A stretch of DNA of 64,000 bases from Cyanobacteria bacterium SIG26 (lineage in GTDB: Bacteria > Cyanobacteriota > Vampirovibrionia > Gastranaerophilales > Gastranaerophilaceae), in NCBI GenBank assembly GCA_015152555.1, contig SUTS01000003.1, positions 93,143 to 157,142 of the forward strand. The letters are read 5' to 3'. This document shows, one piece after another, positions 1 to 64,000 of this stretch. The notes beneath the pieces are model-generated. The model was not told the DNA's origin and searched no databases. It saw only the letters and a program-made list of their open reading frames with translations. Position 1 is the first letter of the stretch. Every line of letters begins with the position of its first letter. Position numbers and translations under genes: made by a program.

Positions 1-132
1 AAAAAGTATATACTCAATTATTGCATAAGTTTGTAACATAACTTAACAAAACGCCTCAAAAAAAGCAATTATCAATTAAAGAAATTTTTTATATAAATAC
101 GAGGACACAAATACAACACAAGGATTAGAAAA

Positions 133-705
133 ATGGTTTTCTTATTAGGAGCATTCGGAAAATTATCGGCCGGCAGGCAACGAAGACAATTGCAAGCCAA
201 GCTATTGCGTGTTCGCTCTAGATTGACTCGTGCCACTCGTCAAGCTGCCGAAATGGACAAACAACTCCAAAGACAAGAAAAAACTATGCTAAACCAAATC
301 AAAAGCCAAGCTATGCTTGCTAAGCAAGCTGCGTACAATGGCTTGCCTGTAAATGGTCAATTACAGACGTTGTTGGAAAAAATGAATAGTGGGGCTGAAT
401 TAACACAAGCAGAACAAACCCAATATTCAGCATTGCAAAACCAAGCAAACCAAGGCAAGTTAAGCATAGATACCTTCTATCAGGATTATTTGTCACAAGC
501 GGAACAAAGAGTTGCCGATTACATTGAGTATTTGCGCGAAACGCAATACGAACCACTTAAAGCTGAAGAAGACTTGTTGCAATCAGAAAAAGATTCATTA
601 GAATCTCAAATCGAACTTGCAAATCAAGACTACGAAGCTATGAAGAAAATGGAACAACAAGGCGCTAAAGATATGGCACCGAACTACACCGGTGGCGGTC
701 AATAG
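133..705 (+). CDS. Coiled-coil protein of unknown function (190 aa)
   Basis: I do not recognise this protein. It is almost wholly charged and Gln-rich helix: long heptad-like stretches run from about residue 15 to 70 and 120 to 175, rich in Lys, Gln, Glu and Arg, with no signal peptide and no strong membrane segment. The tail is short and Gly-rich (ending TGGGQ). The ATG follows an AAGGA-like site about 8 nt upstream. Its size and helical content would suit a structural or chaperone-like partner, such as a secretion-apparatus accessory or stalk protein, but nothing in the neighbourhood proves a role. The next gene is on the opposite strand, and a perfect palindrome lies between them. Confidence 0.75.
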   Translation: MVFLLGAFGKLSAGRQRRQLQAKLLRVRSRLTRATRQAAEMDKQLQRQEKTMLNQIKSQAMLAKQAAYNGLPVNGQLQTLLEKMNSGAELTQAEQTQYSALQNQANQGKLSIDTFYQDYLSQAEQRVADYIEYLRETQYEPLKAEEDLLQSEKDSLESQIELANQDYEAMKKMEQQGAKDMAPNYTGGGQ

Positions 706-810
706 AACTTGACGTAAGTAGCAGAAATTAGAACTTAGTAATTAAATCAAATTTTAAAATGGGGAAAGTAACTTTTTAAAGTAGAAATTAGAAGAAACTA
801 AGGTTTAATA

Positions 811-843
811 AAGGGCGATTTTTGCGATGCAAAAATCGCCCTT
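811..843. terminator. Perfect 15-bp inverted repeat between convergent genes
   Basis: Arms at 811-825 and 829-843 are perfectly complementary around a 3-nt loop. It sits between two convergent genes, so a bidirectional terminator is the simplest reading. There is no strong T-run on the right side, however, so it may instead be a protein-binding or repeat palindrome. Confidence 0.55.
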
Positions 844-947
844 ACATATTCTTCATAGGGCTAAAAAAATAAAAAAAGCAAGTATTTTTCAACTTGCCAG
901 ACATAAAATGTTTTAGGGATATATTTAAGTTTTTTGAGGTTTAAACC

Positions 948-1595
948 TTATCTTAAAGATGCTGTAAGACGTTCATCAATTTTGCGGTCTATTTTTTTCA
1001 TCATCTTTTTCATTCTGAAATCTTTACTTAGCCCCATATCAGGGTTGGTAACCATTTCTTGTTTATATTTTCGATATAATTCAATTTCTCTTTCTTTAAT
1101 ATCTTTTCTGATAAGAATTTTATCTTCTTCTTCAGTTATTTCTTTGCTTATTCTGAAAATTACAGAAAACATAGCAACGACAAATACTGACCATAAAATC
1201 TTATCAAGAGGCAGAGACTCGCCAACAATTGTAGGTTCACCATAAATAGGATCAACAATCAAAGTAGAATTTCTAATATTATCTGCTTTGATATGAACCC
1301 TCAACTTGTTTTGAGCAATATTTTCAATAATCAAACTGTCAATACTGTTTGTACCTTTATAAATTGCATTTACAGTTTCTGCTGAATTAATCCCGTTAAT
1401 AGTCAACATCAATTCGTTATCAGAAATAACTTTTTTATTAACTTTAACAACTTTATCAGAAACAAGTATTATATTGTATCCTGCATTATTTTTTTCTAAT
1501 GTAATTGTATGCAAAGCATTATCCGCAGCCTTAACCACCGCACTTGTAAATATAAATGTAATTAAGAATGCGAATATTAAAAATAATCTTTTCAA
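948..1595 (-). CDS. Membrane-anchored exported protein, AMIN-like fold possible (215 aa)
   Basis: A signal peptide (KRLFLIFAFLITFIF, then a cleavage-like AVVKA) is followed by about 100 residues of alternating beta-strand pattern (residues 25-130), a single membrane helix at about 132-150, and a charged Lys/Glu-rich helical tail that would lie in the cytoplasm. The beta region has the short repeated I-x-L / L-x-I-x-I rhythm seen in AMIN or secretin-associated domains, but this is a guess from pattern. The start codon is TTG: no ATG or GTG is nearby, and a strong GGGAGG site lies about 7 nt upstream. The gene stands alone and converges on the 133-705 gene. Confidence 0.75.
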   Translation of the reverse strand: MKRLFLIFAFLITFIFTSAVVKAADNALHTITLEKNNAGYNIILVSDKVVKVNKKVISDNELMLTINGINSAETVNAIYKGTNSIDSLIIENIAQNKLRVHIKADNIRNSTLIVDPIYGEPTIVGESLPLDKILWSVFVVAMFSVIFRISKEITEEEDKILIRKDIKEREIELYRKYKQEMVTNPDMGLSKDFRMKKMMKKIDRKIDERLTASLR

Positions 1596-1788
1596 TTCTT
1601 TCCCTCCCTAATCTACACATCAATATTACAACCATTTTTGCAAAAGCACATCAACCCATGGGTTTAGATAGCTAATCCAAAAGTTTTAAATTTACATTAA
1701 GAATTGTAACGAAAAACAACCATGCTGAAATTGGAGATATTTTTAAACCTTTATATAAATGTAAACCACGAGATATTAGGAGTAACTT

Positions 1789-2169
1789 ATGATATTACTA
1801 TTTGGAAACAAAGCAAAAACAGGCAAAAATACTAATGCTCAAAGAAACAATAAGGTAAACAAAAGCCATCCGGTTGAAAATGCAGGAATATTGGCAATGA
1901 GTATTAGCCAAGCTAAAAGCTTGTTAACAATGGGCGAGTTCGATACTTTTATATCTCAACACCCTGTAGCAATAGATTATTCAATGTACTCAAGCTTTGA
2001 TTTTTCGTCAGAAGACGGAGATGGTGGATTTTTAGGCGGTTTTTCCGCAGCCGTCGCAATGTTGGGCGGAGATTGCGGATTTGGTTTTGGTGGCGGCGGA
2101 TTTGACTGCGGAGGCGGAGCGTCGTTCTGCGGTGGCGGTTCTTGCTCATCATTTTCCTCTGTCGGATAG
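1789..2169 (+). CDS. Small protein with Gly/Cys/Phe-rich C-terminal tail (126 aa)
   Basis: This short protein is unrecognised. The N-terminal 35 residues are basic and hydrophilic. Residues 36-70 look globular (a conserved-looking stretch with SQAKSLLTMGEFDTF). From about residue 75 the sequence is dominated by Gly, Phe and Ser, with four Cys, arranged as repeated GGG and CGGG units. It has no signal peptide. An AGGAG site precedes the ATG by about 5 nt. Gly/Cys-rich tails occur in membrane-associated proteins and in some modified peptides, but no modification enzyme is adjacent. A hairpin terminator follows at 2207-2236. Confidence 0.65.
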   Translation: MILLFGNKAKTGKNTNAQRNNKVNKSHPVENAGILAMSISQAKSLLTMGEFDTFISQHPVAIDYSMYSSFDFSSEDGDGGFLGGFSAAVAMLGGDCGFGFGGGGFDCGGGASFCGGGSCSSFSSVG

Positions 2170-2206
2170 TGATTTGTACCTGATTAAAAGATGATGGATG
2201 ATATAG

Positions 2207-2236
2207 CGGCGGGATTTGTATTAACAAATCCCGCCG
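2207..2236 (+). terminator. Hairpin terminator after the Gly/Cys-rich gene
   Basis: Perfect 13-bp arms (2207-2219 and 2224-2236) with a 4-nt loop lie 38 nt after the stop codon of the 1789 gene. A TAATAAT run follows instead of a pure T-tract. Confidence 0.7.
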
Positions 2237-2293
2237 TAATAATATCTAATTTCTCTTAAATATCAAATACATATACCCTTTTAGCTTATAAGA

Positions 2294-2340
2294 TAAAAAA
2301 GAGAGCCTCACAAAGACTCCCTTTAATGGTGCCGCAACTC
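2294..2340 (-). repeat. Duplicated tRNA-Phe 3' end plus terminator (att-like)
   Basis: This stretch matches 3784-3828 with only a few mismatches. It carries the last 14 nt of tRNA-Phe including CCA (2327-2340), then the downstream terminator hairpin and its AT-rich flank. Because the complete tRNA lies at 3815-3890 with its 3' end facing this copy, the two copies bracket about 1.4 kb, as expected for an element integrated at the tRNA 3' end. The rest of the tRNA is absent here. Confidence 0.75.
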
Positions 2341-2428
2341 ACTCTGCCGCAGGAAAAACCGAACCGTTGAGGTTTTTCCGAGAGGGCACGGCTCGACCGT
2401 GCATCCGAGTAAGGTTTACGCAAACACC
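2328..2428 (-). ncRNA. Unassigned branched RNA-like structure
   Basis: On the minus strand this segment can fold into a closed branched form. An outer GGTG/CACC helix pairs 2425-2428 with 2328-2331. A second 6-bp helix pairs 2407-2412 with 2339-2344 and includes one G-U pair that exists only on the minus strand. Inside are two perfect hairpins: 2386-2402 (6 bp) and 2352-2379 (9 bp). It runs straight into the tRNA-Phe-type terminator at 2296-2326. It is more GC-rich than its surroundings. I could not match it to any RNA family I know, and transcription is inferred only from the fold. Confidence 0.35.
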
Positions 2429-2567
2429 CATTTTGAGAAGAAAGAACCAAGAGTTTGGGGATTTTAGCATTAAGTTGGTCGTGTTGAACAGTTTAATCCA
2501 ACACGACATTTATTAAATATATTTGTCGTGTTCAATGACAATTGCTGAACACGCCCTACAGGCTAAT

Positions 2568-2738
2568 TTATTGTCGAAAACCAAGTTTTGTAAATTCCTG
2601 GTTACGTGATGCTACAAAATCTTTTATTGCATCATATAAGTTCTCGCAGGTTAAATGCTCGTTATTTTTAGATAATTTCAATACAATTTCTCTTAAATCC
2701 GCCTGTGAAAAATCCTCAGAAGCTATGTTCAATTCAAA
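2568..2738 (-). pseudogene. C-terminal remnant of an AAA+ ATPase-like gene
   Basis: An open frame of about 56 codons closes at 2568 and is cut off upstream by a stop at 2739-2741. It reads SEDFSQADLREIVLKL, then LTCENLYDAIKDFVASR. The first part resembles the AAA+ lid motif (GFSGADLR in FtsH/Vps4-type ATPases), and the second resembles the usual end of that lid. No ATG, Walker A or Walker B lies upstream; the DNA there turns into repeat-like sequence. I read this as the decayed 3' end of an ATPase gene carried by the island at tRNA-Phe. Confidence 0.5.
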
Positions 2739-2741
2739 TCA

Positions 2742-3084
2742 CCCCTTCCGGCTCCGCCACCTTCCCCATCCGGGGCAGGGAATTTAGAATTACCTTAAAA
2801 GCTCCTGAAACAGCAAGTAGGAACAGAAAATCACGTTTCGTATCCTCATCGGATTTTCTAGTCAGTTCAGGATGACATAGTAAGGGGGGTAAATATTTGC
2901 TACCAACCGTGGGTTAGTTTAGTCAACCAATGTGCTCCGCACGGGTGTAAACGCTCCCTTCCCTGGATGGGAAGGGGGATGGGATGAGATGCATAACCAA
3001 CGTTACCGCAGGGGTAAATGATATAGTAATAGAGTGAACAAACTAAACAAAAACTGATCTTACACACTATTATATTAACTAAGT
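2742..3084. other. Gene-free DNA with repeat remnants
   Basis: No credible coding frame is visible. The sequence contains low-complexity, CCCC- and GGGG-rich phrases like those in the intergenic repeats near 50 kb, and a fragment at 2861-2880 matching one arm of the palindromic repeat at 49260-49343. Confidence 0.5.
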
Positions 3085-3723
3085 TTATATATCCTCTCTA
3101 AATTTTAGCTCAGGTTCTGTTAATCTTGGAATTCCAGCCCATTTACGTTGATTTGCTTTTAGTGTTAACATTTTATCAATATCTTTTGGATCACAATCTT
3201 TTACGAGTTCAGATGCCCATTTGTCTATTCTTTTAAGATTTTCAGGCTGAAGAGTGTCACAAAAGTCTGTAAGTTTATTGAAAATATGTGCAAAAAAACC
3301 AACAGATTGTTGTGGCCATTCATTAGTATATATACCAACTGTTTCATTTAAGATTTTAACTTTTTTACCAATTGTCTTAAACCCCATATAATCTTTCCCG
3401 CCATAATATGCCTCATGTGCTCCGGCTATACTTTCATTTGTTTTTGTATTCACAAAGAAATAATAAAGATCCTTATTAATATGTGATTGTTTAGAGTGTT
3501 TAGATAAAACTAATGTTGTATCTGGGGATGTTTTTTTCATAAAAGTATCTAATTTCTCAAGAATTTTAGGTGCAGTTTCATTAACATAAGCTACATATTT
3601 TGAGTTTGGAGGATAATTTTTTATAACATCTTTTTGTACTTTCTTTACATATTTCACAAATGACTTATCAATAGAACCATTAAAATTAGTATTATAATCT
3701 GAATTTATTGCGTTAATTTTCAT
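3085..3723 (-). CDS. Unknown protein with N-terminal F-x-G leader (212 aa)
   Basis: The function is not recognised. The protein opens MKINAINSDYNTNFNG, a leader type shared with several otherwise different proteins in this window. The rest is mixed alpha/beta, with a Tyr/Gly-rich segment in the middle (AHEAYYGGKDYMGF) and a basic, Trp-containing C-terminus. It has no signal peptide and no transmembrane helix. AAAGG lies 9 nt upstream of the ATG. It is the only intact gene in the segment bracketed by the two tRNA-Phe 3' ends, so it is probably cargo of that island, though the same leader also occurs far outside it. Confidence 0.75.
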   Translation of the reverse strand: MKINAINSDYNTNFNGSIDKSFVKYVKKVQKDVIKNYPPNSKYVAYVNETAPKILEKLDTFMKKTSPDTTLVLSKHSKQSHINKDLYYFFVNTKTNESIAGAHEAYYGGKDYMGFKTIGKKVKILNETVGIYTNEWPQQSVGFFAHIFNKLTDFCDTLQPENLKRIDKWASELVKDCDPKDIDKMLTLKANQRKWAGIPRLTEPELKFREDI

Positions 3724-3814
3724 TTTATCAACCTTTCTGAAACTTTTTTAATACACATTCCCATTTTATTATATTATAAAAATAAAAAGAGAGCCTCTTA
3801 AAGACTCTCTTTAA

Positions 3815-3890
3815 TGGTGCCGCAACTCGGAATTGAACCAAGGACACAGGGATTTTCAGTCCCTTGCTCTACCAACTGAGCTATTGCGGC
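3815..3890 (-). tRNA. tRNA-Phe(GAA)
   Basis: A full 76-nt cloverleaf: 7-bp acceptor GCCGCAA/TTGCGGC, D-arm GCTC/GAGC, anticodon stem AGGGA/TCCCT with loop CTGAAAA giving GAA, T-arm with TTCAATT, and an encoded CCA. A terminator-like hairpin follows at 3785-3814. It lies between infC and a small island and is co-oriented with infC. Confidence 0.97.
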
Positions 3891-3973
3891 TAGCCAATCA
3901 GTTGAATAACCCATGCAGGTTACGTATTTAATAATACCTGCTGAATATCTTATGTCAAGTTATTTTCAAAAAA

Positions 3974-4516
3974 TTATGATTGACCGGTCAGATATAAAGT
4001 AACGTTTCTACCTTCTAATTGAGGTTTTTTCTCAACCTGAATCGGATCATTTTCTAAATCAGCAATAAATCTATTTGCAAGCTCAAACGCCAAATTAGAA
4101 TGTTGCATTTCGCGACCGCGAAGCATTACCACAATTTTGACCTTATTACCTTGAGATATAAATTTTCTAACACTTTTTAGACGAACTTCATAGTCATGAA
4201 CATCAATTTTATATCTTACTTTAACTTCTTTAACTTCAACAACATGCTGCTTTTTCTTAGCTTCTTTAGCACGTTTTGCCATTTCATACTTGTATTTACC
4301 GTAATCTAAGATTTTTGCAACAGGTGGAGCCTGATTTGGGCTAATCAATACTAAATCTAGACCTGCATCATCCGCCATTTCTAAGGCTTTTGCGGTTGGT
4401 ACGACACCGTGATTTGTACCATTTTCGTCAATTAATCTTACTTCTTTTGAACGGATTTTATCGTTCATAATTGTTTTTTCCTTGTCTTTTGCAGACACTC
4501 TAGTATCGTTAGCTAT
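3974..4516 (-). CDS. infC: Translation initiation factor IF-3, probable AUA start
   Basis: This is initiation factor 3, which binds the 30S subunit and checks the start codon and initiator tRNA. Both domains are present: the N-domain (VRLIDENG, then LDLVLISPNQAPPVAKILDYGKYK) and the C-domain (VKEVKVRYKIDVHDYEVRLKSVRKF). The first ATG or GTG in frame is a GTG at 4498 with no ribosome site. Six codons further up, an in-frame ATA (4516) sits 7 nt after a clean AGGAG. infC in other bacteria uses rare start codons (AUU in E. coli) for autoregulation, so I place the start at ATA. The usual partners rpmI and rplT do not follow; tRNA-Phe does. Confidence 0.9.
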   Translation of the reverse strand: MANDTRVSAKDKEKTIMNDKIRSKEVRLIDENGTNHGVVPTAKALEMADDAGLDLVLISPNQAPPVAKILDYGKYKYEMAKRAKEAKKKQHVVEVKEVKVRYKIDVHDYEVRLKSVRKFISQGNKVKIVVMLRGREMQHSNLAFELANRFIADLENDPIQVEKKPQLEGRNVTLYLTGQS

Positions 4517-4759
4517 TGTTTTATCTCCTATATTAAAGTTACATCACAAAAAAATAATACCATAAAAATAAAAATAAAGCTATCATTTAACCTCACGTTA
4601 TTATTAAGTTTTGTAAACCCCGAAACGCTTTATTTATGAGGGTTAAAAAAAAAAGCCTTGATTTCATTAAATTAAATTAAAGTTTATAAAAAAAATGTCG
4701 ATATATATATTGTTGAAAGAAAGGATGTTTACCCGCAAATTAAATAAGGAGTATCAAGT

Positions 4760-4936
4760 ATGAAAACAACAAAAGCACAGATCCGAAAGATGATTAACAC
4801 AATGGAACTCAAACACATCGACTTAAAGCCGGTCGAAACCGAAGTTAAAGAAATTGACGTACCTCTGCAAACTTTATTTGACAACTGTTTAAACTTTATT
4901 ACAGGCGAAGAAGCATTTAAAAACATGACACTTTAA
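4760..4936 (+). CDS. Small unknown protein (58 aa)
   Basis: A 58-codon frame begins MKTTKAQIRKMINTMELKH and has a good AAGGAG site 9 nt upstream and a strong terminator at 4966-4993. It has no cysteines beyond one, no membrane segment, and a mixed charged and hydrophobic pattern consistent with a small helical domain. I cannot assign a function. It stands alone between infC (divergent) and the TPR gene. Having its own ribosome site and terminator makes it likely to be real despite its length. Confidence 0.65.
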   Translation: MKTTKAQIRKMINTMELKHIDLKPVETEVKEIDVPLQTLFDNCLNFITGEEAFKNMTL

Positions 4937-4965
4937 ACAACATGAAAAACTTAAAAAGATTTATA

Positions 4966-4997
4966 AGAGTAAGATAATCTATTATCTTACTCTTTTT
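4966..4997 (+). terminator. Strong rho-independent terminator
   Basis: Perfect 13-bp arms (4966-4978 and 4981-4993) with a 2-nt loop are followed by TTTTT. It ends the 58-aa gene and insulates the TPR gene downstream. Confidence 0.85.
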
Positions 4998-5084
4998 GAA
5001 TTATATACAGAAATTTACAATTAACCTGTTGTGTATATACACGACAAGAAAATTATACTAAAATGTGGGAAAGAGGGAGCAAAC

Positions 5085-7214
5085 ATGAAAAAAACATTTG
5101 CAACATTAGCAAAAGCAATAATCATAGTAGGGTTACTTAACGGCATAAGCTATGCAGGGTTTAGAGAACACTTTGACCTTGGTCAAAGCTACATGACTCA
5201 GTACCAATACTCCGGAGCTATCACGGAATTCAAAAGCGCATTAAAAATAAATTATTTAGATACCTCGGCAAGAATAGGACTGATTAACGCATACTTGGCA
5301 AGAGCTACCGAATACGCAAATAAAGACCGCAATTGGGCAAAAGCAGCGGATGATTATCGCAGTGCACTATTTTACATGACGTATTATCCTGAAACTAATC
5401 AAGCCAGAAACCATGCTTCTAACATCCCTCAAGTCGAACAGAATTTAGATTTATGCTTAGATTATATGAATTTTAATATGTCGGCAGAAAACAGATATAA
5501 CACAGCAAAACGTTTACGCGCAGAAGGCAACTTCCCAGCCGCGGCATACGAATTTAATCAAGCCTTAGGTAGTAAAAACCTACAAAAAAGTAGCTTTGAA
5601 CAGGTTGGCGACATTATGAAAATTTTAGGCAATGAACCTAAAGCTGCCGAATTTTACCAAAAAGCTATATTTGTTGCACCTACAGACTTAGACCTAAGAT
5701 TATCTTATGCAAAAATTTTAGACAATTTGGGGTCTCACGATTTAGCACTTAAAGAATACAGTTATGTTCTTGAAAAAGCAGGGACAGAAGATAAAAACAT
5801 ACTATACGTTTTGGAAAGAACATTCAACAAAAAAGTACAATCCACACCTAATAACGCGAATTTTAACGCAAATTTAGGTGCGATATTACAAAAAGAAGGC
5901 AGACTTGATGAAGCGCTTAACTACTACAAACAAGCAGAAACACTCGACCCTTCAAACTTAAACACAAGAATAAACACAGGTACTTTATACCAACAAAAAG
6001 GTGATTACAGAACAGCAATAAAAGCGTATGAATCAGTATTAATACTGGAACCAAATAATATTAACGCAAATATTTACAGAGCACAATGTTACGAAAAACT
6101 TGGAGATACAAAAACAGCTCAAGAAGGTTTCAAAAAGGTTATGGCACTTGACCCTGACAACAAATATATGAAAGCTCATTTACTTGAAAATGCTAAAAAA
6201 ACACTGCCACCAGAACAATTTGTTGAGTATGTAAAAACAAATATGGCGGACTCAAATCCTTCTAACATAATATATAACTATGCAATTGATTTACATAAAA
6301 AAGAAAAACTTACAGAAGCAATTACAATGTACAATGCGGCAATCCAGTTAAATTCACAAAATTCGGAAATGTATGTAAATTTGGCACTGGCACAAGCCCA
6401 AAGTAAAAATTATAATGACGCATTAAATACATTGCAAAGTGCAAAATCGAAATTCCCAAGTGACAAAACTGTTCAAGACACAATAAAAAACATAACCTCA
6501 ATGAAAACAGATGAACAACTGCTTCTTGCTGCAAATGCATACAAAAACAAAAATTATCAAGAAGCGATCCAACATTACCTATCAATTACTCCGGCTACGG
6601 CCAACACAATGTTAGGGGTGGCAACAGCTTATCAAGAACTTCAAGATACGGATAATGCGTTAATCTATTATAAAAAGGCTCTTGAATTAAAACCTATTGA
6701 CAGCGATATTGCCTATGCAATCGCATGTTTATACGGAGAAAAAGAGGATTACACTAACGCAAAAAATTATTTAGAAAAAGCAATAACATTTAACAAAAAC
6801 AACACACAAGCTATAGAATATCTACAATCTATAGACTCAATGAATAGAGCTAATTTACTTAACGAGGCAATAACCTTATATGAAGCGAATAATCACAACG
6901 CAAGCTTGTCAAAACTAAATGAAATAATATCAAAAGACCCAATGAATGCATACGCTTTTTATTATCGTGGTATGATATATGATGCAAGGCAACAACGTAA
7001 ACAAGCAATTGCAGATATGCAAAAAGCTTATGAATTGAACAAAGAATTTACTATCTGCAATTATTTAATCGCATCAGATTATGATGCACTTGGCCAATAT
7101 AAAGACGCGTACGATTATTACCTTGCTTATGCCAATTCAAATGCCCAAGATGATGAATATAAACAGTATGCAAAAGCACGAGCTGAAGAATTAAAAGAAC
7201 ATGCAACAAAATAA
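5085..7214 (+). CDS. Exported TPR-repeat protein (709 aa)
   Basis: A signal peptide (MKKTFATLAKAIIIVGLLNGISYAG) leads into a long array of tetratricopeptide repeats from residue 30 to the end; typical units read Y-x-x-A-x-x-x-Y-x-x-A-L-x-L-x-P. Well over ten repeats can be counted by eye. Such proteins act as scaffolds, here probably periplasmic or at the inner face of the outer membrane. The start is placed at 5085, where AGAGGGAG precedes the ATG and the signal peptide begins; upstream in-frame codons lack these. The stop overlaps dusB by 14 nt, so the two are probably co-transcribed. Confidence 0.85.
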   Translation: MKKTFATLAKAIIIVGLLNGISYAGFREHFDLGQSYMTQYQYSGAITEFKSALKINYLDTSARIGLINAYLARATEYANKDRNWAKAADDYRSALFYMTYYPETNQARNHASNIPQVEQNLDLCLDYMNFNMSAENRYNTAKRLRAEGNFPAAAYEFNQALGSKNLQKSSFEQVGDIMKILGNEPKAAEFYQKAIFVAPTDLDLRLSYAKILDNLGSHDLALKEYSYVLEKAGTEDKNILYVLERTFNKKVQSTPNNANFNANLGAILQKEGRLDEALNYYKQAETLDPSNLNTRINTGTLYQQKGDYRTAIKAYESVLILEPNNINANIYRAQCYEKLGDTKTAQEGFKKVMALDPDNKYMKAHLLENAKKTLPPEQFVEYVKTNMADSNPSNIIYNYAIDLHKKEKLTEAITMYNAAIQLNSQNSEMYVNLALAQAQSKNYNDALNTLQSAKSKFPSDKTVQDTIKNITSMKTDEQLLLAANAYKNKNYQEAIQHYLSITPATANTMLGVATAYQELQDTDNALIYYKKALELKPIDSDIAYAIACLYGEKEDYTNAKNYLEKAITFNKNNTQAIEYLQSIDSMNRANLLNEAITLYEANNHNASLSKLNEIISKDPMNAYAFYYRGMIYDARQQRKQAIADMQKAYELNKEFTICNYLIASDYDALGQYKDAYDYYLAYANSNAQDDEYKQYAKARAEELKEHATK

Positions 7215-8178
7215 AGTTAAACAATTAATACAAAGTAAAGTATCCCTGGCTCCAATGGCCGGGATAACTGATTACGTTTTGCGCTCACTGGTGAGAAAAT
7301 ACGCACCTGACGCTCTTTTAACAACAGAAATGATTAGTTCTGAATTTTTAGCCCAAAACGTTCAAACAGAAATCACAAAACTTGACGAAAACCACCATCC
7401 GATTGTTTACCAAATATGCGGACATAAACCTCACTTAATGAATTTTTCGGCAAAATACTTAACACAATTTGCAGATATGCTGGATATAAATATGGGGTGT
7501 CCGGTTAATAAAGTAGTAAAAGGTCAAGACGGTTCAGCCCTTATGAGAAATCCAGGTTTAGCTGCAGATTTAGTTAGAGCAGTCAAAGATGGTACAGATA
7601 AACCTGTTAGCGTGAAATTTAGGCTAGGATATACTCAAGATGAAATGAACTATATTGAATTTGGTCAACAAATGCAAGAAGCCGGAGCTGATTTTATAAC
7701 AATCCACGCAAGAACCCGCTCGCAATTTTATTCAGGTAAAGCAGATTGGTCAAAAATTAAAGCCTTAAAAACAAATGTCGACATTCCGGTTTTTGCTAAT
7801 GGAGACATTACATCAATTGATAGTGCAATTGAATGCTTAGAACAAAGCCAAGCAGATGGAATCGCTGTTGGAAGAGGTATTTTGGGAGACCCGACTTTAA
7901 TAGGAAGAATTGCACATTATCTAAAAACCGGAGAAAAGCTACCAATCCCAACGCTCGATGAAAAACTTAATATCTTAAAACTCCATCTGGATGAAGAAAT
8001 AAAACTTCGCGGAGAACTTGTAGCTATCAAATTCTTCCGAAAGTTTTACCCCTATTATATTGCAGGAATTAAAAACGCATCAAAAATCAGAGGCGTAATG
8101 GTTATGGAAGAAGATTATAATAAAATCTTAGAATACATTGAATATATCAGAAAAGAAAATTCAACCTTGATATCCTAA
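7201..8178 (+). CDS. dusB: tRNA-dihydrouridine synthase (DusB type)
   Basis: This flavoenzyme reduces uridine to dihydrouridine in tRNA D-loops. Clear family motifs are present: APMAGITDYVLRSL at the FMN-binding start, MGCPVNKV with the active-site Cys, VSVKFRLGY, ITIHARTR, VFANGDI and DGIAVGRG at the phosphate-binding end. Its length of 325 aa matches DusB. The ATG overlaps the end of the TPR gene, which suggests translational coupling; no separate promoter is needed. Assignment to the Dus family is secure. The DusB subtype is inferred from overall motif wording. Confidence 0.93.
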   Translation: MQQNKVKQLIQSKVSLAPMAGITDYVLRSLVRKYAPDALLTTEMISSEFLAQNVQTEITKLDENHHPIVYQICGHKPHLMNFSAKYLTQFADMLDINMGCPVNKVVKGQDGSALMRNPGLAADLVRAVKDGTDKPVSVKFRLGYTQDEMNYIEFGQQMQEAGADFITIHARTRSQFYSGKADWSKIKALKTNVDIPVFANGDITSIDSAIECLEQSQADGIAVGRGILGDPTLIGRIAHYLKTGEKLPIPTLDEKLNILKLHLDEEIKLRGELVAIKFFRKFYPYYIAGIKNASKIRGVMVMEEDYNKILEYIEYIRKENSTLIS

Positions 8179-8194
8179 AAAAAACTGTTATAAT
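8167..8194 (+). promoter_or_regulatory. Promoter giving a likely leaderless mRNA
   Basis: TTGATA (8167-8172), a 16-nt spacer and TATAAT (8189-8194) end 7 nt before the ATG at 8202. Transcription would start at about the A of the ATG. No Shine-Dalgarno is present. Confidence 0.7.
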
Positions 8195-8201
8195 AACATT
8201 T

Positions 8202-8828
8202 ATGAAAAGATTATTAGGTTTACTTTTTATAATTATATTTCTTGGAGCTTGCAACGCAATATCACAAGCCCAAACACAAGAAGTTGTGCAACCAATACAA
8301 CTTGAAATGAGAAATTACGACGAGATTACATTACCTGTGGGGACTTTCATACCTGTAATTACTACTCAAGAAATATCAACTGAAACATGTCCTGAAGGGT
8401 TCAAAACAAAATTTATATCAACTACAGATTTGTTTATGTACGAAACAAACATAATTCCCAAAAATACGGAATTTTTTGGTTACATAGAAAAAATACACGA
8501 ACCGGTAATCGGAACAAACGCTTCTATGAAAATAAAAATAACAAAATTAATTATACCCGATGGTTTCGAAATACCAATAAAAGGTTACATCTACACATCG
8601 AACGATAATCTGATAGGCGGAGAGTTAACACCACCTTCTCAATGGGTAAAAATGCCACATTATCAAAGTAAATTTCAAGGTATATCTTGGAATCACAGAG
8701 GCGCGACTTTACAAATCCGCCCAGGCGGGAAAAGAAGTATGGGCGTACATAAAAAAATACCGGCAGGAGAACAACAAATAATCATTTTAATTGCACCAAC
8801 CCCAATCACACACACAATTACACAATAA
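8202..8828 (+). CDS. Putative lipoprotein with VirB10/TrbI-like barrel pattern (208 aa)
   Basis: The N-terminus MKRLLGLLFIIIFLGAC is a lipoprotein signal with lipobox LGAC. The mature part has the rhythm of a TrbI/VirB10-like or copper-amine-oxidase-like beta domain: LPVGTFIPVITTQEISTETCPEG, then IIPKNTEFFGYIEKI and KIKITKLIIPDGFEIPIKGY. The gene after it (8910) and the C-terminal part of the SLH protein at 61494 carry similar P-A-G-x-x-(F/L)-x-x-x-(V/L) units, so these form a local paralogous set of envelope proteins. The start is judged leaderless. Specific function unknown. Confidence 0.75.
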   Translation: MKRLLGLLFIIIFLGACNAISQAQTQEVVQPIQLEMRNYDEITLPVGTFIPVITTQEISTETCPEGFKTKFISTTDLFMYETNIIPKNTEFFGYIEKIHEPVIGTNASMKIKITKLIIPDGFEIPIKGYIYTSNDNLIGGELTPPSQWVKMPHYQSKFQGISWNHRGATLQIRPGGKRSMGVHKKIPAGEQQIIILIAPTPITHTITQ

Positions 8829-8843
8829 TTACCCATTAATAAA

Positions 8844-8873
8844 TTGACATTTATAATACTTTTGAAGTAGAAT
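8844..8873 (+). promoter_or_regulatory. Sigma-70-type promoter
   Basis: TTGACA (8844-8849), 18-nt spacer, TAGAAT (8868-8873), upstream of the exported-protein gene at 8910. Confidence 0.65.
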
Positions 8874-8909
8874 ATTGATAATAAGTAAGGTTTTAGGGAG
8901 GGTTAATTC

Positions 8910-9659
8910 ATGAAAAAATTATTGCTTGCCACAGTTGCTTTATTAAGCATAAATACCGTTTTTGCTGAACAAAACTATAATATACAACAAAACACAACAC
9001 CCGCAACATACCAACCTGCATATTACACAAACGAAAGTTTTAAATTAAATAATAACACATTAAAAGGAAGAGTTGTAACGGTTCCCGCAGGCGAAACTTT
9101 TAAAGCTGTCGTAACATCACCTGTAAGTTCAGAAACAGCAACACCTGGCCAATCTATTACAATGGCATTAGGTTCTGATTTCTATTATAACGGTGACAGA
9201 ATAGCACCTGCTGGTAGTACAATTTATGGTTCTGTAATTGATGTCTCAAAAGCTAAACACGGTAGTATGAACGGTAAATTAGCACTTAGATTTACGCAAA
9301 TAATAACACCCACCGGTTTAGATATTCCAATTTCTGCGGTTGTAAAAACTGATGATTACACAGGAACATTAATAGGCGGAACAAAACTTGATGTAACAAA
9401 AGAATACACAAAAGATCTTGCCGTTGGAGCAGGGGCAGGAGCCTTAGCGGGTGTTATAATATCTCCATTATCCGGAGGTAGTATTGGAAAAGGTACAGCC
9501 TTAGCTACAGCCGTAGGTGCAGGTGGCGGACTTATAAAATCAATTTGGGATAAAGGTAATGATGTTGAAATTCCTGTTAATGCCAGACTCGAACTTATCT
9601 TAACCCAACCGATAACTGTAAACCCAACTAGTACTGAAAATCAGTCATTTGGGCAATAA
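8910..9659 (+). CDS. Exported protein with glycine-zipper segment (249 aa)
   Basis: A signal peptide (MKKLLLATVALLSINTVFA) precedes a beta domain resembling that of the neighbour at 8202: VVTVPAGETFKAVVTSPVSSETATPG, RIAPAGSTIYGSVID, LRFTQIITPTGLDIPISAVV. A Gly/Ala-rich stretch at about residues 175-215 (AVGAGAGALAGVIISPLSGG) resembles a glycine zipper able to enter a membrane. The C-terminus returns to beta pattern with IPVNARLELILTQPI. A GGGAGGG site sits 8 nt before the ATG. It is probably a periplasmic or outer-membrane structural protein. It precedes the TonB operon but has its own promoter. Confidence 0.78.
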   Translation: MKKLLLATVALLSINTVFAEQNYNIQQNTTPATYQPAYYTNESFKLNNNTLKGRVVTVPAGETFKAVVTSPVSSETATPGQSITMALGSDFYYNGDRIAPAGSTIYGSVIDVSKAKHGSMNGKLALRFTQIITPTGLDIPISAVVKTDDYTGTLIGGTKLDVTKEYTKDLAVGAGAGALAGVIISPLSGGSIGKGTALATAVGAGGGLIKSIWDKGNDVEIPVNARLELILTQPITVNPTSTENQSFGQ

Positions 9660-9722
9660 TAAACTTACAAATTTTAACTAGAATTAAAACAAATAAGAGA
9701 ATATTTGTTGTTAGGGAATAAA

Positions 9723-10952
9723 ATGTCAATCTTAGGTAAATACACTGAAAATACGAGCAATAGTAAAGAGTTATTAAAAAACAAACATAATGACGGCGAA
9801 TTCAAAATGCCGGCAGTCACAAGAGAAGATAAAGATTGCATTAGCTTAAAAAAAGCTATGGTTATATCATCTATATTACATCCAACCGCAATCGGATCTT
9901 TGTGGTTAATCTTGACGATATTAGCATTTTTCGGAATAACTTTCGCAATATTTGAAAAACCAAAACCAAAAATTAATGATATTGAATTTGTTTTAGTGGA
10001 CAAAGAAGATACACCATTGAACAAAAACACAAAATACAGAGCTGATAGAAATTCTAGGACAGGCGGGATAAATGACCCTAAAAAACCGGTATCAATGCCA
10101 TCAGCTAATCCGGCAAAAAAACCTCAGCCATCATCACCTGCTCCGGCTCCGAAAAAGAAAACAGTTACGGATAGAATTTCACAACCGGTAACTCCGAAAA
10201 AACAAGTTACTCAAACTCCATCAGCAACAACTCCACAGAAAAACGTTCAACCGGCAACAACTCCGCAGCAAGCAATTCCAAAACCACAAGCGGCAAGACC
10301 GGCACCACCAACCGAACGACCATCTGTGCGACCGACAAACACTCCAAAACCGGTTCCAAAACCTTCAGGAACACCATTTAGAGTACCAGTTCCAACAGGA
10401 GGAACACAAACCGGACAATACTCAACAGGCCCAATAGCCGGTTCAGGTTCTGCTGCAAAAGGAGGTTCTACAGGCGGAGGAACGTATGCTCCTAATCCAT
10501 CATTAGCCCCTATTGGCAGTGGCTCAGGCTCAAAAACAAACGGTTCCGGTTCAGCAGGATCAGGTACAGGCTCTGGTTATGGCAGAAGTGGCTCAGGCTC
10601 TGGTGGCGGCAACCCAGGTGGTGGCGGTGGCAGACCAGGTATTGATGCAATTAGAGAACCTGATTTTGGACCATACATGAGAGAATTACAGCGCAGAATC
10701 AAGATGAATTGGGATCCGCCAAAAGGTAATGAAAGTAAACGTGTTGTTCTTTTATTCAAGATAGCAAAAGACGGTAGACTATTAAATTGTAGCGTGTTCA
10801 AATCATCAGGTTTACAAAATGCGGATAAAGCAGCGCTGAATGCGGTTCAATTAGCGGCACCATTCAGACCGCTACCACCTGAATTTAAAGGACAAAGTAT
10901 AGATATTCAATTTACATTTGACTATAACGTATTCGGTGCGACAAAATATTAA
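9723..10952 (+). CDS. tonB: TonB-family energy transducer (409 aa)
   Basis: A short cytoplasmic N-terminus leads to one membrane helix (about residues 58-80, GSLWLILTILAFFGITFAIF). This is followed by a Pro/Lys-rich span (110-220), a Gly/Ser-rich span (220-310) and a C-terminal TonB domain (RELQRRIKMNWDPPKG, VVLLFKIAKDGRLLNCSVFKSSG, PFRPLPPEF). TonB couples proton motive force from ExbB/ExbD to outer-membrane receptors; a TolA-like role is also possible. At about 409 aa it is long for TonB, mainly because of the low-complexity linker. The start is placed at the ATG with AGGGA 5 nt upstream. It heads an operon with exbB and two exbD genes. Confidence 0.85.
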   Translation: MSILGKYTENTSNSKELLKNKHNDGEFKMPAVTREDKDCISLKKAMVISSILHPTAIGSLWLILTILAFFGITFAIFEKPKPKINDIEFVLVDKEDTPLNKNTKYRADRNSRTGGINDPKKPVSMPSANPAKKPQPSSPAPAPKKKTVTDRISQPVTPKKQVTQTPSATTPQKNVQPATTPQQAIPKPQAARPAPPTERPSVRPTNTPKPVPKPSGTPFRVPVPTGGTQTGQYSTGPIAGSGSAAKGGSTGGGTYAPNPSLAPIGSGSGSKTNGSGSAGSGTGSGYGRSGSGSGGGNPGGGGGRPGIDAIREPDFGPYMRELQRRIKMNWDPPKGNESKRVVLLFKIAKDGRLLNCSVFKSSGLQNADKAALNAVQLAAPFRPLPPEFKGQSIDIQFTFDYNVFGATKY

Positions 10953-10987
10953 TTAGAGTTATTATAAAAAAGTGAGGATAAAAAATT

Positions 10988-11638
10988 ATGGAATTACTTA
11001 TTGAAGCGATTAAAATGGACTGGGCGGTACTATTACCGATTTTTATCTGCTCAATCCTAGTAGTAGGCGTTGTTATTAACAAATGGTCTTTTTACCAACA
11101 AAATCAACGTGATATTACAATTTACATGAGAGAATTAAACAAAGACTTATCTAAAAATGACCTAAACGCAGCTCAAAATACTGCAGTACGTTGTGGCGGA
11201 GTTATAGGCGAAGTTATCGAAGAAGCTGTTAGAATTTTCTCAGAGCAAAAAAGCGGATTTTCACGTTCTTTTGATATCTCAGCAGCTTTAGCTACAAGAA
11301 AATTAGAAAGTCATTTAACTATATTAGGTACAATTGGTGGTGTAGCACCATTCTTAGGCTTGTTTGGTACAGTTGTCAGAATTCTTTTAACCTTTAACAT
11401 CTTAGCAGATTCAGGCAACCAAGCTGCAGCTGTAGCTTCAGGTATTGGTTCAGCGTTGATTGCAACAGCATTTGGTCTTGGTGTAGCAATTGTTGCGGTT
11501 ATCTTCTTCAACTCTTTCCAATCAATCGTAAAACATTATGAAGATGATTTCCAATTAATCAAATTACTATTCTTAAGTTTTGTAGATTCAGAACCTGAAA
11601 CTCAAACAAAATATTCATCTACACAAATTAAATTATAA
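10988..11638 (+). CDS. exbB: ExbB/TolQ/MotA-type proton channel
   Basis: 216 aa with an N-terminal membrane helix (residues 12-30), a cytoplasmic loop with LATRKLESHLTILGTIGGVAPFLGLFGTVVRIL, the MotA/TolQ/ExbB signature that includes the second helix, and a third helix (GIGSALIATAFGLGVAIVAV). It forms the pentameric channel around ExbD and powers TonB. AGTGAGGA precedes the start. It lies directly between tonB and the two exbD genes, which supports the ExbB call over MotA or TolQ. Confidence 0.9.
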   Translation: MELLIEAIKMDWAVLLPIFICSILVVGVVINKWSFYQQNQRDITIYMRELNKDLSKNDLNAAQNTAVRCGGVIGEVIEEAVRIFSEQKSGFSRSFDISAALATRKLESHLTILGTIGGVAPFLGLFGTVVRILLTFNILADSGNQAAAVASGIGSALIATAFGLGVAIVAVIFFNSFQSIVKHYEDDFQLIKLLFLSFVDSEPETQTKYSSTQIKL

Positions 11639-11650
11639 TGGGTAATAAAA

Positions 11651-12118
11651 ATGGCATTTTCTACTAATAAAAAACAAAAAATGTTCAATGAAATTAACAT
11701 CACACCTTTAACAGATATCTTTTTAGTACTGTTGATCATAATGATGGTAGTTGCACCTTCTTTTCAGTCTATGGACAACGCTGTTGATGTGCCGGAAGTA
11801 AACTATGGTGTAAATATAGAAGATCCAAAAGTGACAGTTTCGATAATAAAAGACGGCTCGATGTTTGTAAACGGTGAGAGCATCAGCATAAACCAACTTA
11901 CAGACAAATTAATCGCTTTAAAAGGTGATAACGAAAAACCGGAAGTTATAGTAAAAGCAGATAAAACCATAAAAAGCTCTACTATTATGGATGTAATGAA
12001 TGCGGCTCAGAATGCAGAATACAAAAAACTTGTTGTTGCCGGAGAACCTTTGAACAAAAAAGAACAAAAAGAATTAGAAGAATCTGCAAAAATCAACATT
12101 CCTCAAGACGGAGAATAA
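11651..12118 (+). CDS. exbD: ExbD/TolR family protein, first copy
   Basis: 155 aa. The N-terminus FNEINITPLTDIFLVLLIIMMV is the hallmark single helix of ExbD with its proton-carrying Asp (LTD). A periplasmic domain with KVTVSIIKDGSMFVNGESIS and VIVKADKTIKSSTIMDVMNAAQNA follows. It has a charged C-terminal tail that the second copy lacks. Located 12 nt after exbB and 2 nt before the second exbD. Confidence 0.92.
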   Translation: MAFSTNKKQKMFNEINITPLTDIFLVLLIIMMVVAPSFQSMDNAVDVPEVNYGVNIEDPKVTVSIIKDGSMFVNGESISINQLTDKLIALKGDNEKPEVIVKADKTIKSSTIMDVMNAAQNAEYKKLVVAGEPLNKKEQKELEESAKINIPQDGE

Positions 12119-12120
12119 AA

Positions 12121-12501
12121 ATGAGAGAATCCTTTAACGAAATAAATATAACACCACTAACAGATATTTTCCTTGTGTTACTAATCATTATGATGGTTAT
12201 AGCACCGCTACTTGATCAACAAGGAATAAGCTTGACTGTGCCGGAAAATGTCGAACAATCTCAAGTTAAAGATACACCACAAATTCTTACTGTTGTTGTA
12301 ACTCATAATGATAAATATCTCATTAATAACGAAGAAATTTCTTCAGAGGATTTAGGAACAATACTATCACAACAGATAAAAGATTATCCTGATGGTTTAC
12401 TGATTCAATCAGACGGGGAGTCAACTCACGGCGCAATGGTACAACTTATGGATAAAGCAAGATATGCAGGCTTTAAAGCAATATCAGTTGACCAAATTTA
12501 A
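12121..12501 (+). CDS. exbD: ExbD/TolR family protein, second copy
   Basis: 126 aa, with the same start motif (FNEINITPLTDIFLVLLIIMMV) as the preceding copy but a diverged periplasmic domain ending with HGAMVQLMDKARYAGFKAIS. Two ExbD paralogues in tandem occur in several diderms, where the two may form mixed dimers or serve different TonBs. The stop overlaps the stop of the convergent mtaB by 4 nt, leaving no room for a terminator between them. Confidence 0.92.
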   Translation: MRESFNEINITPLTDIFLVLLIIMMVIAPLLDQQGISLTVPENVEQSQVKDTPQILTVVVTHNDKYLINNEEISSEDLGTILSQQIKDYPDGLLIQSDGESTHGAMVQLMDKARYAGFKAISVDQI

Positions 12502-13784
12502 TTAATTATTTCGCCAAAAAGTATTCCATTTTCATATTTAGTAATAACAACTTGTTGTAAAGAATTATACAAATCCTCACGTTCAGACACAATCTGTAAT
12601 GTGAGGTAATTTCTTGTAATACCTTTTAAATTTCCAGAATGCTTATCTCGGCGTTTTTCAATAAGCAATTCAACCTGACGCCCTAAATTTTTATTAATAA
12701 AATCAGTAAATTTTCTTTTCGAAATGTTTTTGACAATATCTGCACGTTTATTTTTTATCTCATCCGAATTTTGATCAGGCAGACTTTCTCCAATTGTACC
12801 TTTTCGCTTAGAATATGGGAATGTATGAATTTGAGTTAATCCTGATTTTTCTAAATTTTGACGTGTAATTTCAAAATCCTCATCAGTTTCACCCGCAAAA
12901 CCGACGATAATATCTGAGCCTAAAAACGGCAATTCAAAAACTTGATTAATTTTGTCAATTTGCTCTAAGTAATCATCAGTTTTATAAAACCTGTTCATTG
13001 ATCGTAAAGTCTTATCGTTCGCAGATTGCAAAGACAAATGAAAATGCGGACAAAACTTATTTGATCTTTTTAAAAACTCCAACATCTCATCAGTAATTTC
13101 AGTAGGGCTTAAAGAACCTAATCGATAACGTTCAATAGTTGTTTTATCTTCAATTTCTTTTAGTAAATCTAATAACGTTAACCCGATATCTTTACCCCAT
13201 TGGCCAATATGAATTCCGGTTAACATAACTTCTTTAAAACCTCTAGCCGAAAAATTATTTATTTGTTCTAAAATAAACGGGATATCAGCGCTTCGACTTT
13301 TACCGCGAGCTTTCCAAATAATACAATAAGTACAACGATTATCACAACCATCTTGAATTTTTAAACTCGCACGAGTTTTAGACGTATCAATGAGAGAAAC
13401 TTTATTAAATTCAGATTGTTGCATAATGTCTCTAACTACAAATTTTGTTGATGAAATTAGATAATCATACAGATTTAATTTTTCATCATTTCCAATAATA
13501 TAATCGACAAAATCATACTCAAGTAAACTATCTTTTTCAATTTGAGCATAACAACCGGTTAAAACAGTTATTATTTTGGGATTTTTATTTTTTGCAGCCC
13601 TTAATAAGTATAAGGCTTCATTATCACTTTTGTGGGTAACCGAACAGGAATTCAATATATAAAAATCAGCATCAACAACTGATTTAACCTTTTCTAATCC
13701 ATTAGAAATGAGATTTTCTTCGATTATTGAACTTTCAAATTGGTTAGCTTTACAGCCCATTGTATGGATGTTAAATTTATTCAT
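12498..13784 (-). CDS. mtaB: tRNA t6A37 methylthiotransferase
   Basis: A radical-SAM methylthiotransferase that converts t6A37 to ms2t6A37 in tRNA. The N-terminal UPF0004 domain begins MNKFNIHTMGCKANQFES, and its Cys residues (MGCKAN, NSCSVTH, LTGCYAQ) bind the second cluster. The radical-SAM motif CDNRCTYC follows at about residue 146. LTGIHIGQWG and FGSDIIVGFAGETDEDF-like segments, and a C-terminal TRAM-like part, complete it. The MGCK start and 428 aa fit MtaB rather than MiaB or RimO. A -10/-35 pair ends 6 nt before the ATG and no ribosome site is present, so the mRNA is probably leaderless. Confidence 0.92.
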   Translation of the reverse strand: MNKFNIHTMGCKANQFESSIIEENLISNGLEKVKSVVDADFYILNSCSVTHKSDNEALYLLRAAKNKNPKIITVLTGCYAQIEKDSLLEYDFVDYIIGNDEKLNLYDYLISSTKFVVRDIMQQSEFNKVSLIDTSKTRASLKIQDGCDNRCTYCIIWKARGKSRSADIPFILEQINNFSARGFKEVMLTGIHIGQWGKDIGLTLLDLLKEIEDKTTIERYRLGSLSPTEITDEMLEFLKRSNKFCPHFHLSLQSANDKTLRSMNRFYKTDDYLEQIDKINQVFELPFLGSDIIVGFAGETDEDFEITRQNLEKSGLTQIHTFPYSKRKGTIGESLPDQNSDEIKNKRADIVKNISKRKFTDFINKNLGRQVELLIEKRRDKHSGNLKGITRNYLTLQIVSEREDLYNSLQQVVITKYENGILFGEIIN

Positions 13785-13790
13785 TTCTTA

Positions 13791-13819
13791 ATAATATAAA
13801 AAATAAACAAAATTGTAAA
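13791..13819 (-). promoter_or_regulatory. mtaB promoter, leaderless arrangement
   Basis: On the minus strand: TTTACA (13819-13814), 17-nt spacer, TATTAT (13796-13791), then 6 nt to the ATG at 13784. No Shine-Dalgarno lies between. Confidence 0.6.
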
Positions 13820-13855
13820 TATTTGTGTATTTATTTATAAAAAATAGCAAAAAAT

Positions 13856-13884
13856 TTTACTTTCCGTTTTAATATGTGTATAAT
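13856..13884 (+). promoter_or_regulatory. Sigma-70-type promoter
   Basis: TTTACT (13856-13861), 17-nt spacer, perfect TATAAT (13879-13884), 26 nt before the ATG at 13911, with an AAAGG ribosome site in between. Confidence 0.6.
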
Positions 13885-13910
13885 CAAAATGTGGAAAGGT
13901 AAAGGTGTGT

Positions 13911-14696
13911 ATGCAAGTAAATTCAATTTCACCGCAAATGGTCTCAAAACAAACATTTGGCAATCAAAGAGGTTTCGATTTAAGAACGTTTGCTGAATTA
14001 GATGATATGTCAGTAAGAAAGCTAGCCGTAAGTGCAGCTTCTGAAAAAGTAAACTCTAAAAAACACAAAAGAATCAGTAATGCAATTATTTATAGCATTC
14101 CATTAGCAGCAGGTTTGGCTGCAGCTATTAAAAATCCGGCTTCAAGAATTGGCAGACTTGGTTCATTCGCTAAAACAGCAGCAGGATGGGGTGCAGGATT
14201 TGCAGTTATAGATTTAGCACTTAATGCTAAACATAAACTAGAAAAGAAAATGCCTAAAGCTCAAAAATTCAACAGAGAACACCCTGTGTTATCATTTATA
14301 GGCTCTATGGCTACAGCAGCAGTTGCATTATTTGCGGGTGGAAAGATCGCTAGCAAAGTTGCGAATTCAAAAGTATTTGCAAAGTACGCTAACAATGCAA
14401 TGACTAAAATCAAACCATTTATTAACAAGATTAGTGCACGTTTAGACGGAAGCAAACTTATTAATAAAGTTGCTGATATCGTAAAAACTGCACCTAAATC
14501 AGTAAAATCTATTGCAAAAGGTATTATCAACAATGGAATTTGGATTTTAGCAGGTACAAGTGTTGCTCATTCTATCGGTCACGAAAGAGCTAGAAATAAA
14601 GAATGTATCAATACATATATCGGGCTAAAAAATGCACAAGCGCAAATCAGAGACAAATTTGCAGAGATGGAAGAAGCTCAAGCTGAACAAGTTTAA
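13911..14696 (+). CDS. Unknown membrane-associated protein with F-G leader (261 aa)
   Basis: The start MQVNSISPQMVSKQTFGNQ belongs to the F-x-G leader group found on other unknown proteins here. After a basic region, hydrophobic stretches appear at about residues 60-80 (IIYSIPLAAGLAAAI), 85-105 and 125-145 (VLSFIGSMATAAVALFAGG), then an amphipathic Lys-rich middle and another hydrophobic stretch near residue 210. It has no cleavable Sec signal. A role at a membrane is likely but the function is unknown. It has its own promoter and a strong terminator, so it is monocistronic. The ATG at 13911 is preferred over the GTG two codons earlier because of ribosome-site spacing. Confidence 0.78.
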   Translation: MQVNSISPQMVSKQTFGNQRGFDLRTFAELDDMSVRKLAVSAASEKVNSKKHKRISNAIIYSIPLAAGLAAAIKNPASRIGRLGSFAKTAAGWGAGFAVIDLALNAKHKLEKKMPKAQKFNREHPVLSFIGSMATAAVALFAGGKIASKVANSKVFAKYANNAMTKIKPFINKISARLDGSKLINKVADIVKTAPKSVKSIAKGIINNGIWILAGTSVAHSIGHERARNKECINTYIGLKNAQAQIRDKFAEMEEAQAEQV

Positions 14697-14724
14697 AAAA
14701 GTGTTGGTAACTTAATATAAATTT

Positions 14725-14761
14725 AAAAAGTATGTCAAAGCAATGAAATGACATACTTTTT
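14725..14761 (+). terminator. Rho-independent terminator
   Basis: Perfect 13-bp arms (14725-14737 and 14749-14761) around an 11-nt loop, ending in TTTTT. It terminates the 13911 gene. A TATAAT box for the next gene begins only 5 nt later. Confidence 0.85.
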
Positions 14762-14765
14762 AGTT

Positions 14766-14771
14766 TATAAT
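14766..14771 (+). promoter_or_regulatory. -10 box 6 nt before the formyltransferase ATG
   Basis: Perfect TATAAT, then 6 nt, then ATG at 14778. No Shine-Dalgarno and no good -35, since that region is the preceding terminator loop. Consistent with a leaderless mRNA. Confidence 0.5.
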
Positions 14772-14777
14772 GAGTGC

Positions 14778-15734
14778 ATGAAAGTTGTTGTTTTAGGCAA
14801 AGGGTTAATGCTTGCAAATATTGTGCTTGGTGCACTCGATGCAGGTGCTGAAATTGTTGGAGTTTTTCGCTATGAACAAACATCAACAAATCCAATTAAA
14901 TTATTCATTAAAGATATGCTTTGTTCGGCCCCTGAAGTTACATTGCTAAAAAAACTAAAACTTAACGAAATAAAAATGAAATCCGCAAACTCAAAAGAGT
15001 TCAGAAAGCTCATGGTTAAATTAAATGTAGATTTAATCATTGTTGGCACCTGGAAAGAAAAATTAACCAAAGAAACGTTTAATATACCCAAAATAGCAAC
15101 AGTGAATGTTCACCCATCTCTTTTGCCAAAATATAGAGGCCCAAACCCATATATGCAAACAATATTACAGGGAGAAGAATACTCCGGAATAACCTTACAC
15201 TTAATGGATGAAAACTTCGATTCAGGACCAATTTTAGCTCAGGAAAAAATAAAAATCTTACCCGAAGACACATCCAAAGAACTTAGAGAACGAACGGTAA
15301 AAGAAGCAAGAAAACTTATTCGAGAATTAATTACGGATTTAAACGATAAAATAATAACACCAATCCAGCAAAATGAGAAAGCTGCAACATATTTTGCAAA
15401 TATTTCAGGGGATGAAAAAATGATTGATTTCTCTACACAAAGTTCAGATGAAATATCAAGAACTGTACGCGCTCTTCACCCGTTTTTACCTTGTTATATT
15501 ACACATAAAAAAGATTATTTTATTATAAATCCATATAAAATTAAAATTTTACAACATAAAAGTTCAGATTATAAACCCAATGATATTATAGCCAAGAATG
15601 CAAAAACATCATCACTTACTATAATTTGTAAAGATAATAATGCAATCGCATTCTCTGATTTAAAATTATACAAAAAACCACTTCGAACAAAAAAGTATAT
15701 AGAAAAACACGTAAAAATCACTTGCGAGCAATAG
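14778..15734 (+). CDS. Methionyl-tRNA formyltransferase-like protein (318 aa)
   Basis: The N-terminal formyltransferase fold carries the active-site pattern VNVHPSLLPKYRGPNPY (the N-x-H triad members and the SLLP loop) and the downstream Asp in DENFDSGPILAQ. The C-terminal part (ATYFANISGDEKMIDFS, then VRALHPFLPCYIT) resembles the Fmt C-terminal domain, which contacts tRNA. Fmt formylates initiator Met-tRNA with 10-formyl-THF. The N-terminal half is less typical than in canonical Fmt, so this could be a sugar-nucleotide formyltransferase relative. The start is set at the internal ATG where the Rossmann strand MKVVVLGKG begins. It converges on mnmG with a 17-nt overlap. Confidence 0.8.
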   Translation: MKVVVLGKGLMLANIVLGALDAGAEIVGVFRYEQTSTNPIKLFIKDMLCSAPEVTLLKKLKLNEIKMKSANSKEFRKLMVKLNVDLIIVGTWKEKLTKETFNIPKIATVNVHPSLLPKYRGPNPYMQTILQGEEYSGITLHLMDENFDSGPILAQEKIKILPEDTSKELRERTVKEARKLIRELITDLNDKIITPIQQNEKAATYFANISGDEKMIDFSTQSSDEISRTVRALHPFLPCYITHKKDYFIINPYKIKILQHKSSDYKPNDIIAKNAKTSSLTIICKDNNAIAFSDLKLYKKPLRTKKYIEKHVKITCEQ

Positions 15735-17601
15735 TATTTTTATCAAGCATAACCATTAAGATAGAAATATCTGCAGGTTTAACACCACCTATACGTGCAG
15801 CTTGAGCTAGGGTTTTGGGTTTGATTTTTGCAAGTTTTTCTTTAGTTTCTGTTGAAATATGAGCAATTGAATCATAGTCAATATTATCAGGAATTTTAAA
15901 CTTTTCCAGTTTACCTGCTTGATTTACCTGATCTTCTTGGCGCTTAATATAACCATCATATTTTATAATAACTTCAACTTGCTCATAAACATCTCTTGAA
16001 ACATTTAGATGAGCGGTAGACCCATCAAGCTCTTGTAAAATTTTGTAAGACATATTTGGACGTTTTAGAAGTTCTGATGCTCTCATTCCTCGTTCAATAT
16101 GTTCTCCATATTTTGCCAAAATCTCATTAACCGATTCTGACGCAGGAATTTTTAAGGCTTCAAGGCGTTCTTTTTCATCTTTTATAGCCTGTTGTTTAGT
16201 TAAAAATCTTGTATATTGCGCGTCGTCAATCAATCCAATTTTGTGTCCTATTTCAGTTAATCTTTCATCAGCATTGTCTTGTCTTAATAACAGACGGTAC
16301 TCTGAGCGTGAGGTAAGCATTCTATAAGGGTCTTGGATATCTTTTGTTACTAAATCATCAATCAACGTTCCTGTGTATGATGAACTACGCGATAACTCCA
16401 ACATTTCAGAATTATTAATATAATTAAACGCATTTATACCAGCAATTAACCCCTGCGCTGCAGCTTCTTCATAACCACTTGTTCCGTTAATTTGCCCTCC
16501 AAAGAACAATCCTTTTACCTTCTTAGACATCAACGAATGTGTTGTTTGAACAGCAGGTACATAATCGTATTCAACCGCATAAGCAGGTTTTATAATATGA
16601 GCATTTTCTAATCCCGGCAAACTTCTTATCATAAGCTCTTGAACATCAGCCGGTAAACTAGTTGAGAACCCTTGAATATATGCTTCATAAGTTCCCAAAC
16701 CTTCAGGCTCAATAAAAATATGATGTGAAGGATTTGATGCGAATCTTACAATTTTATCCTCAATTGATGGACAATATCTTGGACCAACACCGTGAATAAG
16801 ACCTTGATACATTGGTGATTTATCAAGATTTGCTTTGATAATATTATGTGTTTCTTCATTTGTTCTTGTTAAATAACAAGGATAAGTCTTGCGAATTGGA
16901 CGATTTGGTTTAAATGAGAAGAAATTTAATTCATCATCCCCAGGTTGAATTTCCATTTTGGAATAATCAATTGTACGCTTATCTACACGAGCAGGTGTAC
17001 CTGTTTTTAGCTTCTTGGTTTCAATTCCTAATCTGTGTAAAGACTCAGAAAGCCCAATCGCTGCAGCTTCCCCTAATCTACCTGCACTATAAGAACGTAA
17101 ACCGACAAAAATACGACCTTCTAAAGAAGTACCCGTTGTTAAAACAACCGCTCGAGTTCTATATTCAATACCAAATTCATCAACCGCACCGATTATTTCA
17201 TCATTTTCAACAAGTAATTCTGTTATACAACATTGTTTAAGATAAATGTTTTCGTTACTTTCGATTAAATTTCGCATATAACGAGTATATTCAGCTTTGT
17301 CAGACTGTGCGCGCAATGCTCTTACTGCAGGTCCTTTTGAAGAATTTAGAATTTTTAATTGCAGATAAGTCGCATCTGTAACTTCCCCCATAACACCACC
17401 TAATGCGTCAATTTCTCGCACTAAAGTTGATTTTGCAGGCCCACCAATAGCAGGATTACAAGGTTGAAGCGCAATATTATCAACATTAAGTGTACAAAGT
17501 AAAACCTTTGCACCTAACTTTGCACACGCTAAAGCTGCCTCACAGCCTGCGTGTCCGGCTCCAACTACCATAATATCAAATTTATTCTTTAAGTAATCCA
17601 T
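15718..17601 (-). CDS. mnmG: tRNA uridine-5-carboxymethylaminomethyl modification enzyme
   Basis: MnmG (GidA) works with MnmE to modify U34 of tRNAs. The FAD-binding start FDIMVVGAGHAGCEAALACAKLG, the motif PCNPAIGGPAKSTLVREIDALGG, GTSLEGRIFVG, the TGTPAR segment and GYEEAAAQGLIAGINA are all present, and 627 aa is the normal length. The start is the ATG at 17601, just before the FAD motif; upstream in-frame codons code for non-family sequence. A TATAAT box ends 6 nt before this ATG and there is no ribosome site, as for mtaB. No mnmE or rsmG neighbour is visible. Confidence 0.95.
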   Translation of the reverse strand: MDYLKNKFDIMVVGAGHAGCEAALACAKLGAKVLLCTLNVDNIALQPCNPAIGGPAKSTLVREIDALGGVMGEVTDATYLQLKILNSSKGPAVRALRAQSDKAEYTRYMRNLIESNENIYLKQCCITELLVENDEIIGAVDEFGIEYRTRAVVLTTGTSLEGRIFVGLRSYSAGRLGEAAAIGLSESLHRLGIETKKLKTGTPARVDKRTIDYSKMEIQPGDDELNFFSFKPNRPIRKTYPCYLTRTNEETHNIIKANLDKSPMYQGLIHGVGPRYCPSIEDKIVRFASNPSHHIFIEPEGLGTYEAYIQGFSTSLPADVQELMIRSLPGLENAHIIKPAYAVEYDYVPAVQTTHSLMSKKVKGLFFGGQINGTSGYEEAAAQGLIAGINAFNYINNSEMLELSRSSSYTGTLIDDLVTKDIQDPYRMLTSRSEYRLLLRQDNADERLTEIGHKIGLIDDAQYTRFLTKQQAIKDEKERLEALKIPASESVNEILAKYGEHIERGMRASELLKRPNMSYKILQELDGSTAHLNVSRDVYEQVEVIIKYDGYIKRQEDQVNQAGKLEKFKIPDNIDYDSIAHISTETKEKLAKIKPKTLAQAARIGGVKPADISILMVMLDKNTIARK

Positions 17602-17607
17602 AAAACT

Positions 17608-17613
17608 ATTATA
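17608..17613 (-). promoter_or_regulatory. -10 box 6 nt before the mnmG ATG
   Basis: TATAAT on the minus strand (17613-17608), then AGTTTT, then ATG. No Shine-Dalgarno and no clear -35. Suggests a leaderless transcript. Confidence 0.45.
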
Positions 17614-17780
17614 ATTCAAAAATATATGAATTATAATTTTCACACAACAAACTTTACGTTTAACTCTTAAACGTACTTTCTACACTAAAAACGAACCATA
17701 CTACTCTTGATGTCAAAAAAACTAATTTTACAATGTCAGCTTTGGAGTGAATTTCCCGATAATGGAAACTTAATTTACCC

Positions 17781-17873
17781 CTAGCCTTCTGCTGTTAATT
17801 CTTCCCAAATGCTTGGTACTACAATCAATGCAGTGTAGACAATGAAACCGAATAAAATTAAGTTAATTGCCAT
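17781..17873 (-). CDS. 30-aa single-pass membrane peptide
   Basis: A 30-codon frame that is easy to miss. It begins MAINLILFGFIVYTALIVV, one uninterrupted membrane helix, and ends with a short acidic tail (PSIWEELTAEG). Its ribosome site is the strongest in the window, AAAGGAGGT on the minus strand (17887-17879), 5 nt before the ATG, essentially the full anti-Shine-Dalgarno complement. That makes translation very likely. Tiny one-helix subunits of this size accompany cytochrome oxidases, cytochrome b6f and photosystems, and toxins or regulators can look similar. I cannot match it to a named family, and no partner complex is adjacent. Confidence 0.65.
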   Translation of the reverse strand: MAINLILFGFIVYTALIVVPSIWEELTAEG

Positions 17874-17945
17874 GATAACCTCCTTTGGTTACATGTATAT
17901 TAATCCCATTTTTTAAGGTAAAATAACAATATATCATACAAATAA

Positions 17946-17973
17946 TTGAAAACTTTACAAAAATTAATATAAA
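17946..17973 (+). promoter_or_regulatory. Promoter giving a likely leaderless mRNA
   Basis: TTGAAA (17946-17951), 16-nt spacer, TATAAA (17968-17973), 8 nt before the ATG at 17982; no ribosome site. Confidence 0.5.
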
Positions 17974-17981
17974 ATATTGAT

Positions 17982-18269
17982 ATGAAAAACTTTACTCAAA
18001 AAGATATAAAAACACTATTTTCAGGGCTTTGTTGCTCTCGATGCAAAAACGAATTTTCAAAAGATGATATAAAAATTTTGGAAAGGGATTGCGATATTTT
18101 GCTCTGTAGTTTATCATGTGCAAAATGCGGTAAAGATTTTGGACAAATTGTGTTTAATTTTAACAGAAGATCTGAAAAACATACACCATTAGAACTTGTT
18201 GATGGACCAGCTCCGATTAGTTATGATGATGTAATTGCTGCGCACGATTATATTGTAAAAAATTTGTAA
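17982..18269 (+). CDS. Small zinc-ribbon protein (95 aa)
   Basis: Two CxxC knuckles (CCSRCKNEF near residue 18 and SCAKCGKDFG near residue 46) define a compact zinc ribbon, followed by a basic segment and an acidic helical tail (ISYDDVIAAHDYIVKNL). Such proteins bind nucleic acid or act as small adaptors. The exact role is unknown. There is no signal peptide. The start appears leaderless. The gene precedes two short co-oriented genes that have their own ribosome sites. Confidence 0.75.
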   Translation: MKNFTQKDIKTLFSGLCCSRCKNEFSKDDIKILERDCDILLCSLSCAKCGKDFGQIVFNFNRRSEKHTPLELVDGPAPISYDDVIAAHDYIVKNL

Positions 18270-18348
18270 TATTTACTCTAAATTAATCAATTTTTATTTT
18301 CAGGATGCTTTATAAATGCACGGTAGAAGTTTATAGAAAGGAATGAAT

Positions 18349-18609
18349 ATGGAAACTCGTGTAACTCAACCAACAGTACCAGTTATTAAGAAAGGTCTAG
18401 AAATCAATCGTAAACCTGTTATTATGGTTTCGACTAAAGCTATACCTAGAAAAGAAATTATTATTCCAAAAATTTATCATAGTACTCCACCTACTCAACC
18501 TAAAGGTGTAATTACAACGGATCTTAAAGCTCTATTAAAAAATTATGAAATGGAAAATTTTGCGCAACTTAATAAGTTCTGTAAAAAGGGACTTAATGTA
18601 TTAGTATAG
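18349..18609 (+). CDS. Unknown basic protein (86 aa)
   Basis: Unrecognised: a Pro/Lys/Val/Ile-rich N-terminal half (METRVTQPTVPVIKKGLEI, then IPRKEIIIPKIYHSTPP) looks disordered, followed by a short helical end with one Cys. The second ATG (18349) is chosen because AAAGGA lies 6 nt before it, while it abuts the first ATG at 18343. It is probably co-transcribed with the 18633 gene, which has a similar Pro/Lys-rich disordered build. The two may be related in role. Confidence 0.6.
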   Translation: METRVTQPTVPVIKKGLEINRKPVIMVSTKAIPRKEIIIPKIYHSTPPTQPKGVITTDLKALLKNYEMENFAQLNKFCKKGLNVLV

Positions 18610-18632
18610 AAAAATAAAAAGAGGAAAATAAA

Positions 18633-18983
18633 ATGCAAACAGCAATAACAGGAATGTTTCAACATCCAATGAATGAACCATTCAAACAGAAATCAAACAA
18701 AACTAATCATAAATTACCCAAACTACCATCAATGCCACAAGCTCCAACAGACGTAAACAAATTGCCACAGTTAGATCCGATGGTGGTTTATAAAACACCT
18801 GTCAAACCCAAAGAATTAATCGCAGCTATTGCCGGAGGTAATGGAGGATTCCCACCTATTGACCCTGATAAAATCTTCAAGAAAAAATTATCAACAAAAA
18901 TACTTGAAAAGATCAAAACATTATACAAAGACAATAAATTTAATTCTTTAGACTTTTCAAGATTTTTAAAACAAATTCGCTAA
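18633..18983 (+). CDS. Unknown Pro/Lys-rich protein (116 aa)
   Basis: The N-terminal 65 residues are disordered, with repeated K-L-P and P-Q/P-x motifs (HKLPKLPSMPQAP). A short Gly-rich turn (AAIAGGNGGFPPIDPDKIF) then leads to a basic amphipathic C-terminal helix ending SLDFSRFLKQIR. AAGAGGA precedes the ATG. A strong terminator directly follows the stop, closing the short operon with the 18349 gene. I have no functional match; the composition suits a linker or protein-binding peptide. Confidence 0.65.
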   Translation: MQTAITGMFQHPMNEPFKQKSNKTNHKLPKLPSMPQAPTDVNKLPQLDPMVVYKTPVKPKELIAAIAGGNGGFPPIDPDKIFKKKLSTKILEKIKTLYKDNKFNSLDFSRFLKQIR

Positions 18984-19012
18984 AAAAGAGCCGATATCTC
19001 GGCTCTTTTTTT
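18982..19012 (+). terminator. Rho-independent terminator
   Basis: GAGCCGA (18988-18994) and TCGGCTC (18999-19005), flanked by A-run and T-run, overlap the stop codon of the 18633 gene. Works in both directions and so may also serve aspS. Confidence 0.88.
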
Positions 19013-19048
19013 GTATATATCTTACTAAATAAGTTAGTAATAATTCAT

Positions 19049-20833
19049 TTACGCCTTACCCATATTTGCAGTAGATTTGATGTGCAATTCTCTTAATTGT
19101 TGTAATGAAGCTTCACCAGGAGCATCACTCATCAAGCATTTTGCACCAGCGTTTTTAGGGAACGCAATAACGTCACGAATAGAATCAGTTCTTGCAAGTA
19201 ATGCAACTAATCTGTCCAAACCGATAGCCAAACCTGCATGAGGTGGAGTACCGTATTGTAATGCATTAACCATAAATCCGAATTTTTCTTGAGCTTCTTC
19301 TTCTGTTAAGCCTAATGCTTTAAAGATTTTCTTTTGAACTTCTGATGAGTGGATTCTCACAGACCCGCCACCTAATTCGCAACCGTTATAAACGATATCA
19401 TAAGCGATAGATTTTACGTTACCCAAATCTCCGGAATCCAACTTATCAACATCTTCTAAGTTTGGAGATGTAAATGGGTGGTGCATTGCCATAAATCTAC
19501 CTTCTTCTTCTGAGTATTCGAACATTGGGAAGTCAACAACCCATAACAAGTCATGTTTAGCTTCGTCAATTAAGTTCAAAGACTTACCAAAATGTAATCT
19601 CAATCTACCCATTACATCATAAACTAATTTTGGTTTATCTGCTACGAAGAAGATTATATCGCCTGCTTGAGCGCCAGCTCTTTCTTGAATAGCTTTTGCT
19701 TGTTCTTCTGTAACGAATTTTAATACTGGAGATTTAGCAGTGCCATCTTCGTTATAAATAATATTTGCAAGAGCTTTTGCACCAAATGAAACAGCAATTT
19801 TTGTAATATCATCGATATCTTTTCTAGAGTAGCTTGCACCACCTGGAATTCTGATACCGCGAACGATACCACCGTTTTGCAACGTATTTTTAACGATTTG
19901 GAATTCAGATTCTAAGATAATATCGCCGATATCGAATAATTCTAAGCCAAATCTTGTATCCGGTTTGTCAGAACCATATTTATCCATAGCTTCTTGCCAA
20001 GGAATTTGTCTGAACGGAGGTTTAACTTCAACTCCTGCAGCTTTAAACGCGTCAACAATTAGACCTTCAACAACTTTAATAACGTCTTTTTGTTCTACAA
20101 AAGACATCTCGATATCAACTTGAGTAAATTCAGGTTGTCTATCAGCACGTAAATCTTCATCTCTGAAACATTTTGCAATTTGATAATATCTTTCGATACC
20201 ACCAACCATTAGTAATTGTTTGAAAATTTGTGGTGATTGTGGAAGTGCATAGAATTTACCTTCTTGAACACGAGATGGAACTAAATAATCTCTAGCACCC
20301 TCCGGAGTTGTTTTAATTAAAATTGGTGTTTCTACTTCCAAGAAATCCAAATTGTTCATATAATTTCTGATAGCTTTAACAATATTATGACGCATAACCA
20401 TTTTTGAAAGCATTGGCTCACGTCTTAAATCTAAGTATCTATATTTTAATCTAATATCTTCTGATACATTATTATCATCTAAAACAAAAGGTAAAACCTT
20501 TGATTCGGATAGAATTTCAACAGAATCAGGATACATTTCAACTTGACCTGTAGGGTATTTTTCGTTGTATGTTTCATCCGGCCTTTTGGAAACTTTACCA
20601 ACAGCTTTTATAACATATTCTGATCTAACTTGTTCTAAAACTTTATGAACTTGTGGGTTGATTTGTGGATTTGCTACAATTTGAAAAAATCCGCTTCTAT
20701 CACGCAATTCAACAAACAAAATACCGCCCAAGTCTCTAACACAAGATACCCAACCTGACAAAGTTACAGTTTGGTCAACGTTTGTCAAATTAAGCTGTCC
20801 ACAATTGTGGTCTTTATACATAGTTTTAATCAT
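19049..20833 (-). CDS. aspS: Aspartyl-tRNA synthetase
   Basis: A bacterial-type class II AspRS that charges tRNA-Asp (possibly also tRNA-Asn). The order is an OB-fold anticodon domain (GWVSCVRDLGGILFVELRDRSG), the class II core with motif 2 (YYQIAKCFRDEDLRADRQPEFTQ-type segment near residue 215), the inserted GAD domain (about 290-420), and motif 3 (GLAIGLDRLVALLA) near residue 540. The length of 594 aa is normal. A GAGGGA site precedes the ATG. It forms a single-gene unit. Whether it also charges tRNA-Asn cannot be told by eye. Confidence 0.97.
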   Translation of the reverse strand: MIKTMYKDHNCGQLNLTNVDQTVTLSGWVSCVRDLGGILFVELRDRSGFFQIVANPQINPQVHKVLEQVRSEYVIKAVGKVSKRPDETYNEKYPTGQVEMYPDSVEILSESKVLPFVLDDNNVSEDIRLKYRYLDLRREPMLSKMVMRHNIVKAIRNYMNNLDFLEVETPILIKTTPEGARDYLVPSRVQEGKFYALPQSPQIFKQLLMVGGIERYYQIAKCFRDEDLRADRQPEFTQVDIEMSFVEQKDVIKVVEGLIVDAFKAAGVEVKPPFRQIPWQEAMDKYGSDKPDTRFGLELFDIGDIILESEFQIVKNTLQNGGIVRGIRIPGGASYSRKDIDDITKIAVSFGAKALANIIYNEDGTAKSPVLKFVTEEQAKAIQERAGAQAGDIIFFVADKPKLVYDVMGRLRLHFGKSLNLIDEAKHDLLWVVDFPMFEYSEEEGRFMAMHHPFTSPNLEDVDKLDSGDLGNVKSIAYDIVYNGCELGGGSVRIHSSEVQKKIFKALGLTEEEAQEKFGFMVNALQYGTPPHAGLAIGLDRLVALLARTDSIRDVIAFPKNAGAKCLMSDAPGEASLQQLRELHIKSTANMGKA

Positions 20834-20939
20834 CTTTTCTATTTCCCTCTTTAATCTATTTATATCGCAACTATAATACTAACAAAAACACAAAAAAAAG
20901 ACTACAATATGTAACATTTGTAATCTTTTTTTTAATATA

Positions 20940-21236
20940 TTAATCTTCTATAATTTTACAAGAATGAACGATATTTAAATTCACATTGTAATACTTAATA
21001 TGCTCAGGTAAATATTCTACTTCCTTTTTACGCATAACAGTACAGTTTTCTAAAGCAATAAACATATTTCCACAATTCAACGCGTAAAATAATAAATTTT
21101 CATTGGTAGGATTTTCAACAACAGAATGAATAGGAAGTCTTAAATCGCCAGTAATATGATATTCCTCAGTTACCAATAAAACTTTAATGGTATTTTGCGT
21201 ACGCTTTAATCTATCTAAATCTTTTTCTTTTGCCAT
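20940..21236 (-). CDS. Unknown conserved-looking protein (98 aa)
   Basis: Begins MAKEKDLDRLKRTQNTIKV and continues as a compact beta-rich domain: VLLVTEEYHITGDLRLPIHS, LLFYALNCGNMFIALENCTV, NVNLNIVHSCKIIED. The regular strands and lack of signal or membrane segments suggest a small cytoplasmic domain. I do not recognise a family. The start is set at 21236, where AAGGAGC lies 7 nt upstream; in-frame upstream codons have no ribosome site. It is divergent from rqcH, and the two promoters share about 80 nt. Confidence 0.7.
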   Translation of the reverse strand: MAKEKDLDRLKRTQNTIKVLLVTEEYHITGDLRLPIHSVVENPTNENLLFYALNCGNMFIALENCTVMRKKEVEYLPEHIKYYNVNLNIVHSCKIIED

Positions 21237-21282
21237 ATTCAAGCTCCTTATAACAAAACTAATTTTATCATAAAATTTGCTA

Positions 21283-21312
21283 TTGGACAAGAAATAAGCT
21301 TTTTAGTAAAAT
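21283..21312 (+). promoter_or_regulatory. rqcH promoter, leaderless arrangement
   Basis: TTGGAC (21283-21288), 18-nt spacer, TAAAAT (21307-21312), 6 nt before the ATG at 21319; no ribosome site. Confidence 0.45.
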
Positions 21313-21318
21313 TTTAAT

Positions 21319-22740
21319 ATGATAACATTTGATAATTTAACATTAAACGCTTTTTACGAAGAACAAAAAGAATTCATAATAGGTGCACGAATAAATAAAA
21401 TTCAGCAACCTACAAGACGTGAGTTCTTAATAACTCTACGTAACCTTGGAGAAACAAAACAACTGTATATCAACATAAATCCTCAAATGTATCATATTTG
21501 TGTTGCATCAAAAGAAAATATTACAAAACGCGAACTTGAGATTCCAAAATCTCCACCGATGTTTTGTATGTTATTGCGAAAATATCTTGAAAATTCAAAA
21601 ATCGCAAAACTTGAATGTCAAAAAGGTGAACGAATTTTAGAATTCTATATTGAAACATACAATGAATTAAAAGATAAAATATTCCTATGTTTAGCAATTG
21701 AACTTATGGGCAAACACTCAAATATAATATTATATAACACAGATACAGGAATTATACTTGGTTGTGCCCACAATGTCGGAGCAGACAAAAGCAGAGAACG
21801 TGAAATCTACGGAGGAATTCCATACACTTACCCTCCTCAACAAAAACAACTAACCAAAACTTGGGATAGTTTAATTGAAAAGGTGAAACCACAAACAAAT
21901 GTAAATGATTTAATTGATAATTACTATGCAAACATTATTGCAGTTCACAAATATAACATGTTAAAAAACAACTACAAAGCAATAGTTACTCAAAAACTAA
22001 AAAAAATAAATAAATCCATTGCGCAAATAAACAATAAGCTATTATCAAACTCAGATAGCGACAAATTCCGACTTTGGGGAGATTTGATAATGGCCAATTT
22101 ATATAACTTACCGGATTATTCATCTAAAATAGAAGTCTTTGATTACGAAAACAACAAGCAAATAGAATTAAAACTTGATAAAAATAAAACATTGAAAGAA
22201 AATGCAAACAGATTTTATCGCCAATATACAAAAGCAAAATCTGCCAACTCAAAAATTAATGAACTTATTGAAAAATACACACAAGATAAGCAATACATCG
22301 AACAATTACTATATTCAATAAATTCTGCAAAAACAATCGATGATTTAAAAGAAATCTCGCCAGAAGTAGAACATAAAAAAGAAATAAAAAAGACTAAACA
22401 ACAAATAGATATACCAAAGATCGAATTTGAAAACGGCACACGAATTTATATAGGGAAAAACAACAAACAAAACGACTATATAATATCAAAATTAGCATCA
22501 GATGATGATTTGTGGTTTCATACCCATAATTGTGCAGGTTCACATGTTTTATTAAAAACACAAAACCTAACCGATGAACTCATCTTAAAATGCGCAAAAC
22601 TGGCAAAAGAGAATTCCTCTGCAAAAGACTCTTCTAAAATTGGAGTAATCTACACAAAAAGGAAATATTTAAGAAAGCCTCCGGCCGCCAATTTAGGGTA
22701 TGTTACTTACAAAAACGAAAAAGAAATAATAATTGACTAA
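21319..22740 (+). CDS. rqcH: NFACT-family ribosome quality-control protein (RqcH/FbpA)
   Basis: RqcH binds stalled 50S subunits and directs alanine tailing. The NFACT-N domain opens the protein (FDNLTLNAFYEEQKEFIIGARINKIQQP, then LAIELMGKHSNIIL). A coiled coil follows at about residues 240-360. The C-terminal NFACT-R domain has the signature DDDLWFHTHNCAGSHVLLK and the basic YTKRKYLRKPPAANLGYVTY. At 473 aa it is shorter than the usual 560-580 aa; the coiled-coil and helix-hairpin-helix part appears compressed. The start is judged leaderless. Confidence 0.9.
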   Translation: MITFDNLTLNAFYEEQKEFIIGARINKIQQPTRREFLITLRNLGETKQLYININPQMYHICVASKENITKRELEIPKSPPMFCMLLRKYLENSKIAKLECQKGERILEFYIETYNELKDKIFLCLAIELMGKHSNIILYNTDTGIILGCAHNVGADKSREREIYGGIPYTYPPQQKQLTKTWDSLIEKVKPQTNVNDLIDNYYANIIAVHKYNMLKNNYKAIVTQKLKKINKSIAQINNKLLSNSDSDKFRLWGDLIMANLYNLPDYSSKIEVFDYENNKQIELKLDKNKTLKENANRFYRQYTKAKSANSKINELIEKYTQDKQYIEQLLYSINSAKTIDDLKEISPEVEHKKEIKKTKQQIDIPKIEFENGTRIYIGKNNKQNDYIISKLASDDDLWFHTHNCAGSHVLLKTQNLTDELILKCAKLAKENSSAKDSSKIGVIYTKRKYLRKPPAANLGYVTYKNEKEIIID

Positions 22741-22746
22741 AAAAAA

Positions 22747-22778
22747 TCGGTGTAGATAAAACCTACACCGACTCTTTT
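22747..22778. terminator. Bidirectional terminator between rqcH and secY
   Basis: Perfect 9-bp arms (22747-22755 and 22763-22771) with an A-run to the left and CTCTTTTT to the right, between convergent genes. Confidence 0.85.
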
Positions 22779-22793
22779 TGTATTTATAAAATC

Positions 22794-24131
22794 CTACTCT
22801 TTCAAGAATGATTCATAATTTCTCGCAAGTAAATGAGTACGAACTTGATTGATTAAATCAAGAGCTACACCAACCATAATGATTAATGAAGTAGCACCAA
22901 TACCTTGCAAGGTTTCTATTTTTGTCAAATAACTTGCTAAAGACGGAACCAATGCAACAATACCTAAACCTATAGCTCCGATAAAAGTTGTCTTTGATAA
23001 AATTTTATCTAAAGCATCAGCTGTAGGTTTGCCTGGCTTAATACCCGGAATTGAAGATCCATACTTTTTCAAGTTATCCGCAATATCTTTTGGCTGCATA
23101 TTTGGCATAATTGATGCATAGAAGAAAGTCAACGCGATAATTAAACCTACATACAAAAGATAATATACAAATCCGTCCGGACTCATAATTTGATTAAGCT
23201 TAACAATAAAATTACTCAATGCTACAGACTTAATCGCAGTTTGTCCGACTAAAGCTAATATTGTTGATGGGAATAACAATATTGCAATAGCAAAGATAAT
23301 TGGCATTACACCACCTGGGTTAAGTTTAAATGGAATAAATGAATTCATACCACCATAAACTTTGTTACCAATTTGTCTTTTTGGATTTACAATGATTACT
23401 TTTCTAACAGCTTCTTGCATAATAACAATAAGAATCATAGCTAAGAAAAATATTGCTAATAACAAGAATAATGCCATTTGCATTTGTGGATTTGATTTTA
23501 CTAGCATATGAGTTCTGGACGCATAAATTGGAATACCAGACAATATACCACAGAAGATTACTAAAGAACCACCATTACCGATGCCATTTTCTGTAATCAA
23601 TTCTGAAATCCACATAACAAGTACAGCCCCTGCTGTTAAAACACATATTGAACTTGCATAAAATGCCAAAGGATTAACCTGCGGCATTATTGCACCTGGT
23701 AGATGATGCAAGTACAACATAAATACAAATGATTGGAAGATTGCCAATATCACAGTAAATACTCTCGTATACTGAGATAATTTTCTTCTTCCTGCTTCGC
23801 CCTCTTCTTTTTGTAGTTTCTCTAAAGCAGGGATAACTACAGAAACAAGTTGCACAATGATTGACGATGTGATGAATGGACCAATACCTAGAGCAAGGAT
23901 AGAAACTTTACCCAAAGCTCCGCCGGTAAATAAATCCAAGAAACCAATAATATTATTTCCATTTGCAATATTGGCAAAAACTTCGTTGTTAATACCATAT
24001 AACGGCATTTGAACACCAAATCTCCAAACTGCAATCATCATAAATGTGAAAATGATTTTCTCCTTTAATCCAGAGACTTTCCACATTGACATCAAATCAT
24101 CGGTAGTAGGCATTTTTACACCTTGTGCCAT
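22794..24131 (-). CDS. secY: Preprotein translocase channel SecY
   Basis: The ten-helix protein-conducting channel of the inner membrane. Typical segments include the N-terminal helix region (KIIFTFMMIAVWRFGVQMPLYG), LDLFTGGALGKVSILALGIGPFITSSIIVQLV with the plug and second helix, NGIGNGGSLVIFCGI and the cytoplasmic loop IMQEAVRKVIIVNPKRQ. The 445-aa length is standard. The ATG shares one base with the stop of rplO, so the two are translationally coupled, as in the classical spc operon. Confidence 0.96.
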   Translation of the reverse strand: MAQGVKMPTTDDLMSMWKVSGLKEKIIFTFMMIAVWRFGVQMPLYGINNEVFANIANGNNIIGFLDLFTGGALGKVSILALGIGPFITSSIIVQLVSVVIPALEKLQKEEGEAGRRKLSQYTRVFTVILAIFQSFVFMLYLHHLPGAIMPQVNPLAFYASSICVLTAGAVLVMWISELITENGIGNGGSLVIFCGILSGIPIYASRTHMLVKSNPQMQMALFLLLAIFFLAMILIVIMQEAVRKVIIVNPKRQIGNKVYGGMNSFIPFKLNPGGVMPIIFAIAILLFPSTILALVGQTAIKSVALSNFIVKLNQIMSPDGFVYYLLYVGLIIALTFFYASIMPNMQPKDIADNLKKYGSSIPGIKPGKPTADALDKILSKTTFIGAIGLGIVALVPSLASYLTKIETLQGIGATSLIIMVGVALDLINQVRTHLLARNYESFLKE

Positions 24132-24580
24132 TATACTAACTCAACCTTTCCGCCTGCTGCTTCAATTTTTTCTTTTGCTGATGGTGTTACATAAGCTGCT
24201 TTTACAGTAATAGCTGATTTAATTTCACCATTACCCAAAACTCTTAAACCAACACAAGTTGGATGAATAGTAAGAATTTCTTTTAAAGATTCAAAAGATA
24301 CTTCTTTTAAACCTAAATCATCTAATCTACCAACATTAATTTGTGCATAGTTAAGTTTTGAATAAACTTGGAAACCTTTTAATTTTGGTAATCTTCTGTA
24401 AGCAGGCATTTGTCCGCCTTCAAAACCTCTTTTACTAGAGTTGCCAGATCTTTGACCTTCACCGTTATGACCACGGCAAGATGTTTTACCATGACCTGAT
24501 GAACGACCACGTCCAACTCTTTTTGATTTAGAGGTTGAACCTTGAGCAGGTCTTAAATCTTCTAATGTTATATTTGCCAT
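24131..24580 (-). CDS. rplO: 50S ribosomal protein L15
   Basis: 149 aa with the basic Gly-rich L15 start (LRPAQGSTSKSKRVGRGRSSGHGKTSCRGHNG) and the C-terminal signature region with ITVKAAYVTPSAKEKIEAAGGKVELV. It sits in the standard order rpmD-rplO-secY. AGAGGAAAATAAT precedes the ATG. Confidence 0.96.
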   Translation of the reverse strand: MANITLEDLRPAQGSTSKSKRVGRGRSSGHGKTSCRGHNGEGQRSGNSSKRGFEGGQMPAYRRLPKLKGFQVYSKLNYAQINVGRLDDLGLKEVSFESLKEILTIHPTCVGLRVLGNGEIKSAITVKAAYVTPSAKEKIEAAGGKVELV

Positions 24581-24628
24581 ATTATTTTCCTCTTTCTTTG
24601 TATTAAATAATTATAACTTCTCGGGTAA

Positions 24629-24820
24629 TTACTTGATAACTTCTACTAAGTGAGAAACTTTATTTACCATACCCATAATTGTTGCAGATGCTGCGTGTTC
24701 TACAACTTGATCTTTTTTAGAAAGACCTAAGCCTTTTACAACTCTGCGTTGGTGCTCAGATGAGCCGATTAAACTTTTAACAAGCTTAATTTGAATCATA
24801 TTTTCTTTTTTATTTGCCAT
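24629..24820 (-). CDS. rpmD: 50S ribosomal protein L30
   Basis: 63 aa with the L30 core IQIKLVKSLIGSSEHQRRVVKGLGLSK and the end MVNKVSHLVEV. It is placed between rpsE and rplO as in spc operons. AAGGAAAT precedes the ATG. Confidence 0.94.
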   Translation of the reverse strand: MANKKENMIQIKLVKSLIGSSEHQRRVVKGLGLSKKDQVVEHAASATIMGMVNKVSHLVEVIK

Positions 24821-24856
24821 AATTTTATTTCCTTATATTTTAATTTCAATTAGTCA

Positions 24857-25498
24857 CTAGTTTAAAAGTTCTGCCATTGTTAAGCCACGTTTTTTAGCAA
24901 CTTCGTTAAATGGAGTCAATGCTTTTAATGCTTCGATTGTAGCATTAGCTGCGTTTAGAGGTGATTTTGAACCTAAAGATTTTGAAAGAATATTTTCAAT
25001 ACCAGCAAGTTCTAATACTGAACGAACAGCACCACCAGCAATGATACCTGTACCAGCTGAAGCAGGTCTCAACATTACAGCACCAGCACCTGATTTACCA
25101 GTAATTGGGTGAGGTATTGTTGTATTAAAGATAGGTACTGTAATAACATTTTTTCTACCATCAGCAATAGCTTTTTGGATAGCGATGATAACTTCTGCAG
25201 CTTTAGCACAACCGATACCAACTTGTCCTTTTTGGTTACCAACAATAACGATTGCACGGAAGCTTAATTTTTTACCACCTTTAACAACTTTTGTTACACG
25301 GCTGATTTGAACAACTCTTTCTGTCCATTCAGATTGTGGCTTTTCTTCAGTTGTTTCAATTTTTTGTTTTCTTCCACGGCCTTTTCTAGCTTTAGAAGGT
25401 TTTTCTTCAGTAGCAGCTTCAACTTCAACTGTAGATTCTTCTACAACAGTTTCTTCAGCCGCAACTTCAGTTACATTTAATTCTTCATTGTTTTCCAT
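24857..25498 (-). CDS. rpsE: 30S ribosomal protein S5 with acidic N-terminal extension
   Basis: The S5 core starts near residue 58 ([40 protein letters not shown]) and includes [38 protein letters not shown] and the normal tail. The first 57 residues are an added Glu/Val/Thr-rich then Lys/Arg-rich region not seen in the usual 160-175 aa protein; it is probably disordered. AAGAAAGG precedes the ATG 9 nt upstream. It is the first gene of the block: rplR and the rest of spc are missing upstream. Confidence 0.95.
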
Positions 25499-26263
25499 TG
25501 ATTTTTACCTTTCTTGTAAGTTTATTACTTTCTAAATATTTTATCAGGTTGGGTGACCTGATTTACAGGAATACGCCAAAATACAAGCTATTTAAAGCTA
25601 TTTTGAAATCGTATTCGAACTTTTACTTCTGACTCAATAACCATAACGCAAAGCAAGGTTAATGTCAACATTTTTGTTAAGAAATACGTATAAAATATAT
25701 TATGTAGAAAATTTAAAAATCAAATCGAATATCACCACTTTGAACCTTCACGCAGCGAGCACTCAATGTTTGTGAAACAATAACAAAGGCAAGTTTTGTT
25801 TGAGCGAAAGCGAGTTAACTTGCCAAAAGTTGAACAATTACAATTGAGTAGCGAGCGAAGTTCAGGTTCTGGTTTTGTGGAACTTTTGACACCAAAAGTT
25901 CCCCTGTCTGGAAGATCCGTCGGAGACGAAACAAGAGAAATCCCGAAAAGGTATAATTTGTTTAACATATATTCCAGATTTCTTTGACCGCAAAGAAACG
26001 TGGAGCAAAGAAACTCTTGGGCTGAGCTTCGTTCACTAATAAATTGTAAATGCTCAACTATAAAACACACAACTCACTACGTTCAAACAAATGTGTTTTT
26101 GTAGTTGTTTCGCATAACATTTATTGTTCACTCCGCAAAGCCCAAACCCATTTTAACTAATTTTTATTATATACATTTACCCCTACATAATATATTTTAT
26201 ATGAACTTATTTACCTATTACTCTATTTGTGTTAAAATCATTTTATTGAAAGAGGGATTATTT
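25499..26263. other. 765 bp without a gene, palindrome-rich
   Basis: No convincing gene is seen. The part from about 25730 to 26060 is more GC-rich than its surroundings, contains repeated GAGCGAAG-like phrases, and holds perfect or near-perfect palindromes, for example a 9-bp stem at 25878-25901 (GGAACTTTT/AAAAGTTCC). Its open frames on both strands are low quality. It looks like decayed mobile or repeat DNA inserted upstream of rpsE. Promoters for rpsE (minus) and leuC (plus) must lie at its edges. Confidence 0.5.
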
Positions 26264-27505
26264 ATGGGACAAACTTTAGTTGAAAAAATCATATCAAACC
26301 ACGCAGGAAAAGTAGTTAAAGCTGGAGAATTAGTTATTGCAAATGTTGATGTTTGTGCAGTTCAAGACGGAACCGGTCCTTTAACTGTTCAAGAATTCAA
26401 AAAACTTGGTAAAGAAAAGTTATATAACCCTGAGCGTACAATTTTGTTCATCGACCACGCCTCACCAAGCCCGAAAAAAGAATTATCAAACATGCACACT
26501 ATTTTACGTGATTTTTCAAAGGAATATGGTGCAGTTCTATCAGAAGTTGGTTCCGGAGTTTGTCACCAAAGACTTGTAGAAACATTTGTAAACCCTACTG
26601 AGATTTTAGTAGGCGCAGATTCTCATACTTGTACATCAGGCGCACTTGGAGCTTTCGCAACCGGTATGGGATCTACTGACGTTGCCGTGGCAATGGCTCT
26701 AGGTAAGACATGGTTAAAAGTCCCTCAGACATATAAGATTGTTGTAAATGGCAAATTCAAAGAAGGCATCTGCTCGAAAGATTTAATGTTGCATTTAATC
26801 GGTATGATTGGCGCAGATGGTGCTACCTATAAAGCATTAGAATTTTGCGGTCAAACAATAGAAAATATGTGTATGGCTGAAAGATTCACTTTGGCTAACA
26901 TGGCAGTTGAAGCCGGAGCAAAATGCGGATTATTTGTTCCTGATAACAAAACAAAAGAATTTTTAGCATCAAGGGGTAGAGTAGAAAAATTCAAAGAAAT
27001 CAAACCTGATGCGGATGCAATTTATGAAAGAATTATTGAAATCGATGCGGCAACAATAGAACATACCGTTTCTTGTCCCCACACCGTTGATAACACTAAA
27101 CTTGCAAGCGAATTGAACGATGTAAAAGTTCATCAAGTATTTGTTGGGACTTGCACAAACGGCCGTATTGAAGATATGCGCACTGTTGCAAATATCTTGA
27201 GAGGTAAAAAAGTAAATAAAGATGTAAGAATGTTAATTTGCCCAGCATCTAGAGATGTTTATAAACAAGCACTACAGGAAGGCCTGCTAGAAACATTTAT
27301 TGATGCTAACGCAACAATATTACCTCCGGGATGCGGACCTTGTGTGGGTATACACGCGGGGATATTAGCAGATGACGAAGTCTGCTTAACAACTCAAAAT
27401 AGAAATTTCCAAGGCAGATTAGGCAACACAAAAGGTTATATTTACTTATCATCACCTTATGTTGCGGCATATTCTGCAATTAATGGTTATATTTCAGATA
27501 AATAA
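26264..27505 (+). CDS. leuC: 3-isopropylmalate dehydratase large subunit-like
   Basis: An aconitase-superfamily 4Fe-4S hydro-lyase. Cluster ligands and substrate motifs are visible: ADSHTCTSGALGAFATGMGSTD, VGTCTNGRIEDM with the first cluster Cys, and ILPPGCGPCVGIHAG with the other two. At 413 aa it is the short archaeal/bacterial LeuC type, which is hard to separate by eye from homoaconitase. The partner small subunit leuD is not adjacent: the next gene is convergent and abuts it. The start is set at 26264 after AGAGGGA. Confidence 0.88.
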   Translation: MGQTLVEKIISNHAGKVVKAGELVIANVDVCAVQDGTGPLTVQEFKKLGKEKLYNPERTILFIDHASPSPKKELSNMHTILRDFSKEYGAVLSEVGSGVCHQRLVETFVNPTEILVGADSHTCTSGALGAFATGMGSTDVAVAMALGKTWLKVPQTYKIVVNGKFKEGICSKDLMLHLIGMIGADGATYKALEFCGQTIENMCMAERFTLANMAVEAGAKCGLFVPDNKTKEFLASRGRVEKFKEIKPDADAIYERIIEIDAATIEHTVSCPHTVDNTKLASELNDVKVHQVFVGTCTNGRIEDMRTVANILRGKKVNKDVRMLICPASRDVYKQALQEGLLETFIDANATILPPGCGPCVGIHAGILADDEVCLTTQNRNFQGRLGNTKGYIYLSSPYVAAYSAINGYISDK

Positions 27506-28594
27506 TTATTTCCGCTTGCCACGTTCAAAGTTTCCGCCAGTAATTTTTGTCCCGCGGTTTTGTCCGGCGTATAAATCTTGATGCGTTTCTAGCGGTAACA
27601 GTTTAATTTCATCATTTATACCTAAGGATTTGAGGACTAGCCTACGTTGATAAGCTAAAGACTGGTCACCAGTGCCGTCGTTGTTTTTCTTTCTTGTGCG
27701 ATTCCACTTGTAATCCTTAAAGTTTTCTGGACTAAGCTTGCCTTTTGCCTTAAGCGTTGCGACAATTTCTTTAACTTCGGCTGGGTAGAAACCTCTAATT
27801 ATATCCTGAGTAAAGTACTCATTTTTTCCACTTAATTTATATGCATCTATCAAATCTTGTGATGCATATGTAATATTCATATCATATTGCCCGACTTTTA
27901 ATTTTACGATTAATTCACCTAATGTTTCTGGGTCATCACATTTCAAAATACCTTCTTTTACAAGCGATGCCATGTTTTTGGAAACATATAAACTTGAATT
28001 AACCGGACCGGTTTTAAAATCTTCTTTGAAAGAACTATATTTAGTTAATTCAATTTCTCGGTTTCGTTGATCATTAAATAGCTTCATTAAAGTTTCATCA
28101 TCCACCCCATTTTTATGTGAATGCCAGTCAGGTAGACCTTCCAAATATTGCTCCTTAAAATCTTCAAAATTCCAAGTTTTCATAATGTAGTCTTTATTAT
28201 ATTCAACCTTATCTTGAGATTTTAAACCATTAATAAACTTCAAGACTTTTTGCTGTTCTTCAGGCTTCATGCCAGATGTTGCTTCGAGAAAATCAGTAAT
28301 TTCTTTCACAGACATTGCTTCGCCTTTTTGTGAACCGATTGCCAGAATTTCTTTGGATAAATCATAAACAGAAGCCTCTGTTTTATATTCACTAAGCGCC
28401 TTTGTAATCGTTTTGATATCTTGTTGATTAAACCTATCCGCACCATCTTTTAACGTAGCTAGTTCCAGACGCTTTGCAACCATTTCAATATCTTTGGAAA
28501 CTGTTTCACTAAGCGTATCACCTACTTTAGCAACCGGTTTTGGCAAACAATCATAAGCTTTAGCAACTAATTTTGAAGGATTAATAGAAACCAT
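27506..28594 (-). CDS. Unknown protein (362 aa) after the amylase operon
   Basis: Not recognised. Mostly helical and charged, with no signal peptide or membrane helix. A middle segment contains a Trp/His-rich patch (LPDWHSHKNGVDDETLMKLF). The end is strongly basic with Gly (GGNFERGKRK). AGGGG lies 5 nt before the ATG at 28594. It follows the amylase-like gene after 81 nt on the same strand and is probably the last gene of that operon. Its stop directly abuts the stop of leuC. Confidence 0.7.
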   Translation of the reverse strand: MVSINPSKLVAKAYDCLPKPVAKVGDTLSETVSKDIEMVAKRLELATLKDGADRFNQQDIKTITKALSEYKTEASVYDLSKEILAIGSQKGEAMSVKEITDFLEATSGMKPEEQQKVLKFINGLKSQDKVEYNKDYIMKTWNFEDFKEQYLEGLPDWHSHKNGVDDETLMKLFNDQRNREIELTKYSSFKEDFKTGPVNSSLYVSKNMASLVKEGILKCDDPETLGELIVKLKVGQYDMNITYASQDLIDAYKLSGKNEYFTQDIIRGFYPAEVKEIVATLKAKGKLSPENFKDYKWNRTRKKNNDGTGDQSLAYQRRLVLKSLGINDEIKLLPLETHQDLYAGQNRGTKITGGNFERGKRK

Positions 28595-28675
28595 CAGAAC
28601 CCCTTTCATTTTATATTCATATTAAATATAAAACATTTTTTCTGGGCTTTTTGACAATTTCTAAAGTTTTATTAA

Positions 28676-30409
28676 CTAGTGCTGCTTATATACCTGATTT
28701 GTATAATTTTCAATATATGGTGTATCAATTTCAAACACATGAATTCTTCCAGGAGCTAAATCTAACGAAATTTCACCTTGTCGTAATTGGAATTTAGAAG
28801 TTTCTCCATACGCAGGCAAAAGATTATTCAATTCCTGATTAGGTTTTAAAGTTGGAACTTGAACTTTACAAGCTACTGACCTATTCACATTTTTATTAGC
28901 CAAAACTAATAACGTTTTGCCTTGTCTATGACGAGCAAATGCAATTACTTGATCTTGTTTATCTTTTTTCTTATCTAAAATTATATAAGACCCGCGCTTA
29001 ACCACATCTGAATATTTATCACGTAACTTCATAGCCTCAGCCGCAAAATCACCAATTTCAGGTTCATTTCCTCCCGGTTTACGCGACAAATTAAATATAT
29101 CTAATTTACCTTGGTGTACAGTCATATCGTTACAATCAGTCATAGTGTTTGTAGAATGCATATCTCTGTATGCATAATCATACTTATCGCCGGAATGGAA
29201 TCCATCAACAAAATACGGATTTAACATTGGTAGAGTAGCTTGTAAACCAGATGTAAGATTACAATAATCTGCACCACCGTGATACATAGGAGAAATATCA
29301 TCATGCGTTGCAAAAGATCCGATTAAAGATTTCCCTTTCTCAACACGATATGATAAATTCAAATTATCGATTACATAATCGTGTAACTCTTTTGCAGTAT
29401 TCCACTCGTGGAAAATATGATACTGGCCATAATAAGCATCGAACCCAGCACGAAGTGAATCCTCCGGTCTATCAAACGGCATATTCGCTTGAGGTGAAGC
29501 ATCTTCATAAGTATAAGTCTCTGCCAACCACGCAAATTCAGGATCACGTTTTCTGGAATATGGAATTATAATATCCCAAAATTCAACAGGTTTTGCTCGA
29601 GCAACATCGGCTCTTATTCCATCTACCCCTGCATCAATCATCATATCTACAAATTTCTTATGATATTCTAATAACGCAGGATTTAGAGTTCGCTTACCTT
29701 CATCTTCCCATGGTTGAAACATTCTAATATCATTCCAACCTTGAGGGGTTTTTGCCAATCCATTACGCTCGAAAGCCATCAAATCAGGTCTGTTCATAAA
29801 CAAATCATAAGATGCACAACTTGGCATATCAACCATGACTTTAATATCTCTATCATGACAAGCATCAACAAAAGCCTTAAACTGTTCAATATCAGAACGT
29901 GAATCGTTTTTATCAATTAATATAGGATCAATTTTCAACATATCTAACGGAGAGTACACGGAACCCGCTGTACCCATCGCATTATTTTTCCCAGGAGGAT
30001 TTATTGGTAGAACGTGTAATGTATTTATCCCATAAGATTTTACTTCGTCTAATCTGTCAATTGCATTTAAAAATGTCCCATGAATTTCTTTACCATCGAT
30101 ATATTCATTACCATTAGTATCTTGAGCATTAAAAGTCCTTGGTATCATCGCTAATATACTTGCACTATTAGTTAAAAACATGGATCTTAAATTATTTTTA
30201 TATGGTTTTGATATAGAAGAAGTCGGCTGACTAACTTTTACAACAGGAGAATTAATAGTCGCCAGACCTTCTAGATATTTAGCAATTAAAGAAGATCCAT
30301 TACCTTGTTGCTTAGGAACAGATATATTTTGTTCAGGTAAAGACTGTTGAGTTTTTTCCTTAGCTAAATTCACCCTTTGAGCAATCAAATTTGTAGATAC
30401 ATTAATCAT
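28676..30409 (-). CDS. GH13 alpha-amylase-family enzyme with EF-hand-type loop (577 aa)
   Basis: A (beta/alpha)8 amylase-family glycoside hydrolase. Region II is GVDGIRADVA with the nucleophile Asp268, region III is LAETY with the acid Glu297, and region IV is FATHDD with Asp370, so the catalytic triad is complete. Region I (VMVDMPSC) departs from the usual D-x-x-x-N-H. Before the barrel, residues 97-108 (DTNGNEYIDGKE) match a calcium-binding EF-hand loop. A C-terminal beta domain completes it. The N-terminus, MINVSTNLIAQR, is not a Sec signal and resembles that of the 51930 protein. The ATG directly follows the stop of the upstream membrane-protein gene. Confidence 0.9.
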   Translation of the reverse strand: MINVSTNLIAQRVNLAKEKTQQSLPEQNISVPKQQGNGSSLIAKYLEGLATINSPVVKVSQPTSSISKPYKNNLRSMFLTNSASILAMIPRTFNAQDTNGNEYIDGKEIHGTFLNAIDRLDEVKSYGINTLHVLPINPPGKNNAMGTAGSVYSPLDMLKIDPILIDKNDSRSDIEQFKAFVDACHDRDIKVMVDMPSCASYDLFMNRPDLMAFERNGLAKTPQGWNDIRMFQPWEDEGKRTLNPALLEYHKKFVDMMIDAGVDGIRADVARAKPVEFWDIIIPYSRKRDPEFAWLAETYTYEDASPQANMPFDRPEDSLRAGFDAYYGQYHIFHEWNTAKELHDYVIDNLNLSYRVEKGKSLIGSFATHDDISPMYHGGADYCNLTSGLQATLPMLNPYFVDGFHSGDKYDYAYRDMHSTNTMTDCNDMTVHQGKLDIFNLSRKPGGNEPEIGDFAAEAMKLRDKYSDVVKRGSYIILDKKKDKQDQVIAFARHRQGKTLLVLANKNVNRSVACKVQVPTLKPNQELNNLLPAYGETSKFQLRQGEISLDLAPGRIHVFEIDTPYIENYTNQVYKQH

Positions 30410-32944
30410 CTAACCGGCCTCCTTATTAACCTGCGGAGCCTTCATCTTCCCAAAGAAAAACTGAGAAATTAAAGTCACACCTGCAACTCCTGCACCTAAC
30501 TTACCAAACTTTGATAACCAAGTTTTACTATTAAATTTATTATTAAATAATTTAAAAATAAATTCATCCGGCGCACTTCCCAATTTATTAAATCTTTCAA
30601 AAGAAGTCGCCCAATATTCTTTACCATCTAAAAGTACATGCGGAAATGCAAAATACTTTTCGCCACCAAGTTTTTCTAAAACAGTACGCCTAAAAGCTTT
30701 ATAATCATCGAAGAATGCTTCATTTTTAAATTTATTTTCTATATCAGGATGAATATCACCACCGAACATCATATTCATAACTTTTGAAAAATAATTTTTA
30801 TCATGAGGAACTTCAACTTTTTCACCATTAGGAACATTATTCAAATATCTATTAACAACCTTACCCTCTTTTACTTCAATTTGTGAAGTATCAGTCACCT
30901 CAGGATTTAAATTCCGACGTTGAGCAAATTTAACAGCAAAATCAGAAGTATGCCCTTCTAATAATGTAGATTTTGCTAATTCCACCAATTCCTCTTTGAC
31001 TTCTCTTAGCATCTTATCATCAAGAACAGCTCCTAAACCTTCTAAGTGAGACACCTTATAATACAAATTATTTAACTCTAAAAATCTATAGAAAGAACTT
31101 CTTACACCAGTAATTCTATCCGCTACAAAGTCCAAATAAGCTTGCTTTAAAGACGCACGATTACTATTATCATAACCCCATAAAGTTTCTATCGTTTTAC
31201 CCATATTATGTGGCATTAAATCATTTTTAACATTATCAAAAGTCGTTGATACTAGAGATTTATATAAATTATTATCATTATCAACAGACATGCCGGAAGT
31301 TTTTGAATACATTTTAACAAAAATAGTTCTCATATCATTCAAAAAAGAATCAAAAAGCTGTTTATCTGATGTAATAGTCTCAATTTTATTTCTTAATACG
31401 GCACCGGCAAATTCTCTATCTAACTTTCCTTTAGAAATTTCATCAGGAGTAAATTTTAGAGCTTTCATTATATCATCAGAAGTGTTATTCCAAACATCAG
31501 CAAGTAACGTATGTTCAGCTTGTCCAACTTGTTCATGAGCATACTTAGCTAACACATTTGTATTTGCAGCAAACTTAACGATAATATCATTGATAGAAGT
31601 AAGTTTGTTAATTAAACCTTCAGATAAAATCTTTGCAGGTCTTGCCTCAAAAACTTGTTCTAAAGGAGTCTTTTGAGAGGTTTGCGCTGAATGATTTATG
31701 TTCATCAATATAAACTCTAATCTTTTTGCAAGCTTCGTATCTGGATTATCCCCCAAATAGTTTTTAATATTTTGTTCAAGTAAATTATTGATAACTTTTG
31801 TATGGTTAGAAAACTCAGGAGTTTGAGCATCCATTATCCCTGCGTTTCTAAAATTTTCGGCAATAACATCTCGATTTGGTATAATCTTATCAAGCTCATC
31901 ATCAGGTAATTTTACCGCTTCAAAGTGCGATTTTAACACATTCCGAAGCTCATCAATAGTATCGCCATTTATACTATATGCACTCTTATAATCTAAATCT
32001 TTAGCCAAATCAAACTTCACAGCCTCAGCTAATGATGGATTTAAACCTTTTGTCAAAACAGATTCAACATCTTTTACAACAGTTTCTGATAATGGTTGAC
32101 CCTTATGAGTATCTAAAACGGATTTTAAACCTTCAATTCGCTCGCTATAATCATATTTTGCAGCTTCTTGATTGAAATTAGCAAGCAGATTTTTAGTTTG
32201 AGCTTCTTTACGATTATACAAATATTTTTCAACAGGTTTTTCTAAACCATTACAGATTAATGCACTCATTATAGGAGCCGCAAAACCTGAGGTTAACATC
32301 CACATAGTGTTATTTTGTAATGCAATCTTGCGCATTTTTTCTTGAATAAATTCGCGTCTATTAGGAATATCTTTAGGAACATTTAATTTATCACCAATTT
32401 TATTTATCTCTTTATCAGAATACAAATCCCACGGAATAAATTGATGATCCTGATAAAACATCTTTTTACGCCCAAAACTATCTTCATATTGTTGTCTTAC
32501 ATTTACCCCATGGATTAAGTATGCCGGCAATTGTAAAAATAATTTTGGCCAAATATCCATTGCTGCAAAAAATGAAGTTAAACCAATAAATTCAAATAGC
32601 TTGGCCTGTGAAGTTTGTTTTTTAGTAAACAGATAAGTTGCAATAGCTAAACCGCCTAACTTCATACCAACATCATTTAAACGCCCCAATTCATGATCAT
32701 TTGCTTTACCTTTAACAGCCTTTCCAAAAGCTTTTACGTCATATTTAAAATCTTTCGCCAACTCTGACGGGCCATCAAACAACCCCTTTTTCAAAAGTTT
32801 GCCATTACTTGGCAACGGTTTAATAAACGTTCTGTTTGACAATTCTTTATTAATATCAAAATCTTTAGCCGCTTTATTGGATTTATATTGCTGATTTTGT
32901 GGATGAGTATTTATATATGACTGAATTAAATTATTAGTTTTCAT
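30410..32944 (-). CDS. Large unknown membrane protein, paralogue of the next upstream gene (844 aa)
   Basis: Two or three hydrophobic segments lie at about residues 95-150 (GGLAIATYLFTKK, FIGLTSFFAAMDIWPKLFLQLPAYLIHG), another near 215-235, and one at the very C-terminus (GAGVAGVTLISQFFFG). Between them is a long charged helical region of about 550 residues. The segment around LP-x-x-L-x-x-G-V with a following PWDLY aligns by eye with LPVRLRTGI and FPRWDQLYG in the 346-aa protein upstream, so the two are probably related. It has no Sec signal. The ATG abuts the stop of that gene, and its own stop abuts the amylase ATG: a tightly coupled operon. Confidence 0.78.
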   Translation of the reverse strand: MKTNNLIQSYINTHPQNQQYKSNKAAKDFDINKELSNRTFIKPLPSNGKLLKKGLFDGPSELAKDFKYDVKAFGKAVKGKANDHELGRLNDVGMKLGGLAIATYLFTKKQTSQAKLFEFIGLTSFFAAMDIWPKLFLQLPAYLIHGVNVRQQYEDSFGRKKMFYQDHQFIPWDLYSDKEINKIGDKLNVPKDIPNRREFIQEKMRKIALQNNTMWMLTSGFAAPIMSALICNGLEKPVEKYLYNRKEAQTKNLLANFNQEAAKYDYSERIEGLKSVLDTHKGQPLSETVVKDVESVLTKGLNPSLAEAVKFDLAKDLDYKSAYSINGDTIDELRNVLKSHFEAVKLPDDELDKIIPNRDVIAENFRNAGIMDAQTPEFSNHTKVINNLLEQNIKNYLGDNPDTKLAKRLEFILMNINHSAQTSQKTPLEQVFEARPAKILSEGLINKLTSINDIIVKFAANTNVLAKYAHEQVGQAEHTLLADVWNNTSDDIMKALKFTPDEISKGKLDREFAGAVLRNKIETITSDKQLFDSFLNDMRTIFVKMYSKTSGMSVDNDNNLYKSLVSTTFDNVKNDLMPHNMGKTIETLWGYDNSNRASLKQAYLDFVADRITGVRSSFYRFLELNNLYYKVSHLEGLGAVLDDKMLREVKEELVELAKSTLLEGHTSDFAVKFAQRRNLNPEVTDTSQIEVKEGKVVNRYLNNVPNGEKVEVPHDKNYFSKVMNMMFGGDIHPDIENKFKNEAFFDDYKAFRRTVLEKLGGEKYFAFPHVLLDGKEYWATSFERFNKLGSAPDEFIFKLFNNKFNSKTWLSKFGKLGAGVAGVTLISQFFFGKMKAPQVNKEAG

Positions 32945-33985
32945 CTAACCCACCACACTTTCTTTTTTAGGATCTAATACCTTTTCTCCTGTTGCACATT
33001 TATTTGGTTTTTTAGATAAATTTAAAGTATTTAAAACACCTAAAACAGTACTTAATGCAGCAACACCAATCAAAGCCTTGCCGGAATGCTTTTCAAACTT
33101 GGTAACAGCATCAGCACCACCGTTCCACAAACTTTTTGAAGCTTCAACAAAACTTTTTCCAAAAGCTTTTATAGAATCAGTAAAATCTCTACCTTTCCAG
33201 AACTTGAACGTTGCGACATTAAAATAATTAGACCACGAATCTTGAAAAGCTAATGCAACACCTGTTGCTGCCCACAAAAATGATGATATACTTTTTGCAA
33301 GCTTTGACTTAACCAAAACTTCTTTATAAACCGGTTTTACATCCTGATCCGAATCTTTAAGATTTTCGCCTAAACCTATTTTTTTTGCGATTTTATCGTA
33401 TCTAAAATTTAACGATTCACCCTTTTGTGGATTACCGTATAATTGATCCCAGCGGGGGAAATCAACACTTTCACCAACCTTATGATATTCAATACTTGTA
33501 AGATTATAGTCTTCTGGCGAGTTTTGTAATAAATAATTTACTTTCGCATAAGGGATTTCCGTGTCAATTCCGGTCCTTAATCTCACCGGCAAATTTACAA
33601 AACTCTTAGACATCTCCTTAAACAAACCATAAAACAACACACCCAATGCCATTTTATTACCAAGTTGCGAAGCCTTAAATTTGGCATTATGATTAAAGTA
33701 TTTATTTGCCGAATTAAACACAGCCATCAATGTCGCACTACCAACCAAATACGGCATAGTTCCCATTGTTAAAAATTCATAAAAATTAGAATTTATACTA
33801 CCTGTAATGCCTTTTGCAGGGTATATTGTAAAAGCCTTTGTAACCTTGTCTAAACCAATACGCGCTCTTGTTGATAAATTATTTTTCAACAAAGTATCTT
33901 TGTCAAACTCAGCCTCCTGAGCGACATTAGATTTATTCGCTTTAAAGTTTATATTCTCGTTATAATTCCTTATTGGTAATATCAT
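32945..33985 (-). CDS. Unknown membrane protein with F-x-A leader (346 aa)
   Basis: First gene of the amylase operon. It starts MILPIRNYNENINFKANKS, one of the F-x-(G/A) leaders. Hydrophobic stretches occur at about residues 75-95 (FLTMGTMPYLVGSATLMAVF), 115-130, 245-262 and 305-325 (GKALIGVAALSTVLGVLNTL). The middle holds LPVRLRTGI followed by FPRWDQLYG, shared in outline with the 844-aa neighbour. Function unknown. Genetic coupling to an amylase-like enzyme suggests polysaccharide handling or display at the envelope. A GGGG ribosome site precedes the ATG. Confidence 0.78.
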   Translation of the reverse strand: MILPIRNYNENINFKANKSNVAQEAEFDKDTLLKNNLSTRARIGLDKVTKAFTIYPAKGITGSINSNFYEFLTMGTMPYLVGSATLMAVFNSANKYFNHNAKFKASQLGNKMALGVLFYGLFKEMSKSFVNLPVRLRTGIDTEIPYAKVNYLLQNSPEDYNLTSIEYHKVGESVDFPRWDQLYGNPQKGESLNFRYDKIAKKIGLGENLKDSDQDVKPVYKEVLVKSKLAKSISSFLWAATGVALAFQDSWSNYFNVATFKFWKGRDFTDSIKAFGKSFVEASKSLWNGGADAVTKFEKHSGKALIGVAALSTVLGVLNTLNLSKKPNKCATGEKVLDPKKESVVG

Positions 33986-34077
33986 GACAAACCCCGCAAA
34001 TTATATAGTTAGAATACTCATCAAGATTTTTTTTTGTTAGTTGTTTACTGTATTATTTACAAATTTTTACAAATATT

Positions 34078-34923
34078 TTACTTAAAAATATTAAAAAAGA
34101 TTAATGTAAAAACACCCATAACTACACAATAATAACCGAAAAAATTTAATGTAAATTTTGATATAAATTTCATAAAATATTTTATACATAAATATCCAAC
34201 AACAGCAGAAACTAAAGTTCCAAGAATTATCGAAGTCCAATTGTAAGTTAGAGCCTCAGCAATATCAATTTTTACTAAAGGATAAACCATTGAAGCACCC
34301 AAGATTATCGGAATACTAAGTAAAAACGAATATCTTGCAGAAGTTTGCCTGTTCAAGCCCAAAAACAAACCCGTTGCAATTGTCCAACCGGAGCGAGAAA
34401 ATCCGGGCAATACCGCTAACCCCTGAGCTAACCCTATCAACAAAGCTTGCTTTAGATTTACAGACTCTGATTTATCTTGATTTTTCTTTGATAAGTACTC
34501 ACTAAAAAATAATACAACACCTGTTAAAATTAACAATCCGCCAACAAGCGCAGGATGAAATACTAAATGATTAGCAACCTCATTGAACGGTAATGCCAAA
34601 CAAATTGTTATGAAGGTACCAGCAATAATATACAACCCTAATTTTGTTTGAGGATTTGTATAATCACGTGTTTTTAAAGAACTAAACAAGGCTTTACAAA
34701 TTTCTAAAATATCTTTTCTAAAAAATATTAACACCGCAACTAACGTACCCAAATGCAACATTATATCAAAGAAAACTTCTTCATTTGAGTGTTCAACTAT
34801 CGGAAGATTTTTAAATACTTTATAAAAATTAGAAGTAAAAACAAGATGAGCCGAACTTGAAATCGGCAAGAACTCACTCAATCCCTGAACTATCCCCATT
34901 AAAATTGATTGTATTAAATTCAT
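34078..34923 (-). CDS. uppP: Undecaprenyl-diphosphatase
   Basis: BacA/UppP recycles the C55 lipid carrier for peptidoglycan and LPS. The catalytic motifs are clear: QGLSEFLPISSSAHLVF near the start (EFLPISSSAH) and GLAQGLAVLPGFSRSGWTI in the middle (PGFSRSG). 281 aa and about eight membrane helices are normal. AGAGAGAAT precedes the ATG. It is followed on the same strand by queD-kdsC-kdsD upstream, so it may be part of a loose envelope cluster. Confidence 0.95.
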   Translation of the reverse strand: MNLIQSILMGIVQGLSEFLPISSSAHLVFTSNFYKVFKNLPIVEHSNEEVFFDIMLHLGTLVAVLIFFRKDILEICKALFSSLKTRDYTNPQTKLGLYIIAGTFITICLALPFNEVANHLVFHPALVGGLLILTGVVLFFSEYLSKKNQDKSESVNLKQALLIGLAQGLAVLPGFSRSGWTIATGLFLGLNRQTSARYSFLLSIPIILGASMVYPLVKIDIAEALTYNWTSIILGTLVSAVVGYLCIKYFMKFISKFTLNFFGYYCVVMGVFTLIFFNIFK

Positions 34924-34950
34924 TAAAATTATTCTCTCTTTCTAAAAGTA

Positions 34951-35313
34951 TTATTCCGCTTCAAAATAAGAACAACAAGAACTTTGAGTTTCCCAAACGG
35001 TAATTTTACTTAACTGAACGATTTTTTCTTTTAGCTTAGAATAAATATAAGCAGATATCATTTCACTTGATGGGCTTTCACCTTTAAATTCAGGTAATTC
35101 ATTCAAATCTTTATGATCCAAAGTAGCCAAAACAGCGTTCAATTCACGTTTCAAGACTTTATAATCAATTAAAATATTACTTTGATTTAAAGACTCACCT
35201 TGCACAAAAGCTTCAACCATCCAATTGTGACCATGTTGATTTTCGCACTCACCTTCATAATTTAACAAATGATGAGCTGCAGAAAAAAATGCTTGTGTTT
35301 TTATTTCGTACAT
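34951..35313 (-). CDS. queD: 6-carboxy-5,6,7,8-tetrahydropterin synthase-like
   Basis: A 6-pyruvoyl-tetrahydropterin synthase-family enzyme, here probably QueD in queuosine/preQ1 synthesis. Zinc-binding His residues are in FFSAAHHL and QHGHNW, the catalytic Cys precedes the HGH (ECENQHGHN), and the end motif VWETQSSCCSYFE carries the substrate-binding Glu. 120 aa is normal. The start is set at 35313 because AGAGGG lies just upstream. No queC or queE is adjacent. Confidence 0.9.
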   Translation of the reverse strand: MYEIKTQAFFSAAHHLLNYEGECENQHGHNWMVEAFVQGESLNQSNILIDYKVLKRELNAVLATLDHKDLNELPEFKGESPSSEMISAYIYSKLKEKIVQLSKITVWETQSSCCSYFEAE

Positions 35314-35337
35314 ATATCCCTCTACTTTCAATTATTA

Positions 35338-35826
35338 CTAATTTTGTGCATCAAATATAAAGTCGCAAAGCTCACGAACTGCGCCTTTCCCGCCACATCG
35401 TTCGGCTTTATAATTACAAACTGCTTGAACTTTTGCAACCGCATCATTTGGACATGCGGCTATTGCAACTTTATCCAAAATACAAATATCAGGTTCATCA
35501 TCACCCATATACGCTACCTGCGAAAAATCCAACCCGTATTTTTGCATAATACCTTCTAATATAGGTAACTTATTGCGAACACCTTGATAAACTTCTGTAA
35601 CCATTAAATCCGTTGCGCGCCTGTCAACAGTTCCATTACGACGACCTGTGATAATTGCAGTAATAAAACCGTTCTTAGCCATCTTTGCTAACCCATGACC
35701 ATCTTTGGCATTAAACGTTTTATACTCAATGCCATTTTCATCATAAGTAATACTACCATCTGTCATTACACCGTCAACATCGAACGCAAGTAATTTAATA
35801 TTTTTCGCCAATTCATTCAATGACAT
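35338..35826 (-). CDS. kdsC: KDO-8-phosphate phosphatase
   Basis: A HAD-family phosphatase of KDO synthesis for lipopolysaccharide. The motifs are LLAFDVDGVMTDG (nucleophile Asp), AIITGRRNGTVDRRA (motif II), and YMGDDEPDICIL (motif IV). The C-terminal RCGGKGAVRELCDFI is typical of the KdsC tetramer. 162 aa is normal. Its ATG overlaps the kdsD stop by one base. Confidence 0.95.
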   Translation of the reverse strand: MSLNELAKNIKLLAFDVDGVMTDGSITYDENGIEYKTFNAKDGHGLAKMAKNGFITAIITGRRNGTVDRRATDLMVTEVYQGVRNKLPILEGIMQKYGLDFSQVAYMGDDEPDICILDKVAIAACPNDAVAKVQAVCNYKAERCGGKGAVRELCDFIFDAQN

Positions 35827-36806
35827 TATGCAACACCTGCTCTTAACAAATCATGAACATGAATAACTCCCGCCGGAATATTATTCTCATCAACGACAGC
35901 CAAAGCCGTAATTGAATATTTTTCCATCAAATTCAAAGCTGAAGCAGCATAGGCATCTGAGGTAATACGCTTTGGATTAAGCGTCATTACATCTCTAACA
36001 GATAAGTCAGAAGTATTTTGGAATTTGATAATAGTTCTTCTGATATCACCATCAGTTAAAACGCCAACTAACTGACTTGATGAATCAATAATCATTGCCA
36101 TACCCAGTTTATATTCAGATATTGTATTTAAAACAGATGTAAAAGATTCTGAATCAGAAACAATTGGCATTTTATCACCAGTAATCATTAAATCTTTAAC
36201 TTTATAAGTTAAGCCCTTACCCAATTTGCCGGACGGATGAAACATTAAGAAATCTTCTTTTGTGAAACCTTTTTTCTCCATCAAACAAACGGCTAAAGTA
36301 TCGCCCATTGCTAAAGTTGCGGTTGTACTTGCTGTAGGTGCTTTTCCCAAAGGACAAGCTTCCTTTTCTACAGAAATATCTAAAGTAATATCGCTTGCTT
36401 TTGCTAATGTGGAATTCATATTGCCGGTCATACCAATCATAAGACAACCAAAACGTTTAATTAACGGCAATAAATTCATCAACTCTTGAGTTTCTCCGCT
36501 ATTTGATATTGCAATAATAACATCTTCCCTTGTTATTACACCGGAATCTCCATGAGTACTTTCAGCAGGATGTAAAAAATACGATGGAGTACCTGTTGAA
36601 GACATCGTTGCAGCAATTTTCTTACCAATAATACCGGATTTCCCCATACCTGTAACTATTACGCGACCTTTGCAATTGTATAAAATATCAATTGCTTTTT
36701 CAAAACTTTCGCCAATATTACGTTTTAAAGATAAAATAGAACTTGCTTCTACATCTAACACTTCATTTGCTAATTCATTAATTCTACTTAAAGTCATAGT
36801 TACCAT
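35826..36806 (-). CDS. kdsD: Arabinose-5-phosphate isomerase
   Basis: Converts ribulose-5-phosphate to arabinose-5-phosphate, the first step to KDO. The SIS domain is at residues 30-170 (GRVIVTGMGKSGIIGKKIAATMSSTGTPSYFLHPAESTHGD), then two CBS domains at about 200-320. The start is placed at 36806, where GAGGTGGAT precedes the ATG; the longer frame lacks a ribosome site and contains a TATAAT instead, which could be the promoter. It is coupled to kdsC, supporting KdsD over GutQ. Confidence 0.94.
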   Translation of the reverse strand: MVTMTLSRINELANEVLDVEASSILSLKRNIGESFEKAIDILYNCKGRVIVTGMGKSGIIGKKIAATMSSTGTPSYFLHPAESTHGDSGVITREDVIIAISNSGETQELMNLLPLIKRFGCLMIGMTGNMNSTLAKASDITLDISVEKEACPLGKAPTASTTATLAMGDTLAVCLMEKKGFTKEDFLMFHPSGKLGKGLTYKVKDLMITGDKMPIVSDSESFTSVLNTISEYKLGMAMIIDSSSQLVGVLTDGDIRRTIIKFQNTSDLSVRDVMTLNPKRITSDAYAASALNLMEKYSITALAVVDENNIPAGVIHVHDLLRAGVA

Positions 36807-36912
36807 ATCCACCTCACTTAACTCTATCTGATTATACAACAAATATCATACAATTGCAGTATCTTTACAAAAATTTTATCAAAATTTACGAAATAATACC
36901 GATAGAATAAAT

Positions 36913-37089
36913 ATGAAGAACACAGAATTTATTGACTTGAGTCATTTATCAGTATTCGAAGCTATAAACAAGATAATAACACTTTCAATAAACGGTCACC
37001 GAAAACTCCGTTGTAAAGTTGCTAACTCTTGCGTTGAATCTATTATGCATGAGCTACCGATTAAACATCATCAAATCGAATTTATCTAA
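36913..37089 (+). CDS. Small unknown protein (58 aa)
   Basis: A 58-codon frame on the plus strand between two minus-strand genes. It begins MKNTEFIDLSHLSVFEAINK, continues with a predicted helix and a basic middle (NGHRKLRCKVANSC), and ends HHQIEFI. It contains two Cys. There is no clear Shine-Dalgarno; a TAGAAT box lies just upstream. Its stop is 4 nt before the stop of the M16 peptidase gene. The balanced amino-acid pattern and regular codon use suggest a real gene. Confidence 0.5.
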   Translation: MKNTEFIDLSHLSVFEAINKIITLSINGHRKLRCKVANSCVESIMHELPIKHHQIEFI

Positions 37090-37093
37090 AAGG

Positions 37094-38419
37094 TTATTCC
37101 GGCATTAATACTGAAATTACGGCATTATCAACTGACAAATACGACTTAATCGTATTTTCCAAATCCTCAATTGTAATATCATCTAGATAAGTCAAATAAT
37201 CTTCTATTAATTTCAAATCATCACAGACGGTCATATAATAACCGATTGTTTCACCAATTTCAGAAACAGTCTCGGCAGAATATGCAAATCTTGATTTAAT
37301 ACGTTTTTTAGCCTTAGAAAGCTCATCTTCGGTGATTTTTACATCAATCAAATTCTTCAATTCCATTTTAACAAGTTCAATCGCACGATCTTTAAAATCA
37401 GGATTAAAATTAGCTTGAATAAAGAAATTATTGCCGTCTTTAAACTGGTAATGTTCTGAACTTATTACATTGAAAATTCTCTCAGGCAGTTTCTCAATTA
37501 AATTTTGCTGCAAACGAGAACTTGTACCATCTCCAAAAATCAAACTAACAATATCAAGAGCAATTGACTCTTTTAGGCTTGAAGCTTTTGGACCTAACCA
37601 ACCAAACATTAAATAAGCTGTTTGAACATTCGCTTTATTTTCAACATATTTTGTTTGTGAAGTTGGTTTGTCAATTTCGTGTTCAACTCGCGGACTTGAA
37701 ATTCTATTTTGGAATGTAAATTTATCACAAACAGTCTTTAAAACCTCATCGTGATTAAAATCTCCAACAATAATTGTTGTAACATTCTCAGGAGTATAAA
37801 ACTTTCTGTAATAGGCATCAATTTCATCCCTTGTAACTTGGGATATAATTTCAGGCGTTCCGATTACATCACGTTTATATGGGTGATTAGTATACATATT
37901 GCGATTACAAGCATTATAAACTTTAGTCCAAGATTGGTCCTTACGCATTCTAATTTCTTCAATTACGACATGACGCTCCCTTTTATCTGTAACAGTATTA
38001 TCATTTATATCAAACGGAGAACCCAATTCTTCATCCGGGAAAATAGGATCCATCATCATATCCGCATGCAAATCCAAGGCCAAATCAAAATCTTTATTAT
38101 CAATACCTTTTGGCAATGTAACATAATAAAACGTATAATCTTTCCATGTAGCAGCGTTTACAATTGCGCCTTTAGATTCAAGCATTCTATCAAACTCACC
38201 GACTTTATAAGCATGTGTACCTTTAAACATTAAATGCTCAAGAAAATGTGAAATACCATTATTTGTATCATCTTCATTTATCGAACCGGTCTTAACCCAA
38301 GATGATACATTTACCATATCACCTTCTTTATGAGCCAAAACGATTTTATGACCGTTTTCTCTTTCATATATTTCAACATCTTTTGTTAAAAACGGATATT
38401 TTACTAAAGTTTTATTCAT
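37094..38419 (-). CDS. M16-family zinc peptidase
   Basis: A pitrilysin/processing-peptidase-type enzyme. The inverted zinc motif H-x-x-E-H is in GISHFLEHLMFKGT, near residue 45, with the downstream Glu in the VVIEEIRMRKDQ region. A second M16 domain (residues 180-400) includes TIIVGDF and YLMFGWLGPKASS. 441 aa matches single-chain bacterial members such as YmxG/MppA. There is no signal peptide, so a cytoplasmic location is likely. The start is the ATG at 38419 with GAGGA 7 nt upstream. Confidence 0.93.
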   Translation of the reverse strand: MNKTLVKYPFLTKDVEIYERENGHKIVLAHKEGDMVNVSSWVKTGSINEDDTNNGISHFLEHLMFKGTHAYKVGEFDRMLESKGAIVNAATWKDYTFYYVTLPKGIDNKDFDLALDLHADMMMDPIFPDEELGSPFDINDNTVTDKRERHVVIEEIRMRKDQSWTKVYNACNRNMYTNHPYKRDVIGTPEIISQVTRDEIDAYYRKFYTPENVTTIIVGDFNHDEVLKTVCDKFTFQNRISSPRVEHEIDKPTSQTKYVENKANVQTAYLMFGWLGPKASSLKESIALDIVSLIFGDGTSSRLQQNLIEKLPERIFNVISSEHYQFKDGNNFFIQANFNPDFKDRAIELVKMELKNLIDVKITEDELSKAKKRIKSRFAYSAETVSEIGETIGYYMTVCDDLKLIEDYLTYLDDITIEDLENTIKSYLSVDNAVISVLMPE

Positions 38420-38481
38420 GTACAAATCCTCATTTATTTAATAACTATATTATACCATAATGCAAAAAGTTTTGTTTAATA

Positions 38482-38487
38482 TATAAT
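38482..38487 (+). promoter_or_regulatory. -10 box 7 nt before the nanE ATG
   Basis: Perfect TATAAT followed by 7 nt and ATG at 38495; no Shine-Dalgarno and a poor -35. Consistent with a leaderless nanE mRNA. Confidence 0.45.
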
Positions 38488-38494
38488 TTCATGT

Positions 38495-39193
38495 ATGAAA
38501 AATATAATAAATCAACTTAAAGGAACAGTAATAGTATCAGTACAAGCAATGCCATCAGAGCCTCTTTATTTGGAAAAATGTATGGCAGCAATGATGAAAT
38601 CTGTTGTAACCGGCGGAGCCTCAGCTTTAAGAGTTGCCGGCGTAAGAGATGTTAAAAATGCAAAAAAACTATTTGATGTTCCAATTATTGGCATAACCAA
38701 ACCAAACATCATTCCGAAAAATTGGAAAGAAATCGTTTATATTACACCGACAATTAAGGACGTAATAGACTTAATTGAAGCCGGTGCTGATATTATTGCT
38801 TGCGACGGGACACAAAGAAAACGACCTAATGGTGAAAAACTTGAAGACTTGATAAAATACATTCATATTAATAAAAGACTTGCTATGGCAGATGTTTCAA
38901 CTCTTGAAGAAGGTATTGAAGCAGAGAAAGCAGGTGCAGATATAATATCTACAACGCTTGCCGGTTACACTTTAGAATCATCAAGCTCACCTTCAGACGG
39001 CCCTGATTTTGGACTACTTGAACAACTTGTAAAAAACACTAAAAAACCAGTGGTTCTTGAAGGTAGAATATGGGAACCTGAACAAGTCGACAAAGCCTTT
39101 GAACTCGGTGCTCATTGCGTTGTAATAGGTTCTGCAATTACCAGACCACAACTTATAACAAAAAGATTTGTTTTCAGAAATAAAAAGAACTAA
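38495..39193 (+). CDS. nanE: N-acylglucosamine-6-phosphate 2-epimerase
   Basis: Converts ManNAc-6-P to GlcNAc-6-P in sialic acid/ManNAc catabolism. Family motifs: VSVQAMPSEPLY at the start, GGASALRVAGVRDV, PIIGITKPN, GADIIACDGTQRKRP with the catalytic region, MADVSTLEEG and the phosphate-binding AHCVVIGSAITRP at the end. 232 aa is normal. It is followed 21 nt later by nanK, which supports the role. No sialate lyase or transporter is seen in the window. Confidence 0.95.
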   Translation: MKNIINQLKGTVIVSVQAMPSEPLYLEKCMAAMMKSVVTGGASALRVAGVRDVKNAKKLFDVPIIGITKPNIIPKNWKEIVYITPTIKDVIDLIEAGADIIACDGTQRKRPNGEKLEDLIKYIHINKRLAMADVSTLEEGIEAEKAGADIISTTLAGYTLESSSSPSDGPDFGLLEQLVKNTKKPVVLEGRIWEPEQVDKAFELGAHCVVIGSAITRPQLITKRFVFRNKKN

Positions 39194-39214
39194 AATAAGA
39201 ATAAAAGGAAGTAT

Positions 39215-40096
39215 ATGAAAAAAGCTTTAGCTATTGATGTTGGCGGAACAAAAATTTATTACACAATAATAAACCAAAACGGGGAAATTATTGATGAAAT
39301 AAAAAAATATGCCACACCTAAAACATTTGACGAAATTAAAAAAACATTCCAATCAATTATACAAGAATCTGAAGATAAAGTTGATGTAATAGCATTTTCA
39401 ACTTGCGGGGCCGTGAATAATGAAAACTCAGGTATTGTCGGTTCAACAGGCAATATTGCAAAAGAATATCCTACATTAGAATTTCAAAAACTTTCACAAA
39501 AACCGGTATTTGTAGAAAATGATGCAAATTGCGCAGCATGGGCAGAGCATAAGCTCGGCGCATCAAAAGATTATTCGCATTCTGTTATGCTTACACTTGG
39601 TACTGGCGTAGGCGGAGGAATAATTATAGATAATAAACTTTTAAAAGGTAAAAACGGAGCAGCCGGAGAAATGCATTTTAAGATGAGAACAGACAAACAT
39701 CGGAAATGTTCATGCGGTTCTTGGGATTGTTTTGAAGCTTACGCATCAGGTACTGGATTAAAACTTACAGCAGAAGAAATATCAAAAAGAACCGAAATTA
39801 CAACCTATGATGTAATAGAAGGAATCAAAAACAATGACCCGCTTATGATAAAAATATTTGAGCAATGGCAAACTGATATTACTGACGGTATTGTCGGGTT
39901 GGCAAACATCTTTGATCCTGATTGCTTTGTTCTATCCGGTTCTATGGCAGAATTTGTTGATACAAAACTAATTCAAGAGAATGTAAATAAACAAATAGTA
40001 ACAACTCCGACAAAAATATTCAAAGCGACAACCGGCAATTATTCAGGGATGATTGGCGCGGCATTACTAGCTTTAGAAAGGTGTAACAATGGGTAA
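39215..40096 (+). CDS. nanK: ROK-family sugar kinase, probable ManNAc kinase
   Basis: 293 aa with the ATP-binding start AIDVGGTKIYY, the catalytic VENDANCAAWAEH, the GTGVGGGIIIDNKLLKGKNGAAGEMH loop with the Glu-x-x-His of ROK kinases, and the zinc Cys cluster CSCGSWDCFEAYASG. Adjacent nanE makes ManNAc the likely substrate, but glucokinase-type ROK enzymes look similar. AAAAGGAAG precedes the ATG. It overlaps the next gene by 8 nt. Confidence 0.9.
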   Translation: MKKALAIDVGGTKIYYTIINQNGEIIDEIKKYATPKTFDEIKKTFQSIIQESEDKVDVIAFSTCGAVNNENSGIVGSTGNIAKEYPTLEFQKLSQKPVFVENDANCAAWAEHKLGASKDYSHSVMLTLGTGVGGGIIIDNKLLKGKNGAAGEMHFKMRTDKHRKCSCGSWDCFEAYASGTGLKLTAEEISKRTEITTYDVIEGIKNNDPLMIKIFEQWQTDITDGIVGLANIFDPDCFVLSGSMAEFVDTKLIQENVNKQIVTTPTKIFKATTGNYSGMIGAALLALERCNNG

Positions 40097-40313
40097 ATCA
40101 AAAACAAGAATTTTACGAAAAGGCATAAATGACCAATTTACTCGGATGACAAGAGAAGATGCAATTAATGAAGTTGCACACTTGCTCAATTCCAATAAAA
40201 ACACCCAAGCACACAATCTTATTACAATGTTTGGTATTGAAGCAGAAGAAGCTCTAGAAGCCGGAGCAAGCTATGAAGCCGTTATTGCTATGAAAAACAT
40301 TTTTAACAAATAA
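40089..40313 (+). CDS. Small unknown protein in the nan operon (74 aa)
   Basis: A short helical protein, basic at the N-terminus (MGKSKTRILRKGINDQFTRM) and then amphipathic (AINEVAHLLNSNKNTQAHNLITMFGIEAEEALEAGASYEAVIAMK). No signal or membrane segment. It overlaps nanK by 8 nt with GAAAGG upstream of its ATG and is followed 2 nt later by the prenyltransferase gene. It is thus part of a four-gene unit. I do not recognise it. Confidence 0.7.
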   Translation: MGKSKTRILRKGINDQFTRMTREDAINEVAHLLNSNKNTQAHNLITMFGIEAEEALEAGASYEAVIAMKNIFNK

Positions 40314-40315
40314 TT

Positions 40316-41293
40316 ATGAAAAAAATAATAAACATATTTAAAATAATAAAATTTTGGTTTAACTGTGCAAGAGTATACTCTTTACCGATAACAATCTTAA
40401 ATGGATTAGTTATATTTATTTTCGCCCTAAAACAAGGCGGGAATCCATACTTAGGACTTCTTGCAATTCTAGGTAGCAGTTTGGTACACATGGCAACAAA
40501 CTTAATTGATGATTATTTCGATTATAAAATATTACTCAAAGATAAAAACTATATTAATTCCGCTCAAAACTGTAAATGCTTATACTTAAAAAACGGTCAA
40601 GCAAGTACTAAAGAATTGAAATATGCTATTTTGGCATTTTTGACACTTGCAGGCATTATTGGTGGAGCATTATTTTTCCTATCAGGCCCATACGTATTAT
40701 TACTTGCCATAATTGGACTAATTATCGCATTAACCTATCAAAAATTTTCACTTAAAGGGTTGGGCGAAATTGCTGTAATAATAGCATACGGACCGCTTCT
40801 GTATGAAGGGATTTACTATGTAATGACAAACCATTTTTCGCTAGATGTTTTACTCCTTTCATTAGCATGTGCTCTTTTTACAAATTCAATACTATACGCT
40901 CACATGCTTATGGATTTCGATGGAGATAAGTGTTCTCACAAAAAAACGCTTTGTACATATCTGAAAACAAAACAAAATGCACTAAATTTTATTTTATTTT
41001 TCTATATTGGCGGATATCTTTTGATTTCCATAATTGCGTTTAAAACCGAGAATTATTGGTACTTACTAACCTTTTTAACAATACCGCAAGTCGCAGAATT
41101 ATTTTATCTACTTGAAAAATACAATAAAAACAACAAACATTTACCAAAAATAAAAATTTGGCATTATCCTCTTGATAATTGGAAAATTCTCTCGAAAACA
41201 GATGACGCTCCATTCTATTTTAGATTTTTTTATGCAAGAAATATCATGACTAATTTCATGCTTCAAACATGTCTAGCTATAATTCTTAACTAA
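40316..41293 (+). CDS. UbiA-family prenyltransferase (MenA-like)
   Basis: A membrane protein of about eight helices with the two Asp-rich motifs of UbiA enzymes: NLIDDYFDYK near residue 68 (N-x-x-x-D-x-x-x-D) and MLMDFDGDKCSHKKTL near residue 200. The order and the KTL after the second motif resemble MenA (1,4-dihydroxy-2-naphthoate polyprenyltransferase), which would place it in menaquinone synthesis. The GQAS segment after the first motif also fits MenA. Other substrates are possible. It is last in the nanE-nanK unit, an odd combination. Confidence 0.82.
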   Translation: MKKIINIFKIIKFWFNCARVYSLPITILNGLVIFIFALKQGGNPYLGLLAILGSSLVHMATNLIDDYFDYKILLKDKNYINSAQNCKCLYLKNGQASTKELKYAILAFLTLAGIIGGALFFLSGPYVLLLAIIGLIIALTYQKFSLKGLGEIAVIIAYGPLLYEGIYYVMTNHFSLDVLLLSLACALFTNSILYAHMLMDFDGDKCSHKKTLCTYLKTKQNALNFILFFYIGGYLLISIIAFKTENYWYLLTFLTIPQVAELFYLLEKYNKNNKHLPKIKIWHYPLDNWKILSKTDDAPFYFRFFYARNIMTNFMLQTCLAIILN

Positions 41294-41467
41294 ACCCATA
41301 ATAATGTTAAGTTTTATTAACATGATAATATCGCCAAAACCCTTATTACATAAGCCTTTTAAAAATCATTATATATTTCTGATATAAAAAATAGCACTTT
41401 TTTATATCCAAAATTGTTTATATATATGTAAGGACTTAAACAATATACAATAAATAAAGGAGAATAT

Positions 41468-41656
41468 ATGGCCAGAGTACTAATTTCAATGCCGGAAGAT
41501 TTTTTAAACAGAATCGATCAAATTGCAGACGGCGAAAACCGTTCAAGAAGTGAATTAATCCGCGAAGCTTTAAGAACTTACATCTATAAACAACGGATTA
41601 AAGAATCAACAGGTGCATTACAAAATGCAAACCTATTGGAAACAATGTTGGGATAA
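41468..41656 (+). CDS. Ribbon-helix-helix transcription regulator (62 aa)
   Basis: A CopG/MetJ/Arc-type DNA-binding protein: beta strand ARVLISMPEDFLNRI, then helix DQIADGENRSRSELIREALRTYI, the classical RHH layout. AAAGGAG sits 6 nt before the ATG. No toxin gene follows; the next element is a strong terminator, so it is a solo regulator and not the antitoxin of an intact pair. Confidence 0.88.
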   Translation: MARVLISMPEDFLNRIDQIADGENRSRSELIREALRTYIYKQRIKESTGALQNANLLETMLG

Positions 41657-41696
41657 TCAAGGTCAGGAAAAAGGCGAACAGATTTGGGATGAACAT

Positions 41697-41731
41697 TATA
41701 GAAGCCCTCGATTATATCGGGGGCTTCTATA
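41697..41731 (+). terminator. Rho-independent terminator
   Basis: Arms TATAGAAGCCC (41697-41707) and GGGCTTCTATA (41721-41731) followed by TTTT, 40 nt after the RHH gene. Confidence 0.85.
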
Positions 41732-41817
41732 TTTTATTAATATAACTTTACAAAAAGGCAAATTTTACAAAAATTATAACTTTATATAAATAGGTAGAAA
41801 TAGGGAATATATGCGTT

Positions 41818-42783
41818 ATGCTAACACCGGAGCAAACATATAAACAACAAAACGTCTCAAACAACACGTACAGGCAGCAAACAAATAATGCTACCGTACC
41901 GACTACACCAACTCCGGCTACTCAAAATACGACATATCAGCAACCGCAACAGCAATGTGTACCTCAATGTTGTTATTACTACCCTGCCAATATGTCACCT
42001 GTATATTATCAACCGGTTCAAACAGGAGCAACATGTGTTCCGCAACCAAACATACAACCGGCAGGACAAACAATACAACCAACCAGTCAAAATACTTACT
42101 GGCCACAGGCATATTATTATCCGCCGATTTATACACAACCAATGCAAAATAGCGGAATACAAGTACCTGCAACAACCGCAGGGGTTAATATACAGATAAT
42201 AAATCCGGCAGTTAATGCAGGAGGAGCATGTCCAACAGTAATACCTCCTACAACAACACCGGTTCAACAACCTGTCCCACCTAGCAATGGCGGAAATGGC
42301 GGAAATGGTGGTAATGGCGGAAACGGTGGCGATGGTGCGAACGGAATTGATGGAAAAACCGCAACCGAAAAACCAAAAACAGAAAAAAGAAAAATTATCC
42401 AATTAACAGATGATTACATAAAAAGCCTTGAAAACTTCTTAAATAGTCAAGATAAAGCAAACAGAATATCTGCAGCAAAACAAGTTTATGAAAGATTAAA
42501 AGAAGATGATTCAAGAGCTAATGATAAAGCTTTAACTGCATTAATAAACAAAATGTTACAAGACCCATCTGAAGAAGTCAGATTTATAGCCTTAACAGCT
42601 CTTGATGGCCGCCACGTTACCGGAGACCAAAAATCAGTAGAAATATTAACACAAATGCAAAACTCTAAAAAAGGCTTCGGAGGAGAAGCAAAAGACGCAA
42701 GTAACATCCTACTAAAAATGTCAGGAAAAGTTATAGAAAAAGAATTTGAAGTAAAAGAAGATAAAAAAACAAAAGGTGCATAA
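41818..42783 (+). CDS. Gln/Pro/Tyr-rich protein with HEAT-like C-terminus (321 aa)
   Basis: Residues 1-150 are low-complexity: Gln, Thr, Pro, Tyr and Asn with several Cys pairs (CVPQCCYYYP). A Gly-Asn repeat follows (GGNGGNGGNGGNGG, about residues 160-175). The C-terminal 120 residues form paired helices (NRISAAKQVYERLKEDD, SEEVRFIALTALDG) resembling HEAT repeats. There is no Sec signal. An AGGGA site lies somewhat far (about 12 nt) upstream. It looks like an adhesive or phase-forming protein fused to a helical repeat domain. Function unknown; it is followed 22 nt later by a small membrane protein. Confidence 0.75.
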   Translation: MLTPEQTYKQQNVSNNTYRQQTNNATVPTTPTPATQNTTYQQPQQQCVPQCCYYYPANMSPVYYQPVQTGATCVPQPNIQPAGQTIQPTSQNTYWPQAYYYPPIYTQPMQNSGIQVPATTAGVNIQIINPAVNAGGACPTVIPPTTTPVQQPVPPSNGGNGGNGGNGGNGGDGANGIDGKTATEKPKTEKRKIIQLTDDYIKSLENFLNSQDKANRISAAKQVYERLKEDDSRANDKALTALINKMLQDPSEEVRFIALTALDGRHVTGDQKSVEILTQMQNSKKGFGGEAKDASNILLKMSGKVIEKEFEVKEDKKTKGA

Positions 42784-42805
42784 TATAATTAAATTAAGGT
42801 AGATT

Positions 42806-43282
42806 ATGAAAATTTTAAGTAGTATAGGTAAAATCTTTAAAGGACCAACAAGTCAAATCATTGCAAAAACTGCAGGTTTAGCGGGGTTAGGCTTGGTTGC
42901 ATACGACGCACATCACATCGGCAAAGTTAATGCAGACTTATATGCCAGCCACCGAGATGCCGTTGCTACAGATTACTATGTAAACAACTCTATGTATTCA
43001 ACAAACATGAGTAAAGTCCAAGACGGAATAAAGACAAAAGCATTAGAAATGCAGTTAAATCAAGGTTGGAGAAGGTTCTTTAATACAGGTATAGGATATA
43101 TAAAAGGTTTTGGTTCTATGATTGTAGAACATATTATACCTGTTGGACTATCTGTAGCTGCGTTACTTACAAAAGGTAAAGCTTCCAAAATTTGTGCAGG
43201 TGGTTTAGGCATATATGCAGCATACGAAGTAATACGAAACTTCTTCGGTTTCGGGGTTCCAAAAGGTCCGCTGCAACCATAA
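42806..43282 (+). CDS. Small membrane protein of unknown function (158 aa)
   Basis: Starts MKILSSIGKIFKGPTSQ, weakly like the F-x-G leaders. Hydrophobic segments occur at residues 20-34 (AKTAGLAGLGLVAY), about 105-122 (MIVEHIIPVGLSVAALL) and 128-145 (ICAGGLGIYAAYEV). The middle is Tyr/Asn-rich. AAGG precedes the ATG. It is likely co-transcribed with the 41818 gene and ends 1 nt before the stop of the convergent trmD. Not recognised. Confidence 0.72.
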   Translation: MKILSSIGKIFKGPTSQIIAKTAGLAGLGLVAYDAHHIGKVNADLYASHRDAVATDYYVNNSMYSTNMSKVQDGIKTKALEMQLNQGWRRFFNTGIGYIKGFGSMIVEHIIPVGLSVAALLTKGKASKICAGGLGIYAAYEVIRNFFGFGVPKGPLQP

Positions 43283-43283
43283 A

Positions 43284-43976
43284 TTATTTCTGATTATTTA
43301 TATAATTTTGGTATAAATCAGGGCGTCTGTTTTTTGTACGTTTTAATTGTTCATTAAAACGAAACTCGGCGATTTCCTTATGATTACCATTTAATAAAAC
43401 TTCAGGCACTTTATAACCTCTATAATCACGAGGTTTTGTATAATGTGGATATTCCAACAACCCATTAAAAAAACTATCGTCATGTGCGGATTCAATTTTA
43501 CCTAAAGTACCCTCAATTTTACGACTTACAGCGTCTATTAAACATAAAGCCGGCAATTCCCCTCCTGTTAAAACAAAATCTCCGATTGAAATTTCTCTTG
43601 GTTTAATAATCTCACGTATTCTTTCGTCAAAACCTTCATAATGACCACAAAGCATAATAATTTGGTCATATTTAGCTAGATCGTTCACAATAGAATCACA
43701 TAATGGTTCACCTTGTGGGGAAAGCATAACGGTAATAGACTTATCTAACTTCAAAACACTCTCATACGCATCCACGTATGGTTGTGGCGCCAAAACCATA
43801 CCGGCACCGCCACCATAAGGGGTATCATCTACTTTTTTATGTTTATCCAAAGTAAAATCTCTAGGATTAATTGTATTTACCTTTATAACAGCAGACTCTT
43901 TTGCCCGTTTCATAATACTTACATTGCAATAAGATTCGATAACTTCTGGGAACAAAGTTAATACATCAAAAATCAT
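43284..43976 (-). CDS. trmD: tRNA (guanine-N1)-methyltransferase
   Basis: A SPOUT methyltransferase making m1G37. Motifs: FDVLTLFPEVIESY at the start, DDTPYGGGAGMVLAPQPYVDA, LSPQGEPL, LCGHYEGFDERI and SIGDFVLTGGELPALCLIDAVSR, all characteristic of the TrmD knot. 230 aa is normal. The ATG overlaps the rimM stop (ATGA). Confidence 0.97.
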   Translation of the reverse strand: MIFDVLTLFPEVIESYCNVSIMKRAKESAVIKVNTINPRDFTLDKHKKVDDTPYGGGAGMVLAPQPYVDAYESVLKLDKSITVMLSPQGEPLCDSIVNDLAKYDQIIMLCGHYEGFDERIREIIKPREISIGDFVLTGGELPALCLIDAVSRKIEGTLGKIESAHDDSFFNGLLEYPHYTKPRDYRGYKVPEVLLNGNHKEIAEFRFNEQLKRTKNRRPDLYQNYINNQK

Positions 43977-44488
43977 TCTAATAAACCTTCCAAATTATTT
44001 ATAAGAATACGCTTATTTTGGATATCAACCTCAGGCACAATAGCTTCTACAAAAGGTATCAAACAAATTTTTTTCGATTTTGTTTTCACAGAAATCAAAT
44101 CGCTCGCCCCATTATTAGAAACACCAACAACAAAGCCTAACTTATTATTATCGGCGATATCATAAACTTCTAATCCAACAAGCTCATCGATAAGAAATTC
44201 ATCATCGTCTAAATTTTCGCGAACAACAGATTCTTCAACAAACAACAACTGCCCTTTTAAAGGTATAATATCATTTATGTTATCAATTCCTTTGAATTTA
44301 ACAATCATTATATTTTTATGAGGTTTGGCGGATATAATATCAAGCTGAATATAAGAGTCACCTTCTTTTAAATAAACAGCATTAACAGACATAAAGAAAT
44401 CCTGTTGGTTTCTAGAATAACCAACTTTAGCCTCACCTTTGATACCATGAAAGTTTAAAATTTTTCCAATAGAAATAAATTTAGACAT
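43973..44488 (-). CDS. rimM: Ribosome maturation factor RimM
   Basis: A 16S processing factor that binds S19 in the 30S head. The N-terminal barrel begins FISIGKILNFHGIKGEAKVGY and the C-terminal PRC-barrel has DDEFLIDELVGLEVYD and KKICLIPFVEAIVPEVDIQNKRI. 171 aa is normal. It lies between the RGG-repeat gene and trmD. The usual rpsP, rplS and ffh companions are missing. Confidence 0.94.
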   Translation of the reverse strand: MSKFISIGKILNFHGIKGEAKVGYSRNQQDFFMSVNAVYLKEGDSYIQLDIISAKPHKNIMIVKFKGIDNINDIIPLKGQLLFVEESVVRENLDDDEFLIDELVGLEVYDIADNNKLGFVVGVSNNGASDLISVKTKSKKICLIPFVEAIVPEVDIQNKRILINNLEGLLE

Positions 44489-44490
44489 AA

Positions 44491-45552
44491 CTATTCTTCC
44501 ACAGAAGATTCATCTTCCGTTTTAGCTTTTCTGCCTCTTTTTTTCTTCGGAGCTTCTTCTGTTTCAGCCTCATCTGTTACATTGACTTTTGCAGCTTTTT
44601 TTGTTTTCTTTTCAGGTTCTGATTTTTGATTTTTAAACTCTTCAGGAGCGTCAGGGCGTTCTTGGTTCCAACGTTCCATACCCATTTGAGCTCGAACTAA
44701 ACCAATACCGACGTGAACACGCCACTCATCCATTTTTAACTGAGCTGCAATAATCTTATGGCAACCGATTGGAGGCAACGGTAATAATGGTTCATACAGC
44801 ATTTTTATTGCATTCATTTGATCAGGAGTAATCGCCAACTTACGTTTAGGGAACGGTAATTTAGGCAACATCATCTTTTGTCTGACCAAATTAATACCGA
44901 AAAACACTTTTCTTGGTTCTAAACCAATTTTTTCACCAATTACTTCATGCGCATCAGGATTAGGTAACGGCAACATCAACTTGTAAAGCAATTCAATTTG
45001 CTCTAATTGCTCTCTGCTAACCAACAATTGTTTAGGTGCAGCATTTCTGTTATTTGGTCTTCTATTATTAAATCTGTTATTTTGAGGCCTACGTTGAGCA
45101 AATCCACCACCTTGACGGTTGTATCCGCCACCTTGGCGATTATCTCTGTTATAACCTCCTTGGCGACTATTATTGTAACCACCTTGACGGTTGTATCCGC
45201 CACCTTGGCGATTATCTCGATTATATCCACCTTGGCGGTTATTGTTATAACCACCTTGACGAGGACCTCTATTATATCCGCCACCTTGGTTATCATATTG
45301 ACGTTGAGGCCTATTATACGGTCTTTGATTTTCATCACCACCACTAGAATAGCTACTATAGAATTGTGGTTTATCTTCTGTCGAATAACTGCTACGAGGA
45401 GCTTCTTGCTCCGGTAAAGCAGAAGATTCAGGAGCATCAGGAGCTCCAACCATCATTTTTTTATCCGGATACAAACAATCAGGACATATCACTCTTTTAG
45501 GGTTTTTTGTTTCAAACTCACGACCGCACTTAATGCACTTGTTTACATACAT
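44491..45552 (-). CDS. Zinc-ribbon, RGG-repeat protein with a duplicated helical domain (353 aa)
   Basis: An N-terminal zinc ribbon (Cys6, 9, 23, 26: CIKCGREF, VICPDC) is followed by an acidic Ser/Pro linker, then about 90 residues of Arg/Gly/Tyr/Asn repeats (units like RQGGYNRDN) typical of RNA-binding RGG boxes. Two copies of an approximately 55-residue domain follow: VSREQLEQIELLYKLMLPLP... and ITPDQMNAIKMLYEPLLPLP..., each ending with a (V/I)-x-x-GI-x-LVR motif. A Lys/Glu-rich tail ends in SSVEE. It is co-transcribed with rimM-trmD (2-nt gap), where rpsP or khpA often lie. I infer an RNA-related, probably ribosome-assembly, role. Confidence 0.8.
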   Translation of the reverse strand: MYVNKCIKCGREFETKNPKRVICPDCLYPDKKMMVGAPDAPESSALPEQEAPRSSYSTEDKPQFYSSYSSGGDENQRPYNRPQRQYDNQGGGYNRGPRQGGYNNNRQGGYNRDNRQGGGYNRQGGYNNSRQGGYNRDNRQGGGYNRQGGGFAQRRPQNNRFNNRRPNNRNAAPKQLLVSREQLEQIELLYKLMLPLPNPDAHEVIGEKIGLEPRKVFFGINLVRQKMMLPKLPFPKRKLAITPDQMNAIKMLYEPLLPLPPIGCHKIIAAQLKMDEWRVHVGIGLVRAQMGMERWNQERPDAPEEFKNQKSEPEKKTKKAAKVNVTDEAETEEAPKKKRGRKAKTEDESSVEE

Positions 45553-45712
45553 AATAAAAGCCTCTTAATTTTTAATAAAATAACTAGTAATAATAAATTT
45601 TAAGGTAATATCCTCACAATATAAATCGATTTCAAAAAATAAAATATAACTTACGTTATTATTTTAACATACAATAAAAAATTATGCAAGCCCTGTCTAA
45701 ATAATAAAAAAC

Positions 45713-46150
45713 CTACTTTTCAACCATAAACGTCACCGGACCGTCATTTACCAATTCGACACCCATCATTGCTGCAAACTTACCGGTTTTACAAGAAACA
45801 CCATACTCTTTAATTTTAGATACAAAATATTCATATAATTCATTTGCGATTTGCGGATGTGCGGCTTTATCAAAACTCGGGCGAGTACCTTTCTTACAAT
45901 CACCACATAATGTAAATTGAGAAACTATCAACATTTCTCCACCTACATCAGATATAGACAAATTCATTTTTTCATCTTCATCTTCAAAAATTCGCAATTT
46001 TGTAAGCTTATCAGCTAATTTATCGGCATTATCTTGAGTGTCACCTTTTTCGACACCCAACAACACAAGCATACCTGCACCAATGCTTGAGTGCAAAACC
46101 CCATCTATAGTTACTGACGCTCGTTTAACTCGTTGGATAAGAGCTTTCAT
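45713..46150 (-). CDS. dtd: D-aminoacyl-tRNA deacylase
   Basis: Removes D-amino acids from tRNAs. Signature segments: MKALIQRVKRASVTIDG at the start, IVSQFTLCGDCKKGTRPSFDKAAHP (the SQFTL motif) and MMGVELVNDGPVTFM (NxGPVT-type motif) at the end. 145 aa is the standard length. The ATG directly follows the thyX stop, so the two form an operon. Confidence 0.95.
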   Translation of the reverse strand: MKALIQRVKRASVTIDGVLHSSIGAGMLVLLGVEKGDTQDNADKLADKLTKLRIFEDEDEKMNLSISDVGGEMLIVSQFTLCGDCKKGTRPSFDKAAHPQIANELYEYFVSKIKEYGVSCKTGKFAAMMGVELVNDGPVTFMVEK

Positions 46151-46867
46151 TTATTTATCAACCTTTGAAAATAATACGTCTTTAGTAATTTTACGACCGC
46201 AACACTTATCTTCATCACAGAATCCCAGACGCTCACATTTCGGAACTAAATATTCTTTAAGCCAAGGCTCTTCTGCAATTAACGCATCACACATACCTTT
46301 AACAAGGCAACGGATTTCATACTGAGCACGAGTACATAAACGAAGATTCGCAAGGTGAATTAACTCACGTAAATTTAAACTTGCAACCATTGAACTTGCA
46401 GCCGCATTAGGCATAACAAAGCGAGCATCCTCTGCAGGAATACCAGCTTCAATAAATTCTTGATATTGCTCAGATATTTGCCCCATAAATGCAATAAATT
46501 TTTCTTTTAAGACAGGATTTTTATCGATTGTAGGCGGAATTATATAATCAAACTGACCTTTTTCTTTCACATACCTTTGAGATTTTTGAGAAAAAGACAT
46601 GTGACGATGCCTTACAAGTTGATGAGTACAAGCTCGCGACACGTTAGATATTGCAAAACTAACTTGAATATGCTCAATTGTTGAATAATGACCAGAACCG
46701 ACAACCCTACTTATTAACTTCAACATTTTCTCATCATCATCAGCACTTTCATAAATACTGATCGGATAATCCGCACTATAACAAGTTCTACAAGCTGTAT
46801 AAATGGTCTTTAACATATTTTCAGGCTTTGATATCAAATTAACAATCGGTTTATTACAAATCTCCAT
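46151..46867 (-). CDS. thyX: Flavin-dependent thymidylate synthase
   Basis: Makes dTMP using FAD and methylene-THF. The ThyX motif R-H-R-x7-S is present as VRHRHMSFSQKSQRYV, with upstream STIEHIQVSFAISNVSRACTHQL and downstream SLNLRELIHLANLRLCTRAQYEIR. The start at 46867 is chosen for the strong GGGGGAGG site and family N-terminus. A Cys-rich C-terminus (CERLGFCDEDKCCGRK) is present. Presence of ThyX implies ThyA may be absent. Confidence 0.95.
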   Translation of the reverse strand: MEICNKPIVNLISKPENMLKTIYTACRTCYSADYPISIYESADDDEKMLKLISRVVGSGHYSTIEHIQVSFAISNVSRACTHQLVRHRHMSFSQKSQRYVKEKGQFDYIIPPTIDKNPVLKEKFIAFMGQISEQYQEFIEAGIPAEDARFVMPNAAASSMVASLNLRELIHLANLRLCTRAQYEIRCLVKGMCDALIAEEPWLKEYLVPKCERLGFCDEDKCCGRKITKDVLFSKVDK

Positions 46868-46992
46868 AATCCTCCCCCTATCCTCTGAAACAATCATAGA
46901 ACAAAAAATATCAAGTGGCAAAATTTTACAAATAAAATTTACGTTTCTAAAACATTGCATATACAATTCAAAAATGTTACAATAAGGATATT

Positions 46993-47727
46993 ATGTTAAA
47001 AAAACTAGCATTTTCACTGACTGAATTAATAGTAACTGTAGCAATCATAGGCGTGATTGCTTCAATGACAATACCAACAATGATGACAAAAATAAACAAT
47101 GCCAGAAACACCGCCGTTATAAAAGAAGACTATGCCATATTACAACAAGTTTTAAGAATAGCACACCACGATGGCGTTATAACAAATTATACAACGCCGG
47201 ATGATAGAATCGAAACAATTAAACTTTTTGAAAACCACTTTTTACCCCACATGAGAGTTATGAGGAAATGCTACGGCGAGGAAGATTGTTGGTCCGATAA
47301 AGTCCTCAAATTAAACGGTCAAATAGGCGACGCTTACCAAGATAATAAAGGGTGCGGACTTGGTTCAATTACTTTCCACATGTTTAACGGAAGCTCTATT
47401 TGCATGGATGATTTATACGGGACAACAATAACCAATGAATTTGGGGTTGAATCATCTAACTATATAGACCTTGCATTCTATATTGACGTAAACGGAAGTT
47501 GGAGAAAACCAAACACCTACGGAAAAGATATCTTTATCGTTATATTTAATAATAACGAACAAGGCCGTATGCTTCCGGCGGGCAACGACAAAACTGACGA
47601 AGACGTTGAAAAAGACTGTTCCGCAGGAGGAACAGGTATATATTGCTTGAGTTATTTTATGAGAAAACATGGATTTAGAATAAAGGATTTAAAACTTGAG
47701 GACCCGCTAAAGCAATCTAGCTTATAA
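46993..47727 (+). CDS. Type IV pilin-like prepilin (244 aa)
   Basis: The N-terminus MLKKLAFSLTELIVTVAIIGVIASM is a class III prepilin signal: a short basic leader, cleavage before F, Glu at +5 and a hydrophobic helix. The globular part has several Cys (RKCYGEEDCW, GCGLG, DCSAGGTGIYC) and the phrase FYIDVNGSWRKPNTYGKDIF, found in pseudopilins. It is exported by and probably part of a type IV pilus or type II secretion-like machine, whose other genes are not in this window. AAGGA precedes the ATG. Confidence 0.88.
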   Translation: MLKKLAFSLTELIVTVAIIGVIASMTIPTMMTKINNARNTAVIKEDYAILQQVLRIAHHDGVITNYTTPDDRIETIKLFENHFLPHMRVMRKCYGEEDCWSDKVLKLNGQIGDAYQDNKGCGLGSITFHMFNGSSICMDDLYGTTITNEFGVESSNYIDLAFYIDVNGSWRKPNTYGKDIFIVIFNNNEQGRMLPAGNDKTDEDVEKDCSAGGTGIYCLSYFMRKHGFRIKDLKLEDPLKQSSL

Positions 47728-47729
47728 AA

Positions 47730-47761
47730 AAAATCTGCCCTATCTTAAGGACAGACTTTTT
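47730..47761. terminator. Bidirectional terminator
   Basis: TCTGCCC (47734-47740) and GGACAGA (47749-47755) pair with one mismatch, flanked by an A-run and a T-run, between the convergent prepilin and rpmE genes. Confidence 0.7.
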
Positions 47762-47783
47762 ATCATAATTTTCAAATATTATA

Positions 47784-47987
47784 CTAGCTTTTTTTGCCGT
47801 ATCTTTTGTTAAATCTTTCAACTCTACCTTCAGAATCTAAGATTTTTTGTTGACCTGTATAGAATGGGTGACAATTGTTACAAATTTCAACAGTTAAACC
47901 TTCTACAACAGATCCTGTTTCAATTTCGTTACCACAAACACATTTGATTGTAGTTTTGTTATAATCCGGGTGAATTCCGCTTTTCAT
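47784..47987 (-). CDS. rpmE: 50S ribosomal protein L31, zinc-binding type
   Basis: 67 aa with [26 protein letters not shown] and [30 protein letters not shown], the canonical L31 sequence with its four zinc-binding Cys positions (CVC, CNNC). AAGAGGTAG precedes the ATG. A solitary gene. Confidence 0.97.
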
Positions 47988-48110
47988 TTTCTACCTCTTT
48001 CTTTCAAGATTCCAAACTTGAATAATTATTTACATTCGACTAACACGATTTTACAATGCTAAATGTTGAAAATCAAGTATTTGTTACAAAGTTAAATATT
48101 TATGTCAAAC

Positions 48111-48452
48111 TTACCACTTTTTAAAAATGAAAAATACGGCAAGAATAATAAAACAAAAACCGACAAGATAATTCCATTTAAACTGTTCTTTTAGGTAAAA
48201 AACAGAAAAGAAACTAAATACAACCAGAGTCACGATTTCTTGAATTATTTTAAGTTGAGTTGCGTTATAAATTTCATGCCCCATGCGATTCGCGGGAACT
48301 TGGAAACAATATTCAAAAAGCGCAATCCCCCAACTTACAAGAACAACCAGCCATAACGCTGCGTTTTTGAATTTCAAATGCCCATACCATGCAAAAGTCA
48401 TAAAAATATTAGAAATCAACAATAAAACTATTGGCATAACAGCTCGCAACAT
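48111..48452 (-). CDS. DUF486/DMT-like small membrane protein
   Basis: 113 aa with four membrane helices: MLRAVMPIVLLLISNIFMTFAWYGHL, ALWLVVLVSWGIALFEYCFQVPANRMGH, a third and a fourth (LVGFCFIILAVFFIF). The segment FEYCFQVPANRMGHEIYNATQLKIIQEIVTL is the strong signature of the DUF486 family within the drug/metabolite transporter superfamily. The substrate is unknown. No clear operon partner. Confidence 0.88.
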   Translation of the reverse strand: MLRAVMPIVLLLISNIFMTFAWYGHLKFKNAALWLVVLVSWGIALFEYCFQVPANRMGHEIYNATQLKIIQEIVTLVVFSFFSVFYLKEQFKWNYLVGFCFIILAVFFIFKKW

Positions 48453-48516
48453 AAATTCTCAAAACCCCTCATACAAAGTATTTCAACATAAAACATTATA
48501 TAACAAACAAATCCGC

Positions 48517-48545
48517 TTGACAGAAAAAATCTTTTTGCATATAAT
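48517..48545 (+). promoter_or_regulatory. Consensus promoter for the tRNA cluster
   Basis: Perfect TTGACA (48517-48522), 17-nt spacer, perfect TATAAT (48540-48545), 16 nt before the first tRNA-Thr. Confidence 0.85.
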
Positions 48546-48561
48546 GAGTACATAAACACGC

Positions 48562-48634
48562 GCCGGTATAGCTCAATTGGCAGAGCAACGGTTTTGTAAA
48601 CCGTAGGTTGTAGGTTCGAGTCCCATTACCGGCT
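48562..48634 (+). tRNA. tRNA-Thr(TGT)
   Basis: 73-nt cloverleaf: acceptor GCCGGTA/TACCGGC, anticodon stem ACGGT/ACCGT with loop TTTGTAA (anticodon TGT), T-loop TTCGAGT. CCA is not encoded. Confidence 0.97.
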
Positions 48635-48744
48635 TTTTTACTGAAAAAACGAGCTTATGCAAGTCTTTTGAATAAAAGTAAGATGGACTTTAAATAAAGG
48701 AAATTGAAACCACTTGCCAATGACTCTCAGTAAAATCAGCTCAA

Positions 48745-48816
<72 letters not shown>

Positions 48817-48886
48817 AATTTAACCCAAGAGACTAGGAAGGGCAAAGTTGAGGATACAACTTAAAAAATCATTGATAATTAAATAA

Positions 48887-48972
<86 letters not shown>

Positions 48973-48977
48973 TTTAT

Positions 48978-49001
48978 AAGACTCCTTCGGGGGTCTTTTT
49001 T
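48978..49001 (+). terminator. Terminator of the tRNA cluster
   Basis: AAGACTCC (48978-48985), loop TTCG, GGGGTCTT (48990-48997), T-run. A related copy sits at 49150-49172. Confidence 0.88.
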
Positions 49002-49124
49002 ATTGGGTGGATGAGAACCTACCAAGCGAAAGCTTGGTCTGGTTCGAGCGAGGAGCGAGCAGAGGCTGAAAGGCGGGGCGTTGAGACCCGACTGTAACGC
49101 CGTTTATTGCGAGCGACTCAAGAC
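49002..49124. other. Spacer between two tRNA-Tyr 3' copies
   Basis: No gene is visible in this stretch, which is GC-richer than its flanks. It contains a hairpin (ACCAAGC/GCTTGGT at 49020-49037) and GAGCGAGGAGCGAGC-like phrases, similar in character to the gene-free DNA upstream of rpsE. It may be the remains of an insertion bounded by the two tRNA-end copies. Confidence 0.4.
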
Positions 49125-49186
49125 AATCCACCCCTGCCCACCACTTTAAAAGATTCCGCAAGGAGTCTTTTTTTATTGGGTAGATG
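49125..49186 (+). repeat. Duplicated tRNA-Tyr 3' end plus terminator
   Basis: The 19 nt at 49125-49143 equal the last 19 nt of tRNA-Tyr including CCA. A hairpin (49150-49169) with the same stem plan as the tRNA terminator but a GCAA loop in place of TTCG follows, then the same TATTGGGT-G/A-GATG flank. The rest of the tRNA is missing. An att-like scar or partial duplication. Confidence 0.75.
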
Positions 49187-49259
49187 TATTTTATTGTCCG
49201 TTTTGGTCGGAAGTGATTGTCTTTTAATGAGTAGTTTGGTCGGAAACAATTTTTATTTT

Positions 49260-49343
49260 GTCACCCTGAACTCGATTCAGGGTCTATCCTAAATGGTGTA
49301 CTGTGACTAACATTGATAGATTCTGAGTCGAGCTCAGAATGAC
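49260..49343. repeat. Inverted pair of REP-like palindromes
   Basis: Two 29-nt units (49260-49288 and 49315-49343) face each other. Each starts GTCA, contains its own hairpin around CTCGA, and ends TCTATC. They differ at 6 positions, and the differences are compensatory within each hairpin. This is the layout of REP/BIME elements mobilised by RAYT transposases. A related fragment is at 2861-2880. Confidence 0.7.
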
Positions 49344-49420
49344 AATTTGGGGTCGGAAGTTTGCATTTCCAAACTACTCCAAAAGTGACTTTTGTTACTC
49401 TCTAAATTCAATTAAAAATC

Positions 49421-49500
49421 AGCCCCACCCTAACCCTCACCAGAGTGGAGGGAACTTGAGCCAAGTCCGTTAAAAGTCACTTTTGGAAATTTTGGAAGGG
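49421..49500. repeat. Dispersed intergenic repeat, short copy
   Basis: Shares the phrase CTTGAGCCAAGTCCGT followed by AAAAGTCACTTTTGG-like sequence with copies near 50.7 and 51.8 kb. It lies between the REP pair and the 49701 gene. Otherwise 49501-49700 shows only the promoter region of that gene. Confidence 0.6.
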
Positions 49501-49700
49501 GTAAATAATTAAAAATGGTGGGAATATTTCATTTTTCCCACCCTACACAACTCGCTACTACTCACTTACTTTTATACCATCATGAAATAAATGAATGATA
49601 ATAATTGATTTATTTGTAAACAATTATTAAATACCACCACGACATCTGTAATAACGGGAATTTAACATGTTATAATCATTTATAATTTAAAGGGGGAAAT

Positions 49701-50378
49701 GTGAAAATACTACCGATTGCACTCGCTGACAATAATGCACAAAAAACTAGTTTTAAAGGTCAAGCAACTAACGCGTTTTATAAAAGACTTTTCAATCAAA
49801 CACAAAGCACCGAGACGATAAATCGTTTTGCAAAATTCCTTAAAACCATCGGTGATGAGTTTTTGGTTGATACACTTGAAAGTCAAGGTAGTACCGTAAG
49901 CCTTACCACTGTAAAATCATTGCCCCCACTGAGATATGAATCCTCAATGGCAAAGGATACAGTTGAAGCACTATACACCATAGAAAATAAATCTTTTGGG
50001 GTAAACAAGGCGCTTTTACAGCACTACGCCCAAAGTGCGGAACGCAAACCTTTTACTATTTCTGATAAAATAATAGCAGCTGCTGATATCGCGGATTTGA
50101 GAGAAGATTGCCGTGCTATTATGAAATACCAAAGAGAACATAATGTCGGATATAAAAAAGGAGAAGATTTAGTATTTTCTTGGGCTCGTGTTAAAAGAAA
50201 CTTAAAAATCAACGATATAAACCCTAACCCAATAAAAAATGAAATTAAGCTTGCCCGCGAACTAAAAGCTGATACTGAATTACGCGCAGTTAAAAGAGCT
50301 GAATATCGTGAAGAACAAAACAAATCACAACCTAAAACATCCACTTGGAACAAAATTAAAAAATTCTTTGGTAGCTAA
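49701..50378 (+). CDS. Unknown protein with F-x-G leader (225 aa)
   Basis: Begins (GTG start) MKILPIALADNNAQKTSFKGQA, a member of the F-x-G leader group. The rest is helical and basic, with a Lys/Arg-rich C-terminal third (LRAVKRAEYREEQNKSQ, then WNKIKKFFGS). It has no signal peptide and no clear membrane helix. AGGGGGAA lies 6 nt before the GTG, which decides the start. It is single-gene, between repeat-filled intergenic regions. The function is not recognised. Confidence 0.72.
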   Translation: MKILPIALADNNAQKTSFKGQATNAFYKRLFNQTQSTETINRFAKFLKTIGDEFLVDTLESQGSTVSLTTVKSLPPLRYESSMAKDTVEALYTIENKSFGVNKALLQHYAQSAERKPFTISDKIIAAADIADLREDCRAIMKYQREHNVGYKKGEDLVFSWARVKRNLKINDINPNPIKNEIKLARELKADTELRAVKRAEYREEQNKSQPKTSTWNKIKKFFGS

Positions 50379-50495
50379 ACAAAAAACATTACTGTATTTT
50401 AACGAGTTGTAAGGGGGCAATTTATTGCAGCCAAACAATAATCAAATTCACTGTTCTTTCTTTTCAAACCGACTGTTAAAATGCACTAAATCATA

Positions 50496-50770
50496 GCGGT
50501 TGGAAGTGAGTTTAAAAAATAATTTTCAAACTGGACGAAAACGGTCTTTTGATGGACTTTGTTTTCCATTTTTATAAACCCCTCACCCGCCCTTTGGGCA
50601 CCCTCTCCCAGAAGGGGCGAGGGTAACAAAAGTACTTTTTGGGAATATTGAAAAATTATATTTGTTTGGGTTTCACCCAACCTACTAACTAACCCCTCAC
50701 CCAACCCCTCTCCCTAAGGAGAGGGCGCTTGAGCCAAGTCCGTAAAAAGTCTCTTTTGAGAATTTTGAAA
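50496..50770. repeat. Dispersed intergenic repeat, long copy
   Basis: Two modules in order. The first, at 50496-50575, reads GCGGTTGGAAGTGAG..., ending GGACTTTGTTTTCCAT. The second, around 50700-50770, has CCCTCTCC/GGAGAGGG-like stems and then CTTGAGCCAAGTCCGT. The same two modules recur in the same order at 51616-51828. No coding frame. Confidence 0.65.
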
Positions 50771-50884
50771 ACATAGTGATAAACAATAAATGAGGTTGAC
50801 TCGGTGAAGTAGACCTATAAACTACTACTTGAGTATATATTGGTAAGCTAATTGGTTATGCAGAAGAACAATAAAATATTATAA

Positions 50885-50912
50885 AAAAAAGAGCCAAATG
50901 GCTCTTTTTTTA
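50885..50912. terminator. Rho-independent terminator
   Basis: AAAAAAGAGCC (50885-50895), loop AAAT, GGCTCTTTTTT (50900-50910). It ends the minus-strand gene at 50930. Confidence 0.85.
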
Positions 50913-50929
50913 TAAATATAGATTTTGAA

Positions 50930-51469
50930 TTAACCTTCGACTATAAATTGATTTAGCAAATTATCTGCCAACTCTGAACGTTTTTCCTCATTTGCTTTTA
51001 TTGCAGCTTCTTTAGCTTCCTTATATGCTTTCTCAGCTTCAAAAGCTTTTGTAAGTGCTGTTAATTTTTCAACTTCATTTTCTGCACTTTGCAATGCTAC
51101 TAGACGGTCTGCAGCATCATTCGCAGGAAGAAAAATTTTAATCTTTGTTGGTATGTCATCTTCTAATAGAGAAACATCAAATGTACGTAGATTTGAGTCA
51201 CCATATCCAGCTAAAATAGGTTCATTTAGATTTACTTCTGGTCTTGTATATTTATTAAAAATTCTATCACAAAGCCCCTCAGATACATATAAACCATCGC
51301 GATCTGCAATTAAATGATAAAATTTAGTATCTTTCAATTCATTTCCAGCTTTGTTTAATTGTTGTAAAGTTTTCAATGATTGTTCTTTTACCCAATTAGC
51401 ACCACCAGGACTTTTGATTTTTAAAGCCATACCGAAATTTTGTTGAGACATGTTGTTGTTAATTTGCAT
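50930..51469 (-). CDS. Unknown protein with F-G leader (179 aa)
   Basis: Begins MQINNNMSQQNFGMALKIKSPGGANW, an F-G leader. The central part is alpha/beta (FYHLIADRDGLYVSEGLCDRIF, FDVSLLEDDIPTKIKIFLPAND). The last 60 residues are a Glu/Lys/Ala coiled coil (EVEKLTALTKAFEAEKAYKE). No Sec signal and no membrane helix. AAAGGA precedes the ATG. The layout, with a leader, a small fold and a helix, is like the proteins at 57810 and 60609, though the folds are not obviously the same. Confidence 0.74.
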   Translation of the reverse strand: MQINNNMSQQNFGMALKIKSPGGANWVKEQSLKTLQQLNKAGNELKDTKFYHLIADRDGLYVSEGLCDRIFNKYTRPEVNLNEPILAGYGDSNLRTFDVSLLEDDIPTKIKIFLPANDAADRLVALQSAENEVEKLTALTKAFEAEKAYKEAKEAAIKANEEKRSELADNLLNQFIVEG

Positions 51470-51615
51470 CGTTTTAATCCTTTCTAAACTTAGTTTCTAT
51501 CTGTAAAAAAACTATAAAAAAAAATTTTGCCAAATGTTTTTAAAATATTAAAATATGTTAACAAATATTTTGGGTTTGTCGGTTGGGCATACTTGCCCAA
51601 CAATACTAAATTATG

Positions 51616-51828
51616 GCGGTTGGAAGTGAGTTGAAAAACATATTTTAAAACGGACAAAAACGGACTTTTATTGGACTTTATTTTCCATATCACCCCACCT
51701 TAATCACCTCTCAGCAAACGTGACATTTAGTCACCTTTGCTTCGGCAGAGTCCATCCAGGGAGGAAATCTAGACTGATTCTATATTTACTCCCAAGTCCA
51801 TAAAAGTCACATTTGGGAATTTTGATTT
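51616..51828. repeat. Dispersed intergenic repeat, long copy 2
   Basis: Same modules as 50496-50770: GCGGTTGGAAGTGAG... with GGACTTTATTTTCCAT (51616-51688), then CCCAAGTCCATAAAAGTCAC (51791-51810). The middle has diverged. No coding frame. Confidence 0.65.
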
Positions 51829-51890
51829 TAAAAAGGTGCGTATAAACGCACTCTACAAACTTTTAGGCAAACTTCCTCTCAGGGGATAAA

Positions 51891-51927
51891 AAAACAAGAA
51901 GTCGGGTTAAACCCGACTTCTTGTTTT
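51891..51927. terminator. Very strong bidirectional terminator
   Basis: Perfect 17-bp arms (51891-51907 and 51911-51927) with a 3-nt loop and flanking A and T runs, ending the 51930 gene. Confidence 0.9.
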
Positions 51928-51929
51928 TA

Positions 51930-52475
51930 TTAAAACGTATATTGTGTAGCTTGATTTATTCCATTAACTACCCTTTTTATCCAATCTCCATATACAGGAA
52001 TCCAAGATGTAAATTTTACAATTGTGTCAACTACTTTTTGCGTACCTGGGTTATTCCAAAATTTTCTAAAACCATTCCAACCCTTTCTTAGCCAATCCAT
52101 AAAACCTTTTGTTTGAACAGTTTGATCATTTTCATCACCAATTTTAAATTTTTTCACATCATCGATTAAGGTATTTGACCTTTCTACAACGTTAAGCTCG
52201 TTAAGCGCTTGAACTGCCGCTGCCGCAATTTCACCAGTAAGCTCAGGTTTGATATCAACAACTTGTGGGGTTTTATTTGTTGAAATAATATTAATCCCCA
52301 TATTTGCCAAGTATTGTTCTGTTGTTGCATTTCCATAATTTGCCGCTTGTGTTGATTGTTGGGTTGCTTGTTGAACTTGTTTTTCATCTTCCTGTTTTAC
52401 AACTTGTAATTTTTTTGTAGTATCTTGTAAATTCACAACTTTACGTTGTGCTGCCAAATTTCCGCTAATGTTCAT
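51930..52475 (-). CDS. Unknown protein with NLxAQR leader (181 aa)
   Basis: The start MNISGNLAAQRKVVNLQD resembles the start of the amylase-like protein (MINVSTNLIAQRVNLAK). A Gln-rich disordered stretch follows (residues 25-60). The C-terminal 50 residues are aromatic and amphipathic (GFMDWLRKGWNGFRKFWNNPG, FTSWIPVYGDWIKRVV) and could insert into or lie on a membrane; that part is reminiscent of pore-forming or membrane-active peptides. AAGGAG precedes the ATG. No Sec signal. Function unknown. Confidence 0.72.
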   Translation of the reverse strand: MNISGNLAAQRKVVNLQDTTKKLQVVKQEDEKQVQQATQQSTQAANYGNATTEQYLANMGINIISTNKTPQVVDIKPELTGEIAAAAVQALNELNVVERSNTLIDDVKKFKIGDENDQTVQTKGFMDWLRKGWNGFRKFWNNPGTQKVVDTIVKFTSWIPVYGDWIKRVVNGINQATQYTF

Positions 52476-52702
52476 AATAAACTCCTTAAAATCTTAATAT
52501 CCTAGTCTGGTGTGCTGCACATTTTTATATACGGCATTGACTCTAAAGAACTTTAATTTAAATTAAACAAATTAACGAACATAAGACCCTAAATATAGCT
52601 CAAACATAGGAAATATAAGAAAAAATCCAAGTTTACAAATCTTCATATTATAAACTTATCCTATAGACTAAAGCACCTATACAGAATAAAAAAAATATAT
52701 AT

Positions 52703-53704
52703 CTACGAATATAATCTATCTAAAATTGCAGCAACACCAACTCGCTTATCTTTGGTTGATGCACTATACTTACCATCAGCTACATACATACCGCCCGTAT
52801 ACTTGGTTGTACCGGCCCATACATAAGGTGATGCCACACCTCGCTTACGGTAGCCTAAACCATTATATCGTTCCGCAAAATCTAATTGACTTGATAAATC
52901 TGAACTTTTTACATTTTTATAAGCGCTTTGTGATTTTATCGCATGAATAGCCGCTTCTGTCCAATCGTGGAATAATAATCCTTTTGGCACAACGGTAGTT
53001 CGCTTACCAAGCTTTTGTCCGTTATGTAAGTAGGTTGTAAAATCACAACCACCTTCTCTATAATGAATCGCACAAATCAATTCTGCAGGAACACCTGTCG
53101 CTTGAGCAACTTTATCATATTTTGCTTTATTTTCAACGAATATTTTTTCAATTCTTTCAAGTTCTTGTTTATTGGAACCGGATAATGATAAGCTATAATT
53201 ACCACCAAGCTTCGGTTTAACTGTGCTTGAAGCATTATTTGATGTTGATTGTTGAGATTTTTGAGGGTTCAGAAAACTATAATTACTAGAACCTATAGAT
53301 GATACATTAAATACCGGAGGCTGCATTAAGCTTGGTATATTAAAAAACTGTGCTGCAGCATCATTAGAGAGAGCTCCACTCGTAAAGTTTGGAACTCCAA
53401 ATGACAAAGATTCAATAGGATTTGTAATTGTTGGAGTTTGGATATTAAATTTAAATCCTGATGATAAACTTTGGAATGACATATCCAAATCAACATAGTC
53501 AACATCAAAGCCATAAGAATAATCCAACGAAGAACTATTCAAATTCCAATTAAAACCACCTGTATTCAGCGTAGGAACACTTGAACTATTATAAAAACTG
53601 AACAATAGCGGATTCATACCTGCTGAATTAACAGGTGCTGTACCAAAAGTATCATACATATTATTTATATTATTTTGTAGATTACCCCAAGATGATACAA
53701 ACAT
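52703..53704 (-). CDS. Lysozyme-like peptidoglycan hydrolase, copy 1 (333 aa)
   Basis: The C-terminal 150 residues match a lysozyme-like family known from phages and diderm bacteria: PAELICAIHYREGGCDFTTYLHNGQKLG with the likely catalytic Glu in HYREG, FHDWTEAAIHAIKSQ, FAERYNGLGYRKRGVASPYVWAGT and GGMYVADGKY. The first 170 residues are Ser/Asn/Phe-rich and low-complexity (MFVSSWGNLQNNINNMYDTFG). No Sec signal is present, so if the enzyme acts on cell walls it needs another export route. AAAGGGG precedes the ATG. A paralogue lies at 56865. Confidence 0.85.
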   Translation of the reverse strand: MFVSSWGNLQNNINNMYDTFGTAPVNSAGMNPLLFSFYNSSSVPTLNTGGFNWNLNSSSLDYSYGFDVDYVDLDMSFQSLSSGFKFNIQTPTITNPIESLSFGVPNFTSGALSNDAAAQFFNIPSLMQPPVFNVSSIGSSNYSFLNPQKSQQSTSNNASSTVKPKLGGNYSLSLSGSNKQELERIEKIFVENKAKYDKVAQATGVPAELICAIHYREGGCDFTTYLHNGQKLGKRTTVVPKGLLFHDWTEAAIHAIKSQSAYKNVKSSDLSSQLDFAERYNGLGYRKRGVASPYVWAGTTKYTGGMYVADGKYSASTKDKRVGVAAILDRLYS

Positions 53705-53786
53705 GAAATCCCCTTTAATATTCCTACATATATAAAAAAAAAAATCTAACCTGGAATTGCGTATTTTATTAAATTATGTTACAAAC

Positions 53787-54986
53787 CTAATTGAACGACC
53801 CGTTTCTAAATATATTCATAAAAATGTTATAATTATTTGATTTTTTATAATCTTCTGCAGCCTGTTCTCCTGCTTTTCGTGCATCAATTTCTAATAAATT
53901 ATTTCTATATCTCGGGTCATCGAAACTAGTTTTAGCCATATTCGGATAAATCCTTATAGCATAAGCATATTCTTTCGCAAGTTTAATCAAATTTGCATCT
54001 GATAATTCTCCGAGCAATATTTTTGCAGAAGATTCATAAGGACTATTAACAAAGCCAGCTCTACCGGCTATTGCATGTTGCCAAGCATGTTCAACTTCGT
54101 GCGCAGCATCACATACAATACATTCCGGTAGAATAAATTTTCTTTCATTATGATTCATTGAAATAGAACCATTTACCGACTCAAAATAAGCTCGACCGCT
54201 ATCATATTCATGAAACCCAGTATATACAGGTATATTAAGTTTTTCCAAGCCTTTTTGCTTGAGATAATATTCAGTTATGGAACGAGCACCAATCGAAGAT
54301 TTCGGATTTAAAATCCTATAAGGTAAAAATTTGTCATCTATATCTAAATTTAAATTCTTTGAATATTTTAAATCAGATAATTCAACCCCATCATATTTTG
54401 ATTGAATTATTGCAGATAAAAATGATTTTTCACTATCTTTTTTAGTACCCTTTGAAGTTTTCACAAGCTCTGGATATTTCACTAATTCATATTTCCAAGT
54501 AGGACAATCCACCCCAGACTCCGGAGTCATCGTCCTTGATGTAACAATAAACTTTTTCCCCCTATCAATCTCATACGATAAAACATGTAATGTTTTATTT
54601 TTAACAAATTGCCACGCTCCTAATACTCTATCCCCAAAATTTGATTTTCCTAGGGGAATAAATTTATCTATTGCAAAATTTCTTGTATTAACAAAATATG
54701 AAACAAAAATCCTTTTATAATAATTATTATCTTTAAAAAACAAATAATAAATTGGTCTTTTTTTATTATCATAAAAGGTTAAAAGTTCTTTTGATGAAGT
54801 TTCATCGGAATTTTTCACAAGCTTCAAATAAGAAAAAGTATCAGCATTTGGGGATATTTCAAGGCCTAACTTATTATCATATTGATTTATCGGAAGAAAA
54901 TCCTTACGTTCAGCTAACTTATAAGGCCTAACTTTCGCTTTTGTTGAAATATTAAAAATATTTTTTAACGGAGTAAATATAGACAT
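53787..54986 (-). CDS. HEVEH metalloprotease-like protein (399 aa)
   Basis: Residues 296-300 are HEVEH in AAHEVEHAWQHAIAGRAG, a zinc-peptidase H-E-x-x-H motif, with EIDARKAGEQAAEDY some 60 residues later offering a Glu/Asp third ligand. The N-terminal 250 residues are beta-rich and unrecognised. No signal peptide is visible (MSIFTPLKNIFNISTKAKV). No clear ribosome site precedes the ATG. It sits between the lysozyme-like gene and a divergent unknown gene. The zinc-site reading is good; the peptidase family is unassigned. Confidence 0.75.
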   Translation of the reverse strand: MSIFTPLKNIFNISTKAKVRPYKLAERKDFLPINQYDNKLGLEISPNADTFSYLKLVKNSDETSSKELLTFYDNKKRPIYYLFFKDNNYYKRIFVSYFVNTRNFAIDKFIPLGKSNFGDRVLGAWQFVKNKTLHVLSYEIDRGKKFIVTSRTMTPESGVDCPTWKYELVKYPELVKTSKGTKKDSEKSFLSAIIQSKYDGVELSDLKYSKNLNLDIDDKFLPYRILNPKSSIGARSITEYYLKQKGLEKLNIPVYTGFHEYDSGRAYFESVNGSISMNHNERKFILPECIVCDAAHEVEHAWQHAIAGRAGFVNSPYESSAKILLGELSDANLIKLAKEYAYAIRIYPNMAKTSFDDPRYRNNLLEIDARKAGEQAAEDYKKSNNYNIFMNIFRNGSFN

Positions 54987-55115
54987 TTTTAACCATTTAT
55001 TAATTACTTATCTATAATAAATCGAAACAAAAATAAATTTGCGCAATAAAATTTAATAAACTAGCAAAATTTATAAAAAAAATGGTTTATAACAAATAAA
55101 ATTAGGAGCACAACA

Positions 55116-55799
55116 ATGATAACCCCTACTCCAATTACACCCCCGTACGTATCACAAAAACAAACTTATCAGCAAAACAATAACAGAAAAACGTCAGTTA
55201 TTGCCAGTTGCATTGGAATTGGAGCAGGTATACTTTGCTATAAAAAATCAAATAACCTTCTTAAACTAGGAAAGAAAATTTGCAACGTAATCACAAGTTT
55301 ATTCAATAAAAAACACACAAAACCTTCAAATAACATATTCACAACAAACCCTCCTACAGTCTTTAATATAGGGCCAAACCTTCGAACAAAAATAAGCAAT
55401 AAAATCCAAGAATATTTAAACAAGAACATAGGTAAAGAAATCGATCCGGCAAAACTTGATGAAATTTTAACCAAATTAGCAGGAAAAAATAATACTGTAG
55501 AATTAAACTTTTACGAAAATCCACTAATCGGGGTAACAAAAGGTAGAAAAAAAGCATATAGATTTAAAGACGGCACAGAAATCCATCTTGAATGCCACAC
55601 CAGCAGACACGGAACAGTCACAAGAGTATATGACGCCAAAGAAAACGGTATAGCAGTCGGAAAACCTGACAGAAGCTATCTACATCCTGACGGCACATTT
55701 AGCGAAAACGCCTACATAAAGGGAAACGCTCATTTACAATCAGGCGAAATTGGTGAAATTTGGATATCTAATGCACCCCCATTTAACAAAATAGCATAA
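55116..55799 (+). CDS. Unknown protein with one membrane segment (227 aa)
   Basis: A Pro/Thr/Gln-rich start (MITPTPITPPYVSQKQTYQQ) is followed by a hydrophobic stretch (SVIASCIGIGAGILCY, about residues 28-43), a basic segment, and a C-terminal globular part of about 120 residues with FKDGTEIHLECHTSRHGTVTRVYDAKENG and a His/Asp-rich, beta-like pattern. That part might be a toxin or enzyme domain, but I cannot place it. AGGAG precedes the ATG. It is followed 24 nt later by the kinase-like gene. Confidence 0.7.
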   Translation: MITPTPITPPYVSQKQTYQQNNNRKTSVIASCIGIGAGILCYKKSNNLLKLGKKICNVITSLFNKKHTKPSNNIFTTNPPTVFNIGPNLRTKISNKIQEYLNKNIGKEIDPAKLDEILTKLAGKNNTVELNFYENPLIGVTKGRKKAYRFKDGTEIHLECHTSRHGTVTRVYDAKENGIAVGKPDRSYLHPDGTFSENAYIKGNAHLQSGEIGEIWISNAPPFNKIA

Positions 55800-55810
55800 A
55801 ATGTTTGTAT

Positions 55811-55816
55811 TATAAT
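55811..55816 (+). promoter_or_regulatory. -10 box 6 nt before the kinase-like ATG
   Basis: Perfect TATAAT, then 6 nt, then ATG at 55823; no Shine-Dalgarno. Leaderless candidate. Confidence 0.4.
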
Positions 55817-55822
55817 AAGACT

Positions 55823-56797
55823 ATGCTTAGTCGAATACAAAACACAACGCAACAATTATATTACCCCACAAGATTGAAGAGATTTTTTCAATCACATTTA
55901 AACAGCCAAAAATATACAAAAATCATTCCAAATATTAAACAAGCAACTGTTGGAAGCCTTCCTACTGAAATTATAAAAGCATTTGACGGCAAAAAATCTA
56001 CTAATTCAAAAATTTTTCTAAGAGCACTTGCTGACATTACAAAATTTTTACGCGCAACATACCTGAATCTAAACGGGAGTTTTGAATACAATTTAAATAA
56101 ACTACCTAAAGATATAGTGCAAAATTTTGAAAGAAAAGCAAGCAATCTCTTTACTAATAATATAAAACATTTATTCCCGTCCGGAACAACCGCAGAAATA
56201 AAATTTGCCGGCAAAGGTGAATTTGGTTCAGTTTATCAAATATCATTATTTGATAAAAACAAGAAAAAACTTATGCACGACAAGGCATTAAAAGTTTACC
56301 ATTCAATAATCGACAAAGAAGAAGGATGGCATTCCGCACACGGTAATTATGCAGAAGCTAACTTTTGGACATACATTAAATATCATGCCGGACATTCCCT
56401 TTCTAAAACTCAACTAACAAAACATTATTTATCAGATATGAAAAGTGGCTACGCACTGACTGAATTTATAGATGAAGACATCACAAAAACAACTTCTCCA
56501 TTGAACATAAAGGGATTATTCAAAATCCGAAACCAAGATATTTTTGGGAACAAACCTATACTCGGTAAACTTTATGACGTCGGGCTGTTCTTTAAAGAAA
56601 AAAATTTCACAGGGGATAAAATGGTGTTAAGATATCTAAAAAAATTATACTACCGTTCTGAAAAAGATTTAAAACCGTTTTTCGAGGGATTATTAGATCA
56701 ATCCCAAAACCCTAAAAACGAACATCGAAATAAAATAAAAACAGCAATAGAAATTTTTAAAGAAAGATTCCCTGAGCGAGAAGATTGGTTAAAATAA
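55823..56797 (+). CDS. Protein-kinase-like protein (324 aa)
   Basis: After an unrecognised N-terminal 125 residues, a kinase N-lobe appears: FAGKGEFGSVYQI (glycine loop, about residues 128-140), KALKVYH with the ATP-binding Lys near 154, EANFWTYIKY as the alpha-C Glu, and GYALTEFIDEDI as the hinge. In the C-lobe the usual HRD and DFG motifs are not obvious; NQDIFGNKP and KLYDVGLFF may be degenerate versions. It could be an effector-type kinase or a pseudokinase. No signal peptide. The ATG at 55823 is preferred; the region before it is a promoter-like box. Confidence 0.65.
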   Translation: MLSRIQNTTQQLYYPTRLKRFFQSHLNSQKYTKIIPNIKQATVGSLPTEIIKAFDGKKSTNSKIFLRALADITKFLRATYLNLNGSFEYNLNKLPKDIVQNFERKASNLFTNNIKHLFPSGTTAEIKFAGKGEFGSVYQISLFDKNKKKLMHDKALKVYHSIIDKEEGWHSAHGNYAEANFWTYIKYHAGHSLSKTQLTKHYLSDMKSGYALTEFIDEDITKTTSPLNIKGLFKIRNQDIFGNKPILGKLYDVGLFFKEKNFTGDKMVLRYLKKLYYRSEKDLKPFFEGLLDQSQNPKNEHRNKIKTAIEIFKERFPEREDWLK

Positions 56798-56864
56798 CTC
56801 TCAAATTACGCAGCTCATTAAAGATAACAACTTTAAAGATAGATTCATTCAAGCCTTAAAAACC

Positions 56865-57689
56865 CTAAGCTAATTCTTCTCCATATAAAGTTGTTAATAT
56901 AGCAGCAACTCCAATACGCTTATCTTTACAATTCGGGTCAAATTTCTTATCTGCAACATACATGCCTGAAGAATAGACATCAGTACCGCCCCAAACATAA
57001 GGGGAGACATGACCGTTTTTACGATAACCAACACCATTATATCTTTCTGCAAACTCTAATTGGGTGCTTAAAAAATCACGATTAACGTTTTTATAATACG
57101 ACTGCGATTTAATAGCATCAATTGCAGCTTTTGTCCAATCTGTAAAAAATTTACCTTTGGGGGTTATAGTTGTTTTTTTACCAAGTGGTTGGCCGTTATG
57201 TAAATATGTTCCAAAATTACAACGTCCTTCTCTGTAATGAATTGCACAAATCAATTCCGGAGGTATTCCAGTTGCATCAGAAACTTCTTTATACCTATCA
57301 TAATTTTCTTTAAAAACATTTGATACAAAAGATAATTCTTCCTCTTGAGCCTCTGTTAATGTTAGATTATATCCTGATTCAATATACTTACTACTATGTA
57401 AATTTGATGCTTTAAGTAACGCCCAGTAAGAATCAGCATCCATTACACCTAAAGGTGAAAATGGATCATTAAAATCGGTTGTTTTAAATCCGTAATCTTC
57501 AACATCAAGGCTGTAGTATGATGAAAGCATATCACCCAAAGATTGAGGTTTAAAGGACAAACTATTATTGTTATTATCAAATAGCAATCCCTGAGGTTTA
57601 GTTTTATCCTTACTGGAGCTTGAAGATGTTCCTCCAGCCGTATTGGCGGAATAAAAAGCACTATTTATGTCTAATTCACCATTACTCAT
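56865..57689 (-). CDS. Lysozyme-like peptidoglycan hydrolase, copy 2 (274 aa)
   Basis: A paralogue of the 52703 protein. The C-terminal domain shares PPELICAIHYREGRCNFGTYLHNGQPLGKKTT, FTDWTKAAIDAIKSQ, FAERYNGVGYRKNGHVSPYVWGGT and SGMYVADKKF, including the catalytic HYREG Glu. The N-terminal 110 residues are again Ser/Asn/Asp-rich and differ from copy 1. There is no Sec signal when started at 57689, where AAAGGA lies 7 nt upstream; the longer in-frame start would add a spurious hydrophobic stretch. Confidence 0.84.
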   Translation of the reverse strand: MSNGELDINSAFYSANTAGGTSSSSSKDKTKPQGLLFDNNNNSLSFKPQSLGDMLSSYYSLDVEDYGFKTTDFNDPFSPLGVMDADSYWALLKASNLHSSKYIESGYNLTLTEAQEEELSFVSNVFKENYDRYKEVSDATGIPPELICAIHYREGRCNFGTYLHNGQPLGKKTTITPKGKFFTDWTKAAIDAIKSQSYYKNVNRDFLSTQLEFAERYNGVGYRKNGHVSPYVWGGTDVYSSGMYVADKKFDPNCKDKRIGVAAILTTLYGEELA

Positions 57690-57809
57690 AATCAATCCTT
57701 TCGCAATATTTACTATATATATAAAAAATATATACATAATAAAATTGTGGAATTGAGATTATGATATTAATAAAACTTCACAATTGCAACAAATTATACA
57801 AACAAATAT

Positions 57810-58337
57810 CTAAACGTCATCACCCGAAATAGGCATGAGATTATCAATATAATACATTGCTTTATCATAAATAGCTTTATCAAAGCGATCAAGAAGTTCC
57901 GTTTGCAAGCCGGAACGATTACCGTCATTTTTAACTCCGGAAACCATCCTTGCCATAAAAGAATAAAGAGGTAATCTTTCTCGACTAGTCAATTCAACAT
58001 CTATTCCATTGAGTTTAAAACTTGAATTAACAACCTTTTTTTTATTACCTTTTTCAACAAATGTTTGTCTCAATATCAAATCTACAGAATCAGGCATATC
58101 AGATCTTACGCAAAGCTCTTGTAGATTTGCACTGGTTTGAGATAAATATTCTTTGAATGAAGATAAATCCGCACCATTTTCATCATCGTTTAATTTTGCA
58201 CTAACCTTTATCCATTCAGTTTGTTTCTTGCCGACCTTAACTTCAGCATTTTGATCTATGTAAGAACCCATAATAGATTCAGGAACGACCTTGCGTCCAA
58301 TAAATACATCTTTATAACCGCTAAATGAAATATTCAT
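57810..58337 (-). CDS. Unknown protein with F-S-G leader (175 aa)
   Basis: Opens MNISFSGYKDVFIGRKV, the shortest of the F-x-G leaders. The rest is mixed alpha/beta with no Cys pairs: VKVGKKQTEWIKVSAKLNDD, LRQTFVEKGNKKKVV, SFKLNGIDVELTSRERLPLYSFM. No Sec signal or membrane helix. AAGGAA precedes the ATG. It lies between lysozyme copy 2 and the MlaA fusion, all on the minus strand but with gaps of 48-120 nt. Function unknown. Confidence 0.72.
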   Translation of the reverse strand: MNISFSGYKDVFIGRKVVPESIMGSYIDQNAEVKVGKKQTEWIKVSAKLNDDENGADLSSFKEYLSQTSANLQELCVRSDMPDSVDLILRQTFVEKGNKKKVVNSSFKLNGIDVELTSRERLPLYSFMARMVSGVKNDGNRSGLQTELLDRFDKAIYDKAMYYIDNLMPISGDDV

Positions 58338-58385
58338 AAAAATTTCCTTATCTACACAAAATAAAACCTCTAAAAAAATTTTTTG

Positions 58386-60512
58386 CTACCTTGTTGCAAG
58401 TTTTTTAACTAAAATAGAAGTAATCGTTTCGTTTAAATCATCAATAAACTCTTTTCTGTACAAAAAGCCTAAATGCGCACCGTTATCAAACAAAACAGTC
58501 CTTTTACCCGTATAATCTTTCAATTTGCGTAATTGATTTGTATTTGTTAAATAATCATTCAATGAGTGATAAATTTTATAATCCTGACTATATGCCAAAA
58601 AATCGGCTATAGAATGTAAACTCACCTCATAAGACAAATCTTCAACATTATCATTTAAACCTGACAATAAATATTTTTGAGTATAATTTTGATAATTCAT
58701 ATTATTTAACCTATCATAAATATCTGATTTTTTAGATTTTGGAACATTTTCCATCGTATAAACAAGATCTGACAATTTTTGATGCATAATAAACCCTGTA
58801 ATCAATTTTGCTTCATCTTCAGAAAAAGGTAGTGAATTAATTTCTTCAGTTATCGACTCTTTGACATCTAATAATTTTTGAACTTTTGCCGCAGTAAGAG
58901 CAACTTTTTCTTTAAATTCATCAGGAGACTTGTTCCAATCTTCAGAATTTTTATCAATCTGTTTCATTGCAAAAATCAAATCTATCGGAGGACAAATTGC
59001 AATATAATAAGCATCACCCAACATAGAATATCTCGACTCTTTTTCTGCGACGAACAATGTAGCTAAAGCTCCAAAAGATGTCCCTATTAATACTTTATGA
59101 GAAAACACACACCCGTACTTTTCACCTAATGATTCTAAAATTTTTGCAGTTAAATTTCGCAAGGACTCAGCATCTTTAACCGGCAACCCCGGTTTATAAC
59201 CTTCCGGCATACTTTTAACAAATTCCCATTGGAAATGACTACCTTGAATTATTACCGAATACCCTTTATCATAAAATAATTTACCTAATAAAACAGAATG
59301 ATAAGACATAATACCTTCACCTATTGAGGGATAAACAATAACAACAGGAGCATTTTTATCTTTTTGCAAAATATACCGATAAGAATATTCTTCTCGCCCA
59401 TCAGCAACAGATACAGTTGAGGTTTTTATACGTTTACTAAAACTTCTGTTCCAAATTGATAATTCATTCCAAATAGATTCATCTACACCAGGGAGATTAA
59501 ATAAAGCTGTACGCATAGAATCAATAACAGGATGTTGCGGATTATAATCAATAAGAAAAACATCAGCACCTAATTTAAAATCCTCGGTAGTAAAATCTTT
59601 TAGGATTTCATCAATATTAGCACCGCCTTTTAACACATCAGCACCAACAACTTCAGAATAAACTTCTGTTTTAACGACATTTGCCGGCTTTGGTAGCACA
59701 TTTTCAGGTTTTTGAACCCTAATAACTTCTTTTTTATCTTCAACAGGAGTAACATTTTGCTTTTTGACATTTAAGTCTTTTTTCACATCAACTCTATCAA
59801 GATTTAAACATTTAATATAAGTATCAAGCGCATAAGCCTTTTTGGCAACTTCATAAGGATCTGCATAAGTTGATTCAAACATTTGCCATAAAGGCTGAGA
59901 GTAAGCACTTTTATTTAACGTTAACCCTGCTTTAACGATAGCTAAAACAGGGGTTGCAATATAACATCCCGGATTTAAAGCGGTATCTAAAATTTTACCT
60001 AAAATTCCACGAGCAGTTACAAAAGACAAAACCGGCAAAACAAATAACGAACCGGCTTTCATATTACAACCGGCCAAAGCTTGCTCCATATTTTCTTTAG
60101 ATTGCTCAATATCAAATAAACGTTTTGCAGGATCAAACATCCCACCTAACCCTAATATCGTATTTGTAAAAAACCTTACAGTCTCATTTTTAGAGGTTTC
60201 AAAATCTTTTTGAATAAGACTACTAACAAGCCTGATTGGATATTCTATATTATTAGAAATCCCACGAATTCTATCCATACAGTATTCCGGCATAATAGAT
60301 GACCACAACACATGAACAGGTCTCAAGAAATATTTATTCAAACCCAAGTTGAAATTAAACATTTTTCTATTTAAATTTTCATGTTTATCCTCGCCTATAA
60401 ATTCCTGAGCATAATCAGGATATTTTGTATCTAAAGCACAATCACCTTTTGTGTATATATTAAAAACAAAGCATAACAAAAGGAGGAAAATTACAAACCC
60501 TTTTTTAATCAT
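58386..60512 (-). CDS. MlaA-type domain fused to an alpha/beta hydrolase (708 aa)
   Basis: A signal peptide (residues 1-26) is followed by an MlaA/VacJ domain at about 35-240: ENLNRKMFNFNLGLNKYFLRPV, NNIEYPIRLVSSLIQKDF, RFFTNTILGLGGMFDPA. MlaA sits in the outer membrane and removes surface phospholipid. After a linker (240-325) comes an alpha/beta hydrolase: VVIVYPSIGEG, the nucleophile elbow GTSFG (Ser479) and a late His in DNGAHLGFLY. MlaA is normally about 250 aa and free-standing, so the fusion is unusual. The enzyme may act on lipid extracted by the first domain. GAGGA precedes the ATG. Confidence 0.85.
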   Translation of the reverse strand: MIKKGFVIFLLLLCFVFNIYTKGDCALDTKYPDYAQEFIGEDKHENLNRKMFNFNLGLNKYFLRPVHVLWSSIMPEYCMDRIRGISNNIEYPIRLVSSLIQKDFETSKNETVRFFTNTILGLGGMFDPAKRLFDIEQSKENMEQALAGCNMKAGSLFVLPVLSFVTARGILGKILDTALNPGCYIATPVLAIVKAGLTLNKSAYSQPLWQMFESTYADPYEVAKKAYALDTYIKCLNLDRVDVKKDLNVKKQNVTPVEDKKEVIRVQKPENVLPKPANVVKTEVYSEVVGADVLKGGANIDEILKDFTTEDFKLGADVFLIDYNPQHPVIDSMRTALFNLPGVDESIWNELSIWNRSFSKRIKTSTVSVADGREEYSYRYILQKDKNAPVVIVYPSIGEGIMSYHSVLLGKLFYDKGYSVIIQGSHFQWEFVKSMPEGYKPGLPVKDAESLRNLTAKILESLGEKYGCVFSHKVLIGTSFGALATLFVAEKESRYSMLGDAYYIAICPPIDLIFAMKQIDKNSEDWNKSPDEFKEKVALTAAKVQKLLDVKESITEEINSLPFSEDEAKLITGFIMHQKLSDLVYTMENVPKSKKSDIYDRLNNMNYQNYTQKYLLSGLNDNVEDLSYEVSLHSIADFLAYSQDYKIYHSLNDYLTNTNQLRKLKDYTGKRTVLFDNGAHLGFLYRKEFIDDLNETITSILVKKLATR

Positions 60513-60608
60513 AAAATCCTCATAACAAATTTATATCTTCGGCAATATAAATTGTATTACGAGCAAACATTTAACATATTACCCGATAGAATAAGATATA
60601 CACATTAA

Positions 60609-61316
60609 CTATACTAATCTTGGTTCAAAGTCTGCATCAATCAACTTATAAGTTGTTTTTTTACCTCTTATAATAGGTTCAAAAACGGCAGAAAATACAG
60701 TATTCGCAGGATCTGCTTTAGCTTCCGGACTTCTCAATATATTCAAAACCGAATTATGATATGCAACTTTTGCATCCGACAAATTTTGTTCTAACTCTTT
60801 TGCAGCTTTTTCCTTCGCCTCAGAATATTTAAAACCGTAAAACATCTGTAAATCTTCAGCTAACCTGTTTACATCAGAGTGTATCTGCTTAATTTTATTA
60901 GCCTGTACATCCAAAATATCAACAGACTTTCCCGTAAAAATATACGGTTTTAAAACACCTTTGCTATCAGTATAATAATAGGAAGAAACCCTATCTTGAT
61001 TTGGTTGTTTATAATCATTATCTCTATTTCTAAAAAATCGCGTAATACGCTCTCTGATAGCTTGGGTTTCCGGAGTTTCGGGCTTAGATTTCACCGGAGA
61101 ACATTGAGCGACTTTTAACCTTGCATTATAATTTCGATTTAGCCAAGTTACAATATTTTTTTGAAGAGTATTTTTTATCAAATCATTATCTGTAATCAAT
61201 CTAAAAGAATCCTCACCGACTTTTTCAAAATACAAACACGGATGAATAGCACCAAAAGACGGTTTATAATTGTTATTTTTTGAATAATCAGTAACTTTAA
61301 CAGATGTAATATTCAT
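60609..61316 (-). CDS. Unknown protein with F-G leader (235 aa)
   Basis: Starts MNITSVKVTDYSKNNNYKPSFG, an F-G leader, followed by AIHPCLYFEKVGEDSFRLITDNDLIKNTL. The middle is basic (RERITRFFRNRDNDYK) and the C-terminal half a Lys/Glu/Ala helix (AEDLQMFYGFKYSEAKEKAAKELEQN) with a short beta end. No Sec signal. The start is the ATG at 61316, with GAGGTG just upstream. It is upstream of the MlaA fusion on the same strand. Not recognised. Confidence 0.73.
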   Translation of the reverse strand: MNITSVKVTDYSKNNNYKPSFGAIHPCLYFEKVGEDSFRLITDNDLIKNTLQKNIVTWLNRNYNARLKVAQCSPVKSKPETPETQAIRERITRFFRNRDNDYKQPNQDRVSSYYYTDSKGVLKPYIFTGKSVDILDVQANKIKQIHSDVNRLAEDLQMFYGFKYSEAKEKAAKELEQNLSDAKVAYHNSVLNILRSPEAKADPANTVFSAVFEPIIRGKKTTYKLIDADFEPRLV

Positions 61317-61493
61317 ATTCACCTCAGACCATTTTTGCAAATTATACACTAATTAAAACTCATAAAAGATAATTTTGCTAGATATAACAAAAATAAAAAG
61401 AAAAGCCGTAACAGAAATTTACAATTTTTGTGAAAATTATGCAATAATAAACGATATTATGCTAAATTAAAGATATTAAAGATAGGAGGGAGT

Positions 61494-62642
61494 ATGAAGA
61501 AATTATTAAAAATGCTATTATCAATAGCGATACTTTCAATAGGTACAAATGCGACATTTGCATACCCGGACGTTGATTCAACACACTGGGCTGCACCACA
61601 AATCAAATTATTATCAGAACAGGGTGTAATTGTTGGCTATCCTGACGGGACATTTAAACCGGATGCAAACGTAACCCGTGCAGAATTTGCAGCAATGGCA
61701 ATACGCGCATTAGGACAACAACACACAAAAGTTGCTCATCCTGTAAATTTCACTGACATTAACGAAGATTATTGGGCTTATAACGACATTCAAAAAGCAT
61801 TGTATTTTGATTTAATATCTTGTGATGAAAACGGTGAATTATTCAGACCGGAAGATTCAGTATCAAGAGCAGAATCAATGACTGTTGCAGTAAACGCATT
61901 AACAACAGAAACTATCAGCTTACAAAAGGCAAAAGACGTACTTGCAAAAATGTACATAGACGCTAACACAATCCCGGAATGGTTTATTATACCTGCAGGT
62001 AAAGCTGAAATTTTAGGAATGATTGTAGCTTCACCAACAGCAGAAAAAGCTTCACTTGAAGCAACAAGACCGGCAACAAGAGCTGAAGTCACTGCAATAT
62101 TATTCAAAATGATGGAACAAGCTAAACTAAACCCTAACGCGAAATTAGCAGAAGCTATGAGAAAGAAAACAGGAGAAGGATTTGTTGTTGAAAACGCTAC
62201 TGTTCAAGGTAGTATTGGTACAATTCCGGCAGGATCAATTTTACCAATCAAATTAACATCATATATTAGCTCTCAAACATCAGAAGGCGGCACAATATAC
62301 ACCGCAGCAGTTCCTCAAAACTATGTAACAAAAGAAAAATTCATCTTAATTAGAGAAGGTGCTGCTCTAAAAGGCCAATTATTAGATGTTAGACCTGGTA
62401 AATATTTTGTCAGAAACGGGGTTTTGGTGCTACAAAACGGTTTAATTACAACAGAAAATGACCAAGCGACAAAATTCCGCGCAGTTGGCGAAATTACAAA
62501 AGACAGAAACTGGTGGATGAAATTTGTTCGTTGGGCATTTAAAGGAGAACAACTAGAAGTTGCAGCCGAAGGATCAGCAGAATTAAAACTTCTTGAACCG
62601 CTAAAAATTGATTTAACAAACGGCTGGATTTATGAAGAATAA
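61494..62642 (+). CDS. SLH-domain envelope protein (382 aa)
   Basis: A signal peptide (MKKLLKMLLSIAILSIGTNATFA) leads into SLH repeats: the first is clear (YPDVDSTHWAAPQIKLLSEQGVIVGYPDGTFKPDANVTRAEFAAM), the second is NFTDINEDYWAYNDIQKALYF, and the third is partial (PEWFIIPAGKAEILGMIVA ending TRAEVTAILFKM). The C-terminal 170 residues carry the beta domain seen in the 8202 and 8910 proteins (GTIPAGSILPIKLTSYISSQTSEGG). SLH domains attach proteins to the cell wall or to wall polymers, as in cyanobacterial and Negativicute porins, but no barrel is visible here. GGAGGGAG precedes the ATG. Confidence 0.9.
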   Translation: MKKLLKMLLSIAILSIGTNATFAYPDVDSTHWAAPQIKLLSEQGVIVGYPDGTFKPDANVTRAEFAAMAIRALGQQHTKVAHPVNFTDINEDYWAYNDIQKALYFDLISCDENGELFRPEDSVSRAESMTVAVNALTTETISLQKAKDVLAKMYIDANTIPEWFIIPAGKAEILGMIVASPTAEKASLEATRPATRAEVTAILFKMMEQAKLNPNAKLAEAMRKKTGEGFVVENATVQGSIGTIPAGSILPIKLTSYISSQTSEGGTIYTAAVPQNYVTKEKFILIREGAALKGQLLDVRPGKYFVRNGVLVLQNGLITTENDQATKFRAVGEITKDRNWWMKFVRWAFKGEQLEVAAEGSAELKLLEPLKIDLTNGWIYEE

Positions 62643-62662
62643 ATAATAATAATAAATTACAA

Positions 62663-62690
62663 AATGGCGGAGGTTAAGACCTCCGCCATT
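62663..62690. terminator. Bidirectional terminator
   Basis: Perfect 12-bp arms (62663-62674 and 62679-62690) with loop TAAG, between the convergent SLH and pilin-like genes. Confidence 0.85.
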
Positions 62691-62696
62691 ACTGTA

Positions 62697-64000
62697 TTAA
62701 TCTTCAACAACATTAGCTTTATTGCCACAAGTCGATATACCGTTATACCCGGTACAAGTCTCTATTTGTTCCCAGTTAGTACCGTCTTTTGACCTCTCTA
62801 ACTTAGTGGTAATATTTAGTATGATATCAGTATTCTCATAGCCGCCTCGACAAGGGAAATGTAACTCTTTTGGAGCGCTATTTTTCGAACTTCCATCATT
62901 TAAACCAACTTCCCAAACTCCGTAATATGAAGAATATGAAGCTACACAACACGATGCAGAAGTTGTTAATGGTGGTTCTTTATAACCATAACTCGGATAA
63001 TACGGATTGATATAAGACTTATAAATAAGCCAACCAGCCGGATATTCGCAAGAAGAGTCAACATAACCTGCCGACACAGGTACAACATTATACTTCATAG
63101 ACATATTTATAGTAATTCTATAAGCATATTTCAAATTAACTTTTTTTAATTGAGCATTAGAAAAGAAATAATCATTTTTTTGCAATAATTTATCAACAGA
63201 CGGTCTAAACCCTTGATCAAAAGATAAAGTTCCTTTTGGCTCAGGAGAAGAAGGTGGAGGTGTCTCGCAATATGCAGTTGAGTCAGGGAAAGCAGCACAA
63301 CAAACAGATTTTAAAGGTCCGTCATTATCTCCATAGGCCGAACAACAACCATACTGATTCCCATAACTATGATTAAAATATTCCGAATTTACTTCATTTG
63401 CATCGTTTAAGCAACAACTAACATTCCAAGTATCCAAATCATCACACGGATTCTCTTCTGTAGAACATAATTTAGGGTGAGCTAATTTATAACTCTCTTG
63501 TTCACAACAAACTTCATTATGTTCCACGTCACAACATGCAGGCCAAGTCATATTGCTAGGCAAACATTCCTTTATTTCAATCACCACCGTATCATCAAGG
63601 GTGCGTTGACGACGAACTATTCGGTCAGGTTTGACAAACGGGTTAAGCTCAAACTCAACCAAATCTCGGCCAAAAACGTTCGGCTCCTTCCGTCCGTTCA
63701 AATCTGCCAACACCTTTATCATCTGCTCATCCTTTGACGACGGGCGCATACACACGCTCATCCCGTTTTTCAACGTCGCGCAAGCGTTTTTGTATTTATT
63801 AGAATATTGTGGAGTATAAGTTTTCTTCTGACCGCCCTCATATTGCCAATAATACGGCGCAAAACATTCCTTGCCGATAGTCGAAGAATCACACATCTTC
63901 GAGAGTTTTAAATATTTATTCATAAATTTTACGGAGCTATCACTAAAATCAGAAAGCCCATCAAGCGAAGTGTCATCTGGGACATACAGCATTGTTTGTC
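62697..64000 (-). CDS. Cys-rich pilin-like protein, N-terminus outside the window
   Basis: The frame is open to the window edge, so the protein is longer than the 434 residues seen. It is very rich in Cys, in clusters (PACCDVEHNEVCCEQE, VSCCLND, YGCCSAYG, SVCCAAF, SASCCVASY), suggesting disulfide-stabilised export. The segment VLADLNGRKEPNVFGRDLVEFEL matches the pseudopilin phrase D-x-N-G-x-x-x-P-N-x-x-G-x-D also found in the prepilin at 46993. I infer a large secreted pilin-like protein whose prepilin signal lies beyond 64000. The sequence before 63600 on this strand is GC-richer than its surroundings. Confidence 0.75.
   Translation of the reverse strand, partial: QTMLYVPDDTSLDGLSDFSDSSVKFMNKYLKLSKMCDSSTIGKECFAPYYWQYEGGQKKTYTPQYSNKYKNACATLKNGMSVCMRPSSKDEQMIKVLADLNGRKEPNVFGRDLVEFELNPFVKPDRIVRRQRTLDDTVVIEIKECLPSNMTWPACCDVEHNEVCCEQESYKLAHPKLCSTEENPCDDLDTWNVSCCLNDANEVNSEYFNHSYGNQYGCCSAYGDNDGPLKSVCCAAFPDSTAYCETPPPSSPEPKGTLSFDQGFRPSVDKLLQKNDYFFSNAQLKKVNLKYAYRITINMSMKYNVVPVSAGYVDSSCEYPAGWLIYKSYINPYYPSYGYKEPPLTTSASCCVASYSSYYGVWEVGLNDGSSKNSAPKELHFPCRGGYENTDIILNITTKLERSKDGTNWEQIETCTGYNGISTCGNKANVVED

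Follow-up and report, generated by a model that had tools for sequence, protein, structure and literature searches.

Do proteins with different bodies in this genome share an N-terminal signal, and if so, what would that signal do? A sequence-only reading of the window (the whole stretch of 64,000 nucleotides that was analysed) had noticed seven proteins that begin with a short head leading to F-x-G or a similar motif. We re-read the sequence and found the N-terminal heads of all seven named genes as described. They are listed here, with bit scores from a matrix trained on heads of the 13911 family.

Protein 3085-3723 (212 aa): MKINAINSDYNTNFNGS at 3673..3723, minus strand; 14.3 bits
Protein 13911-14696 (261 aa): MQVNSISPQMVSKQTFGN at 13911..13964, plus strand
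Protein 32945-33985 (346 aa): MILPIRNYNENINFKAN at 33935..33985, minus strand; <6 bits
Protein 49701-50378 (225 aa): MKILPIALADNNAQKTSFKGQ at 49701..49763, plus strand; GTG start, 7.2 bits
Protein 50930-51469 (179 aa): MQINNNMSQQNFGMA at 51425..51469, minus strand
Protein 57810-58337 (175 aa): MNISFSG at 58317..58337, minus strand; too short to be scored
Protein 60609-61316 (235 aa): MNITSVKVTDYSKNNNYKPSFGA at 61248..61316, minus strand; ATG at 61316, 17.6 bits

The F anchor of these proteins lies at residues 5-21. Judged by sequence, a hydrophobic core near the N-terminus is absent from all seven heads, in agreement with the earlier claim that they carry no Sec signal. None of the seven proteins matched Pfam at the curated cut-off or NCBIfam at an E value of 0.01. 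Among the fetched sequences no homologue was found for the 3085, 49701 and 57810 proteins, and the 32945 protein had a single one, 62% identical and starting with MILPVSNFNKHIKFKGK. In the 13911 family, whose homologues were found with the body alone, the head is kept in 23 of 27 members as judged by eye. Identity among the 17 sequences of the 50930 family was 0.86 in the head versus 0.33 in the body. Both homologues of the 60609 protein retain the head (as F-V-A and F-T-S) at a body identity of 27-29%; such homologues are present in 3 of 60 family genomes, its own included.

Next to be considered is whether such heads exceed chance, and here the earlier proposal held only in part. For the bare F-x-G pattern it failed, as 384 called genes had it about as often close to the N-terminus as elsewhere; the sole excess in these genes was FG at residues 6-10 (13 counts, 6.8 per 1000 versus 2.9). 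For a fuller, two-part head it stood. When the matrix, trained solely on 13911-family heads, was applied to 379 other N-termini of this genome, 10 reached at least 10 bits (3/60 in the window and 7/319 in a sample), compared to 0.6 expected from windows at internal methionines and 0.8 from shuffled N-termini. Four of the six other named genes (3085, 49701, 50930 and 60609) reached 6 bits. A second sample from this genome gave 2/170 versus 0.37 expected, the density of heads being uneven.

The fuller head reads M-x-[I/V]-x-x-[I/V], followed by a variable polar spacer and F-x-[G/S/A], often with K or R thereafter. I, V or L occupies position 3 in 17 of the 23 F-motif proteins of this genome versus 63 of 243 others, while outside the family this coupling of the anchors is absent (4/25 F-motif proteins versus 79/382 others). 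Among 20 members of the 13911 family, I, V or L was found at position 3 in 19 and at position 6 in all 20, with the F anchor anywhere from residue 10 to 17; of the 15 cases in this family that could be counted, 11 have K or R after F-x-[GSA]. At a body identity of about 30%, orthologues still have both anchors, with spacers of variable length. Across tagged proteins the head measures about 7-35 residues and the F anchor lies about 5-33 residues in. Two AlphaFold models predict disorder ahead of the F, with pLDDT below 50 at residues 2-10 of the 50930 protein and 1-9 of the second model. Both models place the F anchor at the border of the folded region (pLDDT 75 and 78 for the blocks of residues 11-20), and part of its role could therefore lie in the fold itself.

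What kinds of proteins carry the head? With the head removed, 105 head-bearing proteins (at least 9 bits), including a few chance or Sec-like matches, fell into 38 body families (blastp, E 1e-3), 17 of which have members in this genome. The domains among tagged bodies include GNAT, CheR, acyltransferase, HD, mTERF and GH77. The mTERF family is mainly eukaryotic, and the mTERF body on one tagged protein was counted in favour of export. Several tagged proteins resemble membrane proteins, which was counted against export. The number of body families and the unrelated Pfam domains bear out the earlier statement that the bodies are unrelated despite their common head, and such a conserved head behaves as a targeting tag would, as had been suggested. 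We conclude that the head very probably exists as a functional tag; its behaviour is that of a short linear motif used for sorting, and it is likely to be a sorting signal.

Enrichment of the head was confined to one family among the genomes sampled from the class. With Sec-like N-termini excluded by a simple in-house rule, a two-family matrix matched 28 of 905 proteins sampled from the family to which this genome belongs (Candidatus Gastranaerophilales, eight genomes), compared to 1 of 574 in sister families (11 genomes, six families; Fisher 2e-5). The sampled proteins of three of the seven other family genomes had no head at 10 bits. In families f5 and f6 the head was found in 0 of 139 and 0 of 82 sampled proteins, respectively.

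We also searched for an apparatus that might read such a tag. Two components of a flagellar-type export gate, FlhA and FlhB, are encoded in this genome, which gave no match to flagellin or FliD. An FlhA match was present in all 45 sampled family genomes, full-length in 44 of them, and FlhB in all 30 genomes of another sample, whereas flagellin was matched in 0 of 45. All 45 also have a second FlhA match which, among the matches listed, covers only the cytoplasmic (substrate-docking) domain. FliD is present in 12 family genomes, some of which may have a real flagellum as well. Partial flagellar gene sets of this gut lineage have been interpreted both as motile and as non-motile, according to the part of the literature cited here (PMC5877343). 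The own flhA operon is flanked by seven tagged genes in two tandem clusters, so that tagged genes make up 7 of 45 at its flanks versus 18 of 452 elsewhere (p 0.004, the clusters not being independent). In genome G060 the gene adjoining flhA begins with MINKIGLQTNNKAFGAKL. Next to the flhA operons of G022, G115 and G109 no gene with the tag was seen, which was counted against export. A GH77-size gene directly follows the FlhA-C-like gene in 38 of 79 named loci, in 30 with the head at the called start and with F-x-R-R/K/H as its second anchor; this arrangement reflects a single ancestral gene order. By eye, some genes of this genome resemble those of FliE and of two rod proteins, FlgB and FlgC; they lack the head, which likewise speaks against export. 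Families f5 and f6 have FlhA and no flagellin match, yet their sampled genomes are without the head, which indicates that the gate is not sufficient.

As a candidate, the gate formed by FlhA and FlhB is more economical than a new export route. From sequence features we tentatively propose that the head may direct export, through a type III apparatus that is derived from the flagellum and is predicted to have no filament. Tagged proteins would leave through this apparatus, found across the family, and the head would perhaps be read by the separate FlhA-C-like protein. Tagged enzymes needing CoA or SAM would then presumably act in the cytosol of a neighbouring cell and not in the medium. An aliphatic residue or proline at position 3 or 4, as reported for type III substrates (PMC3338616, the part cited), was found in 19 of the 23 F-motif proteins of this genome versus 113 of 243 others (p 0.0009). 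At least 10% serine in the first 50 residues was found in 11 of 23, under half, versus 57 of 243 (p 0.02). Acidic residues were not depleted, with no D or E in residues 2-12 of 9/23 versus 78/243 (p 0.49). The complete scheme, in which a whole family of gut Melainabacteria has an undescribed N-terminal address code that the FlhA-C-like protein reads as a separate adaptor, and in which a flagellar machine without filament serves to deliver enzymes and membrane proteins specific to the lineage, is unlikely to hold in every part. If the head is an export signal, candidates for secretion or injection in a gut lineage can be read off from it, about 4-6% of the sampled non-Sec proteins of this genome, and the cargo of a filament-less flagellar apparatus becomes a directly testable question.

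It is also possible, and only a little less likely, that the head is an intracellular docking tag that brings diverse enzymes and membrane proteins to one putative hub (for example the FlhA-C-like protein, a pole or the inner membrane) without export. The GNAT, CheR, acyltransferase, HD and GH77 bodies would use cytosolic cofactors or substrates, membrane proteins are tagged too, and the head follows the family, as does the FlhA-C-like protein, and not the gate itself. However, no common pathway was seen among the tagged bodies, and many are lineage-specific, the 60609 protein with its homologues in 3 of 60 genomes being one of them. An intracellular tag would amount to a peptide address system common to many unrelated proteins in one bacterial family.

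It is very unlikely, by contrast, that proteins with the head are clients of a different envelope translocase, for example through a putative Omp85-type pore, and that the head works in the style of a short plastid transit peptide. F-x-[GSA] with the K or R that follows it in the 13911 family loosely resembles the FGLK and FP-RK motifs (PMC5571161, in part), but the head is just about 7-35 residues long and begins at residue 1, and plastid peptides direct import into plastids; the direction here would differ. We consider it equally improbable that the head reflects translation initiation or codon composition at AT-rich starts and is no protein signal: untagged proteins of this genome do have I, V or L at position 3 in 26% and N-rich starts in 40%, but shuffled N-termini of the same genes gave 0.8 heads compared to the 10 observed, and the F anchor is retained at varying distance. 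That the bodies are homologous and the head was merely inherited is most improbable of all. Paralogy does account for some tagged proteins (the FGMAL proteins and the sets beside flhA), and blastp at E 1e-3 can miss distant homology among small proteins, yet it separated 38 body families, and bodies with unrelated Pfam domains argue against inheritance. For the Pfam-assigned bodies this explanation was excluded.

The head and its proposed apparatus can be compared with known systems, as far as the cited parts of their accounts go. In loose resemblance to the plastid motifs FGLK and FP-RK, the head combines an aromatic residue, a turn and a basic residue in an unstructured leader (PMC5571161), although it is much shorter than these long cleavable leaders and fixed at the start. 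Like type III effector signals, it is N-terminal, predicted to be disordered and has an aliphatic residue or proline at position 3 or 4; these signals are described without a shared sequence motif (PMC3338616), whereas the head has one and is not depleted in acidic residues. The filament-less basal bodies that have been proposed as exporters in Buchnera, and the type III system of Myxococcales, resemble the apparatus predicted here in being flagellum-derived and without motility parts (PMC3459982). The cited part of that account describes no cargo tag, and the cargo here is only inferred. Early flagellar subunits have a bipartite export signal, an N-terminal hydrophobic signal and a gate recognition motif, in which the order and spacing of the parts matter; the second motif of FlgD occupies residues 36-40, and export is blocked when the spacer is shortened (PMC8983047). 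The second motif of the head differs from that of FlgD, being F-x-G/S/A with the F about 5-33 residues in. As in the early subunits, however, there are two separated N-terminal anchors, the first consisting of small non-polar residues at the extreme N-terminus.

When the sequence was re-read, the seven N-termini claimed by the sequence-only reading (genes at 3085, 13911, 32945, 49701, 50930, 57810 and 60609) were all there as written; none of the seven proteins gave a match above cut-off in Pfam or at E 0.01 in NCBIfam. The bare F-x-G pattern, for which an N-terminal enrichment had been proposed, was about as frequent at the N-termini of 384 called genes as elsewhere, the sole F-G excess near the N-terminus being FG at residues 6-10. 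The N-termini do share more than F-x-G: a fuller head, M-x-[I/V]-x-x-[I/V], a variable polar spacer and F-x-[G/S/A], often followed by K/R, was found above chance by weight matrix.

The first matrix was trained only on 19 heads of homologues of the 13911 protein, which occur in 35 of 60 genomes of the family (Candidatus Gastranaerophilales), and was scored on other proteins. In the 1.86 Mb draft genome containing the window (the own genome), 10/379 N-termini reached at least 10 bits, where windows at internal Met predict 0.6 and shuffled N-termini 0.8. Six other family genomes gave 7/541 and eight genomes outside the family 2/674. A second matrix combined the 13911-family heads with 20 heads of a GNAT family and was scored on non-Sec genes with an ATG and a ribosome-binding site. 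It found 16/282 in the window and first own-genome sample (0.39 expected), 2/170 in the second own-genome sample (0.37 expected) and 0/66, 4/67, 1/69, 0/57, 2/62, 0/67 and 3/65 in seven other family genomes. Among 80 named loci, the best 80 of 183 gathered via the own-genome FlhA-C-like gene, with titles such as Candidatus Gastranaerophilales, Candidatus Melainabacteria or plain 'bacterium', it found 69/871 (4.9 expected); the 11 genomes taken from six sister families gave 1/574. In random samples, the family stands at 28/905 versus 1/574 in sister families (Fisher 2e-5). Moreover, the anchors are coupled in the own genome, where position 3 is I, V or L in 17/23 F-motif proteins versus 63/243; the counts were 22/42 versus 149/584 in eight family genomes and 4/25 versus 79/382 outside the family.

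In the 13911 family (n=20), the mean column identity of the body is 0.30. Position 3 is V, I or L in 19/20 and position 6 is I, V or L in 20/20. F, located with the same pattern so that its counts are conditional, lies between residues 10 and 17 and is followed by G or x-G/S/A in 20/20 and next by K/R in 11 of 15 countable cases. By eye, the head is kept in 23 of 27 homologues from a body-only search; it is missing at loci L124, L133, L136 and L141, and the start of L124 may be miscalled. Both homologues of 60609 and the single one of 32945 keep it, while 3085, 49701 and 57810 had no homologue among the fetched sequences. Identity in the 50930 family (17 sequences) is 0.86 in the head versus 0.33 in the body, in a search that collects proteins with exact words in common. 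In 34 aligned GNAT-body proteins, F11, S13, N15 and P17 are invariant and the spacer is variable, and the whole head is no more conserved than the body (0.50 versus 0.58). Two AlphaFold models have confident bodies (mean pLDDT 84 and 92) and pLDDT below 50 at residues 2-10 and 1-9; F, at residue 12 in one and 11 in the other, belongs to the following block (75 and 78), at the fold edge. Judging from these models, a start that is conserved yet disordered looks like a short linear recognition motif.

The proposal of a short head on diverse bodies held: outside the flhA neighbourhood, 38 body families were counted among 105 tagged proteins of at least 9 bits, and 17 of these families have own-genome members. 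By eye, several of the 105 are chance hits, including a protein resembling IspD and another with a Sec-type leader. Of 24 proteins taken as tagged (some on inspection by eye) and run against Pfam, 6 matched above cut-off:

Tagged bodies with a Pfam match
Own genome: GNAT, CheR, acyltransferase
Genome G022: GH77, mTERF
Genome G115: HD

Other tagged proteins resemble membrane proteins, with several hydrophobic stretches each. In two (L004:14908-15618 and L036:16282-17010) the head precedes a Sec-like hydrophobic segment.

Other proteins of the window were also of note. Those at 52703-53704 (head score 7.2 bits) and 56865-57737 have very similar C-terminal ends, unrelated-looking N-termini and no Sec signal that we could see. 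The 44491-45552 protein has a zinc-ribbon-like start and then a long GGYNR-type repeat run. Alpha-amylase-like and 5'-nucleotidase-like proteins (28676-30409 and, in a sampled locus, L013:16049-17716) have long polar N-termini with neither a Sec signal nor an F-x-G head visible.

FlhA was matched in 80/118 class genomes and in 45/45 family genomes (44 full length), each of the latter having at least two matches. Among those listed, the second matches cover the cytoplasmic domain only (profile about 304-656), and their open frames span about 484-513 codons. The own-genome protein is:

L094:10140-11621 (matched part C2:96554-97585), 493 aa, FHIPEP positions 309-653, FlhA cytoplasmic domain only

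Flagellin was found in 21/118 class genomes and 0/45 of the family; another 30-genome family sample had FlhB in 30/30 and FliD in 12/30. The own genome gave one Flg_bbr_C match and no FliD match. These counts point to an export gate throughout the family, which apparently has no filament in many of the genera and accompanies a flagellum in others. Parts of the literature describe partial flagellar gene sets in the order Gastranaerophilales, with conflicting motility inferences (PMC5877343), and infer at least one loss of flagella (PMC4451040). In families f3, f8 and f9, genomes carry flagellin together with two full-length FlhA matches, which would fit an ancient second type III gate in the class. 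Another N-terminus, MG-(M/L)-AASQAR-(F/L)-L or close to it, also recurs (L015:8731, L096:830, L245:1401, L095:2131); it resembles by eye flagellar hook or filament-associated starts, and from sequence these proteins are possible candidates for exported structural proteins.

The own flhA, preceded by genes resembling fliE, fliF and fliG by eye, lies in an operon with a tandem cluster of tagged genes on either side, seven in all (7/45 tagged nearby versus 18/452 elsewhere, p 0.004, the two clusters not being independent). One tagged gene adjoins flhA in G060, and none was seen at flhA in G022, G115 and G109. Directly after the FlhA-C-like gene comes a gene of GH77 size in 38 of the 79 named loci, this being one ancestral arrangement and not 38 events; 30 of the 38 have the head at the called start, and only one of these proteins was run against Pfam.

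There is good support for the head being a tag; its reader is inferred. Tagged proteins may be exported through a filament-less flagellum-derived apparatus. The position of the head, its disorder and the aliphatic position 3 fit such export, as do two further points: the bodies are lineage-specific, and no other cargo for the gate is obvious. The absence of heads from sister families f5 and f6, the acidic residues, which are not depleted, and FliE-like and rod proteins without the head do not fit it, and an intracellular docking signal is nearly as likely. Regarding export, the head may work like a type III signal, but we do not place it among them, because one of the listed features that were tested was not found. 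PMC3338616 reports that secretion of a mutant type III effector persisted without any of the three patterns described there.
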